Origin: Liquidambar formosana | Lineage: Eukaryota > Streptophyta > Magnoliopsida > Saxifragales > Altingiaceae | Length of the DNA stretch: 64,000 bases | Assembly: GCA_039720395.1 (NCBI GenBank) | Contig: CM077826.1 | Coordinates: forward strand, 30,004,810 to 30,068,809 | Direction of reading: 5' to 3' | Position numbers and translations under genes: made by a program | Part shown: positions 1-64,000 of the stretch, in pieces | Numbering within the stretch: position 1 is the first letter of the stretch | How the letters are laid out: each line of letters opens with the position of its first letter | Notes under the pieces: generated by a model | The model's input: only the letters and a program-made list of their open reading frames with translations | What the model was told of the DNA's origin: nothing | The model's database searches: none

Positions 1-1350
1 ACTAATGCCAACATCACTATATGGGGTTTGCTCATGGCCTCTTAGAAGCATCGTCAGACTATCTTGAAGTTGCTCAACCAGATACAGGTTCCTGTTGACA
101 CATCTCCAGAAAATTTGGTGAACTTGGTGAATCTAACCTCGAAGAACTCAACCATTGTGTTCTCAGAGGCAGACCTACCTAAAAGTGGACCTAGCCATTC
201 ACAAGCCATGTACATCACTGTTGACACCATGGGAAAGAGGGTTCCGACAGTCTTGATCGACAATGGTTCCGCCCTTAATGTGTGCCCTCTCAGAACTGCC
301 ATCGTTTTGGGGTTGGATCCAACAGACTTCGTGCCATCCGGGCAAACAGTGAGAGCCTATGATAACACCCGCAGAGAAGTGATTGGAGTGGTCACTTTGC
401 CGTTGATTATGGGGCCTACAGAATTCAGAGTGGAGTTCCAAGTGCTGGATGTCTCGTCGTGCTTCAATCTCTTGTTGGGGAGACCTTGGATTCATCATGC
501 TGGGGCTGTCCCTTCTTCATTGCACCAAAAAGTCAAGTTCCCTTATGAAGGGGCCATCGTCACACTCCAAGCTGATTATGACTTGAAGTCGTCAGGGGTA
601 CCCATTTGCGAGATCAAGCCCGAGCCCGTTGGAGCACCATTGTCTGGGTTCAAGTATGTTCAATGCATAGAAAAAGAGCCGGAACGGAGAGAGTTGATAC
701 CTCTCGACCTTTGCCCTCATGGCAATTTGCATGTGGGGAACATAATGAAGAAAATGAGTTTCTTCCCAGGCATAGGACTAGGACGCCGTCAGCAAGGCAT
801 ACCGGTATCCGTTCAGAGCCGCATTGTCACCTATACCTTCGGATTGGGGTATGAGCCTTCCAAAAAGGACTGTATGGAGATGTTGCAGAGAAGCAGAGAA
901 AGGATCAAAGCAAAAGCAGAAGGAAGGGTGCCAGATATCCGAATCTCGCCATACCGACCTACTTTGAATGGTTACTTTGTTAAGGAAGGGGAGGACTTTC
1001 TATTCTGTGGATTTCCCAAACCATCCATTGACAAAGCAACCAAGGCGAGAGTTCCGGGGTTTGAAATATTCTTTACTGAGTGGTATCCCATTACTGCTAC
1101 AATGGTTGATGATGAAGCGATCGATGATGACTATTGGGAAGAGAAGAGTGAGGACTAGGCAGAACAGATGGATTCGGAAGCCATGGTTACAATGTTTCAA
1201 GATATGGTTCTTGCTGTAGAGGAATCGGATCTCGAGTGTTCTTCAATTCACCATTCAGCCGTGCCGCTCCTTAATTGGTATCTTGAAGAGGGTACCATTG
1301 CAGAAGTTCTTGAGGGCGAGGATCTCGCCTTACCTGATAGTAGTTTGTAG
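1..1350 (+). pseudogene. Element A gag 3' end and aspartic protease region, broken by stops
   Basis: This is the C-terminal part of the gag-protease frame. The protease-like segment carries TVLIDNGSALNVCPLRTA, where DNGS takes the place of the usual D-T/S-G active-site triplet, followed by a LLLGRPWIH block typical of retroelement proteases. Compared with copy B (28630-29900), A has a TAG at 43-45 where B has a tyrosine codon, and a TAG at 1156-1158 where B has tryptophan. After the second stop the same frame continues from about 1159 to the natural stop at 1348-1350, ending in acidic LPDSSL as in B. The start of gag lies outside the window. The identification is firm by alignment with B; activity is lost. 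Confidence 0.85.
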
Positions 1351-1515
1351 GTTCCTTAGTAGCTTGTTTTAGCTTTCCTTTCAAATAAAGTGTGTCCGCC
1401 TAGCCCACCTTGTGGAGTTAGGAGTCGTTCCCTAGTTGTGGCACATGTGTTTTCTTTTCTTTTTTTTGTTTTGTTAGTTCAGTCAATAAAGTGTGTTTCT
1501 TTTCATTATTTGCAG
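1351..1515 (+). other. Non-coding linker between protease and RT frames, intron candidate
   Basis: The linker has in-frame stops, is T-rich, and ends in a pyrimidine run followed by TTTGCAG at 1509-1515, which looks like a 3' splice site. The same linker is in copy B (28464-28629). Ogre-type Tat elements are known to splice out an intron between protease and RT, so a similar event here is plausible. The GT at 1351 would leave the stop codon in place, so an upstream donor would be needed (for example G|GTATCT near 1277, which fits the phase). This is inferred from sequence only. Confidence 0.45.
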
Positions 1516-2230
1516 TGTTTCCTTTCTCTCTTCTATGGATATCTATGGCATGGATATAGATCCTAGGAATGACGTCCCCCCGGAGCTCGTCGAGCAAAGG
1601 AAAAGGGGCGTTACCGAACCTAACATGGATGAATTGGAATCAATCAATCTAGGGACAGATGAATTGCCAAGGATAATTAAAATTGGGATAACTCTCTCGC
1701 CTGCTGAAAAAGAAAAAATTGATAATACTTCTAAAAGCCAATGTAGAGGCCTTCGCATGGTCTTATGACGATATGCCTGGTATTGATCCAGATATAGTGC
1801 AACATTACATCCCCACTAATCCCACTAAAAAGCCTATAAAGCAAAAATTAAGAAGATTAAAACCAGAATGGGCTTTGAAAGTAAAAGAAGAGGTAACTAA
1901 ACAATTAGATGCCGGGTTTCTCCAAGTTGTGGAGTACCCTGAGTGGCTGTCTAACATAGTGCCTGTGCCTAAAAAAGATGGGAAAGTGCGAATGTGTGTC
2001 GACTTCCGCGACCTTAATGCTGCAAGCCCAAAGGATGATTTCCCTCTACCGCATATTGATGTATTGGTGGACAGCACGGCAGGCCATGCTCTTCTCTCCT
2101 TCATGGATGGGTTCTCCGGTTACAACCAGATAAAGATGGCGCCTCGAGACATGGAAAAGACGGCTTTTATCACGCAGTGGGGCACGTATTGCTACAAGGT
2201 AATGCCTTTTGGCTTGAGAAATGCTGGGGC
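1493..2230 (+). pseudogene. Element A pol, N-terminal part of reverse transcriptase
   Basis: This is the start of the second frame of element A. It shows RT landmarks KKDGKVRMCVDFRDLNAASP, LPHIDVLVD, FMDGFSGYNQIKMAPRDM and CYKVMPFGLRNAGA. One extra A in the run at 1713-1718, relative to copy B, shifts the frame after residue ~74, so the RT is read from 1719 onward in another frame. The coding sequence is cut at 2230 by Copia element C and resumes at 11924 (11929 after the target duplication). The last ~22 residues of the apparent reading frame (2231-2306) come from C's LTR and are not RT. Confidence 0.9.
2226..2230. repeat. Target site duplication of C, left copy (GGGGC)
   Basis: GGGGC stands directly before the LTR terminus TGTTGGG and again at 11924-11928 directly after the other terminus CCTAACA. 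The uninterrupted site, with one GGGGC, is present in paralog B (minus strand near 27750). Confidence 0.97.
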
Positions 2231-3888
2231 TGTTGGGAATCGAACAAGAGGGAAAAATAGAAGTGCGGAATATAAAAATTTTTTCCTACGATTCCCAATC
2301 CCATGAATCTAACTATGCATAACACAAAATCAAACCCTAACTACGAAGAGGGTTAGAGCACTTACAGGATTTTTGTCTTCTCCGTTTTGCTCCAAGCTTC
2401 TACTCCGGACAGCGGTGAATGAGCAGCCCAAGTGTGCTGCCTCCAACGGTATCCACACCTAGCTAGAGCTTCAAGCCTTTTCTTTCTTCTTCCTTGTTGT
2501 TGCTAGAGGTGGAGAAGAGAGAGAGAGAGAAGAGAGCCTCCAAAGGGCTGGGCGGCTAGGGTTTATTGTGCAAGCCTCTTATGCCATGTCACACATAAGT
2601 GTGACTTATATAGGCAGCCCACTAAAGGGGGCTGGCCATGGGGAAGAAACCCTAATAGGGTTATGTGTAATTACACTTAATTGCACATTAACCCCTATTA
2701 TTTGTATCAAATACAAATAGGCCTATAAAGAACTATTCTTTATTCACTAAAACCCTTTCTCTCATAGACTTTAAAGCCCTTCTTGCATGATCAGTGTGTG
2801 ACCCATTGGGTTCACATCATTAAGTAGTAGGAATAGCACGAGGTGTGCACAATGGAACTCTTTCCATTTAGGGTCTAATTGGAACTCCTTCCAATTTCCT
2901 AATCGATTATAACTCACTTATATCAATTAGGGCTTCTACTAACCATGAGTAACACCTAGCATATGGCTCATGATGTGGTCCTTAATGAGGTGAATAGTCA
3001 TTTACAAAGAACCCTTCTGTTATAGTTTATAGGTTACAATTGCATCCTTCCTTCAACACAATGTCTCCAATTGAACTAATAGGACATGGAAGTCTGTCAA
3101 GTCCCTAGTTCAATTACTTTATACTCATTCATAGATATCAACTCATTGATGAACTCATGAAACTCTTTTCATATTCATCCTACCATGGCCATGGATTTAA
3201 TGAGTTATATTATGAATGCTATATGAGACATTCTCTCTCTTTTCCTGAGAGTGATGGATCCCTTGTTGATCACTCACATGCCTTCACACACATAGCAGTA
3301 GGGCCAATGAACACCTTTGCAGACCCCTGAATAGGATCTGCACTTAGTGTTATCAAACTTCTAAAGCTACATGCATAAGGCAACTATGGTGTCTCAGGTC
3401 TAAGGATTACTTGTACCACTATAACAATGAGAAACTGATTGACAGGCAGGATAAAACTCCATTCAGTTTATCTCATATCTTTGGTCACATTCAGTGTACC
3501 TATTCTCGTAATAGGCACCCACTTGTTGGTTGTAGTGTCTCCACACAAATAGCTTGAGACTAGCTATCCTCCTATAGAGTCAACCTAACAAGTGCTAGTC
3601 CTATGGTTCATTACTGTCCATCATAGTGAACCTTCAACTAGGAATGCTTAAGGAGTTTAGTACAGAGATATATCTATAGTCTCAAAATTACAACTCTTTG
3701 TAATTCCATATTCTCAACTCTAACTCCATGGACATATTATGTAAATATAAATGATGCATATAAACATAATAGAATAAGCCCTTTTATTAAATCAATAATA
3801 AATGTGACATACATAAATGAAATCAAATGATTGTTCCTAATCCCTAAACAATCATCTCCATGATTGGCTCTAGGGCATAATCCTAACA
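2231..3888 (-). repeat. 3' LTR of Copia-type element C
   Basis: On the minus strand the LTR reads TGTTAGGATTATGCCC ... CGATTCCCAACA. It is almost identical to 10267-11923 and alignable with 55512-57221 and 58694-60370. Confidence 0.95.
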
Positions 3889-3899
3889 ATCTCCCACTT
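3889..3899 (-). other. Polypurine tract of element C
   Basis: The minus strand reads AAGTGGGAGAT directly before the 3' LTR start TGTTAGGATT. This arrangement is typical of plant Copia elements and primes plus-strand DNA synthesis. Confidence 0.85.
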
Positions 3900-5670
3900 G
3901 CACTAAAGCCAATCGACCATGTATCGCATACCTATCTTCTCAAGATGTTGGTCTTAGACATAACAAATTATGTCTTAAAGGTTTAGTCAGTAGGTCTACA
4001 AAAACTTATGTAGATAATATCCTCTGTAATGTATCTATTACCTTTTCCAATGATTCCTCTAATCACTTGGAATTGTCACTCTATGTGTTTGGACTTTTGA
4101 TGAGACCGTGATTCCTATACTTGAGCTATAGATCCATTGTTGTCACAAAACAAGGTGTGGGCAACTCAATGGAAGGAACAACTCTAAGTTCTAAATGAAC
4201 TTATAGATCCAAACAGTCTCCTAGACAATGCGACAATTAATTCACCCTCAATAATGGAATCCACTGTATCTTTCATACAGTTCTTCCATTAAGTATTTCA
4301 CCAACTAAAGTGAATATAAAATATACCCCATATGGATTATATCCAAATCCATATACCCATCTACTATGAGTTTACAATTTCCATATACAATCCAATATTC
4401 CAAATTTGAATTGATTGATAACTATTTGTAACAATTACAACATAATAGATATCAGGTTCAATACATAGTGTAAAATAAGGCTTCTTAACACTTTAAGAAT
4501 CTTACTTGTGTTATCCTAGGGCACATGCCCTTGAATAATGAATTCTTATCTGAAGTAAATCAGACCTCCCTTAGAATTCTCTATGTTGAACTCCTTCAAC
4601 ATTTCAACTATGTTTGATGATTTGGAGATACTTAGCAATCTATATGATCTATCTCTATAGATCTTATTGGATGCTTTTGCCAAATCTTTCATGAATTAGT
4701 TTTTCTCCAAAAACCAAAACGATTAGGATGTCATTCATATATCATTCATAATGACTAGGATGTCATCTATACTTAGGATAAAGAAAAATGATCGCACTCC
4801 TACTAACCTTTTATACACTCATGGTTCATCTATACAATGAGAGAAATCAAACAATTTGATTACTTCAACTTTATAGATGTTCTAATTATGAGAACCTTGT
4901 AGTCTATTATTAGACTTCTATAACTTACACACTTTTATGGTTTTTCACCATTTGATATAACATCTTTATATCCTTTTTGACATATCTCATATTCAAAATG
5001 TGTGTTTATAGATAACAAGATCCAAATGGATTTCAGCATAACTATTATCAAACAAGTTTCTTTATAGACAACATTTTGCCTATGTTGAAAACATTCTTAA
5101 ATAGCCAAGCCTTTTAGGTCTCTACCTATCCATATTGGATTTAATGACTCTTAGTCATTTCTCGAGTTGATGTGAAACATCGTCTAGTCATAATCAATAG
5201 GATTATCTTGGTGATCTTTATCACCAAAGAACAATTCTTTCACATTCTAATAGAGATACAATATCTCTCCTATGTTAAGAAATATCCAATTTGATCTATG
5301 AAAAGATTGTAGTGTAGTTAAGGGTTTTGTCTTAACAGAGACAAGGGTTGGATCTTTGTTCGTTTGTGGCTTTACAGACAATTCTATAAATTCTATCTAC
5401 TTTTGCATCTTCTTGAATGAACTCTTTCTCAAGAAAATCCAGCAAACATCCTAATGGAAAACTTTTGTTCATTAGGGTAATAGAAATACTATCCCAACCA
5501 CTTTTGGGATATACCACAATTCAACACTTACTTGACCGTATTTCCAGATTGTCTACATTATGTTTCCAGACATACGTAGCACAAGCCCAAGCCTTAACTT
5601 CTATAAGTTGGGTTTCTTCCCATATCATATCTGATATAATTGGGACAAAACTGGAGTGAACCCTAAATTA
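3900..5670 (-). pseudogene. Decayed Copia pol (integrase end, RT, RNase H) in element C
   Basis: Read on the minus strand with frameshifts, fragments of Copia polyprotein appear in the right order. Near 5660-5400 is the integrase tail, with a GYPK-like block and FLEKEFIQED. Near 4790-4745 is an RT catalytic box reading SIDDILVIMNDI, where the Y of YVDD is replaced. Near 4170-3950 is an RNase H segment with DNNGSIAQV, then a stop, then ESRSHQKSKHIE, later LLTKPL. Stops and frame changes are frequent, so no enzyme can be made. The RNase H stop after QV is also in the second copy (near 60600). Recognition rests on short motifs in the expected order. Confidence 0.8.
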
Positions 5671-8600
5671 TCAATATGTAGCAATTTTAAGGTATATCCT
5701 AGATGGATACATTAGTAAAACTCATCATGGATCAAACCATATCTTAATAGGGTTCAATTTGTTCTCTTAGATTCACCATTGAGCTATGGTATTCTAAGAT
5801 GAGTCTACTATAATTGAATGCATGCTCTACATGACTGTATACATCACAATGTATAGTCAAATTATAAATGTAACTCATTCACTTCAGCAAGTAAAAGATG
5901 GGTTTGGTCATCTCATAACCAAGTCATAATCGTTACATTTAAATGAGAGTGTCTACATCTCTTGTATTCTCGGAATACGTTGCATTCGCTCTAATTAGTC
6001 ATTTAAATTCGGAAATCAAATTTCTAGAATGTCTTAAATGACTTAGTTAAGAAATAAGTTCCCAAAATTAATCTAGCAACTCTTGCTCTATTAAAATTTT
6101 TAAAGGTAACTTATTATCTACTTAACTTTCTGCTTCGATTTAGATTATACTAGAATCCAAAAACCAAGAAGCAAAACTAACCAACAATTTAGTTTAGAGC
6201 ATGAACCAAAACTTCAAAAGTTTGGTTCTTCTAGGAAGACTGATACTTTATCAAGTTCCCTTTACAATACCTTATATTTACTACAAAATAATTATATTTC
6301 TTTGTCTTTGACTTTTCAAGACTTGCTTTCCTCTATGCTTCCATTTTAAATCACATCTAGCTTCTCAAGCTATTCTATGTGATTAATCATTTTTCAAAAG
6401 AATGATTATTAATAAACAACTTTTATTACATCCTAGTCCAGAAGAAGTCCTTTACAAGTACTATACTTTATAGTATTATTTTACTCACAATACAACCTTT
6501 GTATATGATGTAGGACATCAAAGGCACTTGCATTGACTAATTTTTCTTCTGAAGCTCATTAGTCATCAATACTATCATATAGCATGGCAACAAGATGCCA
6601 ATTGCGCATAGTGTCTTTTTCTTCTTAGGATGTTTTATGGAGGGCCTTTAATAAAAGGCCTAATAGCATATAAACAATCTTTTGAAATTGAGAACAATTC
6701 TCAATTTCCTAAGTCAATCAAAGAAATCGGGTTTAGTCAAACTATCAATATCCTATATATTAGGAAATAGGGGTTTTGAGGTGAGTAATTAGGTAATCTA
6801 CATAAACAGAGAATTAGATTTCATTTTTATCCATAATGATTGGGTCTTTAATCATATGGTACCTCCCACTATTTTATCAAATTCCATACACCCTCTAATG
6901 GAATTCGGGAATCTCATTCCTAATGGGGATTGGGGTCCCACTGTGACCTAGAAGCCTCACATGTTAGTTTCTTGACTTCTAACCCACAATAAGAAGACAA
7001 CTCTTTGTCTATTGCTTCATAAGCAAATTCCAATCGTTTTGCCTCTAGGGTACATACTCCTCACATGTTAGTTTCTTGGAATACTTCCCTAGTTAAGTTA
7101 AGCCCATCATTCACACAGGTATGTTTCACCAAATATATACCTCACATGTTAGTTTCTTGGTATATACCAGCTTAGGCACCCCATGATATCTACATATGTG
7201 ATAGTTTCAAGTAATGTCTTTAATATGGGTAGCTCCTACATGTCTGCAGCCAGGTACCCACATTAAGGGACGTTAGATGATCCTATAATGATGGAAGGCA
7301 ATGAAGAATTCATTCCCCAATGACTTCTCCATTTTCAACTTAATATTAAATAAGAGGGGTTTTAAAGGGTCTCATCAAAGTAACATGCATCCTATGTATC
7401 AAAATTTAAACATATAAATTATGCTATTTATAATCATACATCTCATGCTATTATAAATCATACATCGCATGCTATTATATATCAACATATATAAAGTACC
7501 ATATTTTGATATTAGTCCTTAAGTGAATAGGTAACATATACCAAACTATGGTATTGGAGCTAATACAATTATCTCATAAATTAAAGCTCCCACTATGATG
7601 ATTATGGACTTTGAGAGGATTCAATCCAAGCCAATAGATTGAATCCAAGGTCTAAGGTGGGTGTATGTGATCGTAAAATAAACCATTCGTAATATGCATG
7701 CTTTCTTGAAACACTTCTCTAAGCTTTCAAGTCCTTTAATCTGCTCCCTTGGCTTGATGGTCTCCACCATTGGCTTGTTGGGCTCTATCATGCTCCTTTG
7801 GGTCCACCATGCTCCTTAGTGCGCTCTCGATTACATAACATTTACATAATTTAAAGAAAGGGATACATAAGGGGAATGTGGGGTACATAAGAGAATGATA
7901 GAGAGAGAGGGAGAGGGAAGGTGGCATGCAAGCCCCAAATAAATTACATCACCTTAATAAAATTACAACTCTTGTAAATAATAACATCCCATTCATAAGA
8001 CGGCCAATCACAATTGGTTTAAAGGGTATAGTCCATAATCATCATCCAAACACATACATACAATCTCATTGCATAATGTAAAGAAAAACTGTAAGCATTA
8101 AAACATATGGGCATTATGGTAATTCTCTTGAATGATTTACATTAATCTCATTAATGCATCCTAATCTTATTAGGTTTTAACAAAAATATCCAGAATTAAA
8201 TAAAGTCTTAACATTTAGGACATTACAGTTTCAATTAATCAAATTAATTTAAAACATGTAAAGTTTCCTAAAATAACTCTAATGTCCAATATTAGGGTTT
8301 CCTTAATTAAACAAAACAATTTCATTTAATTAAGAATTTCCAGATTTTAATTTAATCCCTAATTGTGTTTTAAACCATTTAAAACATTATAAAATTAATC
8401 AATATTAATTAAATAATTAATATAGGAATTAAATAAAATCATTAAAATGATGAATTAGTGTATTAGGGTTTCCTAAATGCATAACCCTAAACCCTAAATG
8501 CATAACCCTAAACCCTAAATGCAAGCCCTAATCATTAAATGCCTTATGATTGGTCATTTAATGTCCAATCATTAAAACCCTAGGTTCATATGGTATTTAA

Positions 8601-10252
8601 TAAAAGGGATTAGGGTTTAATTAATGCCAAATAGGGTATTAATTACCCTTAATTAATTACACTAATTAGGGTTTCCAAAACCCTAACCCTAGACATCATT
8701 AATGGTATTAATTATGCCCTAACAATCAATAACCATGATTGGTCATTTAATGACCAATCATTAACCCTTAATTAAGGTAATTAATATTCCAATTAGGGTT
8801 TTAATTAATGCCATAATGAAATTAGGGTTTCATCATTAACTCAAAATTAGGGTTTCATCCTTAACTCTATGCAGCCGTCACTACCAGGGGGCTGCCTGAG
8901 CTTGGCTAGGCTGCCATGGCCACCAACGATTGTGGGAGGCCATGGCCAGTCATGGGGGAACATCCTAGGGGTGTGGGACAAGCCTCTGGACACGTGAGAA
9001 GTGGTGGAAGTGGCTGCCATCATCAAGAACAATCAGGGTTTCCAAACCCATTGCTGGAGCCATTGTTGCAGACCTTGAAGGTCACAATAGCTTCTAAATC
9101 CTTATCAATTCGACTCTTCCATTGAAACCAGCTTTTGTATCATGTCCCTACATGAAATACTAAGCTAATAGAAGAGGTTTGGATGATCAAATCATCACCA
9201 ATTGTTCTAAACAATTAAAACAACAGTAGGCTGCCCAGAATTTGACAGCACACTGTCCATGGTCAGAAATTGATTTAAAACCCAGCAAGATGAATGAATT
9301 AGGCTACCAAACGAATTTTCCCAGTATCCTACATGTCTTAGGAAACTAATGCAATTGGTTTCATGCAATTTGGAGTTCCCTAACTCAAGTTCTAATCAAA
9401 ACTCCATTGATGACTTTTCTGCAGAGAAAATCTGCTATGCTGTTCATGAAAAATTTTCAAACTTTTTGAATCTTTTTCCATCAAAACCTTTTTGAAACTT
9501 AAAGAAAATCATATACACATGATATATAATGATCCTACAATGATCTTCCATCATAAATACAGCAGCTTTAATTAGAATTAATTGCAAGAACCTTAGGGTT
9601 CTAAAACCCAGATTCAGCCTCCATGGTGTTCTTCTCCTTCTTCCTTCTGTTCTAGCATCTTAATCCAATTATGATGCATCTAAATGCTTGGGAACCTTTC
9701 CCTACCATGTCTAGAACATAACCCAAGTGGTGGCAACCATTGCCATGCCTTTGATCTCCATCAATAACTCGAAGTTGTGGCTATTGCATCATTCCCGAGC
9801 AAAACTGTCTTTCCAGACAGCCTGTAGTAAAAAATTCATAACTTTCACTACAGAACTCGGATTGACGCACCGTTTGTTGGGTTGGAAAGCTTATTCAAAG
9901 AGCTTTCTAACCATATATGGCTCAAAAATTTTGGAGAAGAACTATGAATTCGGCAGGCAAAACAAGATGACGGTTTTTCATGGCTACCATGAAAACTGTT
10001 CATAACAGTTTTATAAAACCCTAGTTTCCTTATTCTTCTTCTCCAAACTCAAACCCTATGCAACCTATTGCATCCATGGCTACACTTAACCATCAATAAG
10101 AAGAGGAGTAGAAGAGAATTGACCTAGGGTTCCAAACCCTAGGTTCAACCATGGAGGAAAACCAATTATGCAGAAAACTTTTCCAGATTTTTGAATCATT
10201 CAACTACACCATAATTACCAGCCCATATGTATTTTGTATTATGCATAATCAT
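5671..10252 (-). other. Remaining internal region of element C, no recognisable gene
   Basis: This AT-rich sequence lies between decayed pol and the primer site. I find no convincing gag. It contains three near-identical short blocks with CTCACATGTTAGTTTCTTG (near 6957, 7058 and 7141) and telomere-like CCCTAAACCCTAAA motifs at about 8475-8525. It also has a more GC-rich island near 8870-9070, and a 92-codon plus-strand frame at 9727-10005 without a recognisable domain. The last ~1.4 kb would be the element's 5' leader. Confidence 0.6.
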
Positions 10253-10265
10253 GGCTCTGATACCA
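10253..10265 (-). other. Primer binding site of element C, initiator tRNA-Met type
   Basis: The minus strand reads TGGTATCAGAGCC, one base after the LTR end. This is the usual initiator tRNA-Met site of plant Copia elements. It shows that the right-hand LTR is the 5' LTR. Confidence 0.93.
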
Positions 10266-10266
10266 C

Positions 10267-11923
10267 TGTTGGGAATCGAACAAGAGGGAAAAATACAAAG
10301 GCGGAATATAAAAATTTTTCCTACGATTCCCAATCCCATGAATCTAACTATGCATAACACAAAATCAAACCCTAACTACGAAGAGGGTTAGAACACTTAC
10401 AGGATTTTTGTCTTCTCCGTTTTGCTCCAAGCTTCTACTCCGGACAGCGGTGAATGAGCAGCCCAAGTGTGCTGCCTCCAACGGTATCCACACCTAGCTA
10501 GAGCTTCAAGCCTTTTCTTTCTTCTTCCTTGTTGTTGCTAGAGGTGGAGAAGAGAGAGAGAGAGAAGAGAGCCTCCAAAGGGCTGGGCGGCTAGGGTTTA
10601 TTGTGCAAGCCTCTTATGCCATGTCACACATAAGTGTGACTTATATAGGCAGCCCACTAAAGGGGGCTGGCCATGGGGAAGAAACCCTAATAGGGTTATG
10701 TGTAATTACACTTAATTGCACATTAACCCCTATTATTTGTATCAAATACAAATAGGCCTATAAAGAACTATTCTTTATTCACTAAAACCCTTTCTCTCAT
10801 AGACTTTAAAGCCCTTCTTGCATGATCAGTGTGTGACCCATTGGGTTCACATCATTAAGTAGTAGGAATAGCACGAGGTGTGCACAATGGAACTCTTTCC
10901 ATTTAGGGTCTAATTGGAACTCCTTCCAATTTCCTAATCGATTATAACTCACTTATATCAATTAGGGCTTCTACTAACCATGAGTAACACCTAGCATATG
11001 GCTCATGATGTGGTCCTTAATGAGGTGAATAGTCATTTACAAAGAACCCTTCTGTTATAGTTTATAGGTTACAATTGCATCCTTCCTTCAACACAATGTC
11101 TCCAATTGAACTAATAGGACATGGAAGTCTGTCAAGTCCCTAGTTCAATTACTTTATACTCATTCATAGATATCAACTCATTGATGAACTCATGAAACTC
11201 TTTTCATATTCATCCTACCATGGCCATGGATTTAATGAGTTATATTATGAATGCTATATGAGACATTCTCTCTCTTTTCCTGAGAGTGATGGATCCCTTG
11301 TTGATCACTCACATGCCTTCACACACATAGCAGTAGGGCCAATGAACACCTTTGCAGACCCCTGAATAGGATCTGCACTTAGTGTTATCAAACTTCTAAA
11401 GCTACATGCATAAGGCAACTATGGTGTCTCAGGTCTAAGGATTACTTGTACCACTATAACAATGAGAAACTGATTGACAGGCAGGATAAAACTCCATTCA
11501 GTTTATCTCATATCTTTGGTCACATTCAGTGTACCTATTCTCGTAATAGGCACCCACTTGTTGGTTGTAGTGTCTCCACACAAATAGCTTGAGACTAGCT
11601 ATCCTCCTATAGAGTCAACCTAACAAGTGCTAGTCCTATGGTTCATTACTGTCCATCATAGTGAACCTTCAACTAGGAATGCTTAAGGAGTTTAGTACAG
11701 AGATATATCTATAGTCTCAAAATTACAACTCTTTGTAATTCCATATTCTCAACTCTAACTCCATGGACATATTATGTAAATATAAATGATGCATATAAAC
11801 ATAATAGAATAAGCCCTTTTATTAAATCAATAATAAATGTGACATACATAAATGAAATCAAATGATTGTTCCTAATCCCTAAACAATCATCTCCATGATT
11901 GGCTCTAGGGCATAATCCTAACA
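10267..11923 (-). repeat. 5' LTR of Copia-type element C
   Basis: This 1,657-bp LTR matches 2231-3888 with few differences, among them the first bases after GGGAAAAATA, a G/A at the base after GGGTTAGA, and a one-base length change in a T run. It is followed by the target duplication GGGGC. Confidence 0.95.
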
Positions 11924-11928
11924 GGGGC
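11924..11928. repeat. Target site duplication of C, right copy (GGGGC)
   Basis: This is the second copy of the 5-bp duplication. Element A's RT frame resumes here (GATYQRAATTLLHDM in paralog B). Confidence 0.97.
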
Positions 11929-14593
11929 TACTTACCAAAGAGCTGCTACGACCCTATTGCATGATATGATCCATAAAGAAGTAGAGGTGTATGTGGACGA
12001 CATGATTGTCAAATTTGTAGACCGGGAAGGACATTTCGCGGCATTGGAGAAGTTCCTAGAACGGGCAAAGAAGTACAACCTCCGACTGAATCCTCAGAAG
12101 TGTGCCTTCGGAGTCACCGCAGGGAAGCTGTTGGGTTTCATGATCACTCAGAGGGGAATTGAAGTTGATCCAGGGAAGATAAAAGCTATCACGGAGATGG
12201 AGACACCAAGAACAGAAAAGCAGATCCGGGGTTTTCTGGGGAGAGTTCAATACATAAGCCGTTTTATCGCCAATCTGACCATGGTATGCGAGCCAATTTT
12301 CAAGCTACTTAAAAAGGGCGTTTCCAAGGAATGGAATGAGGATTGTCAAGAAGCCTTTGAGACCATTAAAAGGTATCTGAGTAACCCCCCAATCTTGGTT
12401 CCCCCGCGGCAAGGTGAACCATTACTGTTATACTTAACGGTTACTGAAACCGCGACGGGAGCTATGTTAGCTCAATACCTTGAAGGGTCGAAAAAGGAAA
12501 ATGCCATCTACTACTTGAGCAAGAAAATGACAGATTATGAAGTGAAGTACAATACGCTAGAAAAGGCTTGCGTAGCATTGGTATGGGCTACCCAGAAACT
12601 CCGTCATTACATGATGTCTTTCGAAGTCCTGTTGATAAGTCGATTGGATCCTTTGAAGTATTTGCTAGAAAAAACAGTCCTATCATATAGGACCGCTCGT
12701 TGGTCGCTTCTTCTCAATGAATTCGACATAAAGTACCTGGCGCAGAAGTCCGTTAAAGGAAGTGTCATTGCAGACCATTTGGCAAGCTGCCCTGTGTCGT
12801 CATCAACCCAATTCAATGATGAGTTCCCCGACGAAGATATCCTAGAAATCAAGAAGAAGGTTTGGAAAGTCTACTTCGACGGAGCTGCAAACAGAAGAGG
12901 TTATGGCATAGGAGTGCTACTAGTCTCGCCCGAGGAAGCCTTCACGCCTTTAGCAGTTAAATTGGGGTTCGAAGCCACCAACAACATAGCAGAGTATGAG
13001 GCCTGCATCCTAGCATTGGAAGCTGCGTTAGAGTTGGGGATAAAAGAACTAGAGGTGTTCGGAGATTCAACATTGATCATCTGTCAGATAAAAGGGGAGT
13101 GGAAGACTCACGATGAGAAGCTGTTGCCCTATCATGCCTATTTGGAAGCACTGACCAAAGAGTTCACGGAGATCGAGTTCAATTACTTGTCGAGAAACAA
13201 GAATCAGTTCGCTGATGCCTTAGCAACTCTAGCTTCAATGGTGGAGATACCAGAAGGAGGAAGCGTGAAACCGCTCGTGATCGAATGCAGAGAGAAACCT
13301 GTTTATTGCTGTTCCATTCGAGAAGGGGAGGTAACAGATAGCCACCCTTGGTTTTATGACATAAGAAGGCTCATCGAGGAAAGGGAATATCCAGAGGAAG
13401 CATCTCGCATGGATAGGCGAACACTGAGAAGATTGGCAAGCCATTATGTGGTATGCGGAGGAAAATTGTATCGGAGGTCTTACGACGGAATCCACTTGCT
13501 GTGTGTCACGGAGGAAGAAGCCAGGAAACTCATCGAAGAAATCCATGAAGGAGTGGGGGCTCCGCATATGAATGGATACATGATGGCTAAGAAGATCATG
13601 AGACTAGGGTATTACTGGTCTACAATGGAAAGGGATTGCTATACCCACGTCAAGAAGTGCCATAAGTGTCAACTCTTCGCCAACGGACAACACTTGCCCT
13701 CCATGCCCTTAACAAGCATGTCAACTCCGTGGCCGTTTGCAGTATGGGGAATAGATATCATCGGACAGATTAAGCCGAAGGCATCCAATGGTCATAAATA
13801 CATTTTGGTAGCCATCGATTACTTTACCAAGTGGGTGGAAGCAACTTCCTTCAAAGTTTTGAATGCTAAAAAGGTGGCGCAGTTCATACAGCTCAACATT
13901 ATCTACCGATATGGGGTACCGCATGAGGTTATTTCAGATAACGGTCAGCATTTCCAGAAGGAGACCAAAGAACTCTTGCAGAAGTACAAGATCGTTCATC
14001 ACTTGTCATCCCCGTATCGTCCACAAACAAACGGCGCAGTGGAAGCCGCCAACAAAAACATCAAGAAGATATTACAGAAAACGGCTGACACGTACACTGA
14101 TTGGCATGAGAAACTACCATTGGCATTATGGGGGTACAGAACATCAGTCAGATCGTCAATAGGGGCTACGCTGTATGCGCTAGTGTATGGGATGGAGGCT
14201 GTTCTGCCAGTGGAATTGGAAGTTCCTTCGTTAAGGGTTGCAGTGGAAAGTCAGCTAGCAGAGGTGGATTGGATCAAAAGTCGTTATGATGAGTTGGCAT
14301 TACTAGATGAAAGGCGATTGAGGGCTTTCTACCATGTGCAAGGGTACCAGAGAAGAGTCGCAAGGGCGTTCAACAAACATGTCAAAGACAGAGGCTTAAA
14401 GAAAGGGGATTTAGTGTTGAAAGAGATCCGAGCTCCAATTTTGGATCCACGAGGAAAGTTCAAACCAAGTTGGGGTGGACCATACGTCATCAAGGAGATA
14501 TTGCCAACAGGGGCTGTTCGACTTATGGATTTGGATGGGATCGAGTTCGCTCGTCCTACTAATTTGGATCAATTAAAGAAGTATTATGTATGA
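11929..14593 (+). CDS. Element A pol, RT C-terminus to integrase, open frame after C
   Basis: An open frame of 878 codons from the first ATG at 11957; residue numbers count from it. The RT catalytic box YVDD is at 12-15. The RT-linked RNase H follows, with a LSKKMTDYEVKYNTLEKAC block. A second, archaeal-type RNase H has all four acids: D308 (YFDGAANRRG), E346, D370 and D420. Integrase has a His/Cys zinc region ending in CHKC, then D600 (WGIDIIG), D661 (SDNGQHF) and E696, spaced D-60-D-34-E as in D,D(35)E enzymes. There is no chromodomain at the end. The domains look intact, but the RT N-terminus is cut off by element C and by a frameshift, so the polyprotein cannot be produced from this copy. 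Confidence 0.93.
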
Positions 14594-14945
14594 GGACTGC
14601 TAGGTTGAAAACCTGTAAGGGCGGCCTAGGCAAAAGTTAAGGCATTTGAACTACGAGGACCTGATTCCCCAAAAAGAAAAAAAAAAGGAAACAAAAAGAA
14701 GAAAAAAGAAAAAGAAAAAAAGAAAAAAAAGAAAAAAAAGAGAAAAAAGAAAAGAAAAAGAAAACGGGGATACGTAGGCAGCCCATAAAGTTACATTGGG
14801 TGCGGTCCAATGAACACAATAAAAAAATCTCGAAAGTAGATTATTATTGGCAATTCATTTGAAACTAATTGTTTGACATAACAATTTATTGATGTTAAGT
14901 AAAAAGAACTATCGACATGCCATAGATATTCTATTCTTTGAGTCT
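14594..14945 (+). other. Element A 3' untranslated region with purine tract
   Basis: Non-coding on the plus strand. It holds an A/G-only run at about 14670-14764, then GGGGATACGTAGGCAGCCC and a block conserved with copy B (24780-25086), where the run appears as poly-T at 24960-25010. Beyond it the antisense gene's last codons begin at 14946. Confidence 0.75.
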
Positions 14946-16244
14946 TTAAGTCCTCTTGAGTTTCTTCAGAGTCATTTTGTTTGTCTTTTGTCTCTCTCTA
15001 TCAAGTCTTCTTTTCTTTCGCAAGTTATGGTCGTGGGATGCCTCCACTGCTTCAAGAATGTCTTCTCTGCAAAGTCCAAGTCTTGTGTCCTTGATAAGGT
15101 CATAAATTCTTTCTCAGCGAGAGGCTTCTCTTTCGCCCAAGTCATCCTTCAACCAGTGCTTGTATTCTCTACTCATCTCGAAAGGCCCTTCAGTGTTGGC
15201 AATCCGAGTCAATTTCAGGTCTGTAGGCCAGTGAGTCCTCGCCCACTTGATTATGGTAGGACCGACAGGTTCCACAAAGCAACAAGGTCCTGTTAAGGAC
15301 GGTATGGTTTGCATGGTGCCCATCTGGCGAAGAATTCTCGAAGCCCAATAGAAGGAAGTCGACCTCAGTCCTATGAGTTTGACAAAAGCACACCCCGAGG
15401 TTCGAAAAAGTACCTGCTCTTTACACCCCCATGTAAAGACGTACCATTTGATGTTCCGCCATGACAGCGTGTGGAAATAACCCAACCAATCTCTTAAAGA
15501 GAACGGCCCAGGGAGTTCAACTCGGCGCAGACAGAAGTGCTGGGGCTTGTATGGATTGATAGTGGTGGGAGATAGAAAATTCAAGCGCTCGAGCAGCCAC
15601 ATTTGTAGTAAAAAGGGGCTACCTTCTAAAAGCGCTTTGGGGTTGCCATGAACCTTATCTAAACCATTCAAGGTTTCAGCTAATACCAAGGGAATGATGT
15701 TATGGCGCTTGAGAAGAGGGGCAACCAACTCACATATTTGAACAGGGGCTTGAAGAGTATCGGTGGAGATGAGAAAGCGACTGATTAAACAGAAAGCAAG
15801 TGCACGCTGAATTTGAGGGGTAAAAGTCAGAATACCTTCGCTATCATGAGCCAAGAATGAGGTTGCTAACTTCATTAAGTCCACCACATGGTCCTTGACA
15901 AAGGTCGTTGTGTCCCTTTGAGGAATGCCAAGAAAATCCGAGAAGGAAGCAAGGTAATCCGAGCGAGGTGTAGGAAGAATGAATGGCCCTGCGGGCGAAA
16001 CTCCAAATAAAGCACAGAATTCCTCCATGGTTGGGCATAATTCTTCATAATTAAATCGAAAGACATGGATTTGAGGATCCCAGAAGTATGTAGCAGCAGT
16101 GAGAAGGGTCGTCTCGAGCTTCATGTGCCTTATGGAGAGCAATGGTTCCAAGCCGAAGCGCTTAAACTCAATTTTGTCTTTGGCAGGCATGACTGCCAAA
16201 AACCCTCTTAAGAACCCATCCAAGGCTTCCATAATTATTGTCAA
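14946..16244 (-). pseudogene. Antisense extra gene 1: DUF7745/PMD-like protein, one premature stop
   Basis: This gene is antisense to pol. A 376-codon frame opens at ATG 16244 and meets TGA at 15114-15116. Reading on in the same frame gives 55 more codons to TAA at 14946-14948, with a basic tail (LRKKRRLDRER, LKKLKRT) that resembles a nuclear signal. Copy B keeps the same tail (24686-24774), which supports the extended frame. The body has blocks typical of plant DUF7745/mobile-domain proteins carried by retroelements: YFWDPQIHVFRF, ELCPTMEEFCALFG, ALAFCLISRFLI and LLQMWLLERL. Function is unknown. Extra genes downstream of pol, sometimes antisense, are known in Tat elements. A TATA-like box (16281-16287) and a foldback (16375-16454) lie just upstream. 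The domain name is from recall, not from a search. Confidence 0.8.
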
Positions 16245-16280
16245 TAAAAATAGGTAAGTTAGAAGGCTCCCCTCATGTGT

Positions 16281-16287
16281 TTTTATA
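16281..16287 (-). promoter_or_regulatory. TATA-like box before antisense gene 1
   Basis: The minus strand reads CCCTATAAAAACAC, 37 bp before ATG 16244. That implies a very short leader if transcription starts 30 bp downstream. Confidence 0.45.
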
Positions 16288-16374
16288 GGGAAAGGGTCAC
16301 AAATTCGAGTCCTAAAGGGAGTAGAACCGTCAAAATCGCAAAATTCCTGAAAAATCGCGAAAAAGAGCGTCGAC

Positions 16375-16454
16375 CTCGGGTAACCGTCCGAGGCTGGACG
16401 GTCAGCCGTCTAGGCCTAGACGGCTAACCGTCCGGGGCCAGATGGTCACCCGAG
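16375..16454. promoter_or_regulatory. Foldback motif upstream of antisense gene 1
   Basis: The outer arms are CTCGGGTAACC and GGTCACCCGAG. Inside are repeats of CCGTCC/GGACGG that pair with each other (GGACGGTCAGCCGTC, GACGGCTAACCGTCC). Near-identical motifs stand at 19684-19763 and in the LTRs at 22382-22461 and 58136-58216. Confidence 0.85.
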
Positions 16455-16732
16455 GCTCCCGCCTTGTTTTGCCTTGTTTCGCCCGGTTTTGCCTATTTTC
16501 GCGTTCGGGTGGCCTTTTTAGGCCATTTTCACTCCTATGAACTCATATTGACTCAAATTTTCATGAGAAAGGCACCATAACATCATCATGATAGATTCAA
16601 ACAAGCACAACAAGTATCCATAGCAAGGGATAAGAGAGTTGGTTTTAGGTGGCAATTACAAAACACAAGCATGAAATGCAAAAAGATAGCCATTGTCTCA
16701 TTGTTTCTATAAGCCCAACAAGAAAGTAAATC

Positions 16733-19398
16733 TCAGCGATTCCCAGAGCTTCTTTTGCGGCTCGGCCCAGTTCCATCACGACCCCCACGAGGTGCTTTAG
16801 GAGGGCGCATTGCTGGTGGTGGCTGCATATACAAAATCCATTGCAAAGAAGTCAAGTATGAGAATAAAGTTGGTTGAAAACCACAAATAGGAACCTTAAA
16901 ATGGGTTGAACACTTACCATGACATCCAAACGAGCTTCCGCCATGGATTTGGCTAGGCTCATCCTCACAAGGTCACGCCTCAAGCCCTCACTAAGGTCGA
17001 TGAACTCTTGGGCATACGCCGCAGGCACCTAGGATAATCAATAAGGGTAAAATTGAAGGTAATGTTCAAAGAAAGAAAGAAATACCCATAAAGAGAACTC
17101 ACCTGTTCTCGATTTGGGTCGATCCTGGGGGACTCATCAAATGCAGGATGAGTGATGGCGGTCTTGACAAAGTCTGACCCACTGCACAAATCAATGAACC
17201 AATTCGGCTGAGGCAAGGGTAGTGACCTATCCCCCTCCATCTCATCTTCCTCAGAGCCAGGAACCACTCCTGAGCCCACTGTCCAGCTATGCCCTCGTGC
17301 TCGTCGACCCTGCAAGTGTTCGCCTATTAAATAGAGTCTCTATAAAAAAGAAAAGGCTAGGAGAATGTTAAAGACTTACCCCCTGAGGAGGGAGGCCTGT
17401 CACCCTAGGCCTCATCAGATATTGGAGACAGAAAGTGTCATATGCAATGTCAGGAGAAGTGAACTCCTCCGCATCCCAGCCTCTCAAGGCATCCCACAAC
17501 TCCTCCCCCTCCATTAAGTTAGCATGCCTCATGTTAAGTGGTGGAGGCATTGGAGCCATGGCGGCATTCACATCACCCATGACTTGGCGTAAGACACGCT
17601 CCCCTAGGTACCAGTACCTACCCACGGGGCCTTCCAAGAGCACCCTCTTGCCCGTTAGCATCAAGCTAGGAATGCATCGCTTGGGTAGCATTGGTACCCA
17701 TATCTTCCATGGATTCCATTCAATCTGTCCAAAAATCCAAAATGAGAAATTGGGGAGTAAAAAGAAAAAGAAAAGAATGGGGAAAGAATTTCACCATATC
17801 AGCAGTGAGGCTTGCTAGGTGAGCTCTAGCAAAGGCGTAATCATGACGATTCGCCGCTTGGATGGACACATAACTAGGAGAGTAATTCTTGAGGGTAGGC
17901 CATTCAATGGTTTCCTCAGCAAGGGATGGGCGACATAGGTTGAGGTACTCATAGCACCAAACCTGTCAAAAGTTGAGAAAAGAGTCAAAAAGAAAAGATA
18001 ATATAAGAAAAAAATAAAAAGGAATGAAAGGGAAGTAGCATTACCTCCCAAACAAAGGGCATCCCGCTAAAGTCCTTAGTCACACCACGTGACATGTCAC
18101 ACATGGTGCGATACATGGTGGCTAGAGCAGCCCCTCCCCAGTTGAACTTCCTGATCTTGTCAACATCCTCCATGCTTGCAAGAAGACCCAAAGGGGCTAG
18201 GTCGCCCGTCCCAGCAAAGAATGTGCATGAGATCATGTACAGAAGGAATGCCCTTGTAATGCAATCGGGGCTTGCACCCTCGCTCTCCCTTTGCTTAGCA
18301 AACTTGTTGAAAAGCCAAGTGCGTCGCACTGCTTTCTTGATTACCTCGATTTCCATCCCAAGGTAAGCTAGGAGATAATCTTCATCCGTGTGAGCCTCCT
18401 CATAGAACTCCAAGCTTTTGCCTTTAATGCTTAAGCCCGTGATCATAGTGAAGTCCTTGGGGGTTAATGTCATCTCCCCGAAGCTAAAATGGAATGTATT
18501 GGTGGTGTCCCACCATAGCTCAGACAAGGCTAGCAAAGCTTGCCTATCACATTGGTCATTCCATAGAGAATCTAGGAATGGGCCAAAACCGGCCTTTTCG
18601 ATATAGCCTTTGGTGATGGGTTGGAAGTTTTCCATGTTCCGCCACCATTCAATGAGTCCTTTGACAGAGGACCGAGTGCGCATGTCCTGAAAGTTGGGCT
18701 ATAGCCATTGAAAATACCTTGAGAGTTAGTTGAGAGAACATGGAAATGATATGCTTACACTAGCAATTGGTTTCAAATTGTTTTCTAAAAGATGTCAAAA
18801 GTTTGTTTTTATTCATGAAATGAATTGCTAATGGATGTTTATGAGTTTACTTGTTCATGTGCCTTAATTTGGCAAGGATTGAACACTTTTTTATCACTTG
18901 GGCATTTTATCGAACACTTGGTGGGTGACACCTCCCAAGCCTTGAAACAAAAGAATTTTGTATGGTCAATCCTTGCTAAATCATAGCATATTACTTACTT
19001 GAGGGTTTACTTGTTGATATACATTGATTTGGTAAAGATTAAACATCTTTATTTCACTTGGGAATTTTATCGAACACTTGGCGGGTGCCATTTTTCAAGC
19101 TTTCAAATGAAAAGTATTTGTGTGTTCAATCCTTGCCAAATCAAGGGATATCACTCAACAACCCAAGGGGTATTCAAAAGAAGTAGAAGGGAATGCAATT
19201 TCATCGAAAGAATCGAAAGATTCAAAAGAAAAGTGTTAAGTTGGGTAAACTTACTTCTTGTTGGGAATGGATGAATGAGAGATGCTTGTCGGGTTCAAGC
19301 AACACCCTAGCTTGTGGAGCATCATAGAGTGGTGCCTTGTATGTGCTTTTGACCCCATAGAATGGATACTTGGTGCTTGAGTCCTTGCTTGATGACAT
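16733..19398 (-). CDS. Antisense extra gene 2: spliced plant mobile domain (PMD) protein
   Basis: I read seven exons on the minus strand: 19398-19255, 18686-18045, 17962-17795, 17724-17380, 17309-17103, 17028-16918 and 16822-16733 (TGA at 16733-16735). All six introns are GT-AG and phase 0; they are 568, 82, 70, 70, 74 and 95 bp. The joined frame is 568 codons without a stop. Exon 2 holds the PMD signature: FGEMTLTPKDFTMITGL, FAGTGDLAPLGLLAS and FNWGGAALATMYRTM. The end is rich in Pro, Arg and Gly (PPKAPRGGRDGTGPSRKR). PMD proteins occur in transposable elements and as domesticated silencing factors (the MAIL1/MAIN family). Here the gene lies inside Tat element A, antisense to pol, between antisense gene 1 and the repeat arrays. 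The start ATG was chosen because it opens a frame that joins exon 2 in phase at a consensus donor (GAA|GTAAGT). Splicing itself is inferred. Confidence 0.85.
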
Positions 19399-19683
19399 CC
19401 TTGATGATGGAGTTGGGTTTGTGAAAAATGGGTTTGATTTGGTTTGATTTCACAAAATGATGTGAATTGGTTGTTTTGATTGCTAAATGGGCTTGATTTA
19501 TTGTTGTTTGATGTGCATTTGATGTTTGGATTGAATGTTTTTGAAGTAGGAATGAGAGAATGAGAGATGGAGAAGATAGGATGTGAGTTTAGAGAGAGAA
19601 ACTCTCTAATTTTCGAATGGGAGAATGTGAGAATGAGTGGGCAAGTGTTGGGTTTAAAAACCCAGATTTTTTTCAATGGTGGG

Positions 19684-19763
19684 CTCGGGTAACCGTCCCA
19701 CCCTGGACAGTCAACCGTCTTGCCCTGGACGGTTGACCATCTGAGGGCAGATGGTCACCCTAG
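19684..19763. promoter_or_regulatory. Foldback motif upstream of the PMD gene
   Basis: CTCGGGTAACCGTCC opens the motif and GATGGTCACCC closes it, with internal GGAC(A/G)GT and ACCGTC repeats. It lies 286 bp before the PMD start codon. A TTTTTAAACC stretch at about 19652-19662 (minus) and CT-rich leader sequence follow it, so it may mark the promoter. A 141-codon low-complexity frame at 19251-19676 overlaps the leader and I do not count it as a gene. Confidence 0.7.
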
Positions 19764-20029
19764 CCCGCTTTGCCTGTTTGCCCCATCTCGCGCGCTTGCG
19801 ACCTCCAAACTTCTCCAAATTGACTTTTTGTGCAATCCTTGAGTTATGGGATGAATATATCCCTCAAGTTTATCAAGTTTCAATGAAATTTTTGAATCTT
19901 GGGTGATTGTATTCGCTCGCATAACGAGGAGTTGCAATGGCCATGATAAATGGCTTTCTCATGAAATGAGCTTAGTGTTGAATTGATTGACTTTCAAGTC
20001 TTGGAATTCAATTCCCTAGGAGATGATAG

Positions 20030-20530
20030 TGATATCATATCATGTGATAAGGATAATTTCACATGAAATGACTTGCTAATTGTGTGATAAAGATAACTTC
20101 ACATGAAATGATGATTCATAAGCTATGCTAGTTAGGAAGTAACTTGCTATCTTTGTGGAGAGGGCATGAAATGCACTTTGTTTTTCAATCAATTGACTTT
20201 CAAAATCAATGTTGTATCATGTGATAAAGATAATTTCACATGAAATGACATGAAATAAGCTTGATTAACTCTCAATTCAATGTCATTTCATGTGTTAAAG
20301 ATAATTTCACATGAAATGATAAGTAATGAACTTGATTTTGAGTTGAATGACTCTCAATACATTATCATTTCATGTGATAAAGACAATTTCACATGAAATG
20401 CAATTGATTTGGAGTTGAATGACTCCCAGTACATTGTCATTCCATGTGATAAGGATAGTTTCACATAAAATGATAAGAAATGAGCTTGATTTTGAATCAA
20501 TTGACTTGCAATTGGGTCTCATATCATGTG
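20030..20530. repeat. Array of short dyads CATTTCATGTGA...TCACATGAAATG
   Basis: At least six imperfect copies (near 20037, 20087, 20216, 20283, 20363 and 20437) of a hairpin unit. The arms CATTTCATGTG and CACATGAAATG surround a spacer of about 14 bp (ATAAAGATAATTT). The copies are 50-80 bp apart and mixed with ATTGACTYTCAA-type spacers. The array lies upstream of the PMD gene and before the 3' LTR. Confidence 0.75.
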
Positions 20531-21010
20531 ATAAACACAATTTCCCATGAAATGACGATCCATGAGTTATGCAATAACTCCCCGTCTTTGTTACTTCCAC
20601 AGAAAGTGGCACAATTTCCCATGAAATGACGATCCATGAGTTATGCAATAACTCCCCGTCTTTGTTACTTCCATAGAAAATGGCACAATTTCACATAAAA
20701 TGACGATCCATGAGTTATGCAATAACTCCCCGTCTTTGTTACTTCCACAGAAAGTGGCACAATTTCACATAAAATGACGATCCATGAGTTATGCAATAAC
20801 TCCCCGTCTTTGTTACTTCCACAGAAAGTGGCACAATTTCACATGAAATGACGATTCATGAGTTATGAAACAACTCCCTATCTTTGTTACTTCCACAGAA
20901 AGTGGCATGAAATCACAATTTCACATGAAATGATGATTCAGGAGTTATGAAATAAATCCATATCTTTGTTGTTTCCACTGAAAGTGGCATGAAATCATAA
21001 TTTGATGAGT
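20520..21010. repeat. 74-bp minisatellite
   Basis: CCGTCTTTGTTACTTCCA recurs at 20582, 20656, 20730 and 20804, exactly 74 bp apart. Diverged copies follow near 20878 and 20956. Each unit contains one ACAATTTCMCATRAAATGACG half-dyad and CATGAGTTATGCAATAACTC. It grew out of the dyad array to its left. Confidence 0.88.
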
Positions 21011-21229
21011 CATGAGTTATGAAATAACTCACCACATTTGTTATCCCCAGTGAGACTGGCATGAAATGCCCTTGGTTTTGAATTGATGGACATTCAATTC
21101 ACCAATAATTCACATGAAATGATGATTTATGAGTTATGAAATAACTCGTTTTGAGAATTACCAATGAAATTGGTAGGATACCTTGTGATGTACTAGTGCA
21201 ACTAGTTTTGCATCATGAGAAGACCATGT

Positions 21230-21622
21230 GGATATCACTAATGCAATTAGTGCATGGTAAAGGCATTTGCATGAGCGCACCAACGAATGTTAGCATGCAT
21301 AGAAATGCATTCAATTCTTTGCTTCGATGAAATCATCGCATGCTTGGATATGACGAAGTCTATCCTTTTGGTTCCATTTGAGTTTGTTGGTATTAATGAG
21401 ATTAATCCATCATACAAAATGTGTTGTTATATCACTAATGCAATTAGTGCATGGTAAAGGCATTTGCATGAGCGCACCAACGAATGTTGGCTTGCATAGA
21501 AATGCATTCGAATCTTTGCTTCGATGAAATCGTCGCATGCTTGGATATAACAAAGTCTATCCTTTTGGTTCCATTTGAGTTTGTTGGTATTAATGAGATT
21601 AATCCATCAAACAAAAATGGGT
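21230..21622. repeat. 197-bp direct duplication
   Basis: ATATCACTAATGCAATTAGTGC and the ~190 bp after it occur at about 21230 and again 197 bp downstream, with a few substitutions. This is the non-coding 3' end of element A. From 21011 to 21230 I see only degenerate copies of the repeats to the left. Confidence 0.88.
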
Positions 21623-21660
21623 TGTTCTTTGATCATTGGCTCGCAAGTGAAACTTGTTCA

Positions 21661-21675
21661 CCAATGAGGGGCTTC
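21661..21675 (+). other. Polypurine tract region of element A
   Basis: CCAATGAGGGGCTTC directly precedes the 3' LTR start TGTCACACCCC. It fixes A as a plus-strand element ending at 24685. Confidence 0.7.
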
Positions 21676-22381
21676 TGTCACACCCCATTTTTGTCACCTT
21701 AGCTAGGACATATCATTTCATGTAGGATTTTGAGTCCTTTTTGAGTCTAGTCTTTTGCATTGAGTTTCTATAGCGTTGAATATCATGTGTATGAATTTTG
21801 AAGTGATTTGGAGTTCATTTCGATAGTCAATAAGAACTTTTGCGACTTTAAGGGCATAATCGTCTTTTAAGTCGTATATTTTCCATTTGACTTTGGAATG
21901 AATCCCGAGTCATCCCATGAGTTCATATGGTTACATAGAGTCCATATATAGGTTCAATTTCATGAATTAATGGTTTAAGATCAATTCGGCTCGTAATGGT
22001 TCGGGTTGGCTAAAAGACCCTTTCTTGGTTTGCTCAAATTGACTCATAAGACCCAACCAATTCTCTCTCATTTAACTTCAATTGGGCTTTATTTATGTCC
22101 TAAATATGTTTAGAAAGATCGATTTTCGATTGGGAAAGCATTCGGTTTGACCTCGTGTACAAACCCAGCTTAGCGACGGTGAGGCACCATGGTTAACCAC
22201 CTTTTTAAAACCCAACCATGCACCCATGGTTGAGGATTTTTGTCCCAAAATACTTAAAAATGTGTTCCCCTTCGAAACACGGTCGTTTTGGCTTTTATTT
22301 CGTCAAAATCGGACTTAATTTGAGCATTTTAGAACTTCTACAGCGAGTAGGAGTCAGAACCGGAGTGAAACAAGGAAAGCC

Positions 22382-22461
22382 CTCGGGTAACCGTCCGGGG
22401 CTGGACGGTCAGCCGTCCAAGCCCAGACGGCTAACCGTCCGGGGCTAGTTGGTCACCCGAG
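22382..22461. promoter_or_regulatory. Foldback motif in the LTR of A
   Basis: CTCGGGTAACCGTCC ... GGTCACCCGAG with nested GGACGG/CCGTCC arms, about 190 bp before the TATA box. Confidence 0.85.
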
Positions 22462-22648
22462 AGAGTCCGTCCTCAACTCAAATTCTGACTCTTCTCTCCC
22501 TCTTTTGACGGTTTCCTCCGCCAAAACAACTTGTCTGAGCTTAGGAGTGTGTAGGTTTGAGTTGTTTGAGCACCAAGAGAGTCTCTAATAGCCCTAGGAT
22601 CATTATTTAATGAATTAATCCTAGCCATTGGTTTAGGGGGTCAGTTCT

Positions 22649-22659
22649 CTATATAAAGG
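22649..22659 (+). promoter_or_regulatory. LTR promoter TATA box of A
   Basis: CTATATAAAGG fits a plant TATA box. The equivalents are CCTTTATATAG in B's LTR (34733-34744, minus) and TTATATAAAG in 57428-58693. Confidence 0.75.
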
Positions 22660-24685
22660 ACATGATATTCAGCACATAGGGGGAGGTTAATTGCACTTTA
22701 CACTTAGAAAGAGAGGGAGCTACGAGTTTGGAGAGCTAGAAGGACTTCAAGAGGAGGCTCTTCAACCCCAAGCAAGCAAGGAAACAAGAGGATTGAAGAC
22801 AAGGAAGAGTCTACAAGAGGTAAGCATGTCTCTTTAATGCTGAACATAAATTTCCTGCTTCTCCTTCTTCTCTTTCTTCTTCTTCTTTTAAGATAGCTAT
22901 GGTGCATGAGATTGTTCTTCTTATGGATGGAATTCAATGTTTATGTGATGTTATATGAATGATTTTAGGATATATTATGGCTTTATATGCTTGATAATCC
23001 ATGGTTTACTAAGGATTTGATAGCCTTCTTCGCTCTATCTTCTTAAATCATGCATAGTTCACATGTTTAGGTTGCTGTGATTATTATCATGAATTGATGC
23101 TCCTGTTAGTTAGTATATGTGATATGAATGATATTCATGATAATTTGAGCATGTCTTAGAGTTATTTCATAGGTCTTAATGCATAGTTGTGAGATTAGGG
23201 TTTCGATAACCCTGAAATCGCACAAGTTTCATACAGCATGCTTAGCTTAGCTTTTTGAGTTGTTGCTCATCATAGTCATTCTATATATGCTGCATATAGT
23301 TGAATCATGCTAGGTTTGCATTCATATAGTATATTTTATAGGGTTTTTGGAGACATTATCCTTTTCTAAGGATAATTATCCTTTTCATTGAGTGAGGTTT
23401 GCATGAGAGTCTTCTATGATGTGTTTAAGCATGAAATCTTTTCTGTTGTGTTCTAGGGTATATATTTTACGTAGGATATGCTGATTGCACCTCCCCATAA
23501 CGACTTTCTTACGTGAAATTATCTTAGGATAGTTTCGCTTAAGAAAGCTCGCCGTAGGAAGGTCTATTTTCATATTTTACATGAAATATCATCTTTTTGG
23601 TTAGAATATGCTTTGTTATCATGTTTATTGATATTATTGGAGTCTCTTATGCTTGTTAGTGTGTCTTTGGTAGGTTTTTATGCATGTTAGTCGAGTCATT
23701 GCATGTAGGATTGAGTTAGAGTCCCTAGTTATTCATTATTCTTGTTGTTTGCATGATTAATGGATGATTTTAGGCCTTGTCAAGGTTCTGTCCAGATTTG
23801 CATATTGCTTTCTTTGCATGATTTTGTGCACTTGTAAGGGTGCAAACAGGTACAATGCTTGTCCTATTGCAAATAGGGCTGCTATGGTCTGAAATGGCTA
23901 ATGATTGGAGCTTGTGCGCTCAGGTAAGTAGGGTTTGAAGGTGCCCCAATTCACCTTTCTTTTTCTATCTTTTCTCTTCTCCCTCCTAGGGTTACTTCTT
24001 AATACAAGCTTATGGTAATTATCAAAGGTTTCCTTCAATAATAAATTCTGGTTTTTATCAAAGTTTTTCTCTTGTGGAAGTTTTCAGTTTTAGATTTAAT
24101 CAATACATTTTCAAATAAAGAAACCTAGGGTTTTTACCATAGGTTTGTATTAGGTTGTAACCCTATTCTTTTCGAACTACGTGGACTTTGATCCATGTAT
24201 TTCGCTGCATGGTACGTAGGCGCTCTTCGTGAGGCTCAAGTCCGTTCTAGGATCCAAGTATCCTAGGCTTTTCTTTTCTTTTCTTTTTTTTCTGTTTTGT
24301 TTTATTTGAGTAATTGTGCATGAGATGATTGGATGAAATATATGATATGCATGCTGCCTTGTGATGATATATGATGATAGTTGAGTGGAAAAGATCTTAA
24401 GTTAGCCCAATTAAATTAAGAGACCAACTCGGGCGATGTGGGTGCCTATGGGCTTTTGCCCAGAACCTTCCCACGTCGTAACTTAGCCCCCGGATCCAAT
24501 TTTCTGGTTTCAAAGACTTTGCTTTTCCTTTAATGGAGTCATGTGGTTTTGAAAATAAAACATTTTTGTGGTTTTCCTCTTTTCCCTAAAAAATGAGGTG
24601 GCAACTCCCTTTTTGTTTGTTGTCTTTAAACCCCTTATATTTTTGCCAAACCCTTGTGGGCTCCGCGCTTTTTCGTGGGTTCACA

Positions 24686-24774
24686 ACGACCATGACTTGC
24701 GAAAGAAAAGAAGACTTGATAGAGAAAGACAGAAGACAAACAAAATAACTCTGAAGAAACTCAAGAGGACTTAA
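24686..24774 (+). pseudogene. Tail of antisense gene 1 in element B
   Basis: The last 29 codons of B's copy of the antisense gene (LRKKRRLDRERQK ... LKKLKRT, then TAA). The rest was separated by the insertion of A and would lie left of the window. Confidence 0.75.
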
Positions 24775-25086
24775 AGACTCAAGGAATAGAATATCTATGG
24801 CATGTCGATAGTTCTTTTACTTAACACCAATAAATTGTTATGTCAAACAATTAGTTTTAAATGAATTGCCAATAATAATCTACTTTTGAGATTTTTTTGT
24901 GATTGCGCTGTTTGGACCGCACCCAATGTAACTTTATGGGCTGCCTACATATCCCTGTTTTCTTTTTTTTTCTTTTTCTTTTTTTTTTTTTTTTTTTTTT
25001 TCTCTTTTTGGGGAATCAGGTCCTCGTAGTTCAAATGCCTTAACTTTTGCCTAGGCCGCCTTTACAGGTTTTTAACCTAGCAGGCC
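24775..25086 (-). other. Element B 3' untranslated region
   Basis: Homologous to 14594-14945. The purine tract shows as poly-T at about 24960-25010 on the plus strand. No gene on the minus strand. Confidence 0.75.
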
Positions 25087-28000
25087 TTATACATAATACT
25101 TCTTTAATTGATCCAAATTGGTGCGACGAGCGAACTCGATCCCATCCAAATCCATAAGTCGAACAGCCCCTGCTGGCAATATCTCCTTGATGACGTACGG
25201 TCCACCCCAACTTGGTTTGAACTTTCCTCGTGGGTCGAAAATTGGAGCTCGGATCTCTTTCAATACTAAATCCCCTTTCTTCAAGCCTCTGTTTTTGACA
25301 TGTTTGTTGAACGCCTTTGCGACTCTTCTCTGGTACCCTTGCACATGGTAGAGAGCCCTCAATTGCCTTTCATCTAGCAATGCGAACTCATCATAACGAC
25401 TTTTGATCCAGTCCACCTCTGCTAGCTGACTTTCCACTGCAACCCTTAACGAAGGAACTTCCAATTCCACTGGCAGAACAGCCTCCATCCCATACACTAG
25501 CGCATACGGCGTAGCCCCTGTTGACGATCTGACTGACGTTCTGTACCCCCATAATGCCAATGGTAGTTTCTCATGCCAATCAGTGTACGTGTCAGCCGTT
25601 TTCTGTAATATCTTCTTGATGTTCTTGTTGGCGGCTTCCACTGTGCCGTTTGTCTGCGGGCGATACGGGGACGACAAGTGGTGAACGATCTTGTACTTCT
25701 GCAAAAGTTCTTTGGTCTCCTTCTGGAAATGCTGACCGTTATCTGAAATGACCTCATGTGGTACCCCATATCGGTAGATAATGTTGAGCTGTATGAACTG
25801 CGCCACCTTTTTAGCATTCAAAACTTTGAAGGAAGCTGCTTCCACCCACTTGGTAAAGTAATTGATGGCTACCAAAATGTATTCATGACCATTGGATGCC
25901 TTCGGCTTAATTTGTCCGATGATATCTATTCCCCATACTGCAAACGGCCACGGAGTTGACATGCTTGTTAAGGGCATGGAGGGCAAGTGTTGTCCGTTGG
26001 CGAAGAGTTGACACTTATGGCACTTCTTGACGTGGGCATAGCAATCCCTTTCCATTGTAGACCAGTAATACCCTAGTCTCATGATCTTCTTAGCCAACAT
26101 GTATCCATTCATATGTGGAGCTCCCACTCCTTCATGGATTTCTTCGATGAGTTTTCTGGCTTCTTCTTCCGTGACACACAGCAAGTGGATTCCGTCATAA
26201 GACCTCCGATACAATTTTCCTCCGCATACCACATAATGGCTTGCCAATCTTCTCAGTGTTCGCCTATCCACGCGAGATGCTTCCTCTGGATATTCTCTTT
26301 CTTCGATAAGCCTTCTTATGTCATAAAAACAAGGGTGGTTATCTGTTACCTCCCCTTCTCGAACGGAACAGCAATAAACATGTATCTCTCTGCATTCGAT
26401 CACGAGCGGTTTCACGCTTCCTCCTTCTGGTATTTCCACCATTGACGCTAGAGTTGCTAAGGCATCAGCGAACTGATTCTTGTTTCTCGACAAGTAATTG
26501 AACTCGATCTCCGCGAACTCTTTGGTCAGTGCTTCCAAATAGGCATGATAGGGCAACAGCTTCTCATCGCGAGTTTTTCACTCCCCTTTTATCTGACAGA
26601 TTATCAATGCTGAATCGCCGAACACTTCTAGTTCTTTTATCCCCAATTCTAATGCAGCTTCCAATGCTAGGATGCAGGCCTCATACTCCGCTATGTTGTT
26701 GGTGGCTTCGAACCCCAATTTGACTGCTAAAGGTGTGAAGGCTTCCTCGGGCGAGACTAGTAGCACTCCTATGCCATAACCTCTTCTGTTTGCAGCTCCG
26801 TTGAAGTAGACTTTCCAAACCCTCTTCTTGATTTCCAGGATATCTTCGTCGGGGAACTCGTCATTGAATTGGGTTGATGATGACACAGGACAAGTTGCCA
26901 AATGGTCTGCAATGACACTTCCTTTAATAGACTTCTGCGCCTGGTACTTTATGTTGAACTCATTGAGGAGAAGCGACCAACGAGCGGTCCTGTATGATAG
27001 GACTGGTTTTTCTGGCAAATACTTCAAAGGATCCAATCGACTTATCAACAGGACTTCGAAAGATATCATGTAATGACGGAGTTTCTGGGTAGCCCATACC
27101 AATGCTACGCAAGCCTTTTCTAGCGCATTGTACTTTACTTCATAATCTGTCATTTTCTTGCTCAAGTAGTAGATGGCATTTTCCTTTTTCGACCCTTCAA
27201 GGTATTGAGCTAACATGGTTCCCGTCGCGGTCTCAGTAACCGTTAAATATAACAGTAATGGTTCACCTTGCCGCGGGGAACCAGATTGGGGGGTTACTCA
27301 GATACCTTTTAATGGTCTCAAAGGCTTCTTGACAATCCTCATTCCATTCCTTGGAAACGCCCTTCTTAAGTAGCTTGAAAATTGGCTCGCATACCATGGT
27401 CAGATTGGCGATAAAACGACTTATGTATTGAACTCTCCCCAGAAAACCCCGGATCTGCTTTTCCGTTCTTGGTGGCTCCATCTCCGAGATAGCTTTTATC
27501 TTCCCTGGATCAACTTCAATTCCCCTCTGAGTGATCATGAAACCCAACAGCTTCCCTGCGGTGACTCCGAAGGCGCACTTCTGAGGATTCAGTCGGAGGT
27601 TGTACTTCTTTGCCCGTTCTAGGAATTTCTCTAATGCCGCGAAATGTCCTTCCCGGTCTACAGATTTGACTATCATGTCATCCACATACACCTCTACTTC
27701 TTTATGGATCATATCATGCAATAGGGTCGTAGCAGCTCTTTGGTAAGTAGCCCCAGCATTTCTCAAGCCAAAAGGCATTACCTTGTAGCAATACGTGCCC
27801 CACTGCGTGATAAAAGCTGTCTTTTCCATGTCTCGAGGCGCCATCTTTATCTGGTTGTAACCGGAGAACCCATCCATGAAGGAGAGAAGAGCATGGCTTG
27901 CTGTACTGTCCACCAATACATTGATATGTGGTAGAGGGAAATCGTCCTTCGGGCTCACGGCATTAAGGTCGCGGAAGTCAACACACATTCGCACTTTCCC

Positions 28001-28486
28001 ATCTTTTTTAGGCACAGGCACTATGTTAGACAGCCACTCAGGGTACTCCACAACTTGGAGAAACCCGGCATCTAATTGTTTAGTTACCTCTTCTTTTACT
28101 TTCAAAGCCCATTCTGGTTTTAATCTTCTTAATTTTTGCTTTATAGGCTTTTTAGTGGGATTAATGGGGATGTAATGTTGCACTATATCTGGATCAATAC
28201 CAGGCATATCCTCATAAGACCATGCGAAGGCCTCTACATTGGCTTTTAGAAGTATTATCAATTTTTCTTTTTCAGCAGGTGAGAGAGTTATCCCAATTTT
28301 AATTATCCTTGGCAATTCATCTGTTCCTAGATTGATTGATTCCAATTCATCCATGTTAGGTTCGGTAACGCCCCTTTTCCTTTGCTCGACGAGCTCCGGG
28401 GGGACGTCATTCCTAGGATCTATATCCATGCCATAGATATCCATAGAAGAGAGAAAGGAAACACTGCAAATAATGAAAAGAAACAC
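25087..28486 (-). pseudogene. Element B pol: RT, RNase H, aRNase H and integrase with lesions
   Basis: Homologous to A's pol and complete in domain order. The RT segment (28486-27263, 407 codons) has YVDD and no frameshift. Two single-base deletions near 27270-27290 then change the frame. The RNase H pair follows (27216-26578). In the archaeal-type RNase H the first catalytic aspartate is asparagine (YFNGAANRRG; codon at 26800-26802). A TGA at 26578-26580 replaces the tryptophan codon of A (KGEW). From there to 25087 the frame is open and holds the zinc region (CHKC), WGIDIIG, SDNGQHF and the E of PQTNGTVEAANKN, so integrase looks intact. B therefore cannot make a functional polyprotein. Confidence 0.93.
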
Positions 28487-28629
28487 ACTTTATTGACTGA
28501 ACTAACAAAACAAAACAAAGAAAAGAAAACACATGTGCCACAACTAGGGAACGACTCCTAACTCCACAAGGTGGGCTAGGCGGACACACTTTTATTTGAA
28601 AGGAAAGCTAAGACAAGCTACTAAGGAAC
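28464..28629 (-). other. Protease-RT linker of element B, intron candidate
   Basis: Counterpart of 1351-1515, with the same pyrimidine-rich TTTGCAG end on the minus strand. Confidence 0.45.
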
Positions 28630-31600
28630 CTACAAACTACTATCAGGTAAGTCGAGATCCTCGCCCTCAAGAACTTCTGCAACGGTACCCTCTTCAAGAT
28701 ACCAATTAAGGAGCGGCAAGGCTGCATGGTGAATTGAAGAACACTCGAGATCCAATTCCTCCACAACAAGAACCGTATCTTGAAACATTGTAACCATGGC
28801 TTCCGAATCCATCTGTTCTGCCCAGTCCTCACTCTTCTCTTCCCAATAGTCATCCTTGATTGCTTCATCATCAACCATTCTTGCAGTGATGGGATACCAC
28901 TCAGTGAAGAATATTTTAAACCCCGGAACTCTCGCCTTGGTTGCTTTGTCAATGGATGGTTCGGGAAATCCACAGAATAGAAAGTCCTCCCCTTCCTTAA
29001 CAAAGTAACCATTTAAAGTAGGTCGGTATGGCGAGATTCGGATATCTGGCACCCTTCCTTCTGCTTTTGCTTTGGCCCTTTCTCTGCTTTTCTGCAACAT
29101 CTCCATATGGTCCTTTTTGGAAGGCTCATACCCCAATCCGAAAGTGTAGGTGACAATGCGGCTCTGAACGGAAACCGGTATGCCTTGCTGACGGCGTCCT
29201 AATCCTATGCTTGGGAAGAAACTCATTTTCTTCATTATGTTCCCCACATGCAAATTGCCATGAGGGCAAAAGTCGAGAGGTATCAACTCTCTCTGTTCCG
29301 GCTCTTTCTCTATGCATTGAACATACTTGAACCCAGACAATGGTGCTCCAATGGGCTCGGGTTTGATCTCGCAAATGGGTACCCCTGACGACTTCAAGTC
29401 ATAATCACCTTGGAGTGTGACGATGGCCCCTTCATAAGGGAACTTGACTTTTTGGTGCAATGAAGAAGGGACAGCCCCTGCAGGATGAATCCAAGGTCTT
29501 CCCAACAAGAGGTTGAAGCACGACGGGACGTCCAGCACTTGGAACTCCACTCTGAATTCTGTAGGCCCCATAATCAATGGCAAAGTGACCACTCCAATCA
29601 CTTCTCTGCGGGTGTTATCATAGGCTCTCACTGTTTGCCCGGATGGCATGAAGTCGGTAGGATCCAATCCCAAGACGGTGGCAGTTCTGAGAGGGCACAC
29701 ATTAAGAGCGGAACCATTATCAATCAGGACTGTTGGAACTCTCTTTCCCATGGTGTCGACAGTGATGTACATGGCTTGCGAATGGCTAGGTCCACTTTTA
29801 GGTAGGTCTGCCTCTGAGAACACAATGGTTGAGTTCTTCGAGGTTGGATTCACCAAGTTCACCAAATTTTCTGGAGATGTGTCAACAGGAACCTATATCT
29901 GGTTGAGCAACTTCAAGATAGTCTGACGGTGCTTGTAAGAGGCCATGAGCAAACCCCATATAGTGATGTTGGCATTAGTCTTTCTCAATTGCCTAAACAC
30001 TTCATCCTCCTCTTCTTGCAGGTCGAGGTGGCGATTACCTTCCAAGTCCCCCAATGGGTTGTCAGATTCTAAGTGCGGAGGCTTGAAATGGCGACCCCCT
30101 CTAGTTATGTGCTCCACCTCATCATCGCTCATCCACATATCATCAATCTCACCTACATCACCCATGAGGTCATCCCATGTGATTGTGTCGATCTCTTCCG
30201 TTTGGACTTCCTCTGGTAACTCATCCCAACCCGTGGGGATTATAGGCTCATCAGGGATGGGGTTGGGGTAGAGTACATAGTAATCAAACTTTCCAGACGA
30301 CTCTCCCAACAAACCCACTTTAGGATCTCCTGCCTCGAACCTTTCTTTCAATTGTCGCTGCATGGACTTCTTTGGCAATACCAAAACCTTTTGATCAATA
30401 AGGTCTTGAACTACCTTTTTTAGTATAACACAGTCCTCCGTATCATGTCCGGGCGCCTGATGGTACAAGCAAAATTAGTGAGGAGTCGAAGGCCTCGGCT
30501 TTGAATGGCATGGCAATATGAGCCCTTTATCATAACATTGGTGGAAAACTTGAGTCAAGGTCATGGGAAGCGGCGTGTATTGCCTTATGGGTTGACGGGA
30601 TTGGGACGAGCCAAGGTCGATGGCATTTATGTTGTTGGGAGGAGGCATATTATGAGTGGGGAGGGGATTTCGAGTGACATTTGGGCGATTTGGTGCGGTG
30701 GGTGGTGAAATGATCTGCTTGTCGAGCAAATCTTGGATTTCATGGCAGAGGCGGTAACAACGGTTGGTTAGATGGCCTTTGGCTTGGTGGAACTTGCAAT
30801 ATTCATTTTCATTGTAGTTCTTGGGCAATGGGTTTGGTGGAGGCCTTGGGTCGAGGCGTTTCAGGAGGTCACGGCTTCTCAGCTTTTCAAAGACTCTTTC
30901 GAGTGGCATGTATAGCTCGGTGAATTGGCGAGGTGAGGTGGAGTCATTTAGGGAGAAAGGGCGAGTGGGTTGGGTAATGGTATTGACCTCAGCATTGGGT
31001 TTTCCTCCAAAATTTGTCCTTCGACTCCTTTGGATCTCCTCCATTTTGATTGTTCCATCGGCGATTGCATTTTCAACTTGTGTGCTAGCCCCAACAAGAG
31101 CCTTGAAGTTCGGAAAGTAGTGAGCAAAGAGATGCTTGTGATATACGGGCAGCAAATTCTTCACCACCAACTGAATCTGTTGTTCCTCATTCGGTCTATC
31201 TGTCATTTTGGAAGCCTTTTGTCTCCACCTAGTGATGAAGGCGGACAAAGTCTCGTTAACCCCTTGCTTAGTGGTTTCCAAGTCCCTTCGTGTGACATCC
31301 ACTTCAGTGTTATACTTGTAATGGTCTGTGAATGCATTGCACACATCCTCCCAGGTCTTGGCTCTGTTTTCCTCTAATGACAAAAACCATTTCAAGGCGG
31401 AACTCGCTAATGACTCATGAAACATTTGAGCCAATAACTCATCGTTCGCCCCTCGAGGGTGCATAGCTCGCACATACATCTTGAGGTGGGTTTTAGGACA
31501 GCCTATCCCATCGAATTTTTCCAACTCCGGCATCTTGAATTGTAACGGGATGCGAGCCTTTGGGAACAAGGACAAAGTACAGATGTCCACCATATCATCA

Positions 31601-32028
31601 GACCTGCGGATTCCCTTCAGAGTTCGTTCTAAGGCCTCGACCTTGTTTGCCAGGACGGTTGAGCTCTCCCTTGATGTGGCTTTGGTTTCCCCTTCCTTGG
31701 TCTTGGGTAGTTCTCCCCCTTCTCCTAATGGTTCCTCAGCGGATTCAGACTCATTGGATCCTTGATTGTTATCAGTGGCACGGGCCCTAGATTCAGGTTC
31801 AGAGTTCTTTTGTTGAAGGTCTTGAGCTAACTTGAGTGCGGTCTCGGATACCTGGGTAGTGTGATTAAGCTTTTCCATGATAGCTTTCAAAGCGGCCTCA
31901 AGGTTGAAACCCCGGTTGCTAGTTCTTTCCTCAGCCATATCCGACTCAGTGACGGAATCAGCACTGACTAGGCGCCCTTGTTGATTGCGGATCCAAGCCA
32001 GCACGTCTCTCCCTCTAACATAGGGCAA
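28630..32028 (-). pseudogene. Element B gag-protease, two premature stops
   Basis: Starts with MPYVRGRDVLAWIRNQQGR at 32028. It has a retrotransposon gag core (residues ~150-330, with FHESLASSALKWF and FNALV-like FKALVGAST), then a degenerate zinc knuckle CKFHQAKGHLTNRC. A second knuckle-like CLYHQAPGHDTEDC follows the first stop. Protease follows with DNGSALNVCPLRTA. Two stops break the frame: TAA at 30475-30477, and TAG at 29893-29895 where A has a glutamine codon. The end (LPDSSL) matches A. Gag assembles the particle and protease would process the polyprotein; neither complete protein can be made here. Confidence 0.9.
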
Positions 32029-32687
32029 ACACTCAATTTTTCAGCCTAAGGGTTCATCCTAAGCTTCCATAATTATCTCAAAATCTTTACAACGTACACC
32101 CTTAATTAGTTCTCTTAACCAATTACCCTTGCGGGGGTCATGGGGAAGGGTACGTATTAAGGATGTAGGATGTAAAGTTTCCTTTAATTACCCACTCAAT
32201 CAACAAAGCATGGCAACACATCACAAACACGGCAGCATATCATCACAACAATGTATGTGCATATAGGTGATCCAACGGTGTCCTAGAAGGCCCATTACAT
32301 GCAATTCTTTCTTTTAAGAGGGTAGGCTAGGGTCTTCAACTTTGCTTGTACCAATCTTTATACCTAACCACATGTGACATCAGGAATGTCGCGTGGTTCC
32401 AGCAGTACGTGATTGATCCATTTGATATACCCAAGGGCAAGCCCAAGGGTACTTGCCAAGAGAGGTTTGATAGCTTCGCCCAACACATGGAATCAGGAAA
32501 ACCAAGGTCGAACTAGGCTATCAGTTGGCAAGGATACATCGAGGGACAATCGAGTGATCATGCAACAGTAGCACACACAATGCAATAAATGAAAGCACAC
32601 AATCAAGCGGATGCAATATGATTGATTTTAATTAATAATAAGAAATTAATTTAGCCCAATCAAATTAAATGAGTCTAGCCCTCGACA
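32029..32687 (-). other. Element B 5' leader
   Basis: Non-coding sequence between primer site and gag start. I see no gene in it. Confidence 0.6.
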
Positions 32688-32705
32688 TCCCCAGCGGAGT
32701 CGCCA
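32688..32705 (-). other. Primer binding site of element B
   Basis: The minus strand reads TGGCGACTCCGCTGGGGA, three bases after the LTR end. Similar sites in Tat/Ogre elements are assigned to tRNA-Arg; that assignment is from recall. Confidence 0.75.
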
Positions 32706-32708
32706 AAC

Positions 32709-35671
32709 TGTGAACCTACGAAAAAAGCGCGGAGCCCACAAGGGTTTGGCAAAATGATAATAGGTATGAAAGACAACAAACAAAAAGGAGTCGCCACCTC
32801 ATTTTTTAGGGAAAAGAGGAAAACCACAAAAATGTTTTATTTTCAAAACCACATGACTCCATTAAAGGAAAAGCAAAGTCTTTGAAACCAGAAAATTGGA
32901 TCCGGGGCTAAGTTACGACATGGGAAGGTTCTGGGCAAAAGCCCATAGGCACCCACATCGCCCGAGTTGGTCTCTTAATTTAATTGGGCTAACTTAAGAT
33001 CTTTTCTACTCAAATATCATCATATATCATCACAAGATAGCATGCATATCATATATTTCATCCAATCATCTCATGCACAATCACTCAAATAAAACAAAAC
33101 AGAAAAAAGAAGAAAAGAAAAGAAAAGCCTAGGATACTTGGATCCTAGAACGGACTTGAGCTTCACAAAGAGTGCCTACGTACCATGCAGCGAAATACAT
33201 GGATCAAAGTCCACGTAGTTTGAAAAGAATAGGGTTACACCCTAATACAAACCTATGGTAAAAACCCTAGGTTTCCTTATTTGAAAATGTATTGATTAAA
33301 TCCAAAACTGAAAACTTCCACAAGAGGAAAACTTTGATAAAAACCAGAATTTATTATTGAAGGAAACCTTTGATCATTACCATAAGCTTGTATTAAGAAG
33401 TAACCCTAGGAGGGAGAAGAGAAAAGATAGAAAAAGAAAGGTGAATTGGGGCACCTTCAAACCTTACTTACCTGAGCGCACAAGCTCCAAACATTAGCCA
33501 TTTCAGACCATAGCAGCCCTATTTGCAATAGGACAAGCATTGTACCTGTTTGCACCCTTACAAGTGCACACAATCATGCAAAGAAAGCAATATGCAAATC
33601 TGGACAGAACCTTGACAAGGCCTAAAATCATCCATTAATCATGTAAACAACAAGAATAATGAATAACTAAGGACTCTAACTCAACCCTACATGCAATGAC
33701 TCGACTAACATGTATAATAACCTATGAAAGACACACTAACAAGCATAAGAGACTCCAATAATATCAATAAACATGATAACAAAGCACATTCTAACCAAAA
33801 AGATGATATTTTATGTAAAATATGAAAATAGACCTTCCTACGGCGAGCTTTCTTAAGCGAAACTATCCTAAGATAATTTCACGTAAGAAAGTCGTTATGG
33901 GGAGGTGCAATCAGCATATCCTACGTAAAATATATACCCTAGAACACAATAGAAAAGATTTCATGCTTAAACACATCACAGAAGACTCTCATGCAAAACC
34001 TCACTCAATGAAAAGGATAATTATCCTTAGAAAAGGATAATATCTCCAAAAGACCTATAAAATATACTATATGAATGCAAACCTAGCATGATTCAACTAT
34101 ATGCAGCATATATAGAATGACTATGATAAGCAACAACTCAAAAAGCTAAGCTAAGCATGCTGTATGAAACTTGTGCGAATTTAGGGTTATCGAAACCCTA
34201 ATTTCACAACTATGCATTAAAACCTATGAAACGACTCTAAGACATGCTCAAATTATCATGAATATCATTCATATCATATATATTAACTAACAGGAACATC
34301 CACACATGATAATAATCACAGCAACCTAAACATGTGAACTATGCATGATTTAAGAAGATAGAACGAATAAGGCTATCAAATCCTTGGTAAACCAGGGATT
34401 ATTAAGCATATAAAGCCATAAACTATCCTAAAATTATTCATACAATATCACATAAACATTGAATTCCATCCATAAGAAGAACAATCTCACGCACCATAAC
34501 TATTCTAGAAGAAGAAGAAAGAGAAGAAGGAGAAGCAGTAATTCATGTTCAGCATTGAAGGGATAGGCTTACCTCTTGTAGACTCTTCCTTGTCTTCAAT
34601 CCTCTTGTTTCCTTGCTTGCTTGGGGTTGAAGAGCCTCCACTTGAAGTCCTTCTAGCTCTCCAAACTCGTAGCTCCCTCTCTCTCTAAGTGTAAAGTGCA
34701 ATTAACCTCCCCCTATGTGCTGAATATCATGTCCTTTATATAGAGAACTGACCCCCTAAACCAATGGCTAGGATTAATTCACTAAATAATGATCCTAGGG
34801 CTATTAGAGACTCTCTTGGTGCTCAAACAACTCAAACCTACACACTCCTAAGCTCAGACAAGTTGTTTTGGCGGAGGAAACCGTCAAAAGAGGAAAAGAA
34901 GAGTCAGAATTTGAGTTGAGGACGGACTCTCTCGGGTGACCAACTAGGCCTGGACGGTTACCCGAGGGTCCTCTATTTTTCTCCGCTTTTGACTCCCACT
35001 TGTTGTAGAAGTCCTAAAATCTTCAAATTAAGTCCGATTTTGACGAAATAAAAGCCAAAACGACCGTGTTTCAAAGGGGAACACATTTTTAGGCATTTTA
35101 GGACAAAAATCCTCAACCATGGGTGCATGGTTAGGTTTTACAAAGGTGGTTAACCATGGTGCTTCACCGTCGCTAAGCTGGGTTTGTACACAAGGTCGAA
35201 CCGAATGCTTTCCCAATCGAGAATTGATCTTTCTAAACATGTTTAGGACATAAATAAAGCCCAATTGAAGTTAAATGAGAGAAAATTGATTGGGTCTTAT
35301 GAGTCAATTTGAGCAAACCAAGAAAGGGTCTTTTAGCCAACCCGAACCATTACGAGCCGAATTGATCTTAAACCATTAATTCATGAAATTGAACCTATAT
35401 ATGGACTCTATATAACCATATGAACTTGATGGGATGACTCGGGATTCATTCCAAGGTCAAATGGAAAATATACGGCTTAAAAGACGATTATACCCTTAAA
35501 GTCGCAAAAGTTCTTATTGACCATCGAGATGAGCTCCAAATCACTTCAAAATTCATACACATGATATTCAATGCCATAGAAACTCAATGCAAAAGACTAG
35601 ACTCAAAAAGGACTCGAAATCTTACATGAAATGATATGTCCTAGCTAAGGTGACAAAAATGGGGTGTGACA
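32709..35671 (-). repeat. 5' LTR of element B (Tat type)
   Basis: 2,963 bp. It is the reverse-oriented counterpart of 21676-24685, with the same termini and TATA box (34733-34744). Its foldback (34931-34966) is shorter than that of A: the internal ~44 bp of GGACGG/CCGTCC repeats are missing. Confidence 0.93.
34931..34966. promoter_or_regulatory. Short foldback motif in the LTR of B
   Basis: CTCGGGTGACC ... GGTTACCCGAG with a single inner CCTGGACGG unit, about 190 bp before the TATA box. Confidence 0.8.
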
Positions 35672-36421
35672 GGGTTTACAAGTCTTTACCGAGTAAGGCT
35701 TGTTTCTTTGTGGTTTTTGTTACTTGCTATTCAACACGATCTTTGACTTGTTGATTTTTGTATAGGGCTGCCAACAAATTCTGCTGGCGGGTGAACTTCT
35801 CGAGGAGGAGGATAATAAACTGCAAATCGAGGTCACCAAAGTCTGGAGTGAGTAAAACAAGAAATTGCAAGAGGCTAAGGCAAATTGCTTTGCGGCTATG
35901 TCCCAGCTTCAGAAAGTGAAGTCTGAGTGCGAGACTTTCAAATCTACTGCCGAGAGCATCGTCAGCAAATTAGAACTCACGAGGAAGGACTACGCAGATT
36001 TGGAGGCTGAGCTGAGGAAGATGAAGGACGCCCATGACGAATTAGCTCAGGAGAAGCGTGACCTGGCGAGAAAGGTTCGGGCCCTCGAGGCTGAGGTAGA
36101 GAAGGAGAAGGCCTCTGTGGAGACGGCAGTGGCTGACGAGAGGAAGAGTGTAAAGGACTCTCTCGTTGGGCAGTTGACCAATGAGCTCGAGGCTATCTAC
36201 AAATTTGCGGGAAACCTTGGTCGAGTTGGCATCTGCCCAGTTCCCTGGCATTGCTGAAATTCCCTTCGAAAGGAGGGAAGTTCCCCCGGAGTATGACCCC
36301 GAGGGAGGTGATGTCGGGGACGCTGAGGTGGAGGTTGTAGGTGAGGACGAGGCTGGGGAGAATGATCCCGAGGTCACATCCCAGCCTAATGCCAACACTG
36401 AAGTCGAGAGGGTCGTTGGCG

Positions 36422-36426
36422 CTACC
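36422..36426. repeat. Target site duplication CTACC, left copy
   Basis: Matches 39887-39891 on the other side of the solo LTR. Confidence 0.93.
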
Positions 36427-37254
36427 TGTGAACCACGGGTTTCGATCCGGGGGGAAGGAGAACCCTTCTTTTAAAAAAACTTGTAGAGATTTAAATTAAT
36501 AAAAATCTGGTTTTTAAAAGGTTCACAAAAACATAACAAATAAGGAGTCGCCACCTCATTTTTAGGAAAAGAGGAAAACCATAAAAACAGTTTTTAAAGA
36601 AAACCTTTGAAAACAAACCACATGACTCTGATCAAGGAAAAGCAGGTCTATCAAACAAGAGAGGATTCGGAGACTAAGTTACGATGTGGGAAGGTTCTAG
36701 GAAACATCCTATAGGCACCCACATCGCCCCAAAATGGGTTTCTGAATTTATATGGGCTATTTCAATCACTTCCTAATTAGTCACCATGCATATGCAAAGA
36801 ATCATCCATAAACCAATCCACATTCATCCATGAACATCCATAAAGCAATAAACATCCATAAAGCATGTAAACATCCATGACCAGATATGAGAGATATGGA
36901 AAGCAGGTAAGAGATAGAGAGAATGAATAAACAAATCCATCCTATCCACTAGCAAATATGTGATGGATAAATGAGCAAGCAAACAAATCCATCCTATCCA
37001 CTAACAAATATGTGATAGATAAATGTATAAGCATGGGTCCATCCTATCCACTAGCATATATGTGATGGACAAATGGGTAGAGAGAAAGAGAAAGAAAGAA
37101 AAAGAAAACCTAGGATACTTAGTATCCTAGGGCGGACTTGAACATCAAATGAGCGCCTACGTACCTTACATACAAAGATATAAGGATCAAAGTCCACGTA
37201 GTTCGATTGAGAAAGGATCACTCCCTTTACAATGAACTATAAACCCTAAGTTTC

Positions 37255-37575
37255 CATTAAAAGAAAAGAAGAGTTTTAAAAAGAAGAAGAGTTTTCAAAA
37301 AAGGAATTTGAGAAAAGATAGAAGTTGAAAAGAGATAGAACTCTTATCCAAAAAAAAGTTTGAGAGAAATAGAATTCTAAAAGAGATAGAACTCTAATTC
37401 AAAAAGGAATTTGAGAAAAGTAGAATTCTAAAAGAGATAGAACTCTAATGCAAAAAGAATTTTAGTGAAAGTAGAATTCTAAAAGAGATAGAACTCTAAT
37501 TAAAACAGAATTTTTAGAAAAAGTAGAATTCCAAAAGAGATAGAACTCTAATTAAAACAGAATTTTTAGAGAGTT
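37255..37575. repeat. Tandem A-rich repeat inside solo LTR
   Basis: Units of about 60 bp containing AATTCTAAAAGAGATAGAAC are repeated five times with small changes. Confidence 0.75.
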
Positions 37576-39195
37576 GGAAACTTAGGACTTCTAATTCAAA
37601 GTAAAGACAATAACCTAAAGGGGGAGAAGAGAACAACTCACACAATACTCACCATAAACCACTTACCATATGCAAATTATCCCGAAACATCGAGAAAACA
37701 TCAATTAATCACCCTATGTATTCTATAGGGCAATTATTAAGCTCAAATCCACCATATTCGTGCTCAAATAATCATTAGAAGACCTAATTCAAATCTGGAC
37801 AGAATACTAAACATGCATATAATGACCTTAAACTCATGCAAATAACAAAAATCAAAAGAAAAACTCAATCCTAGCTATATGCTCCTATATGCTCAGATCA
37901 TCCCGAAACATCGAGAAATCACCAATTAATCACCTTATGTATTCTATAAGGCAATTATTAAGCTCAAATCATTCATATTCATGTTCAAATCATCATTAGA
38001 AGACCTAAATCAGATCTGGACAGAATACTAAACATGCATAAAATGACCTAATACTCATGCAAATAACAAAAATCAAAAGAAAAACAATATCCTAATATGC
38101 TCCTATATGCTCTAGACACCCTAACATGCACAAAACTATCAAAAACATGCTAAATAGGCATTACCATGATGAAAATATCATATGACAATCCTAAACATGA
38201 AAAGAAAATCTACCATGATGCCTTAGGTAAGTACTTTACGTAAGAATGTGAAATAATCATCCTTACGGCGAGCTTTCTTAAGTAAAACTATCCGGAGATA
38301 ATTTTACGTAGAAATCACTCCGTATGAATGGTTTCTTCACATATCCTACGTAAAATATATACCTAAGAATGCAAAGAAACTCACAGCGCACTTAAACACA
38401 CTCTAGAAAGCACCTATGCACAACCTCACCCTCTAAGGACGACAATTATCCTCGAAAAGGATAATCATCCATACACCTATGAAGACGAGGCTTACACAGC
38501 AAGTGTCCTATACAAAAGATGCTTAAAATCATGCATATGATTGAACCATGAAGAGAAAACGGCCTAAACACATCAACTAATTTTCTGTGCAAAACGCACC
38601 TCTATCCTTAAGGGAGAAACTATCCTACCAGCAAGCAATTCACAATCCTATTCCACTAACATGCATTCTCATCATATTTGAATTATATACACTCTAAAAT
38701 ATAGAGTATATATGATTCCTAAATCAATTCTAAGCCATAATTATGCAGAGAATGGAGTAGAAGAAGAAGGAATCGTAAAAGGATGTAAATGAAACTCACA
38801 ACAAAGCAAGGGTCTTCGCTGCGTTCTTCTTTCTCTTTGGCTTGGTTCCTTTCTAGTTCTCCTTCAAAATTGCAGTAGAAAGCCTCCTCCAAGTGATATG
38901 GGTGTGTGCAAACTTGTGGTCACTCCTTCTCTCTCTTGTGAATATGAAATGTCAAAAGTCAAAAGTCCCTTATGCTGATGAATGAGCCTCTATTTATAAC
39001 CAACCAACCATATGAACCAATGGTTGAGATTAATTCACCATAAAAACAATCTAGGGCTGTAATTAAGTCCCATGAATGTTAAACAACTCAAAACCACCTC
39101 CCAATAGGCTTAGAAGTCCTTTAGAAGGCACAAAATCAGAGTAGTAGAGTCTCATTTCGTCAAAAATTCAAAAGGAGAAAATTCAGGATGGGACT

Positions 39196-39254
39196 CTCGG
39201 GTGACCAGTTGGGGTGAACCGGTCCAACCGGTTGGGCCCAACCGGTCACCCGAG
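39196..39254. promoter_or_regulatory. Foldback motif in solo LTR
   Basis: The outer arms CTCGGGTGACC and GGTCACCCGAG are the same as in A and B. The inner part differs (GAACCGGTCCAACCGGTT) but is again self-complementary. It lies about 195 bp before the TATA box on the minus strand. Confidence 0.85.
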
Positions 39255-39886
39255 AAGAATCCAAAAAATTTGGAATTCTAGCTCGGTTTGGACTCCGAAT
39301 TTCAAACGGACACAAATTCTTCATTTTAACTCCGATTTGAGTGATTCAAAAGCCAAAATTTCAAGGATTCAGTGTAGAATAAGCCTAGAATATTCTTGAA
39401 TCAAGAATCCCTGACCACGGTCAAGTGGCTGGTTTTCATGAGGCGATTACCCGAAAAAAGGTCAATTAAGCATAGGGTAATGTGGTGAACCAATCCCAAA
39501 CCTATCAATAAATTAAATTGGCACTTCAATTAGACTCATTTCATCATTCTAAGGTCAATGGAACACTCCGGAGCAAATTTAGAAGTCAATTGGAAAATAT
39601 ACGAAGTAAAAGACGAAATTGCCCCTCAAGTCGCAAAAGTTCTAATTAGCTATCCAAACCTATTTGGAATTGAGCCAAATTCGACACACATATCCAAAAT
39701 GACCCTAGAAACTAAATGCAAGTGATGGGACTCAACAAAGAGACAAAAATATGCATGCGATGATGACCTATTCTCCTAAGGCTTAAAAGGGCAAAATTGT
39801 CCTTTAAGGCTTAGGGACTCCTAAATGCTTCTAAACCTAACCAAATGCTATCATGATCTTATGGGGGTGAAAATGGGGTGTCTACA

Positions 39887-39891
39887 CTACC
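39887..39891. repeat. Target site duplication CTACC, right copy
   Basis: Matches 36422-36426. Confidence 0.93.
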
Positions 39892-40023
39892 AATGACACT
39901 TCGGCCACTGATAATGGGGATCAACCCGCAACTGCAACAGAAAGCACCACAGAGGCAGCCCCTGATCTACCTTTGGCTCCCGTGGCCCCTCTTGCCTCCG
40001 CTAACCCTATCCAGGCGCCTTGA

Positions 40024-40724
40024 GATCACTGATCCAGCTATTGGGGGCTCGGGAGAGAAGTAGCCACCTAGGTTTTTTCTTTTGTTTTTTGTTTTTTCAT
40101 GTTTCTGGTTGAGTGCCCTAATTTGTACAGATTCTTGTAATATCTTTTTCTGGGAATGAAATACACGATTTTTCTTCACTATGTGCATCTGTTCTTTACT
40201 TTTGTATTGGCTGTACATTTGAATGTGTTCTCGGTATGAAATCCCCTGCTGCTGTATGTGTATTGTTTCATTGGCACACTTAGTTAACCCAACTTGGCTG
40301 TGGATTCCAATTAGGATAGTGATAGACTTGGGCACCTTCTAGCAATTGTCTGCTTGGACCCATTCCTGGGCACGTTGTTAGGTTGAGCCTATTCTTAGGC
40401 AGTTTTTGTTTGGACCCTTTCTTGGGCAAGACTTGTGCCCATTCTTAGGCAGTTTTTGCTTGGACCCTTTCTTAGGCAAGACTTGTGCCCATTCTTAGGC
40501 AATTTTTGCTTGGACCCGTTCTTGGGCAAGACTTGTGCCCATTCTTAGGCAAATTATGACTTCGACCCATTCTTGGGCAAGTGCCTTTAATTCGATTGAT
40601 AAATAAGCGATAACACTTCTGAATAACCTCTGAATTTGTATTGAATAATCATTGAATGTAATTACAACTTTCGCTATCGGTAAAACAATCTCAGATTAGT
40701 TATATTAACTGATCTCAGGAGTTC
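40024..40724 (-). other. Element D 3' non-coding region with 50-bp tandem repeat
   Basis: Between the antisense gene and integrase. ATTCTTAGGC recurs at 40391, 40441, 40491 and 40541, a 50-bp unit with GCTTGGACCCTTTCTTGGGC; edges are about 40385-40585. No gene seen. Confidence 0.8.
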
Positions 40725-41821
40725 TTATCCAGTCTCTAAGCTCTTTAATTTGTACGAACCTGTTTCCCTGACGTGGATGACCTCGTAAGGACCTTCCCAT
40801 GTTGCCCCGAGCTTCCCATCCGCGGGATTTCTGGTTCCGGAGTTAACTTGTCTGATCACTAATTCTCCAACATTGAACTCCTTTGACTTTATTCTTCGGT
40901 TGTAGTATTTTTTCAGCTCTTGTTGGTAAGATGCCATTTTAATTCGAACCCTTTCCCTTCTTTCTTCTGCCAGATCCAGATCTTGAGACAAAACTTGATC
41001 ATTTGTTGCCGCGTCGTACAACTCAGTTCTGAGACCCAGTAGACCCAGTTCTGTTAGTATAACTGCTTCCATTCCATAGGTCATTGAAAATGGAGTTTTT
41101 CCAGTGGACCTCCTTGGAGTAGTTCGGTATGCCCATAGTACGGAATGTAGCTCATCAGGCTAAGGCCCTTTCACATTATCTAGCCTCCTTTTTATCCCTG
41201 CGACTATAATCTTGTTAGTTGCTTCTGCCTGGCCATTACACTGTGGGTAACTCGGGTTAGAACACCACCATTGAATCCCTTATTCTGCGCTGAATTCCCG
41301 GGTTCTTTTGCTGTCGAATTGAGTTTCGTTATCCGATACAAAGGCTCTCGGGATTCCAAAGCGTGTGATAATGTTTTCCCAAAGGAACTTGATAATATCG
41401 AAATCCTTAATTGATGCAAGCGTGATGGCTTCTACCCATTTAGTGAAGTAGTCAGTTGCGATACACAAGTACTTCCTATTCCCCGAGGCAGTGGGCAATG
41501 AACCCATGAGATCTAATCCCCACTGTGCGAAAGGCCACGGGCTGGATATGGGATGCAGCTCCTGAGCTGGCTGGTGTATCTTATCGGCAAACATCTGACA
41601 CTTCAGACATTTCCTCACTACCTGATAGCATCCTTCTACATGTATGGCCACCAGTAGCCCTGAGTGTTTGCCCTATGGGCTAGTGATCTTCTTCCTGTGT
41701 GACCCCCACACGACCCCTCGTGGAGTTCAGCCAGCAGGTCTAACACTCGGTTTGGGTGTACGCACTTGAGGTATGGCCCATATAAGACCTTTTGTAGAGA
41801 GAGCCTGATGGAGATAACCAA
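40725..41821 (-). pseudogene. Element D integrase
   Basis: Fragments in three frames. The zinc region (HEGSCGGHTGRRSL ... CLKCQMF) is followed by the catalytic core with WGLDLMGSL and SDNETQF. The C-terminal part has TYGMEAVILTE and KLGATWEGPYEV. The E of the catalytic triad falls in the damaged stretch around 41200-41280. Integrase would insert the cDNA; this copy is dead. Confidence 0.88.
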
Positions 41822-42908
41822 AATCTAGCTGACTTAGCTCGAATTCGGTGACTCTGATTGCGGTCCTCGGGTAGTTCATCCCTTTGTAGATAGGCAACTA
41901 TCTCGTCTATCCAGCTCGGTGTTGAGGACTGAATGTCCGAGATGAGCTCTTCTGTCCCGATGCTGGGCTCTTGTAGGACTTCGACATTTATGGTTCGAGG
42001 GGTATCCATTTCTAATGCTGCAGCTAAGGCAGCTAACCCATCTGCATGTCTATTCTGATCCCTCACGAAGCGCTTGAACTCAACACTCGTGAAGTCAGCA
42101 GCTAATTCCCATACCTTGTGCATGTACGCAGTCATTCTTTCATCTTTGGCTTCATATTCTTTGTTCAGCTGATTAACTACGAGTCTAGAATCACTGTATA
42201 CTGACAATTCTTTAACTCCCATTGCTCGCTATCCCAAGTCCTGCCACAACTGCCTCGTATTCTGCTTCATTGTTTGAGGCTGGGAACATAAGCCTAACTG
42301 CTTGCTCGATGATCTCTCCCTCGGGATCTGTCAGCACAATTCCCAAACCTGCCCCTTTCGCAGTTTGATGCCTCATCCACTTTGAGCTCCCATCTCTTCT
42401 TCTTTTCATTGTTTATATTGTCTTCCCCCTCCAGTTCGGGCAGAGAGGATTTTAGTTTTGTCTGTTTCGAACTGGAAGTAGGATCTGCGAATTCGGCAAT
42501 AAAATCGGCTAATATTTGCCCTTTAACTGCAGGTCGGGGTTTGAAGTGAATCTCGTAAGCGTTGAGTTCTACCCCCCACTTCGAGACTCGTCCTGACAAG
42601 TCAGCTTTGCGGAGGACATCTTTGAGTGGATAGTTGGTGAGCACAGTGATAGGATGAGACTGAAAGTAGTGTTGGAGTTTTCGGGAGGCTGTGACAAGAG
42701 CTAGGATTAGTTTTTCAAGGGGTAGATAGTGAGTTTCAGCATCTAACAGCGTCTTGCTAATATAATAGATTGGTGTTTGTGTAAGTTCGCGCTGGGCAAG
42801 GAGAACGCCATTGAGTAAATGGGCTGAGACAGCAAGATAGAGGTAAAGAGTTTCCCCGTGGTAAGGGTGGGTCAGGGTGGAGACTGTTTCTAAATGAGCG
42901 ACTAACTT
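41822..42908 (-). pseudogene. Element D RNase H and archaeal-type RNase H
   Basis: The RT-linked RNase H tail (WGVELNAYEIHFKPRPAVKG) is followed by an archaeal-type RNase H with [27 protein letters not shown] and RHADGLAALA, which keep the E and later D positions. The first-D segment is frameshifted. Frame changes occur near 42210-42420, and the segment before 42650 has stops. Two RNase H domains again point to Tat. Confidence 0.85.
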
Positions 42909-43967
42909 CTAGTAAGCTTCCTGGCACTCCGTATTCCATCCCGAGTTAGTGCTCTTCCTCAGTACCTGGAAGAAAGGGTGGCATTTATCTGATGACCTTG
43001 AGATAAACCTGCTGAGTGCTGCCACCATCCCGTTCAACTGTTGAAGATCCCTGACTGTTGTTGGTGTATGTAGGGTTCTTATTGCCTTAATCTTACTTGG
43101 ATTTGCCTCGATCCCCCTTCTCGAGACTAAGTGACCCAGGAACTTTCCCGAGCCTATCCCAAATGAGCTTTTCTTTGCGTTCAACTTCATCCCGTACTCC
43201 CTGAGTCGGGCGAAAGCCTCAGTTAGGTCTGCCAAATGGTTTCTCTCTGAACTGCTCTTAACAATAGTGTCATCAATGTATGCCTCTAGGTTTTTGCCAA
43301 TTAGTCCTTCAAACATCCTGTTAACAAGACGTTGATAGGTTGCCCCGGCATTCTTCAATCCAAATGGCATTACCTTATAGCAGTACGTCCCTCTAGGAGT
43401 AATAAACCCCGTTTTATCTTAATCTTGTTCTGCCATGGGAATTTGATGATAGCCCGAGAAGGCATCAAAGATACTCAGCCGCTCATATCCCGAGATAGAG
43501 TCTATGAGTTGGTCAATCTTAGGCAAGGGGAAACTGTCCTTGGGGCATGCTTTATTGAGGTCTGTAAAGTCAATGCAGACACGCCAGTCCCTTGTCTTTT
43601 TTCTTACACATACGGGATTGGCCAGCCAACTCAGGTACTTTACTTCTCTGATGAACCCTGCTTTCAAGAGCTTATCCACCTCGGCAGAAATTGTTTCAGC
43701 CCGATTTTTAGACAACCTTCATTGCTTCTGAACCAATGGCATACAATTCGGATTAACCTGCAACTCGTGAGTGATAATTCTGGGATCAATTCTTGGCATT
43801 TCATGGGGCGACCAAGCAAATACGTCAATGTTATCTTTCAGGAACTCAAATAGCTCTGCTGCGTCCGTCTTACTCAGTGACTTTCCAATCCAGAAAAACC
43901 TCTTTAGATCATCGGGATTAATTATCTTTTTTACTAGCTCTTCCTCTGTTCTGTCTGCGGGTTCCAA
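42909..43967 (-). pseudogene. Element D reverse transcriptase
   Basis: Three consecutive open pieces (43967-43719, 43715-43419, 43370-42909) carry WRVCIDFTDLNKACP, FDAFSGYHQIPMAE, MPFGLKNAGATYQR and the catalytic YIDD. Stops near 43718 and frame damage near 43400 separate them. Confidence 0.9.
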
Positions 43968-44006
43968 AGCTGTCTCTTCAACCCTGGGCTGCTCTCCCTT
44001 TCGTTG

Positions 44007-44756
44007 CTACAAGGGAATCTCATCGACTTTGGCTTTTTTCTTTTGCTCTGGCTCCTGCCTCGGGGTTTTAACTTTGCCAGTTCCCGAACTGGGAAGGCGT
44101 GGGATCCTAGACTTCAGTTTGTCCTCTGAGGGTGCTGAGTCTGCATACTCCGCTAGAAAACACTCCCTGGCCACTGCCTGGTTTCCCTTTATCTCCATGA
44201 TTCCCTTTGGGCTCGGGAACTTGATGGATTGGTGGTAGGAGGATGGGACAGCCTTTATAACATGAATCCAGGGTCGCCCGAGTATTACGTTGTAAGCTGA
44301 CCTTTCTTGGATTACCATAAATGTTTCCATGGATTGCACTGGCCCTGCCCAAACTGGGAGAGTTATCTGCCCCAGCGGGAAAGTCATGTTTCCATTGAAA
44401 GCCTTTAGGCTGACGTGACAGGGCTTTAGGTCGGAGTCCTTCAACCCGAGTTGACTAAACAACTTCTGGAACATGACATTCACAGATGCCCCGTTGTCCA
44501 CATAGACTTTGCCCACATCGTAGTTCCTTATGAATATGCTAACGACTAGAGCATCATTGTGGGGGCAGCGCACTGTCCCGTCAGTCTCGGCATCCCCAAA
44601 GAACAATAGTTTTTCTCCAATTTCCCCTTCACCTTGAGGTAATAGTACTGGCTCGTTCTCGATATCACTGACCTCGACATCTTGGCAAGCCATCCTGTAC
44701 TGTGCCCTGAGCTGGCTGGTTGACAGGCCAGTTTCTTCATATCCCCTCGTGATCAT
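44007..44756 (-). pseudogene. Element D protease region
   Basis: A 249-codon open frame with VYVDNGASVNVMF as the active-site region and VILGRPWIH downstream, as in A. It ends in a Lys/Pro-rich stretch before the RT frame. Confidence 0.85.
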
Positions 44757-44843
44757 GTCAATCCTCCCAAGGATCTTTGGTTGTGTGGATTGAGGAGCTC
44801 TACTCTCGGGCTTTTTCTGTTCGGATGGCTGTCCTTTTTCACT

Positions 44844-45092
44844 TCAGGCTATAAACTCATTCAGCTTTCCTTTTTTGGCCCAGGCCTCGAGATTGTACTT
44901 TAGAACCTTACAGTCTTCTATCTTATGGCCGTGATCCTTGTGATAGCTGCAGAACAGCTTTTTGTTTCTCTTCTTGGGCTCTGCAAGCATGGGTCTAGGT
45001 TTTTGGAAGAAGTCCTTGTTCTCCAATGCCTTCATCAACTTGTAGATAGGGAGAGTAAATACAGTGAAGATGGCCTGATTTGGATTGGTAGG
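44844..45092 (-). pseudogene. Element D gag, zinc-knuckle end
   Basis: Contains CSYHKDHGHKIEDC, a degenerate knuckle of the C-x2-H-x4-H-x4-C kind. It is separated from the gag core by the solo LTR at 45093-47865. Confidence 0.85.
45088..45092. repeat. Target site duplication GTAGG, left copy
   Basis: Matches 47866-47870. Confidence 0.93.
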
Positions 45093-47865
45093 TGTCACAC
45101 CCCATTTTTGCACCACCTTACTAGGGCTCATCATTTCATGCATGTTTTTGTTTTGTTTTTGAGTCTAGTCACTTGCATTAGTTTTCTAGAGTCACAAGGA
45201 CAATGGATATGAATTTTGGTTCAAATTGGAGTTGATCTTAAGGGATAATAAGAGCTTTTGTGACTTGAGGGGCATAATCGTCTTTTAAGTCCCAAACTTT
45301 TCATTTGACCTTGGAATGATCTCCAAATTGTCAATTGGAGTTCATATGGATGCATAAGAGGTATTTTTAGTGTCAATTTGGTAAGTCAATGGCTCGGGAT
45401 TAAAATGGCTCGATGTGGTTCAAGTTGGTTAATTGACCCTTCCTTGGGTTAGCTCTAATTGACTCACAATTACCAACCAAATCTTTTCAAATTGACTTTC
45501 ATTAGTCATCATTTTGTACCGGTTGTCATCTTAAGTCCCGTGGCCCTGATGATGAGTTTAGTGTGGTTATTTACGGATTATCCTTGAAGAATTAGTGCGA
45601 ATCACAGCATGAGATTTTTGGTTAAAATGAAAAGAAAATTATTTTATTAAATTAGCCATTTTTATCATGACACTAACACGTGTACGTATGTGATGAGTGT
45701 GTGTACGCACATACGATACATGTGCATGTGTGTTAGCGGTCAGTCTCCCAATTTTTATAAAAGACAATTTCCTTTTCCTATTCAGATTAGAAGTCTTTTA
45801 TCATTATAAAATACCTTTTGATTATTCTCCAAGGAAACCTAGTCCAGGAAGGAAAGGGAAACTCCAGATTTCAGCTATAAATACTCTCTTAATGTCTTTA
45901 AACAGGGGGGAGGAGAAGAGGGTTTGGAGGGAGTGAAATTCGTCATAATTCAGCAGCAGATTTTCTGAAAACCAGCAGTCGTATTTTAATCATAACTTTT
46001 TCATCCGAAGTCAGAATTTGATGAAATTGGTCCTGTTAGAAAGATAATTCAATTCTCTACAACTTTGTATTTCACAAGCTTTGTCCAAATCCAACGTTTT
46101 CATACCCAAAAATGCGATTGAAGTTGCTGCTGCTGCAAAGTGACGAAAATCACTTTTCTTTTCTCTTGTTCTCTTCTTGTTTTCTATTTCTTTTCAAAGT
46201 TGAGTGAGTTTTGATCTCTTTGCTGTGATACCACTTTGACAAAGAGGAGGATTCGTGTTGGTTTGATTCACTCTAAAGACCTGAGGAGCCACGAACAATT
46301 ACAAACACAAGGAAGGCCCTTCCTAAGGTATTCTCCTTCTCTATTCAAGCTTAAACTAGGTTTTCATATGGGTTAGGCTTATTGCATGTTAAAGGTAACT
46401 TTTTTATCATGTATTAACACTCTAGCTAGTTAATATACATGGAATATCTATTTTTTATCTACTGTTTAGCATGCTTTAGGGCTGTCCTTTAGGTTTTTAA
46501 TGCATAGTTGTGATTCTTGTGCTCCTGTTTGTCCTTGTGCTAGGATTAGTGTCATTGCATGTTAGAGTTAGGATTTTCATCATGTTATATTGCTTTAGTT
46601 AGTTAATATGCATGATTTAATTTCTGTTTAGTTTGGTTTTAGCATGATTAAAGTATGTTTTGTATGTTTTTAAGCATATTTGTGAGTTTAGGGTTTTAGA
46701 GTCATTGTTTCGTGTTTGTTTTCATATAGCATGATAAAGTAGACTTTTTTATTTGGTTTTTCTTCGTGTTTGCTGTATATGTTTTTCATATGGAGTAAAC
46801 ATGATAGTTTTGCATGCATGTTAGTATGTTTTAGGGTTTTTATGCATGATATGGTTCTAGGAATATGTTAGGACTTATTATTGTTCGCTGTTTTTGCTTT
46901 GGCATGCTTAGTGGATGATTTTAGGTCATAATACTATTCTGTCCAGATTTGCATGTTAGTGTTTTTGCATGGTTTTGAGCACTTGTAAGGGTGCAAATAG
47001 GTGTGGTATTTGTCCCATGGCAAATAGGGCTGCTTATGTCTGAAATGGCTAAATGCTTGGAGCTAATTGCGCTCAGGTAAGTGGGTGTGAAGGTGCCCCA
47101 ATTCACCTTTCTTCTTAACTCATTCTCTTCTCCCTATTTAGGGTTAATTTTTAATATGATCCTATGGTTTAATTAGAGGTTTCCTTAACTAACAAAATTC
47201 TGGTTTTTATTAAAGTTTCCATTTTGTGGATTTCTTTCCTAAAATCAAACTTTCTATCATATTCAACTCTTTTGATCAAATAAGGAAACCTAGGGTTTTT
47301 ACCATAGGTTTGTATTAGGATTTAACCTTAGTTCTAATCGAACTACATGGACTTTGATCCATGTATTTCGCTGCATGGTACGTAGGCGCTCTTTGTGAGG
47401 CTCAAGTCCGTTCTAGGATCCAAGCATCCTAGGTTTATTTATGTTTTCTTTTCTTCTTTTTATTTTCTGTTTTTATTTGCTTATTATGCATGGATGGATG
47501 AATGAAATATATGATATGCATGCAATTCTTGTGATGATATACTTGCTGATTTTTGTATGGAAAGACTTTAATTTAGCCCAAATGAACTGAGAGACCGAAA
47601 GGGTGACATGGGTGCCTATAGGCTTTGCCTAGAACCTTCCCATGTCATAACTTAGCCTCCGAATCCCCGATTTCTTTGGTTTTCAAAAGATTGGTTTTTG
47701 CCTTTCCTTTTTTTATGGAGTCATTCAAATTGTTTTCCTAAAACAATCTGATTTTTAGGGTTTTCCTTGTTTCCTTTAAAAAATAAGGTGGCGACTCCTT
47801 TCCTTTTTCTTTTTCAAACCCACTTTCTTTTCAATCCCTCGTGGGCCCAATTTCCGGGGTTCACA
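45093..47865 (+). repeat. Solo LTR, Tat type, 2,773 bp
   Basis: TGTCACACCCC...GGGGTTCACA with perfect GTAGG duplications. TATA box CTATAAATAC at about 45876-45885. The conserved GTACGTAGGCGCTC block lies near 47379. At the place where the others have CTCGGGTAACC it has a different foldback (45672-45735). It interrupts the gag of D. Confidence 0.93.
45672..45735. promoter_or_regulatory. Divergent foldback in solo LTR
   Basis: The outer arms CTAACACGTG and CATGTGTGTTAG enclose GTACGTATGTG/CACATACG arms, about 140 bp before the TATA box. The sequence is unrelated to the CTCGGGTAACC motif but position and shape are similar. Confidence 0.7.
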
Positions 47866-47870
47866 GTAGG
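47866..47870. repeat. Target site duplication GTAGG, right copy
   Basis: Matches 45088-45092. Confidence 0.93.
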
Positions 47871-48377
47871 CAGCCTTGATTTCTCTCCTCAGGGACTATC
47901 CCTATGAGGCCTTGAGTCTTTCTTCTTGTCATCTTTTTCATTGGCTTTGGTAGATTACGGGGTGTAGAAATCATCCAACTTTGAATAGTTGGCTACAGTG
48001 GAGAGTAATTTGGCTAGATTTCTGGGGGGATTAATAGTGAGCTCCTTAAACAGAGGTGATGGCTTCCTCAGCTCGAGGTGAAATAGATCCATTGCATTCT
48101 TCTCAATCGGCTCGTCAATCTCATTGTAAACCTCCCAGAACCTTTGAGAATATTCCCTAAGTCCTTCCCCATCTTTTTGTTTCAGCTCGTATAGGTTCTG
48201 CATAGTCCTCGGGAATTTGCAGCTAGTGATGAACCTCTTCTTAAACAGCTTGCTCAGTTCGTGCCAGCTGTCAATAGACTCATCTGGAATCTTGGCCCAC
48301 CACTTGAGAGCCACCTCCCCCAAACTCATAGGAAATATCTTACAGAGAAAACCCTCATTTCCAGTATATAACGACAT
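47866..48377 (-). pseudogene. Element D gag core
   Basis: Retrotransposon gag domain with ALKWWAKIPDESIDSW, LFKKRFITS, NLYELKQKDGEGLREYSQRF and LHLELRKP-like blocks. The frame continues into 45092 across the solo LTR. Confidence 0.88.
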
Positions 48378-49339
48378 GCGTTACAAGTAATAGTTTAAAT
48401 GATGATCAGGGTCTATTGAAAGAGAGTAAAGGTTATCTCGGAATACCCTCGTGGGATTGGGACCCATTGAATCCACCTCGTGAATGGGCTCCGAGCCACA
48501 GCTACGCTTTCTGGTCTCTCTGCCCCTCTACTTTGATTACCTCGGTGTCTCTTGGAGGCCTCTTCCTTATTTTTCTCAAGCCTGGGTGACCGAGAATGCT
48601 TCCTACTCGTTCCCCCAGTGCTTCTCTCCCCTCTTCTTTCAAGATATCGAGACCTGTGATGTCGTCTCTCGTCTCTGTGAGTTTTGTTCCCAGAACGCAC
48701 TTGAGCACGAGGTCTTGGATGGTCCTCGTTCCACCTTCGTGAATGATCTGAACGCCTTGAGCTGCGCTCAGGGGATCTCTGCACCAACGCATGATGTTGT
48801 CTATCTCCCTTTCCTGAGTGTCTTGGTTCTAGGCCAGTCAGTCGTGGCTCGTCATCGCGTTTGCTGTGGTGGTGGTGGTGCGAGACTCCAGGTCTGGGTG
48901 AACTTTCCTGGTGCCTGGTGTGGCGGAGTGGACTTGTTTGGCTAGCCTCCTCAGCGACAACATTGACCTAGAGGTAGCGGTGGTAGTTCTGCTTTGCAGT
49001 TAGCTTTGCGAGCTGCGCCGATTGAATCTTTGATTGCATAGTTGCAATTAGTTCCACCACCACTGCTGGGTTTGGGTTGTTTGTCACTGCCCTATCAAAT
49101 GCAGCTTTCAAAACAGGCTGGTCATCGAGAGAATGTAGAACAGCGGACATCTCCAAGGAGATCTGGTGTTGCTGAATCGAAGGAAGCTGACTAGTTCCCA
49201 CCGCAGGTAATGGCGGGTTGGCCTATGAAGGCTGGGTTTCTACTCGCTTCCCAGCATCGCCTCCAACTACTTGGTCTACATGAGTAAAGTTTGCTCCATA
49301 TCTTGTTCGCCCATAGGTGGGCGGAGGTGGTGTAACCAT
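48378..49339 (-). pseudogene. Element D gag N-terminal region, Arg/Ser-rich, frameshifted
   Basis: Starts near ATG 49339 (MVTPPPPTYGRTRYGAN). It continues with a helical segment rich in Leu/Ala/Gln (49201-48968) and an Arg/His/Ser-rich stretch (RRHHRSRYLERRGERS, 48787-48413). Stops near 49223, 48968 and 48413 separate the pieces. The link is made by position and order; I do not recognise a named domain here. Confidence 0.65.
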
Positions 49340-49352
49340 CTTATCACAATGG

Positions 49353-49370
49353 TTCCCACAAACGGCGCCA
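49353..49370 (-). other. Primer binding site of element D
   Basis: The minus strand reads TGGCGCCGTTTGTGGGAA, three bases after the LTR end CCCGTACA. This is a common gypsy primer site. I do not assign the tRNA firmly. Confidence 0.75.
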
Positions 49371-49373
49371 AAT

Positions 49374-50072
49374 TGTACGGGGTAAAAACTGCTCCCCGAA
49401 CTACGTGTTGATGATGGAGCTTGCTCTCTCGCCTGGACCTGCAATCACAAGCTTGGACAATGGGTCAGAGGGTAGGCCAAGGTGGGTTTTGGCCGTGCCC
49501 TCTCCAAAGCTTAAGTCAGAAAACTATGTTGGGGAGAATGAGGCAAGGAAGAAGATGAATCTCAGAGAATTAGGGTACTGTAGCTTACCATATTTGGTTG
49601 TATCGTATTCTTTTTATACCCACCTGTACGGACTGACCATGTGAGGTCAGGTAACTGCCTTGGTTAGGTCAGATCTGACCATGGTTTACTAATAACCGTT
49701 TGACCATGGTTTGTTGATCGTGGTTGGGCATGGAGCCATGGTTTCTAGTAACCGCTGTATCAGGAATTACAGCTGCTGTGACAGTTTTGGACTGTAGTAG
49801 GATTTGGATTATAGTGTGAGTCATAGGACAGATGTCCCAAGATGAAAGTAAGGTCCCGAGCTGGGAGGTCACGTGGTTTGCAGCAGATCCCATTGTGTGG
49901 TATTAACTACGTGTCAAATATCGTGGTTTAACTCTTTGGCCCGAACTGGATCTTGGGAGATGGATCACATGCGTTGTAGTTGGCCTGGTTGAATTGCCTT
50001 TGCCACGTGTCAGTGTTTCCAGTTTGAGCTTTCTATCCCGAGCTGGAACCTCGGTTCAGAGATATTTCCACA
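49374..50072 (-). repeat. 5' LTR of element D, about 700 bp
   Basis: Bounded on the left by the primer site. The right end lies within a CA-rich string at 50069-50074, followed directly by Harbinger transposase coding sequence. On the minus strand it would begin TGTGGAAATATC and end CCCCGTACA. The partner LTR is outside the window, so the exact right end is uncertain. Confidence 0.7.
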
Positions 50073-50770
50073 CAGATTGTATGCATTGGAAGTGGAAGAA
50101 CTGCCTAGTCGCATGGAAAGGTATGTATGTTCGTGGGGACATCCATGATCCATCAATTATTCTTGAAGCAGTGGCTTCGTATAATCTTTGGATATGGCAT
50201 GCTTTTTTTGGTTTACCAGGATCTCACAATGATATCAATGTGTTAGAACGATCTCATTTGTTTGCTAATCTCGCCAAAGGCGGTGTTCCTGCTACTAATT
50301 ACTCAATTAATGGCCACAACTATACGACGGGATACTATCTTGCAGATGGAATATATCCTCCATGGTCAACATTCATAAAAACAATTCCATATCCACGAGA
50401 GAATAAGCATAAAATTTTTGCTGCAGCTCAAGAATGGATAAGGAAAGATGTTGAACGAGCATTTAGAGTGCTCCAATCACGTTTTGCGATTATTCGTGGA
50501 CCTTCATGTTTTTGGGATCTTGCAACACTCAAAGATATTATGATAGCATGCATTATAATGCATAACATGATTGTTGAAGATGAACGTCGAGTTCACATGC
50601 CTAACAACAATTACGAGGTATTTGAAAAAAATGTTGATTTGTCACATGAACCTACAGTAGAGTTTGTGCAATTCCTTCAAAATCACCAACGCATTAGGAA
50701 CAGAGAAGCACATTCTCAACTACAAGCAGATCTTATTGAACATCTGTGGCAATATCAGGGAACTCGTTAG
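50071..50770 (+). pseudogene. PIF/Harbinger transposase (ALP1-like), 3' part
   Basis: An open frame runs from 49994, but the first ~27 codons are LTR sequence of D. From codon 28 it is an ALP1-like DDE transposase: DCMHWKWKNC with the first catalytic D (50075-50077), AVASYNLWIWHAFFG, GSHNDINVLE, YYLADGIYP with the second acid, and KDVERAFRVLQ with the catalytic E. It then ends with LKDIMIACIIMHNMIVEDE and TAG at 50768-50770. The N-terminal part is missing because D is inserted at the first catalytic segment. Apart from that cut I see no stop or frameshift in the ~230 codons. Confidence 0.9.
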
Positions 50771-51180
50771 AACATGTAACTCGTTGTCAATGTCTTGCTT
50801 ATTCTACTAATTGTATTTTGTAATTGTTTTTTATTATCTGCTTTAAATTTTTTGTATTATTATTTGTTTATGAATGAATTTATGGTTTTTATTGAAAATT
50901 GGAAGATTGCGTATTAAATTGGGGAAAATAAAAATCATCTCCATTGGGGTTTTGAGAATTCATGTTGAGAGTTGGAAAAAAAAAATGTAGAACAATCTTG
51001 AAAAAGTTTACAAGAATTGAAAAAATTGGAAGAATAAATTTGTAGAAGAATTGAGTTGGGGATGGTTTGATTGAACGAATTAGTATGGTATTTATAGGAA
51101 AACCGAATACAATAAATATGAAAAATAATAATAATAATTCAAACAGTAAAATTTTTTACCGTTCAGAATAAAGAATGGAA
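50771..51180 (+). other. Downstream of transposase, no gene seen
   Basis: AT-rich, possibly the Harbinger 3' untranslated region. I could not identify its terminal inverted repeat or the TTA/TAA duplication. Confidence 0.4.
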
Positions 51181-51700
51181 ATCAGAAGGGTCAACTCCCC
51201 CCATTCTGATGACCTTTACGTTTCCCATCGTCATCATTACCCCCTTTCTTCCATTCCCTTCCTCTTCCTCCTTCACACCAGTAAACTCCCCCCTTTTCTC
51301 TTTTCCCTTCTTCACATCACAGAATCAAACCTTCTTTTCTTTTTTCTTTTTTCTTTTACCCCGCTCTACTCCATCCCCTTCCTCTTCCTCCTTCACACTA
51401 GTAAACTCCCCCCTTTTCTCCTTTCCCTTCTTCATGTCAGACCCAAACCTTCTTCCTTTTTTTTCCCACCTTTTCTCCTTTCCTTTCTTCACATCAGACC
51501 CAAACCTTCTTTTTTTTTTTTCCTTCCTTTTCTCCTTTCATTTCTTCACGTCAGACCCAAACCTTCTTTTTTTTTTTTTTTTTTATACCCCCTCTACTCC
51601 ATCCCCTTCCTCTTCTTCTTTCACACCAATAAAGTCCCCCCCTTTTTTCTTTCTCTTTCTTCACGTCTTAGATCTCAAGATCTCAAGGTATAGTTTTTTT
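51181..51700. repeat. CT-rich degenerate minisatellite
   Basis: Blocks with CCATYCCCTTCCTCTTCYTC recur near 51251, 51371 and 51599. Blocks with TTCTTCACRTCAGACCCAAA recur near 51429, 51488 and 51544, each followed by a T run. The long open frames here are low-complexity and not believed. Confidence 0.7.
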
Positions 51701-51839
51701 ATTTATTTTTATTTATTTTTTAATTTTTTTTTTAATAATTTTTTTCCGTTCATCTTCATTCACAGCTTCACGGCTTCACAAAACCTTCCCACTTTGACCT
51801 GCTCTCACCCCCTCCTATTTTGAAATTGATTTTTGATTT

Positions 51840-51849
51840 GGGTTATAGC

Positions 51850-51881
<32 letters not shown>

Positions 51882-52080
51882 TTGGGTTTTTTTTTATATA
51901 CACTTGACAGTGGTGCGATGGTGACGGTTTCCTCTGGCTTTTTCCGGCGACGGTGATGGTGAGAGTTCCTCCGGCTTTGGCAGTTTGGGTTACCACCATT
52001 TCTTGTTGATGATTATTGGGGTTGTTGCAATCTGCTGTGGGATTTCTTGGTAAGCCCCTTCAATTTTTTATTCAATTATA
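51840..52080. other. Poly-A run and flanking unique-looking sequence
   Basis: An A run of about 27 bases at 51850-51876, then sequence without a recognisable gene. Confidence 0.5.
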
Positions 52081-52141
52081 TGATTTGCTACCTTTTCTCT
52101 CCTCTTCCAGGTTTGAAGAGAGAGAAAGTGGTAGCAAAAAA
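52081..52141. repeat. Imperfect inverted repeat TTTGCTACC...GGTAGCAAA
   Basis: Arms TTTGCTACCTTTTCTCTC and GAGAGAAAGTGGTAGCAAA enclose a spacer of about 20 bases. It shares GGTAGCAAA with the palindrome at 52198. Confidence 0.75.
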
Positions 52142-52197
52142 ATTTGTGTACTTTTTACTACCTTTGCTAATTCCATTGGAGCTTATTTTTGGAAGAA

Positions 52198-52225
52198 GAG
52201 GTAGCAAATCTAGATTTGCTACCTC
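52198..52225. repeat. Perfect 28-bp palindrome
   Basis: The half-site GAGGTAGCAAATCT is followed by its exact reverse complement without spacer. GGAGATGCTCTTA follows a few bases later, a motif seen at ends of some plant DNA-transposon derivatives. Confidence 0.93.
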
Positions 52226-53261
52226 CGTTGGAGATGCTCTTATTCATTGCTTGAAGAGAAATAGACCCAGGCAATGAAATGATTCTTTCCATTTTTTAGG
52301 TAGTGTTTGGTTCGTGGGTTTGATTCTTGGAAAAGGTGTTTGATTCTCAATTTCGATGTTTGATACACTCAATTTTCTCAAAAACATTCATTACTGATGT
52401 AATAGGATTCCACAAAATGGGGGTAAGTCAAACTCACCTTCCTTTGAAGGTGGTTTTGCTTTGAGATTCCAGGTTTGAGTTTTATAATAAAACATAATGA
52501 CAATCGTGCCCTTTGTATTGAGTAACAAAAATCAATAATTTCAACTCATGTCCCTTCTCACTCCTAAAAACATGATTCAACAAACGTCTTCTTCTAACAT
52601 GGATCCTTTCTCCTCTTTTATAAAGCCAACTTGATTGTTGGGACAAAACTCTAACGACGTTATTGGTGAGGGAGAACAAATTAGCAGCGACCCAAATCGA
52701 CAACAAATTTGTAGTGGTTTTGATATTGGTGGTGGTAGGGGTATGTAGGGGATGGATTGAGTTGTGGAAGTGAAAAAGAATAAGGCAAAGGCGACGGCGG
52801 TGAGGCTGGTGCAGGTAAGGAGGTGGATGAAGATGAAGAAGGTGGTGGTGCGTTTTTGGCAAAGGATTGTCATCACCATCTCCTTGGCAAAACTCTTGCG
52901 ACTTCAGCGTCTCCTTCCCCCCTCCCACCGTCGTTTGACTCTATGCCCGATCTAATCCATGGCACAACCCCCATCAATTCCAATATGAGATCGCAAACCA
53001 CTTCTATGGTAAAACACATGTTTGATATTTAATAAGAAAATTTCTATTATGGAACTACGGTGATAACTCACGTCGGCGACTTCATTGTCTCCTTCTGTGG
53101 TGTTTCTTTTCTCTTTTTTTTCTTCATTTTTTTTTCAATTGTTTCATTTGTGGGGGAGGGTTGGAATGGTTTTAGATCGTAGAGATGGAGGGGGCTGGTT
53201 GTAATGAAGAAGATGGTAGTGCTAGATTTCTTCCACAAAATCTCTAATTAACTATTAAAAC
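52226..53261. other. No recognisable gene
   Basis: Mixed low-complexity sequence. GTAGTGTTTGGTTCGTGGG near 52302 resembles ends of plant DNA-transposon derivatives, but I find no matching partner. A minus frame at 52482-52928 (148 codons) is rich in His, Pro, Leu and Thr and shows no domain. Confidence 0.4.
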
Positions 53262-53401
53262 CTCCTCCAAATCAAACCAAAATTTATATGCATGATCCTT
53301 AATGCCTTAAAAACCTAATGCAAATGCCTAGACTCAAAAATAAAATAAAAAGCTACATGAAATGTTGACCTCTAACTAAGGTGACAAAAATGGGGTGTGA
53401 T
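53262..53401 (-). repeat. Fragment of a Tat-type LTR start
   Basis: It ends on the plus strand with CTAAGGTGACAAAAATGGGGTGTGA, the reverse complement of the start of A's LTR. About 140 bp are alignable. Confidence 0.75.
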
Positions 53402-53756
53402 AAATAGTACTGAAAAAAATTATGGCCTTATGGGGTTTTGATTTTGAGTTCTTTATGGTTTATACTTGGATGATGTTTCTTATTGTTGATTTATTAGTTA
53501 TTGCTTGGGATGGTGATTCTAAACCACTTATCCCAAAATAAATGAAGTGAAGATAAATTAAAGAACTCTTCAGTTTTTTTTTTTTTTTTGGATAAGTGAG
53601 TAAGTATATTCCAAAAAGGGGGAAAATATATACATGAAGCTCGAAACATGTCCTCAAAGGACCACAAAAAAATCAATCCTCACAGCCCAAGGAAAAGCAA
53701 AAGACACAATTATAAAATCCTCACAGCCTAAGGAAAATAAAAAACAAGAGCTTCAG
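53402..53756. other. Poly-T and unclassified repeat-like sequence
   Basis: T run at 53575-53589 followed by GGATAAGTGAGTAAGTATATT, and two CCTCACAGCC(C/T)AAGGAAAA units. It could be the reversed tail of a LINE-type element; this is weak. Confidence 0.3.
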
Positions 53757-54352
53757 TTACAGTTAAGATACAATTACATCTTTCCATCAATAAAATGTCT
53801 CTACCTAAACTAATAGGATATGGAAGTCTATCAAGTGCCTAGTTTAATACTTTATAAACATCAAAAATATTGATTCAAGTAGATGCACTATGGAAACTCC
53901 TTTTCCACAGTCATCCTACTATGGCCATGGACTTACATGAGTCATATTATAAATGTCAATTAAGACATTCTCTCCTTTTTACTAAAAGTGATAGGTCCCT
54001 TATTGATTACACATATGCCTCCATACATGAAACAACAGAGCCAATGAACACATTTGTAAGTTCCCATGGAATATACAGTTAGTACTATCAAACTTCTAAA
54101 GCTCTATGAACAAGACAACCATGGTGTCTCAAGTTTAAGGATTACTTGTACTATTACAACTATGAGATACTGATTGACATGAAAATAAAACTCTATTTAG
54201 TATTCTTAAAGTAAGATGGTCACATTCAGTGTACCTATTCCTCTAATAAGCACCCATATGTTTTGTCTTAGTGTTTCCACACAAATAGTTTAAGACTAGC
54301 TATCCTCCTAAAGAACCAATATAACATATGCTAGTCCTATGGTTCATTATTG
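53757..54352 (-). repeat. Diverged fragment of the C-family Copia LTR
   Basis: Aligns with 3020-3625 of the C LTR: AATGTCTC, TAATAGGA(C/T)ATGGAAGTCT, CTATCCTCCTA, TGCTAGTCCTATGGTTCATTA. It has many substitutions and small indels, so it is an old remnant. Confidence 0.85.
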
Positions 54353-54974
54353 TTGTAAATATTTGATTTAAAATTAATTTATTTTTATTTATTGTCATTT
54401 GTGATTTTTATTTTTATTTATTGTATTTGATTGGTGTAGGTGTAACCTACATTTGTGTTTTATTTCTCTACTTTATTCTACTTTATAATGGTGAGTTAGT
54501 GGGTGGAGGTAACTCCCACACCACTAACTCATTATACCATTATGGTTGAAGGTTACTCATTTTGTTTATTTATATATGAGTTATATGTGGAGGTGAAGGG
54601 ATGTTGAAGAAGAGTTTGTATATGCTGAAATTTTCAACACCTATATCTCCATGTTTGTTATACACTTTGAGTTCTTTTCATATTTTCTATAAATTATTAT
54701 TTGAGTATTCGGAGCATATGGGTGATTCGAGGTTCATAGGAAGTCTTAGCTACACACAAGGCTACCCAGAGGATCATTGTATCTTGGGAGAGAAACGTCA
54801 TGCAAACCTAGTACAGATCGACGGGGGCATATTTTCTCTAAGGATAGTGCTTTACAACGTGCCTTGATCCATATTATAGGCTATTCTAAACTCTAGTTCT
54901 TGTAATATTATTATTGTTGATTATTACAGATTAGATTCATCTTGATGATTATTGTGTTATAATTGTTTTGATAG
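54353..54974. other. No recognisable gene
   Basis: Contains an imperfect hairpin (GAGTTAGTGGG ... CCACTAACTC, 54492-54530). A plus frame at 54601-54867 (88 codons) shows no domain. Confidence 0.4.
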
Positions 54975-55440
54975 AAATTCCCAAGTTGCCCAATACAAAG
55001 TGACTCTAAGTTGCCTCGATACAAAATGACTACATCCCAAATTGCCCGGTACAAAGTGATTCCAACTTAGGTCGTCCAGGTATAAAGTGACTCCATTCCA
55101 ACTTGTCTAGTACAAAGTGACTATATCCCAAATTGCCCGATATAAAGTGACTCTATCTCAAGTCGCCCTGATACAAAGTGACTGCATCCCAAGTTGCCTG
55201 GTACAAAGTGATTCCAATTGAGGTCGCCCTAGTATAAAGTGACTCTACTCCAACTTGCTCCGCACAAAGTGACTCCAACCTAAGTCGCTTCGGTATAACG
55301 TGATTCTAACTTAAGTTGCTCCAGTATAAAGTGACTTCATTCCAAGTCGTCCGGTACAAAATGACTCTAATCCAAATCACTCAGTACAAAGTGACCACAT
55401 TCCAAATTGTTCATTACAAAGTATGTCATGCCAAGCAAAT
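54975..55440. repeat. Minisatellite with AGTGACT core, about 31-bp unit
   Basis: About 14 diverged units of the type CCAAGTTGCCCGGTACAAAGTGACT. The first and last units are the least conserved. Confidence 0.88.
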
Positions 55441-55506
55441 TAATAGCCAGACTTAAGGTGAGTACAATTATTTTCTTGCAAAAAAAAAAGGGGGGAGGAA
55501 AGGGGG

Positions 55507-55511
55507 CGAAG
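55507..55511. repeat. Target site duplication CGAAG, left copy
   Basis: Matches 57222-57226. Confidence 0.93.
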
Positions 55512-57221
55512 TGTTGGGAATCGAACTAGGGAGGAAAACATACAAAGGCAGAATAAAAATTTTCCTACAATTCCCAATCCCATGAATCCAATTGTGCTTA
55601 ATACAAAACAAACCCTAACTAGAAGAGGGTAAGAATTACTTACAATTGATCAAAGTCTTCTCCTTTATGCTCCAAGCTTTGTCTCCTCCTTTTTGCTCCA
55701 AGCTTGAACTCCGGGTAGCAATGAATGAGCAGTCCAAGTGTACTGCCTCCAACAGTATCCACACCTAGCTTGAGCTTTGAAATCCTTTCTTCCTTCTTCC
55801 TTGTTGTTGCTAGAGTAGGAGAAGAGAGGAGAAAGAGAGAGGAGAGAGAGAGAGGGAGAGCTGAAATTTTCGGCTAGCACTTGGGAGCCTCCAAAAGTGC
55901 TTCAAGTGATGATGTCATCACATCATAAAAGGCTTTAAATAGCCTCCAACTAGAGCCGGCCAAGGGGGTCTTCTAACCCTAATGGGTTTTGTGTAATTAC
56001 TCCTAATTACATAATAACTCCTTTAATTTATATCCCATATAAATTTGCCCCTTAAGAACAATTCTTTATTCACTTATACCCTTTCTCTCATAGACTATCA
56101 AGCTCTTTTAGCATGATCAGTGTGTGATCCATTGGGTTCACATCCTCAAGTAGTAGGAATAGCACGAGGTGTGCACAATGGAACTCTTTCCATTAGAGGG
56201 TCTAATTGAAACTCCTTTCAATTCCCTAATTGATTATAACTCATTTATATCAATTAGGGCTTCTACTAACTATGAGTAACACCTAGCATATGGCTCATGG
56301 TGTGGTCCTTAATGAGGTGAATAGTCATTTACAGAGAACCCTTCTGTTATAGTTTATAAGTTACAATTACATTCTTCCATCAATACAATGTCTCCAATTG
56401 AACCAATAGGACATGGAAGTCTGTCAAGTCCCTAGTTCAATTACTTTATACTCATTCATTAATATCAACTCAATGATAAACTTATGAAAACTCCTTTCCA
56501 TATTCATTCTACCATGGCCCCATGGATTTAATGAGTTATATTTAATGAATGCTATATGAGACATTCACTCCCTTTTTCCTGAGAGTGATGGATTCCTTGT
56601 TGATTACTCACATGCCTTCACACACATAGCAATAGGGTTAATGAACACCCTTACAGACCCCCATAAGGATCTGCACATAGTATTATCAAACTTCTAAAGC
56701 TACATGTGTAAGGCAACCATAGTGTCTCAGGTCTAAGGATTACTTGTACCACTATAACAATGAGAAACTGATTGATAGGCAGGCTAAAACTCTATTCAGT
56801 TTATCTCATATCTTTGGTCACATTCAGTGTACCTATTCTTATAATATGCACTCACTTGTTGGTTGTAGTGTCTACACACAAATAGTTTGAGATTAGCTAT
56901 TCTCCTATAGAGTCAACCTAACAAGTGCTAGTCCTATGGTTGATTACTGTCCATCATAGTGAACCTTTAACTAGGAATGATTTAAGAGTTTAGTACAGAG
57001 ATATATTTATAGTCTCAAAATTACAACACTTTGTAATTCCATATTCTCAACTCTAACTCCATGGACATATTATGTAAATATAAATGATGCATATAAACAT
57101 AATAGAATAAGCCCTTTTATTAAATCAATAATAAATGTGACATGCATAAATGAAATCAATTGATTATTCCTAATCCCTGAACAATCATCTCTATGATTGG
57201 CTCTAGGGCATAATCCTAACA
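55512..57221 (-). repeat. Solo LTR of the C-family Copia element
   Basis: 1,710 bp with the same termini as C's LTR (TGTTGGGAATCG...CCTAACA on plus) and a perfect CGAAG duplication. Diverged from C by many substitutions and short indels, so it is an older insertion. Confidence 0.94.
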
Positions 57222-57226
57222 CGAAG
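57222..57226. repeat. Target site duplication CGAAG, right copy
   Basis: Matches 55507-55511. Confidence 0.93.
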
Positions 57227-57319
57227 TGAATTACACGAGATTATTCTCACGTTGGCTTTCACATAGTCCATTGTGATTACTTATTCTTTGTCCATAATTG
57301 TTTATGTACTTTCAAAGTT

Positions 57320-57322
57320 ATA

Positions 57323-57357
<35 letters not shown>
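57320..57357. repeat. TA microsatellite
   Basis: A (TA)n run of about 17 units between the solo LTR and the next LTR. Confidence 0.95.
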
Positions 57358-57361
<4 letters not shown>

Positions 57362-57427
57362 AGAAATCTTGTTTCACGTGGTTTATTGGCAGAAAAGTAA
57401 AACTAAGGGAAAAAATGGTATACATGT

Positions 57428-58693
57428 TATCACACCCCATTTTTGTCATTTTAGTTAGGATTTGTCATTTCATGTGGATTTTTATCTCCTTTTTTAGTCT
57501 AGTCTTTTGCATTGAGTTTTTATGGTATTGAAGATCATGTATATGAATTTTGGAGTGATTTGGAGTTGATTTCACTAGTTAATAAGAACTTTTGCAACTT
57601 TGAGGGCATAATCGTCTTTTAAGTAACATATTTTCTGTTTGACTTTGAAATGAGTCCCAAGTTGTTCCTTTGAGTTCATATGGATATATAAAGTCTTTAT
57701 ATAGGTTCAATTTGATAAATTAATGGTTTAATATCAATTCGGCTCGTAGTAGTTTATGTTGGCTAAAAGACCCTTTCTTGGTTCGCTCAAATTGACTCAT
57801 GTGACCCATTCAATTTTCTCCCATTTAACTTCAATTGGGCTTTATTAACATCATAAACATGTTTTAAAAGGTTGAATTTTGAATTGGAAAGCATTTAGCT
57901 CAACCGTGTGTGCAAACCCTAGCTTTGCAACAATAGTGCACCATGGTTAGCTGCTTTTGTAAAACCTAACCATGCACCCATGACTAAGGATTTTTGTCCT
58001 AAAATGTCTAAAAATGTGTTCCTTTTCAAACCACGGTTGTTTTGGCTTTTGTTTTGTCAAAATCAAACTTAATTTGACCCTTGAAAGACTTCTAGAAAGC
58101 TTAGAAGTCTAAACCGAAGCGAGCTAAAGAGGGACCTCAGGTGACCGACCAAGGCTGGACGGTTAGCCATCTAGGCCCTGATAGCTAACCGAACAGGGCC
58201 TGGTCAGTTACCCAAGGGACTCCGTCTTTGAATAGGTTTTCACCTCTCCTTCCCTATTTTAACGGATTTCTTCGCCTTTGCAAGTTGTTTCCTACTAAGA
58301 TTGAGTAACTTTAGGTTGTTTGAGCACCAAGAGAGTCTCTAATAGCCCTAGGATCATTATTTAATGAATTAATCTTAGCCATTGGTTTATTAAGTCAGTC
58401 CCTTATATAAAGAACATGATATTCAGCACATAGGGAAGCTAAAAGTACACTTTATCCTTAGAGAGAGAGGGAGCTACGAATTTGGAGAGGTAAAGAACAT
58501 CAAAGAGAGGTTCTCTAACCCTAAGCAAGCAAGAGAAGAGTTGTTTCAAAGGCAAGAGAAGTTCTACAAGAGGTAAACTGTACTTTTAATTGTTAGAATT
58601 ACGGTTTCTTCTTATTCTTCTCTTTCTTTCTTCTATGATAGTTCTAGTGCATGTAATAGCTCCGCATATTAGTTGAATTCAATACTTTTGTGA
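57428..58693 (+). repeat. Partial Tat-type LTR (F), cut by second Copia copy
   Basis: Starts TATCACACCCCATTTTTGTC and aligns with the first ~1.27 kb of A's LTR, including foldback (58136-58216), TATA box near 58402 and CT-rich leader. At about 58694, within GTGATGTTAT, it changes to the C-family LTR. The rest is expected right of the window. Confidence 0.88.
58136..58216. promoter_or_regulatory. Decayed foldback motif in LTR F
   Basis: CTCAGGTGACC ... GTTACCC with GGACGGTTAGCC and GATAGCTAACC inside. Substitutions in both arms weaken pairing relative to A. Confidence 0.7.
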
Positions 58694-60370
58694 TGTTATT
58701 ATAAGGAATTGAACTAGAAGGAAATAGAATGCGGAATAACTTGAATAACAAAAATTTCCTATCAATTCCATGCAACCCATGAATCTGATTGTGGTTCATA
58801 CAAAACAATAAAACCCTAATTACAAAGAGAGGGTTTAGAACTTACAGTTGATTATGTCTTCTCCTTTTTGCTCCAAGCTTTGATTCTGGACAGCGGTGAA
58901 TGAGCAGCCCAAGTGTGCTGCCTCCAACGGTATCCACACCTAGCTAGAGCTTCAAGTCTTTTCCTTCTTCTTCCTTGTTGTTGCTAGAGGTGGAGAAGAA
59001 AGAGAGAGAGAAGAAAGCCTCCAACACTTTGGACGGCTAGGGTTGGGAGTGTGCAAGCAAGCCTATGCCATGTCACACATAAGTATGACTTATATATGCC
59101 ACACTAAAGGGGCCCGCCCTAGGGGAGAACCCTTTTAGGGTTTTGTGCAATTTCCCTAAATTGCACAATAACTCCTATTGTTTACATCAAATACAAACAA
59201 GGCCTCAAAGAACTATTCTTTATGCACTCATACCCTTTTTCTCATAGACTTTAAAGCTCATCTTGCATGATCAGTGTGTGACCCATTGGGTTCACATCAT
59301 CAAGTAGTAGGAATAGCACAAGGTGTGCACAATGGAACTCTTTCCATTCAGGGTCTAATTGGAACTCCTTCCAATTCCCTAATTGATTATAACTCACTTA
59401 TATCAATTAGGGCTTCTACTAACCATGAATAACACCTAGCATATGGTTCATGGTGTTGTCCTTAATGAGGTGAATAAGTATCTAACAAAGAACCCTTCTG
59501 TTATAGTTTATAGGTTACAATTGCACCCTTCCTTCAACACAATGTCTCCCATTAAACTAATAGGACATGGAAGTCTGTCAAGTCCCTAGTTTAATTACTT
59601 TATACTCAGTCATGAATATCAACTCATTGATGAATTCATGAAACTCTTTTCATATTCATCCTACCATGGCCATGGATTTAATGAGTTATATTATGAATGC
59701 TATATGAGACATTCTCTCTCTTTTTCCTGAGAGTGATGGATCCCTTGTCGATCACTCACATGCCTTCATACACATAGTAGTAGGGCCAATGAACACCTTT
59801 GCAGACCCCTGAATAGGATCTGCACTTAGTGTTATCAAACTTCTAAAGCTACATGTATAAGGCAACTATGGTGTCTCAAGTCTAAGGATTACTTGTACCA
59901 CTATAACAATGAGAAACTGATTGACAGGCAGGATAAAACTCCATTCAGTTTATCTCATATCTTTGGTCACATTCAGTGTACCTATTCTCGCAATAGGCAC
60001 CCACTTGTTGGTTGTAGTGTCTCCACACAAATAGCTTGAGACTAGCTATCCTCCTATAGAGCCAACCTAACAAGTGCTAGTCCTATGGTTCATTACTGTC
60101 CATCATAGTGAACCTTCAACTAGGAATGCTTTAGGAGTTTAGTACAGAGATATATCTATAGTCTCAAAATTACAACTCTTTGTAATTCTATATTCTCAAC
60201 TCTAACTCCATGGACATATTATGTAAATATAAATGATGCATATAAACATAATAGAATAAGCCCTTTTATTAAATCAATAATAAATGTGACATACATAAAT
60301 GAAATCAAATGATTGTTCCTAATCCCTAAACAATCATCTCTATGATTGGCTCTAGGGCATAATCCTCACA
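58694..60370 (-). repeat. 3' LTR of the second C-family element
   Basis: About 1,677 bp, ending CCTCACA on plus where C has CCTAACA. More diverged from C's LTR than C's two LTRs are from each other. Confidence 0.9.
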
Positions 60371-62150
60371 ATCTCCTACTTGCACTGAAGCCAATCGACC
60401 ATGTATCGCATACTTATCTTCTCAAGATGTTGGTCTTAGACATAACCAATTATGTTTTAAAGCTTTAGTCAGTAGGTCTACAAAAACTTACGTAGATAAT
60501 ATCTTCTATAATGTATCTATTACCTCTTCCAATGATTCCTCTAATCACTTGGAATTCCCACTCTATGTGTTTGGACTTTTGATGAGACCGTGATTCCTAT
60601 ACTTGAGATATAGACCCATTGTTGTCACAAAACAAGGTGTGGGCAACTCAATGGAAGGAACAACTCCAAGTTCTAAATGAACTTATAGATCCAAACAGTC
60701 TCCTAGACAATGCGACAATTAATTCACCCTTAATAATGGAATCCACTGTATCTTTCATACAGTTCTTCCATTAAGTATTTCACCAACTAAAGTGAATATA
60801 AAATATACCCCATATGGATTATATCCAAATCCATATACCCATCTACTATGAGTTTACAATTTCCATATACAATTCAATATTCCAAATTTGAATTGACTGA
60901 TAACTATTTGTAACAATTACAACATAATAGATATCAGGTTCAATACATAGTGTAGAATAAGGCTTCTTAACACTTTAAGAACCTTACTTGTGTTATCCTA
61001 GGGCACATGCCCTTGAATAATGAATTCTTATCTGAAGTAAATCAGACCTCCCTTAGAATTCTCCATGTTGAACTCCTTCAACATTTCAACTATGTTTGAT
61101 GATTTTGAGATACTTAGCAATCTATATGATCTATCTCTATAGATCTTGTTGGATGCTTCTGCCAAATCTTTTATGAATTAGTTTTTCTCCAAAAACCAAA
61201 ACGATTAGGATGTCATTCATATATCATTCATAATGATTAGGATGTCATCTATACTTAGGATAAAGAAAAACGATCGCACTCCCACTAACCTTTTATACAC
61301 TCATGGTCCATCTATACAATGAGAGAAATCAAACAATTTGATTACTTCAACTTTATAGATGTTCTAATTATGAGAACCTTGTAGTCTATTAATAGACTTC
61401 TATAACTTACACACTTTTATGGTTTTTCACCATTTGATATAACATCTTTATATCCTTTTTGACATATCTCATATTCAAAATGTGTGTTTATAGATAACAA
61501 GATCCAAATGGATTTCAGCATAACTATTATCAAACAAGTTTCTTTATAGACAACTTTTTGCCTATGTTGAAAACATTCTTAAATAGCCAAGCCTTTTAGG
61601 TCTCTACCTGTCTATATTGGATTTAATGACTCTTAGTCATTTCTCAAGTTAATGTCAAACATCGCCTAATCATAATCAATAGGATTATCTTGGTGATCTT
61701 TATCACCAAAGAACAATTCTTTCACATTCTAATGGAGATACAATTTCTCTCTTATGTTAAAGAAATATCCAATTTGATCTATGAAAAGAATGTGGTGTAA
61801 TTAAAGGTTTTGCCTCAATAGGGGCAAGGGTTGGATCTTTGTTGGTTTGTGGCTTTACAAACAATTCTGTAAATTCTATCTACTTTTGCATCTTTCTTGA
61901 ATGAACTCTTTCTCAAGAAAATCCAGCAATCATCCTAATGGACAACTTTTGTTCATTAGAGTAATAGAAATACTATCCCAACCACTTTTAGGATATACCA
62001 CAATTCAACACTTACTTGACCTTATTTCCAGATTGTCTACATTATGTTTCCAGACAAACGTAGCACAAGCCCAAGCCTTAACTTCTTTAAGTTGGGTTTC
62101 TTCCCATATCATATCTGATATAATTGGGACAAAACTGGAGTGAACCCTAA
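60371..62150 (-). pseudogene. Decayed Copia pol in second C-family copy
   Basis: The same fragments as in C. RNase H (DNNGSISQV, stop, ESRSHQKSKHIEWEF) lies near 60635-60540, the RT box near 61270-61230 and the integrase tail near 62140-61880. The stop after QV is shared with C. The stop after HIE in C is absent here (tryptophan), so that one arose later in C. Confidence 0.8.
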
Positions 62151-64000
62151 ATTATCAATATGTAGCAATTTTAAGGTATATCCTAGATGGATACATTAGT
62201 AAAACTCATCATGGATCAAACCATATCTTAATAGGGTTCAATTTGTTCTCTTAGATTCACCATTGAGCTATGGTATTCTAAGATGAGTCTACTATAATTG
62301 AATGCATGCTCTACATGACTGTATACATCACAATGTATAGTCAAATTATAAATGTAACTCATTCACTTCACCAAGTAAAAGATGGGTTTGGTCATCTCAT
62401 AACCAAGTCATAATCGTTACATTTAAATGAGAGTCTCTACATCTCTTGTATTCTCGGAATACGTTGCATTCGCTCTAATTAGTCATTTAAATTCGGAAAT
62501 CAAATTTCTAGAATGTCTTAAATGACTTAGTTAAGAAATAAGTTCCCAAAATTAATCTAGCAACTCTTGCTCTATTAAAATTTTTAAAGGTAACTTATTA
62601 TCTACTTAACTTTCTGCTTCGATTTAGATTATACTAGAATCCAAAAACCAAGAAGCAGAACTAACCAACAATTTAGTTTAGAGCATGAACCAAAACTTCA
62701 AAAGTTTGGTTCTTCTAAGAAGACTGATACTTTATCAAGTTCCCTTTACAATACCTTATATTTACTACAAAATAATTATATTTCTTTGTCTTTGACTTTT
62801 CAAGACTTGCTTTCCTCTATGCTTCCATTTTAAATCACATCTAGCTTCTCAAGCTATTCTATGTGATTAATCATTTTTCAAAAGAATGATTATTAATAAA
62901 CAACTTTTATTACATCCTAGTCCAGAAGAAGTCCTTTACAAGTACTATACTTTATAGTATTATTTCACTCATAATACAACCTTTGTATGTGATGTAGGAC
63001 ATCAAAGGCACTTGCATTGACTAATTTTGCTTCTGAAGCTCATTAGTCATCAATACTATCATATAGCATGGCAACAAGATGCCAATTGCGCATAGTGTCT
63101 TTTTCTTCTTAGGATGTTTTATGGAGGGCCTTTAATAAAAGGCCTAATAGCATATAAACAATCTTTTGAAATTGAGAACAATTCTCAATTTCCTAAGTCA
63201 ATCAAAGAAATCGGGTTTAGTCAAACTATCAATATCCTATATTAGGAAATAGGGGTTTTGAGGTGAGTAATTAGGTAATCTACATAAACAAAGAATTAGA
63301 TTTCATTTTTATCCATAATGATTGGGTCTTTAATCATATGGTACCTCCCACTATTTTATCAAATTCCATACACCCTCTAATGGAATTCGGGAATCTCATT
63401 TCTAATGGGGATTGGGGTCCCACTGTGACCTAGAAGCCTTACATATTAGTTTCTTGACTTCTAACCCACAATAAGAAGACAACTCTTTGTCTATTGCTTC
63501 ATAAGCAAGTTCCAATCATTTTGCCTCTAGGGAACATACACCTCACTATGTTAGTTTCTTGGAATACTTCCCTAGTTAAGTTAAACCCATCATTCACACA
63601 GGTATGTTTCGCCAAATATATACCTCACATGTTAGTTTATTAGGTATATACCAGTTTAGGCACCCCATGATATCTCATATGTGATAGTTTCAAGTAATGT
63701 CTTTAACATGGGTAGCTCCTACATGTCTGCAGCCAGGTACCCACATTAAGGGACGTTAGATGATCTATAATGATGGAAGGCAATGAAGAATTCATTCCCC
63801 AATGACTTCTCCATTTTCAACTTAATATTAAATAAGAGGGGTTTTAAAGGGGTCTCATCAAATTAACATGCATCCTATGTATCAAAATTTAAACATATAA
63901 ATTATGCTATTTATAATCATACATCTCATGCTATTATAAATCATACATCGCATGCTATTATATATCAACATATATAAAGTACCATATTTTGATATTAGTC
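62151..64000 (-). other. Further internal sequence of the second C-family copy
   Basis: Aligns with 5670-7520 of C. No recognisable gene. It carries the same CATGTTAGTTTCTTG-type short repeats near 63450-63640. Confidence 0.75.

Follow-up and report, generated by a model that had tools for sequence, protein, structure and literature searches.

An antisense gene with six introns, carried between the pol region and the 3′ LTR of a Ty3/gypsy retrotransposon family in Liquidambar formosana, evolved under purifying selection on its spliced reading frame while the family transposed, with the single copies decaying afterwards. The gene (hereinafter PMD7) lies in a 64,000-nucleotide stretch of DNA (the window; window coordinate c corresponds to C7:30004809+c of the 718 Mb genome), which we analyzed together with the 30 kb to its left. 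The explanation that best accounts for the data as a whole, and which we hold with considerable confidence, is that an Ogre/Tat family has PMD7 as a true accessory gene, which was kept under selection, would be spliced from the antisense strand and act in trans, and moved as DNA.

Architecture of PMD7 and of the element that carries it

Joining seven exons on the minus strand (19398-16733) gives a predicted frame of 568 codons followed by a stop, the six introns all being GT-AG and of phase 0 (i.e., between complete codons); a preliminary description of this DNA had proposed the same intact, seven-exon PMD gene, and our analysis recovered its model unchanged. The exons measure 144, 642, 168, 345, 207, 111, and 90 nt, every one divisible by 3, and the introns 568, 82, 70, 70, 74, and 95 nt in order. 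Exon 1 (19255..19398) starts with the ATG at 19398 and is followed by intron 1 (18687..19254; GTAAGT...TTTCAG), which contains two internally duplicated segments (18845-18995 and 19005-19155); splicing to another possible acceptor of this intron, at 18698, would result in a 572 aa product. Exons 2 (18045..18686) and 4 (17380..17724) respectively code for the N- and C-terminal parts of the plant mobile domain (PMD); between them lie intron 2 (17963..18044), exon 3 (17795..17962), and intron 3 (17725..17794; 69 to 73 nt among copies), the donor of which, GTGAAA, is weak. These are followed by intron 4 (17310..17379), exon 5 (17103..17309), intron 5 (17029..17102), exon 6 (16918..17028), intron 6 (16823..16917), and exon 7 with the stop codon (16733..16822), which codes for a basic C-terminal tail. 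The T fraction is 0.40-0.57 in introns 2-6, 0.32 in intron 1, and 0.24 in the CDS. The preliminary description had suggested a Pfam comparison of the joined protein with PF10536, and this profile was indeed recovered (E=3.5e-37, residues 95-365) with a score of 128.8 bits (gathering cut-off 34.9).

Adjoining PMD7 on the same strand, we observed a second antisense gene without introns, PMD1 (15114..16232), which is absent from the preliminary description. Its single exon codes for 372 aa from the ATG, within a stop-to-stop ORF of 431 aa (16409-15114), and matches both PMD (E=2.9e-14; 53.4 bits, likewise above the cut-off) and DUF7745 (E=8.8e-11). A PDB sequence search with PMD1 as query returned no match, and its AlphaFold2 model, built with nine sequences, has a mean pLDDT of 46.6. 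None of the seven other ORFs of at least 80 aa between pol and the 3′ LTR matches any Pfam family. A tandem array with a 74-base unit (20165..21067) occupies part of the region between PMD7 and the 3′ LTR.

The host of these genes, element A, is a plus-strand LTR retrotransposon of ~20.7 kb without inserts. Its 5′ LTR is located to the left of the window (-5738 to -2730; C7:29999071-30002079) and its 3′ LTR at 21676..24685, followed by the target-site duplication (TSD) ACGAC at 24686-24690. The window part of its gag-pol consists of a piece before an insertion (46..2230) and one after it (11924..14593), both on the plus strand, the latter comprising the end of the RT, followed in order by RNase H (142-272 of the piece, with RT_RNaseH at 170-272), an additional RNase H (RVT_3, 323-441), and the integrase core (609-705; all Pfam matches). 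The insertion in the RT is a younger 9.7 kb LTR element (2231..11923; LTRs 2231-3888 and 10267-11923), whose nearly identical LTRs (K2P 0.0024), together with its TSD GGGGC, indicate that this break of gag-pol is very recent. Element A is itself nested in a second copy, element B, which lies on the minus strand and is also ~20.7 kb without inserts: A inserted directly after the pol of B, whose gag-pol side is found at 24686..32708 (minus strand), its 5′ LTR at 32709..35671 (minus strand), and its 3′ LTR from -15492. PMD7 and PMD1 occur at the same places in B, left of the window. Both elements are complete, with two LTRs and a TSD (ACGAC for A, GGGTT for B), and their LTRs diverge (K2P) by 0.0128 and 0.0178, respectively. 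The preliminary description had the gag-pol of A broken by stops and an insertion. Of this, the insertion stands, as does one in-frame stop, which has ORFs of 701 aa and 370 aa on its two sides. Over the ~540 bases that follow, the reading is interrupted again, which could be due to decay or to an Ogre-type spacer (the inter-ORF gap is ~540 bases in A and ~140 bases in B, both copies being decayed).

An additional RNase H besides the native one is the defining feature of the Tat lineage, within which Ogre elements are recognized by a primer binding site complementary to tRNA-Arg and by two polyprotein ORFs with a spliced spacer between them. The primer binding site of both A and B is TGGCGACTCCGCTGGGG. 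The location of the additional RNase H between RNase H and integrase marks Ogre and Retand, according to the pertinent part of Neumann 2019 (PMC6317226). TRP28 (PF04195), the mark of Retand, gave no match at E 0.01 in PMD7, PMD1, or the seven other ORFs of this region, the scan covering these nine and not taking separately five short ORFs inside the PMD genes. The order of these domains and the lack of TRP28 matches place the family in Tat, probably in Ogre; this, along with the LTRs and TSDs, agrees with the earlier placement of the gene antisense within a Tat-type Ty3/gypsy element.

Selection on the spliced frame across copies

A DNA search of the genome with PMD7 yielded 2783 first-look candidates, of which 40 places were scored and 30 fetched, one of them (L012) being the window itself. 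Elements A and B and the loci L013-L041 constitute the 31 copies analyzed here; as element B was outside the 40 scored places, the copy numbers are lower bounds. All six introns are present in 31/31 copies, none of the 31 being intron-free, and the GT and AG of intron 1 are kept in every one. All 12 splice dinucleotides are intact in 28 of the 31, with the three losses each private to a single copy, which runs counter to the lack of conservation that the preliminary description had named as evidence against the gene. Eight copies are open with all splice sites, one of these with an in-frame 18-base deletion. The place and orientation of PMD7 are the same in A, in B, in two more loci, and in five out of a set of six that was selected through pol. 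The two loci appear, besides the window, in both the PMD7 and pol lists, and their coordinates place pol and PMD7 ~2 kb apart, a spacing also seen in the window. The six were picked, from outside the PMD7 list, among the 40 places scored for pol; in five, exon 2 has the expected orientation and 92-97% protein identity, and in the remaining one (L051) it is absent from the expected stretch.

We then classed variants by the number of copies carrying them, polarised by the commoner base, the logic being that widely carried variants arose while the family was active and private ones mostly after insertion (since the copies share history, the P values below are guides). In PMD7 (n=31 copies), the synonymous/nonsynonymous/stop (S/N/stop) counts are 131/203/17 for variants in one copy, 63/74/8 for those in 2-3 copies, and 83/20/0 for those in at least four copies, with a neutral N/S of 2.37 expected from the non-coding spectrum. 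Variants of the last class are distributed over codon positions 1/2/3 as 19/5/79. The introns, read as codons after removal of the 6 bases nearest to each donor and the 10 nearest to each acceptor, gave S14 N30 stop2 in this class (remaining two frames, 17/27/3 and 11/32/4). Thus, the exon-versus-intron comparison across copies, for which the preliminary description had held a dN/dS near 1 to be damaging, separates the two clearly (Fisher test of variants in at least four copies, P=6e-9 versus introns and P=1e-13 versus single-copy variants). Correspondingly, an omega-like ratio declines with rising copy class from 0.65 (one copy) through 0.51, 0.46, 0.14, and 0.11 to 0.07 (10-16 copies); that its value for single-copy variants is 0.65 and not 1 means either that some of these predate insertion or that the neutral yardstick is rough.

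The signal is specific to the frame and to the exons. Among the other five exon frames, four show no synonymous excess in variants found in at least four copies (S 21, 4, 18, and 10), and the fifth, an opposite-strand frame with coinciding third positions, has S64 N36, the true frame being clearly better. Taken singly, exons 2 to 6 each display the synonymous excess in this oldest class (exon 2, S43 N9; exon 3, S6 N0; exon 4, S11 N1; exon 5, S11 N2; exon 6, S7 N0, with S1 N7 in 2-3 copies); it is absent from exon 1 (S3 N5) and exon 7 (S2 N3), where constraint is not visible. Shared indels number zero in the exons and six in introns 3, 4, and 6, all six of frame-shifting length; the nine exonic indels, eight of them frame-shifting, are each confined to one copy. 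The weak donor of intron 3 and the alternative acceptor of intron 1 might be taken to mean that exons and introns have been read by chance into degenerate sequence; the synonymous excess in individual exons, its absence from the introns, and the retention of all splice dinucleotides in 28 copies leave this a negligible probability.

These same counts bear on whether the antisense transcript works as RNA, in the form of double-stranded RNA or in silencing of the element, with the protein being incidental. Such a role has been proposed for antisense ORFs of plant retrotransposons, in the relevant section of a 2020 review (PMC7264820), but selection here tracks codons, with a concentration of variants at third positions, no stop variants in at least four copies, and no shared exon indel. 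We consequently regard this option as improbable: RNA as the sole role is contradicted, and an RNA role added to that of the protein is possible.

In a pairwise comparison of A and B, dN/dS by NG86 is 0.184 for PMD7, 0.379 for PMD1 (over its stop-to-stop ORF), and 0.183 for the pol piece 11924-14593; by YN00 the values are 0.261, 0.723, and 0.337, respectively. The constraint on PMD7 is therefore about that on the 3′ part of pol in this one pair, the equality being method-dependent. PMD1 is also constrained, less tightly than PMD7: variants in at least four of 29 copies (L025 and L041, in which homology is lost within PMD1, were excluded) number S50 N25 stop1, and its reading frame is open in 11/29.

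From the presence of an intact gene in a dead element, the preliminary description had argued for recent use, selection, or expression independent of the LTR. A need for special use or selection of this copy is not supported by our data: the LTRs of A differ by 1.3%, and for an insertion this young it is not remarkable that a frame of 1.7 kb is still open. The related proposal that the copy in element A has itself been kept intact by host use, as a domesticated gene in a dead element, can point to PMD7 being open where the element is broken. However, little decay is expected at this LTR divergence, the insertion into pol is recent, and eight of the 31 copies are open; moreover, constraint is seen in variants spread through the family and lessens as variants become private, on which ground we also set aside the promotion of PMD7 to a host gene. 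We accordingly consider domestication of this copy very improbable, and favor selection acting on PMD7 during the transposition of the family.

Relatives of PMD7 and a predicted mode of transmission

The nearest proteins recovered were two gene models of L. formosana (P0001 and P0002), with 70% and 57% identity by local alignment and 91% and 59% over aligned positions. In protein alignments alone, P0002 is joined like PMD7 at introns 3, 4, and 5; P0001 is joined at introns 2 and 6, retains intron 3, and is without exon 1, exon 5, and much of exon 2. The joined PMD7 protein is alignable across junction 1 with P0003, P0005, P0007, and P0011, and proteins of Rhododendron, Camellia, and Fagus (27-32%) are alignable across this junction. 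A protein from a 1.4 kb contig (P0023) has 26 extra residues exactly at junction 2, and its similarity to PMD7 ends at junction 3, the pattern that retained introns would give. Another, from a 2.1 kb contig (P0032), is uninterrupted over junctions 2 and 3; as it could represent a transcript or an intronless gene, we set it aside.

The other PMD families of this genome (the C15 cluster, L045, L044, L043, and L007) share the domain with PMD7, and some of them share intron positions: that of intron 3 has a counterpart in L044 and L045 (both sides) and in L043 (acceptor side), and that of the intron 2 donor in L043 and L007, intron 2 being absent from L044 and L045. L045 adjoins a MULE transposase ORF. 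The PMD frames of the C15 cluster (L001-L004) are uninterrupted, and these are 'MAIN-like' only by highest score. The surroundings of L043 and L044 gave no match to the gag-pol pieces of A and B in 9.9 kb (with Pfam run on some ORFs only), and for these two 'outside this element' is the full extent of our claim. These families lie on branches of the tree other than that of PMD7, at about 23-41% identity to it. The tree used 41 of 62 rows, those with short overlap being dropped (including PMD1, L042, L001, L002, L006, P0001, and P0002); in it PMD7, on a long, flagged branch, groups with 32 database proteins (33 rows, support 100/99) apart from the genome's other PMD families.

The presence of other PMD genes in the genome, one of them beside a MULE ORF, and the intron 3 position common to other families might suggest that one subfamily recently took up a PMD gene of the host or of a MULE. 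This reading is opposed by the grouping of PMD7 among the 33 rows, by its low identity to the other families, and by the interruption of P0023 at junction 2; we deem it unlikely, albeit the least so of the alternatives considered here. As for the mode of passage, the place of intron 3 (and, on the donor side only, that of intron 2) is common to PMD7 and to PMD families outside the element, which implies that the gene passed as DNA; judged by these aligned positions, PMD7 entered or left the retrotransposon in that form and not as a processed cDNA.

We propose that a promoter on the antisense strand would produce a PMD7 pre-mRNA, which the host spliceosome would splice, as suggested by the conservation of the splice sites. 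The sense genomic RNA would be unspliceable at these sites, and reverse transcription would thus carry the introns along. The survival of antisense introns through reverse transcription of the sense RNA had already been envisaged in the preliminary description, and the presence of all six in 31/31 copies fits it; with a spliced antisense mRNA as template, intron-free copies might be expected, and there are none among the 31. Its further idea that the introns explain the orientation holds in one direction: introns call for placement on the antisense strand, but a gene placed there can do without introns, as PMD1, L042, and the Retand ORFs illustrate. Indeed, L042 has a gag ORF with an uninterrupted antisense PMD ORF beside it, and we dropped any rule that antisense placement needs introns. 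More generally, our observations suggest that placement on the antisense strand allows a gene with several introns to be carried by a retroelement. A promoter search upstream of PMD7 found a TATA-like site kept in only 17/30 copies, and a candidate TATA box of PMD1 (CTATAAAA; 16281..16288, minus strand) is kept in 27/29 copies, as are 24% of spacer 8-mers; being in the latter case no better kept than their surroundings, such sites were rejected as promoter evidence.

The PMD7 protein would act in trans to raise the success of the element, the likeliest routes being interference with host silencing by the PMD proteins MAIN and MAIL1 or regulation of the element's own transcription; each new copy would no longer be under selection and would decay. 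MAIN and MAIL1 act in transposon silencing, and the passages of PMC5418596 that deal with them speculate that MULEs might turn captured PMDs against silencing; extending this from MULEs to PMD7 is our guess by analogy. A much broader scenario, which we regard as doubtful and offer tentatively, is that a retrotransposon lineage carried a multi-intron, cellular-type antisense gene across plant families, the introns being older than the divergence of retrotransposon, MULE, and genic PMDs and the protein serving as a trans-acting counter-measure to MAIN/MAIL1 silencing, antisense placement being a general route for keeping spliceosomal introns.

PMD7 in relation to known systems

PMD in Gypsy elements and antisense ORFs in Retand-type elements are both already known. 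Work by Steinbauerova in 2011 is reportedly among that on plant mobile domain genes in Ogre/Tat elements. In the portions of the Ogre/Tat literature that we drew upon, PMD is reported in 57% of Ogre elements; the literature on such genes includes Neumann 2019 (PMC6317226) and, for the PMD-A clades, Ikeda 2017 (PMC5418596). Like PMD7, these are PF10536 proteins from an extra gene of a Ty3/gypsy element, and Ogre and Retand share with element A the position of the additional RNase H; however, those portions report them as extra ORFs and mention neither introns nor selection on a spliced frame, and element A differs from the reported PMD elements in the six introns of PMD7 and in having a second, different PMD gene next to it. 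In the literature searched, with most subscription journals outside it and some sources represented in part, we found no antisense PMD gene described as having introns. Antisense genes of this kind can escape surveys based on ORF length. For PMD7, the copy-frequency test gives a clear answer: there was selection on the spliced protein, which in one pairwise measure equaled that on pol. Furthermore, Ikeda et al. (PMC5418596) call it 'fully open', in the pertinent passage, whether the host PMD silencing proteins derive from Gypsy elements or Gypsy elements obtained theirs from the host; the intron position in common is relevant to this question in that the transfer was of DNA with the introns in place.

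The antisense ORFs of Retand-type elements resemble PMD7 in position, orientation, and the presence of tandem repeats in that region, but the sections of PMC11963269 and PMC7264820 devoted to them present them as ORFs, many with TRP28, and the word 'intron' does not appear in either paper; in the former, the Retand antisense genes are uninterrupted ORFs. The antisense gene of Grande has its own antisense promoter, as cited in one part of PMC7264820, in which the authors also call for looking for antisense and spliced transcripts. Further afield, the HBZ gene of the deltaretrovirus HTLV-1 is, like PMD7, an accessory gene on the antisense strand, and it has a spliced transcript according to the relevant text of PMC3185765, the splicing of PMD7 being predicted; we imply no homology between the two. 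Unlike the major spliced form of HBZ, which begins in the 3′ LTR, PMD7 is wholly internal to its element and has six introns.

Possible retention and probable removal of intron 3

Intron 3 of the seven-exon antisense plant mobile domain (PMD) gene PMD7 (17725-17794) has a weak donor, GTGAAA, and the frame continuing into it from exon 3 runs through it free of stops. Since the intron is 69 nt long in many of the 31 copies of the gene, its retention would add 23 residues, and the Liquidambar formosana gene-model protein P0001 looks to have been annotated with it retained. Length changes in the intron that are common to several copies speak for its usual removal.

PMD relatives beyond the element

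At a further PMD locus of the same genome (L042; C1:4442700-4452600), a gag ORF of 890 aa is adjoined by two uninterrupted antisense ORFs: a PMD ORF with a length of 725 aa and another with 403 aa. The profile positions that its PMD match spans, 1-295, are covered by 32 of the 138 PMD matches in the genome, 28 of these being stop-free; judged from L042 alone among these 32 matches of similar span, there looks to be a second family of retroelements with antisense PMD genes. The single-exon neighbor of PMD7, PMD1, has a relative (47% identity) in P0047, whose record names the bacterium Modestobacter lapidis as source; most likely this record is contaminated with plant sequence.

Repeats in and around the host element

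The younger LTR element of 9.7 kb inserted in the host element (2231-11923) has nearly identical LTRs and is probably non-autonomous, as no internal ORF of at least 150 codons was found in it. Its relatives lie at the window's right end (55512-64000). The stretch 36500-48000 holds LTR copies of the same type that are older and have diverged, with an identity of about 68-78%, and pol fragments at 41740-44843. A Plant_tran/DDE transposase match on the forward strand (49907-50770; E=4.7e-84) is presumably a Harbinger-type remnant.

Between PMD7 and the 3' LTR, the stretch 20165-21626 contains a tandem array of a 74-base unit as well as a duplication of 197 bases, and is a possible site of the antisense promoter. 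Retand elements have likewise been described with such repeats.
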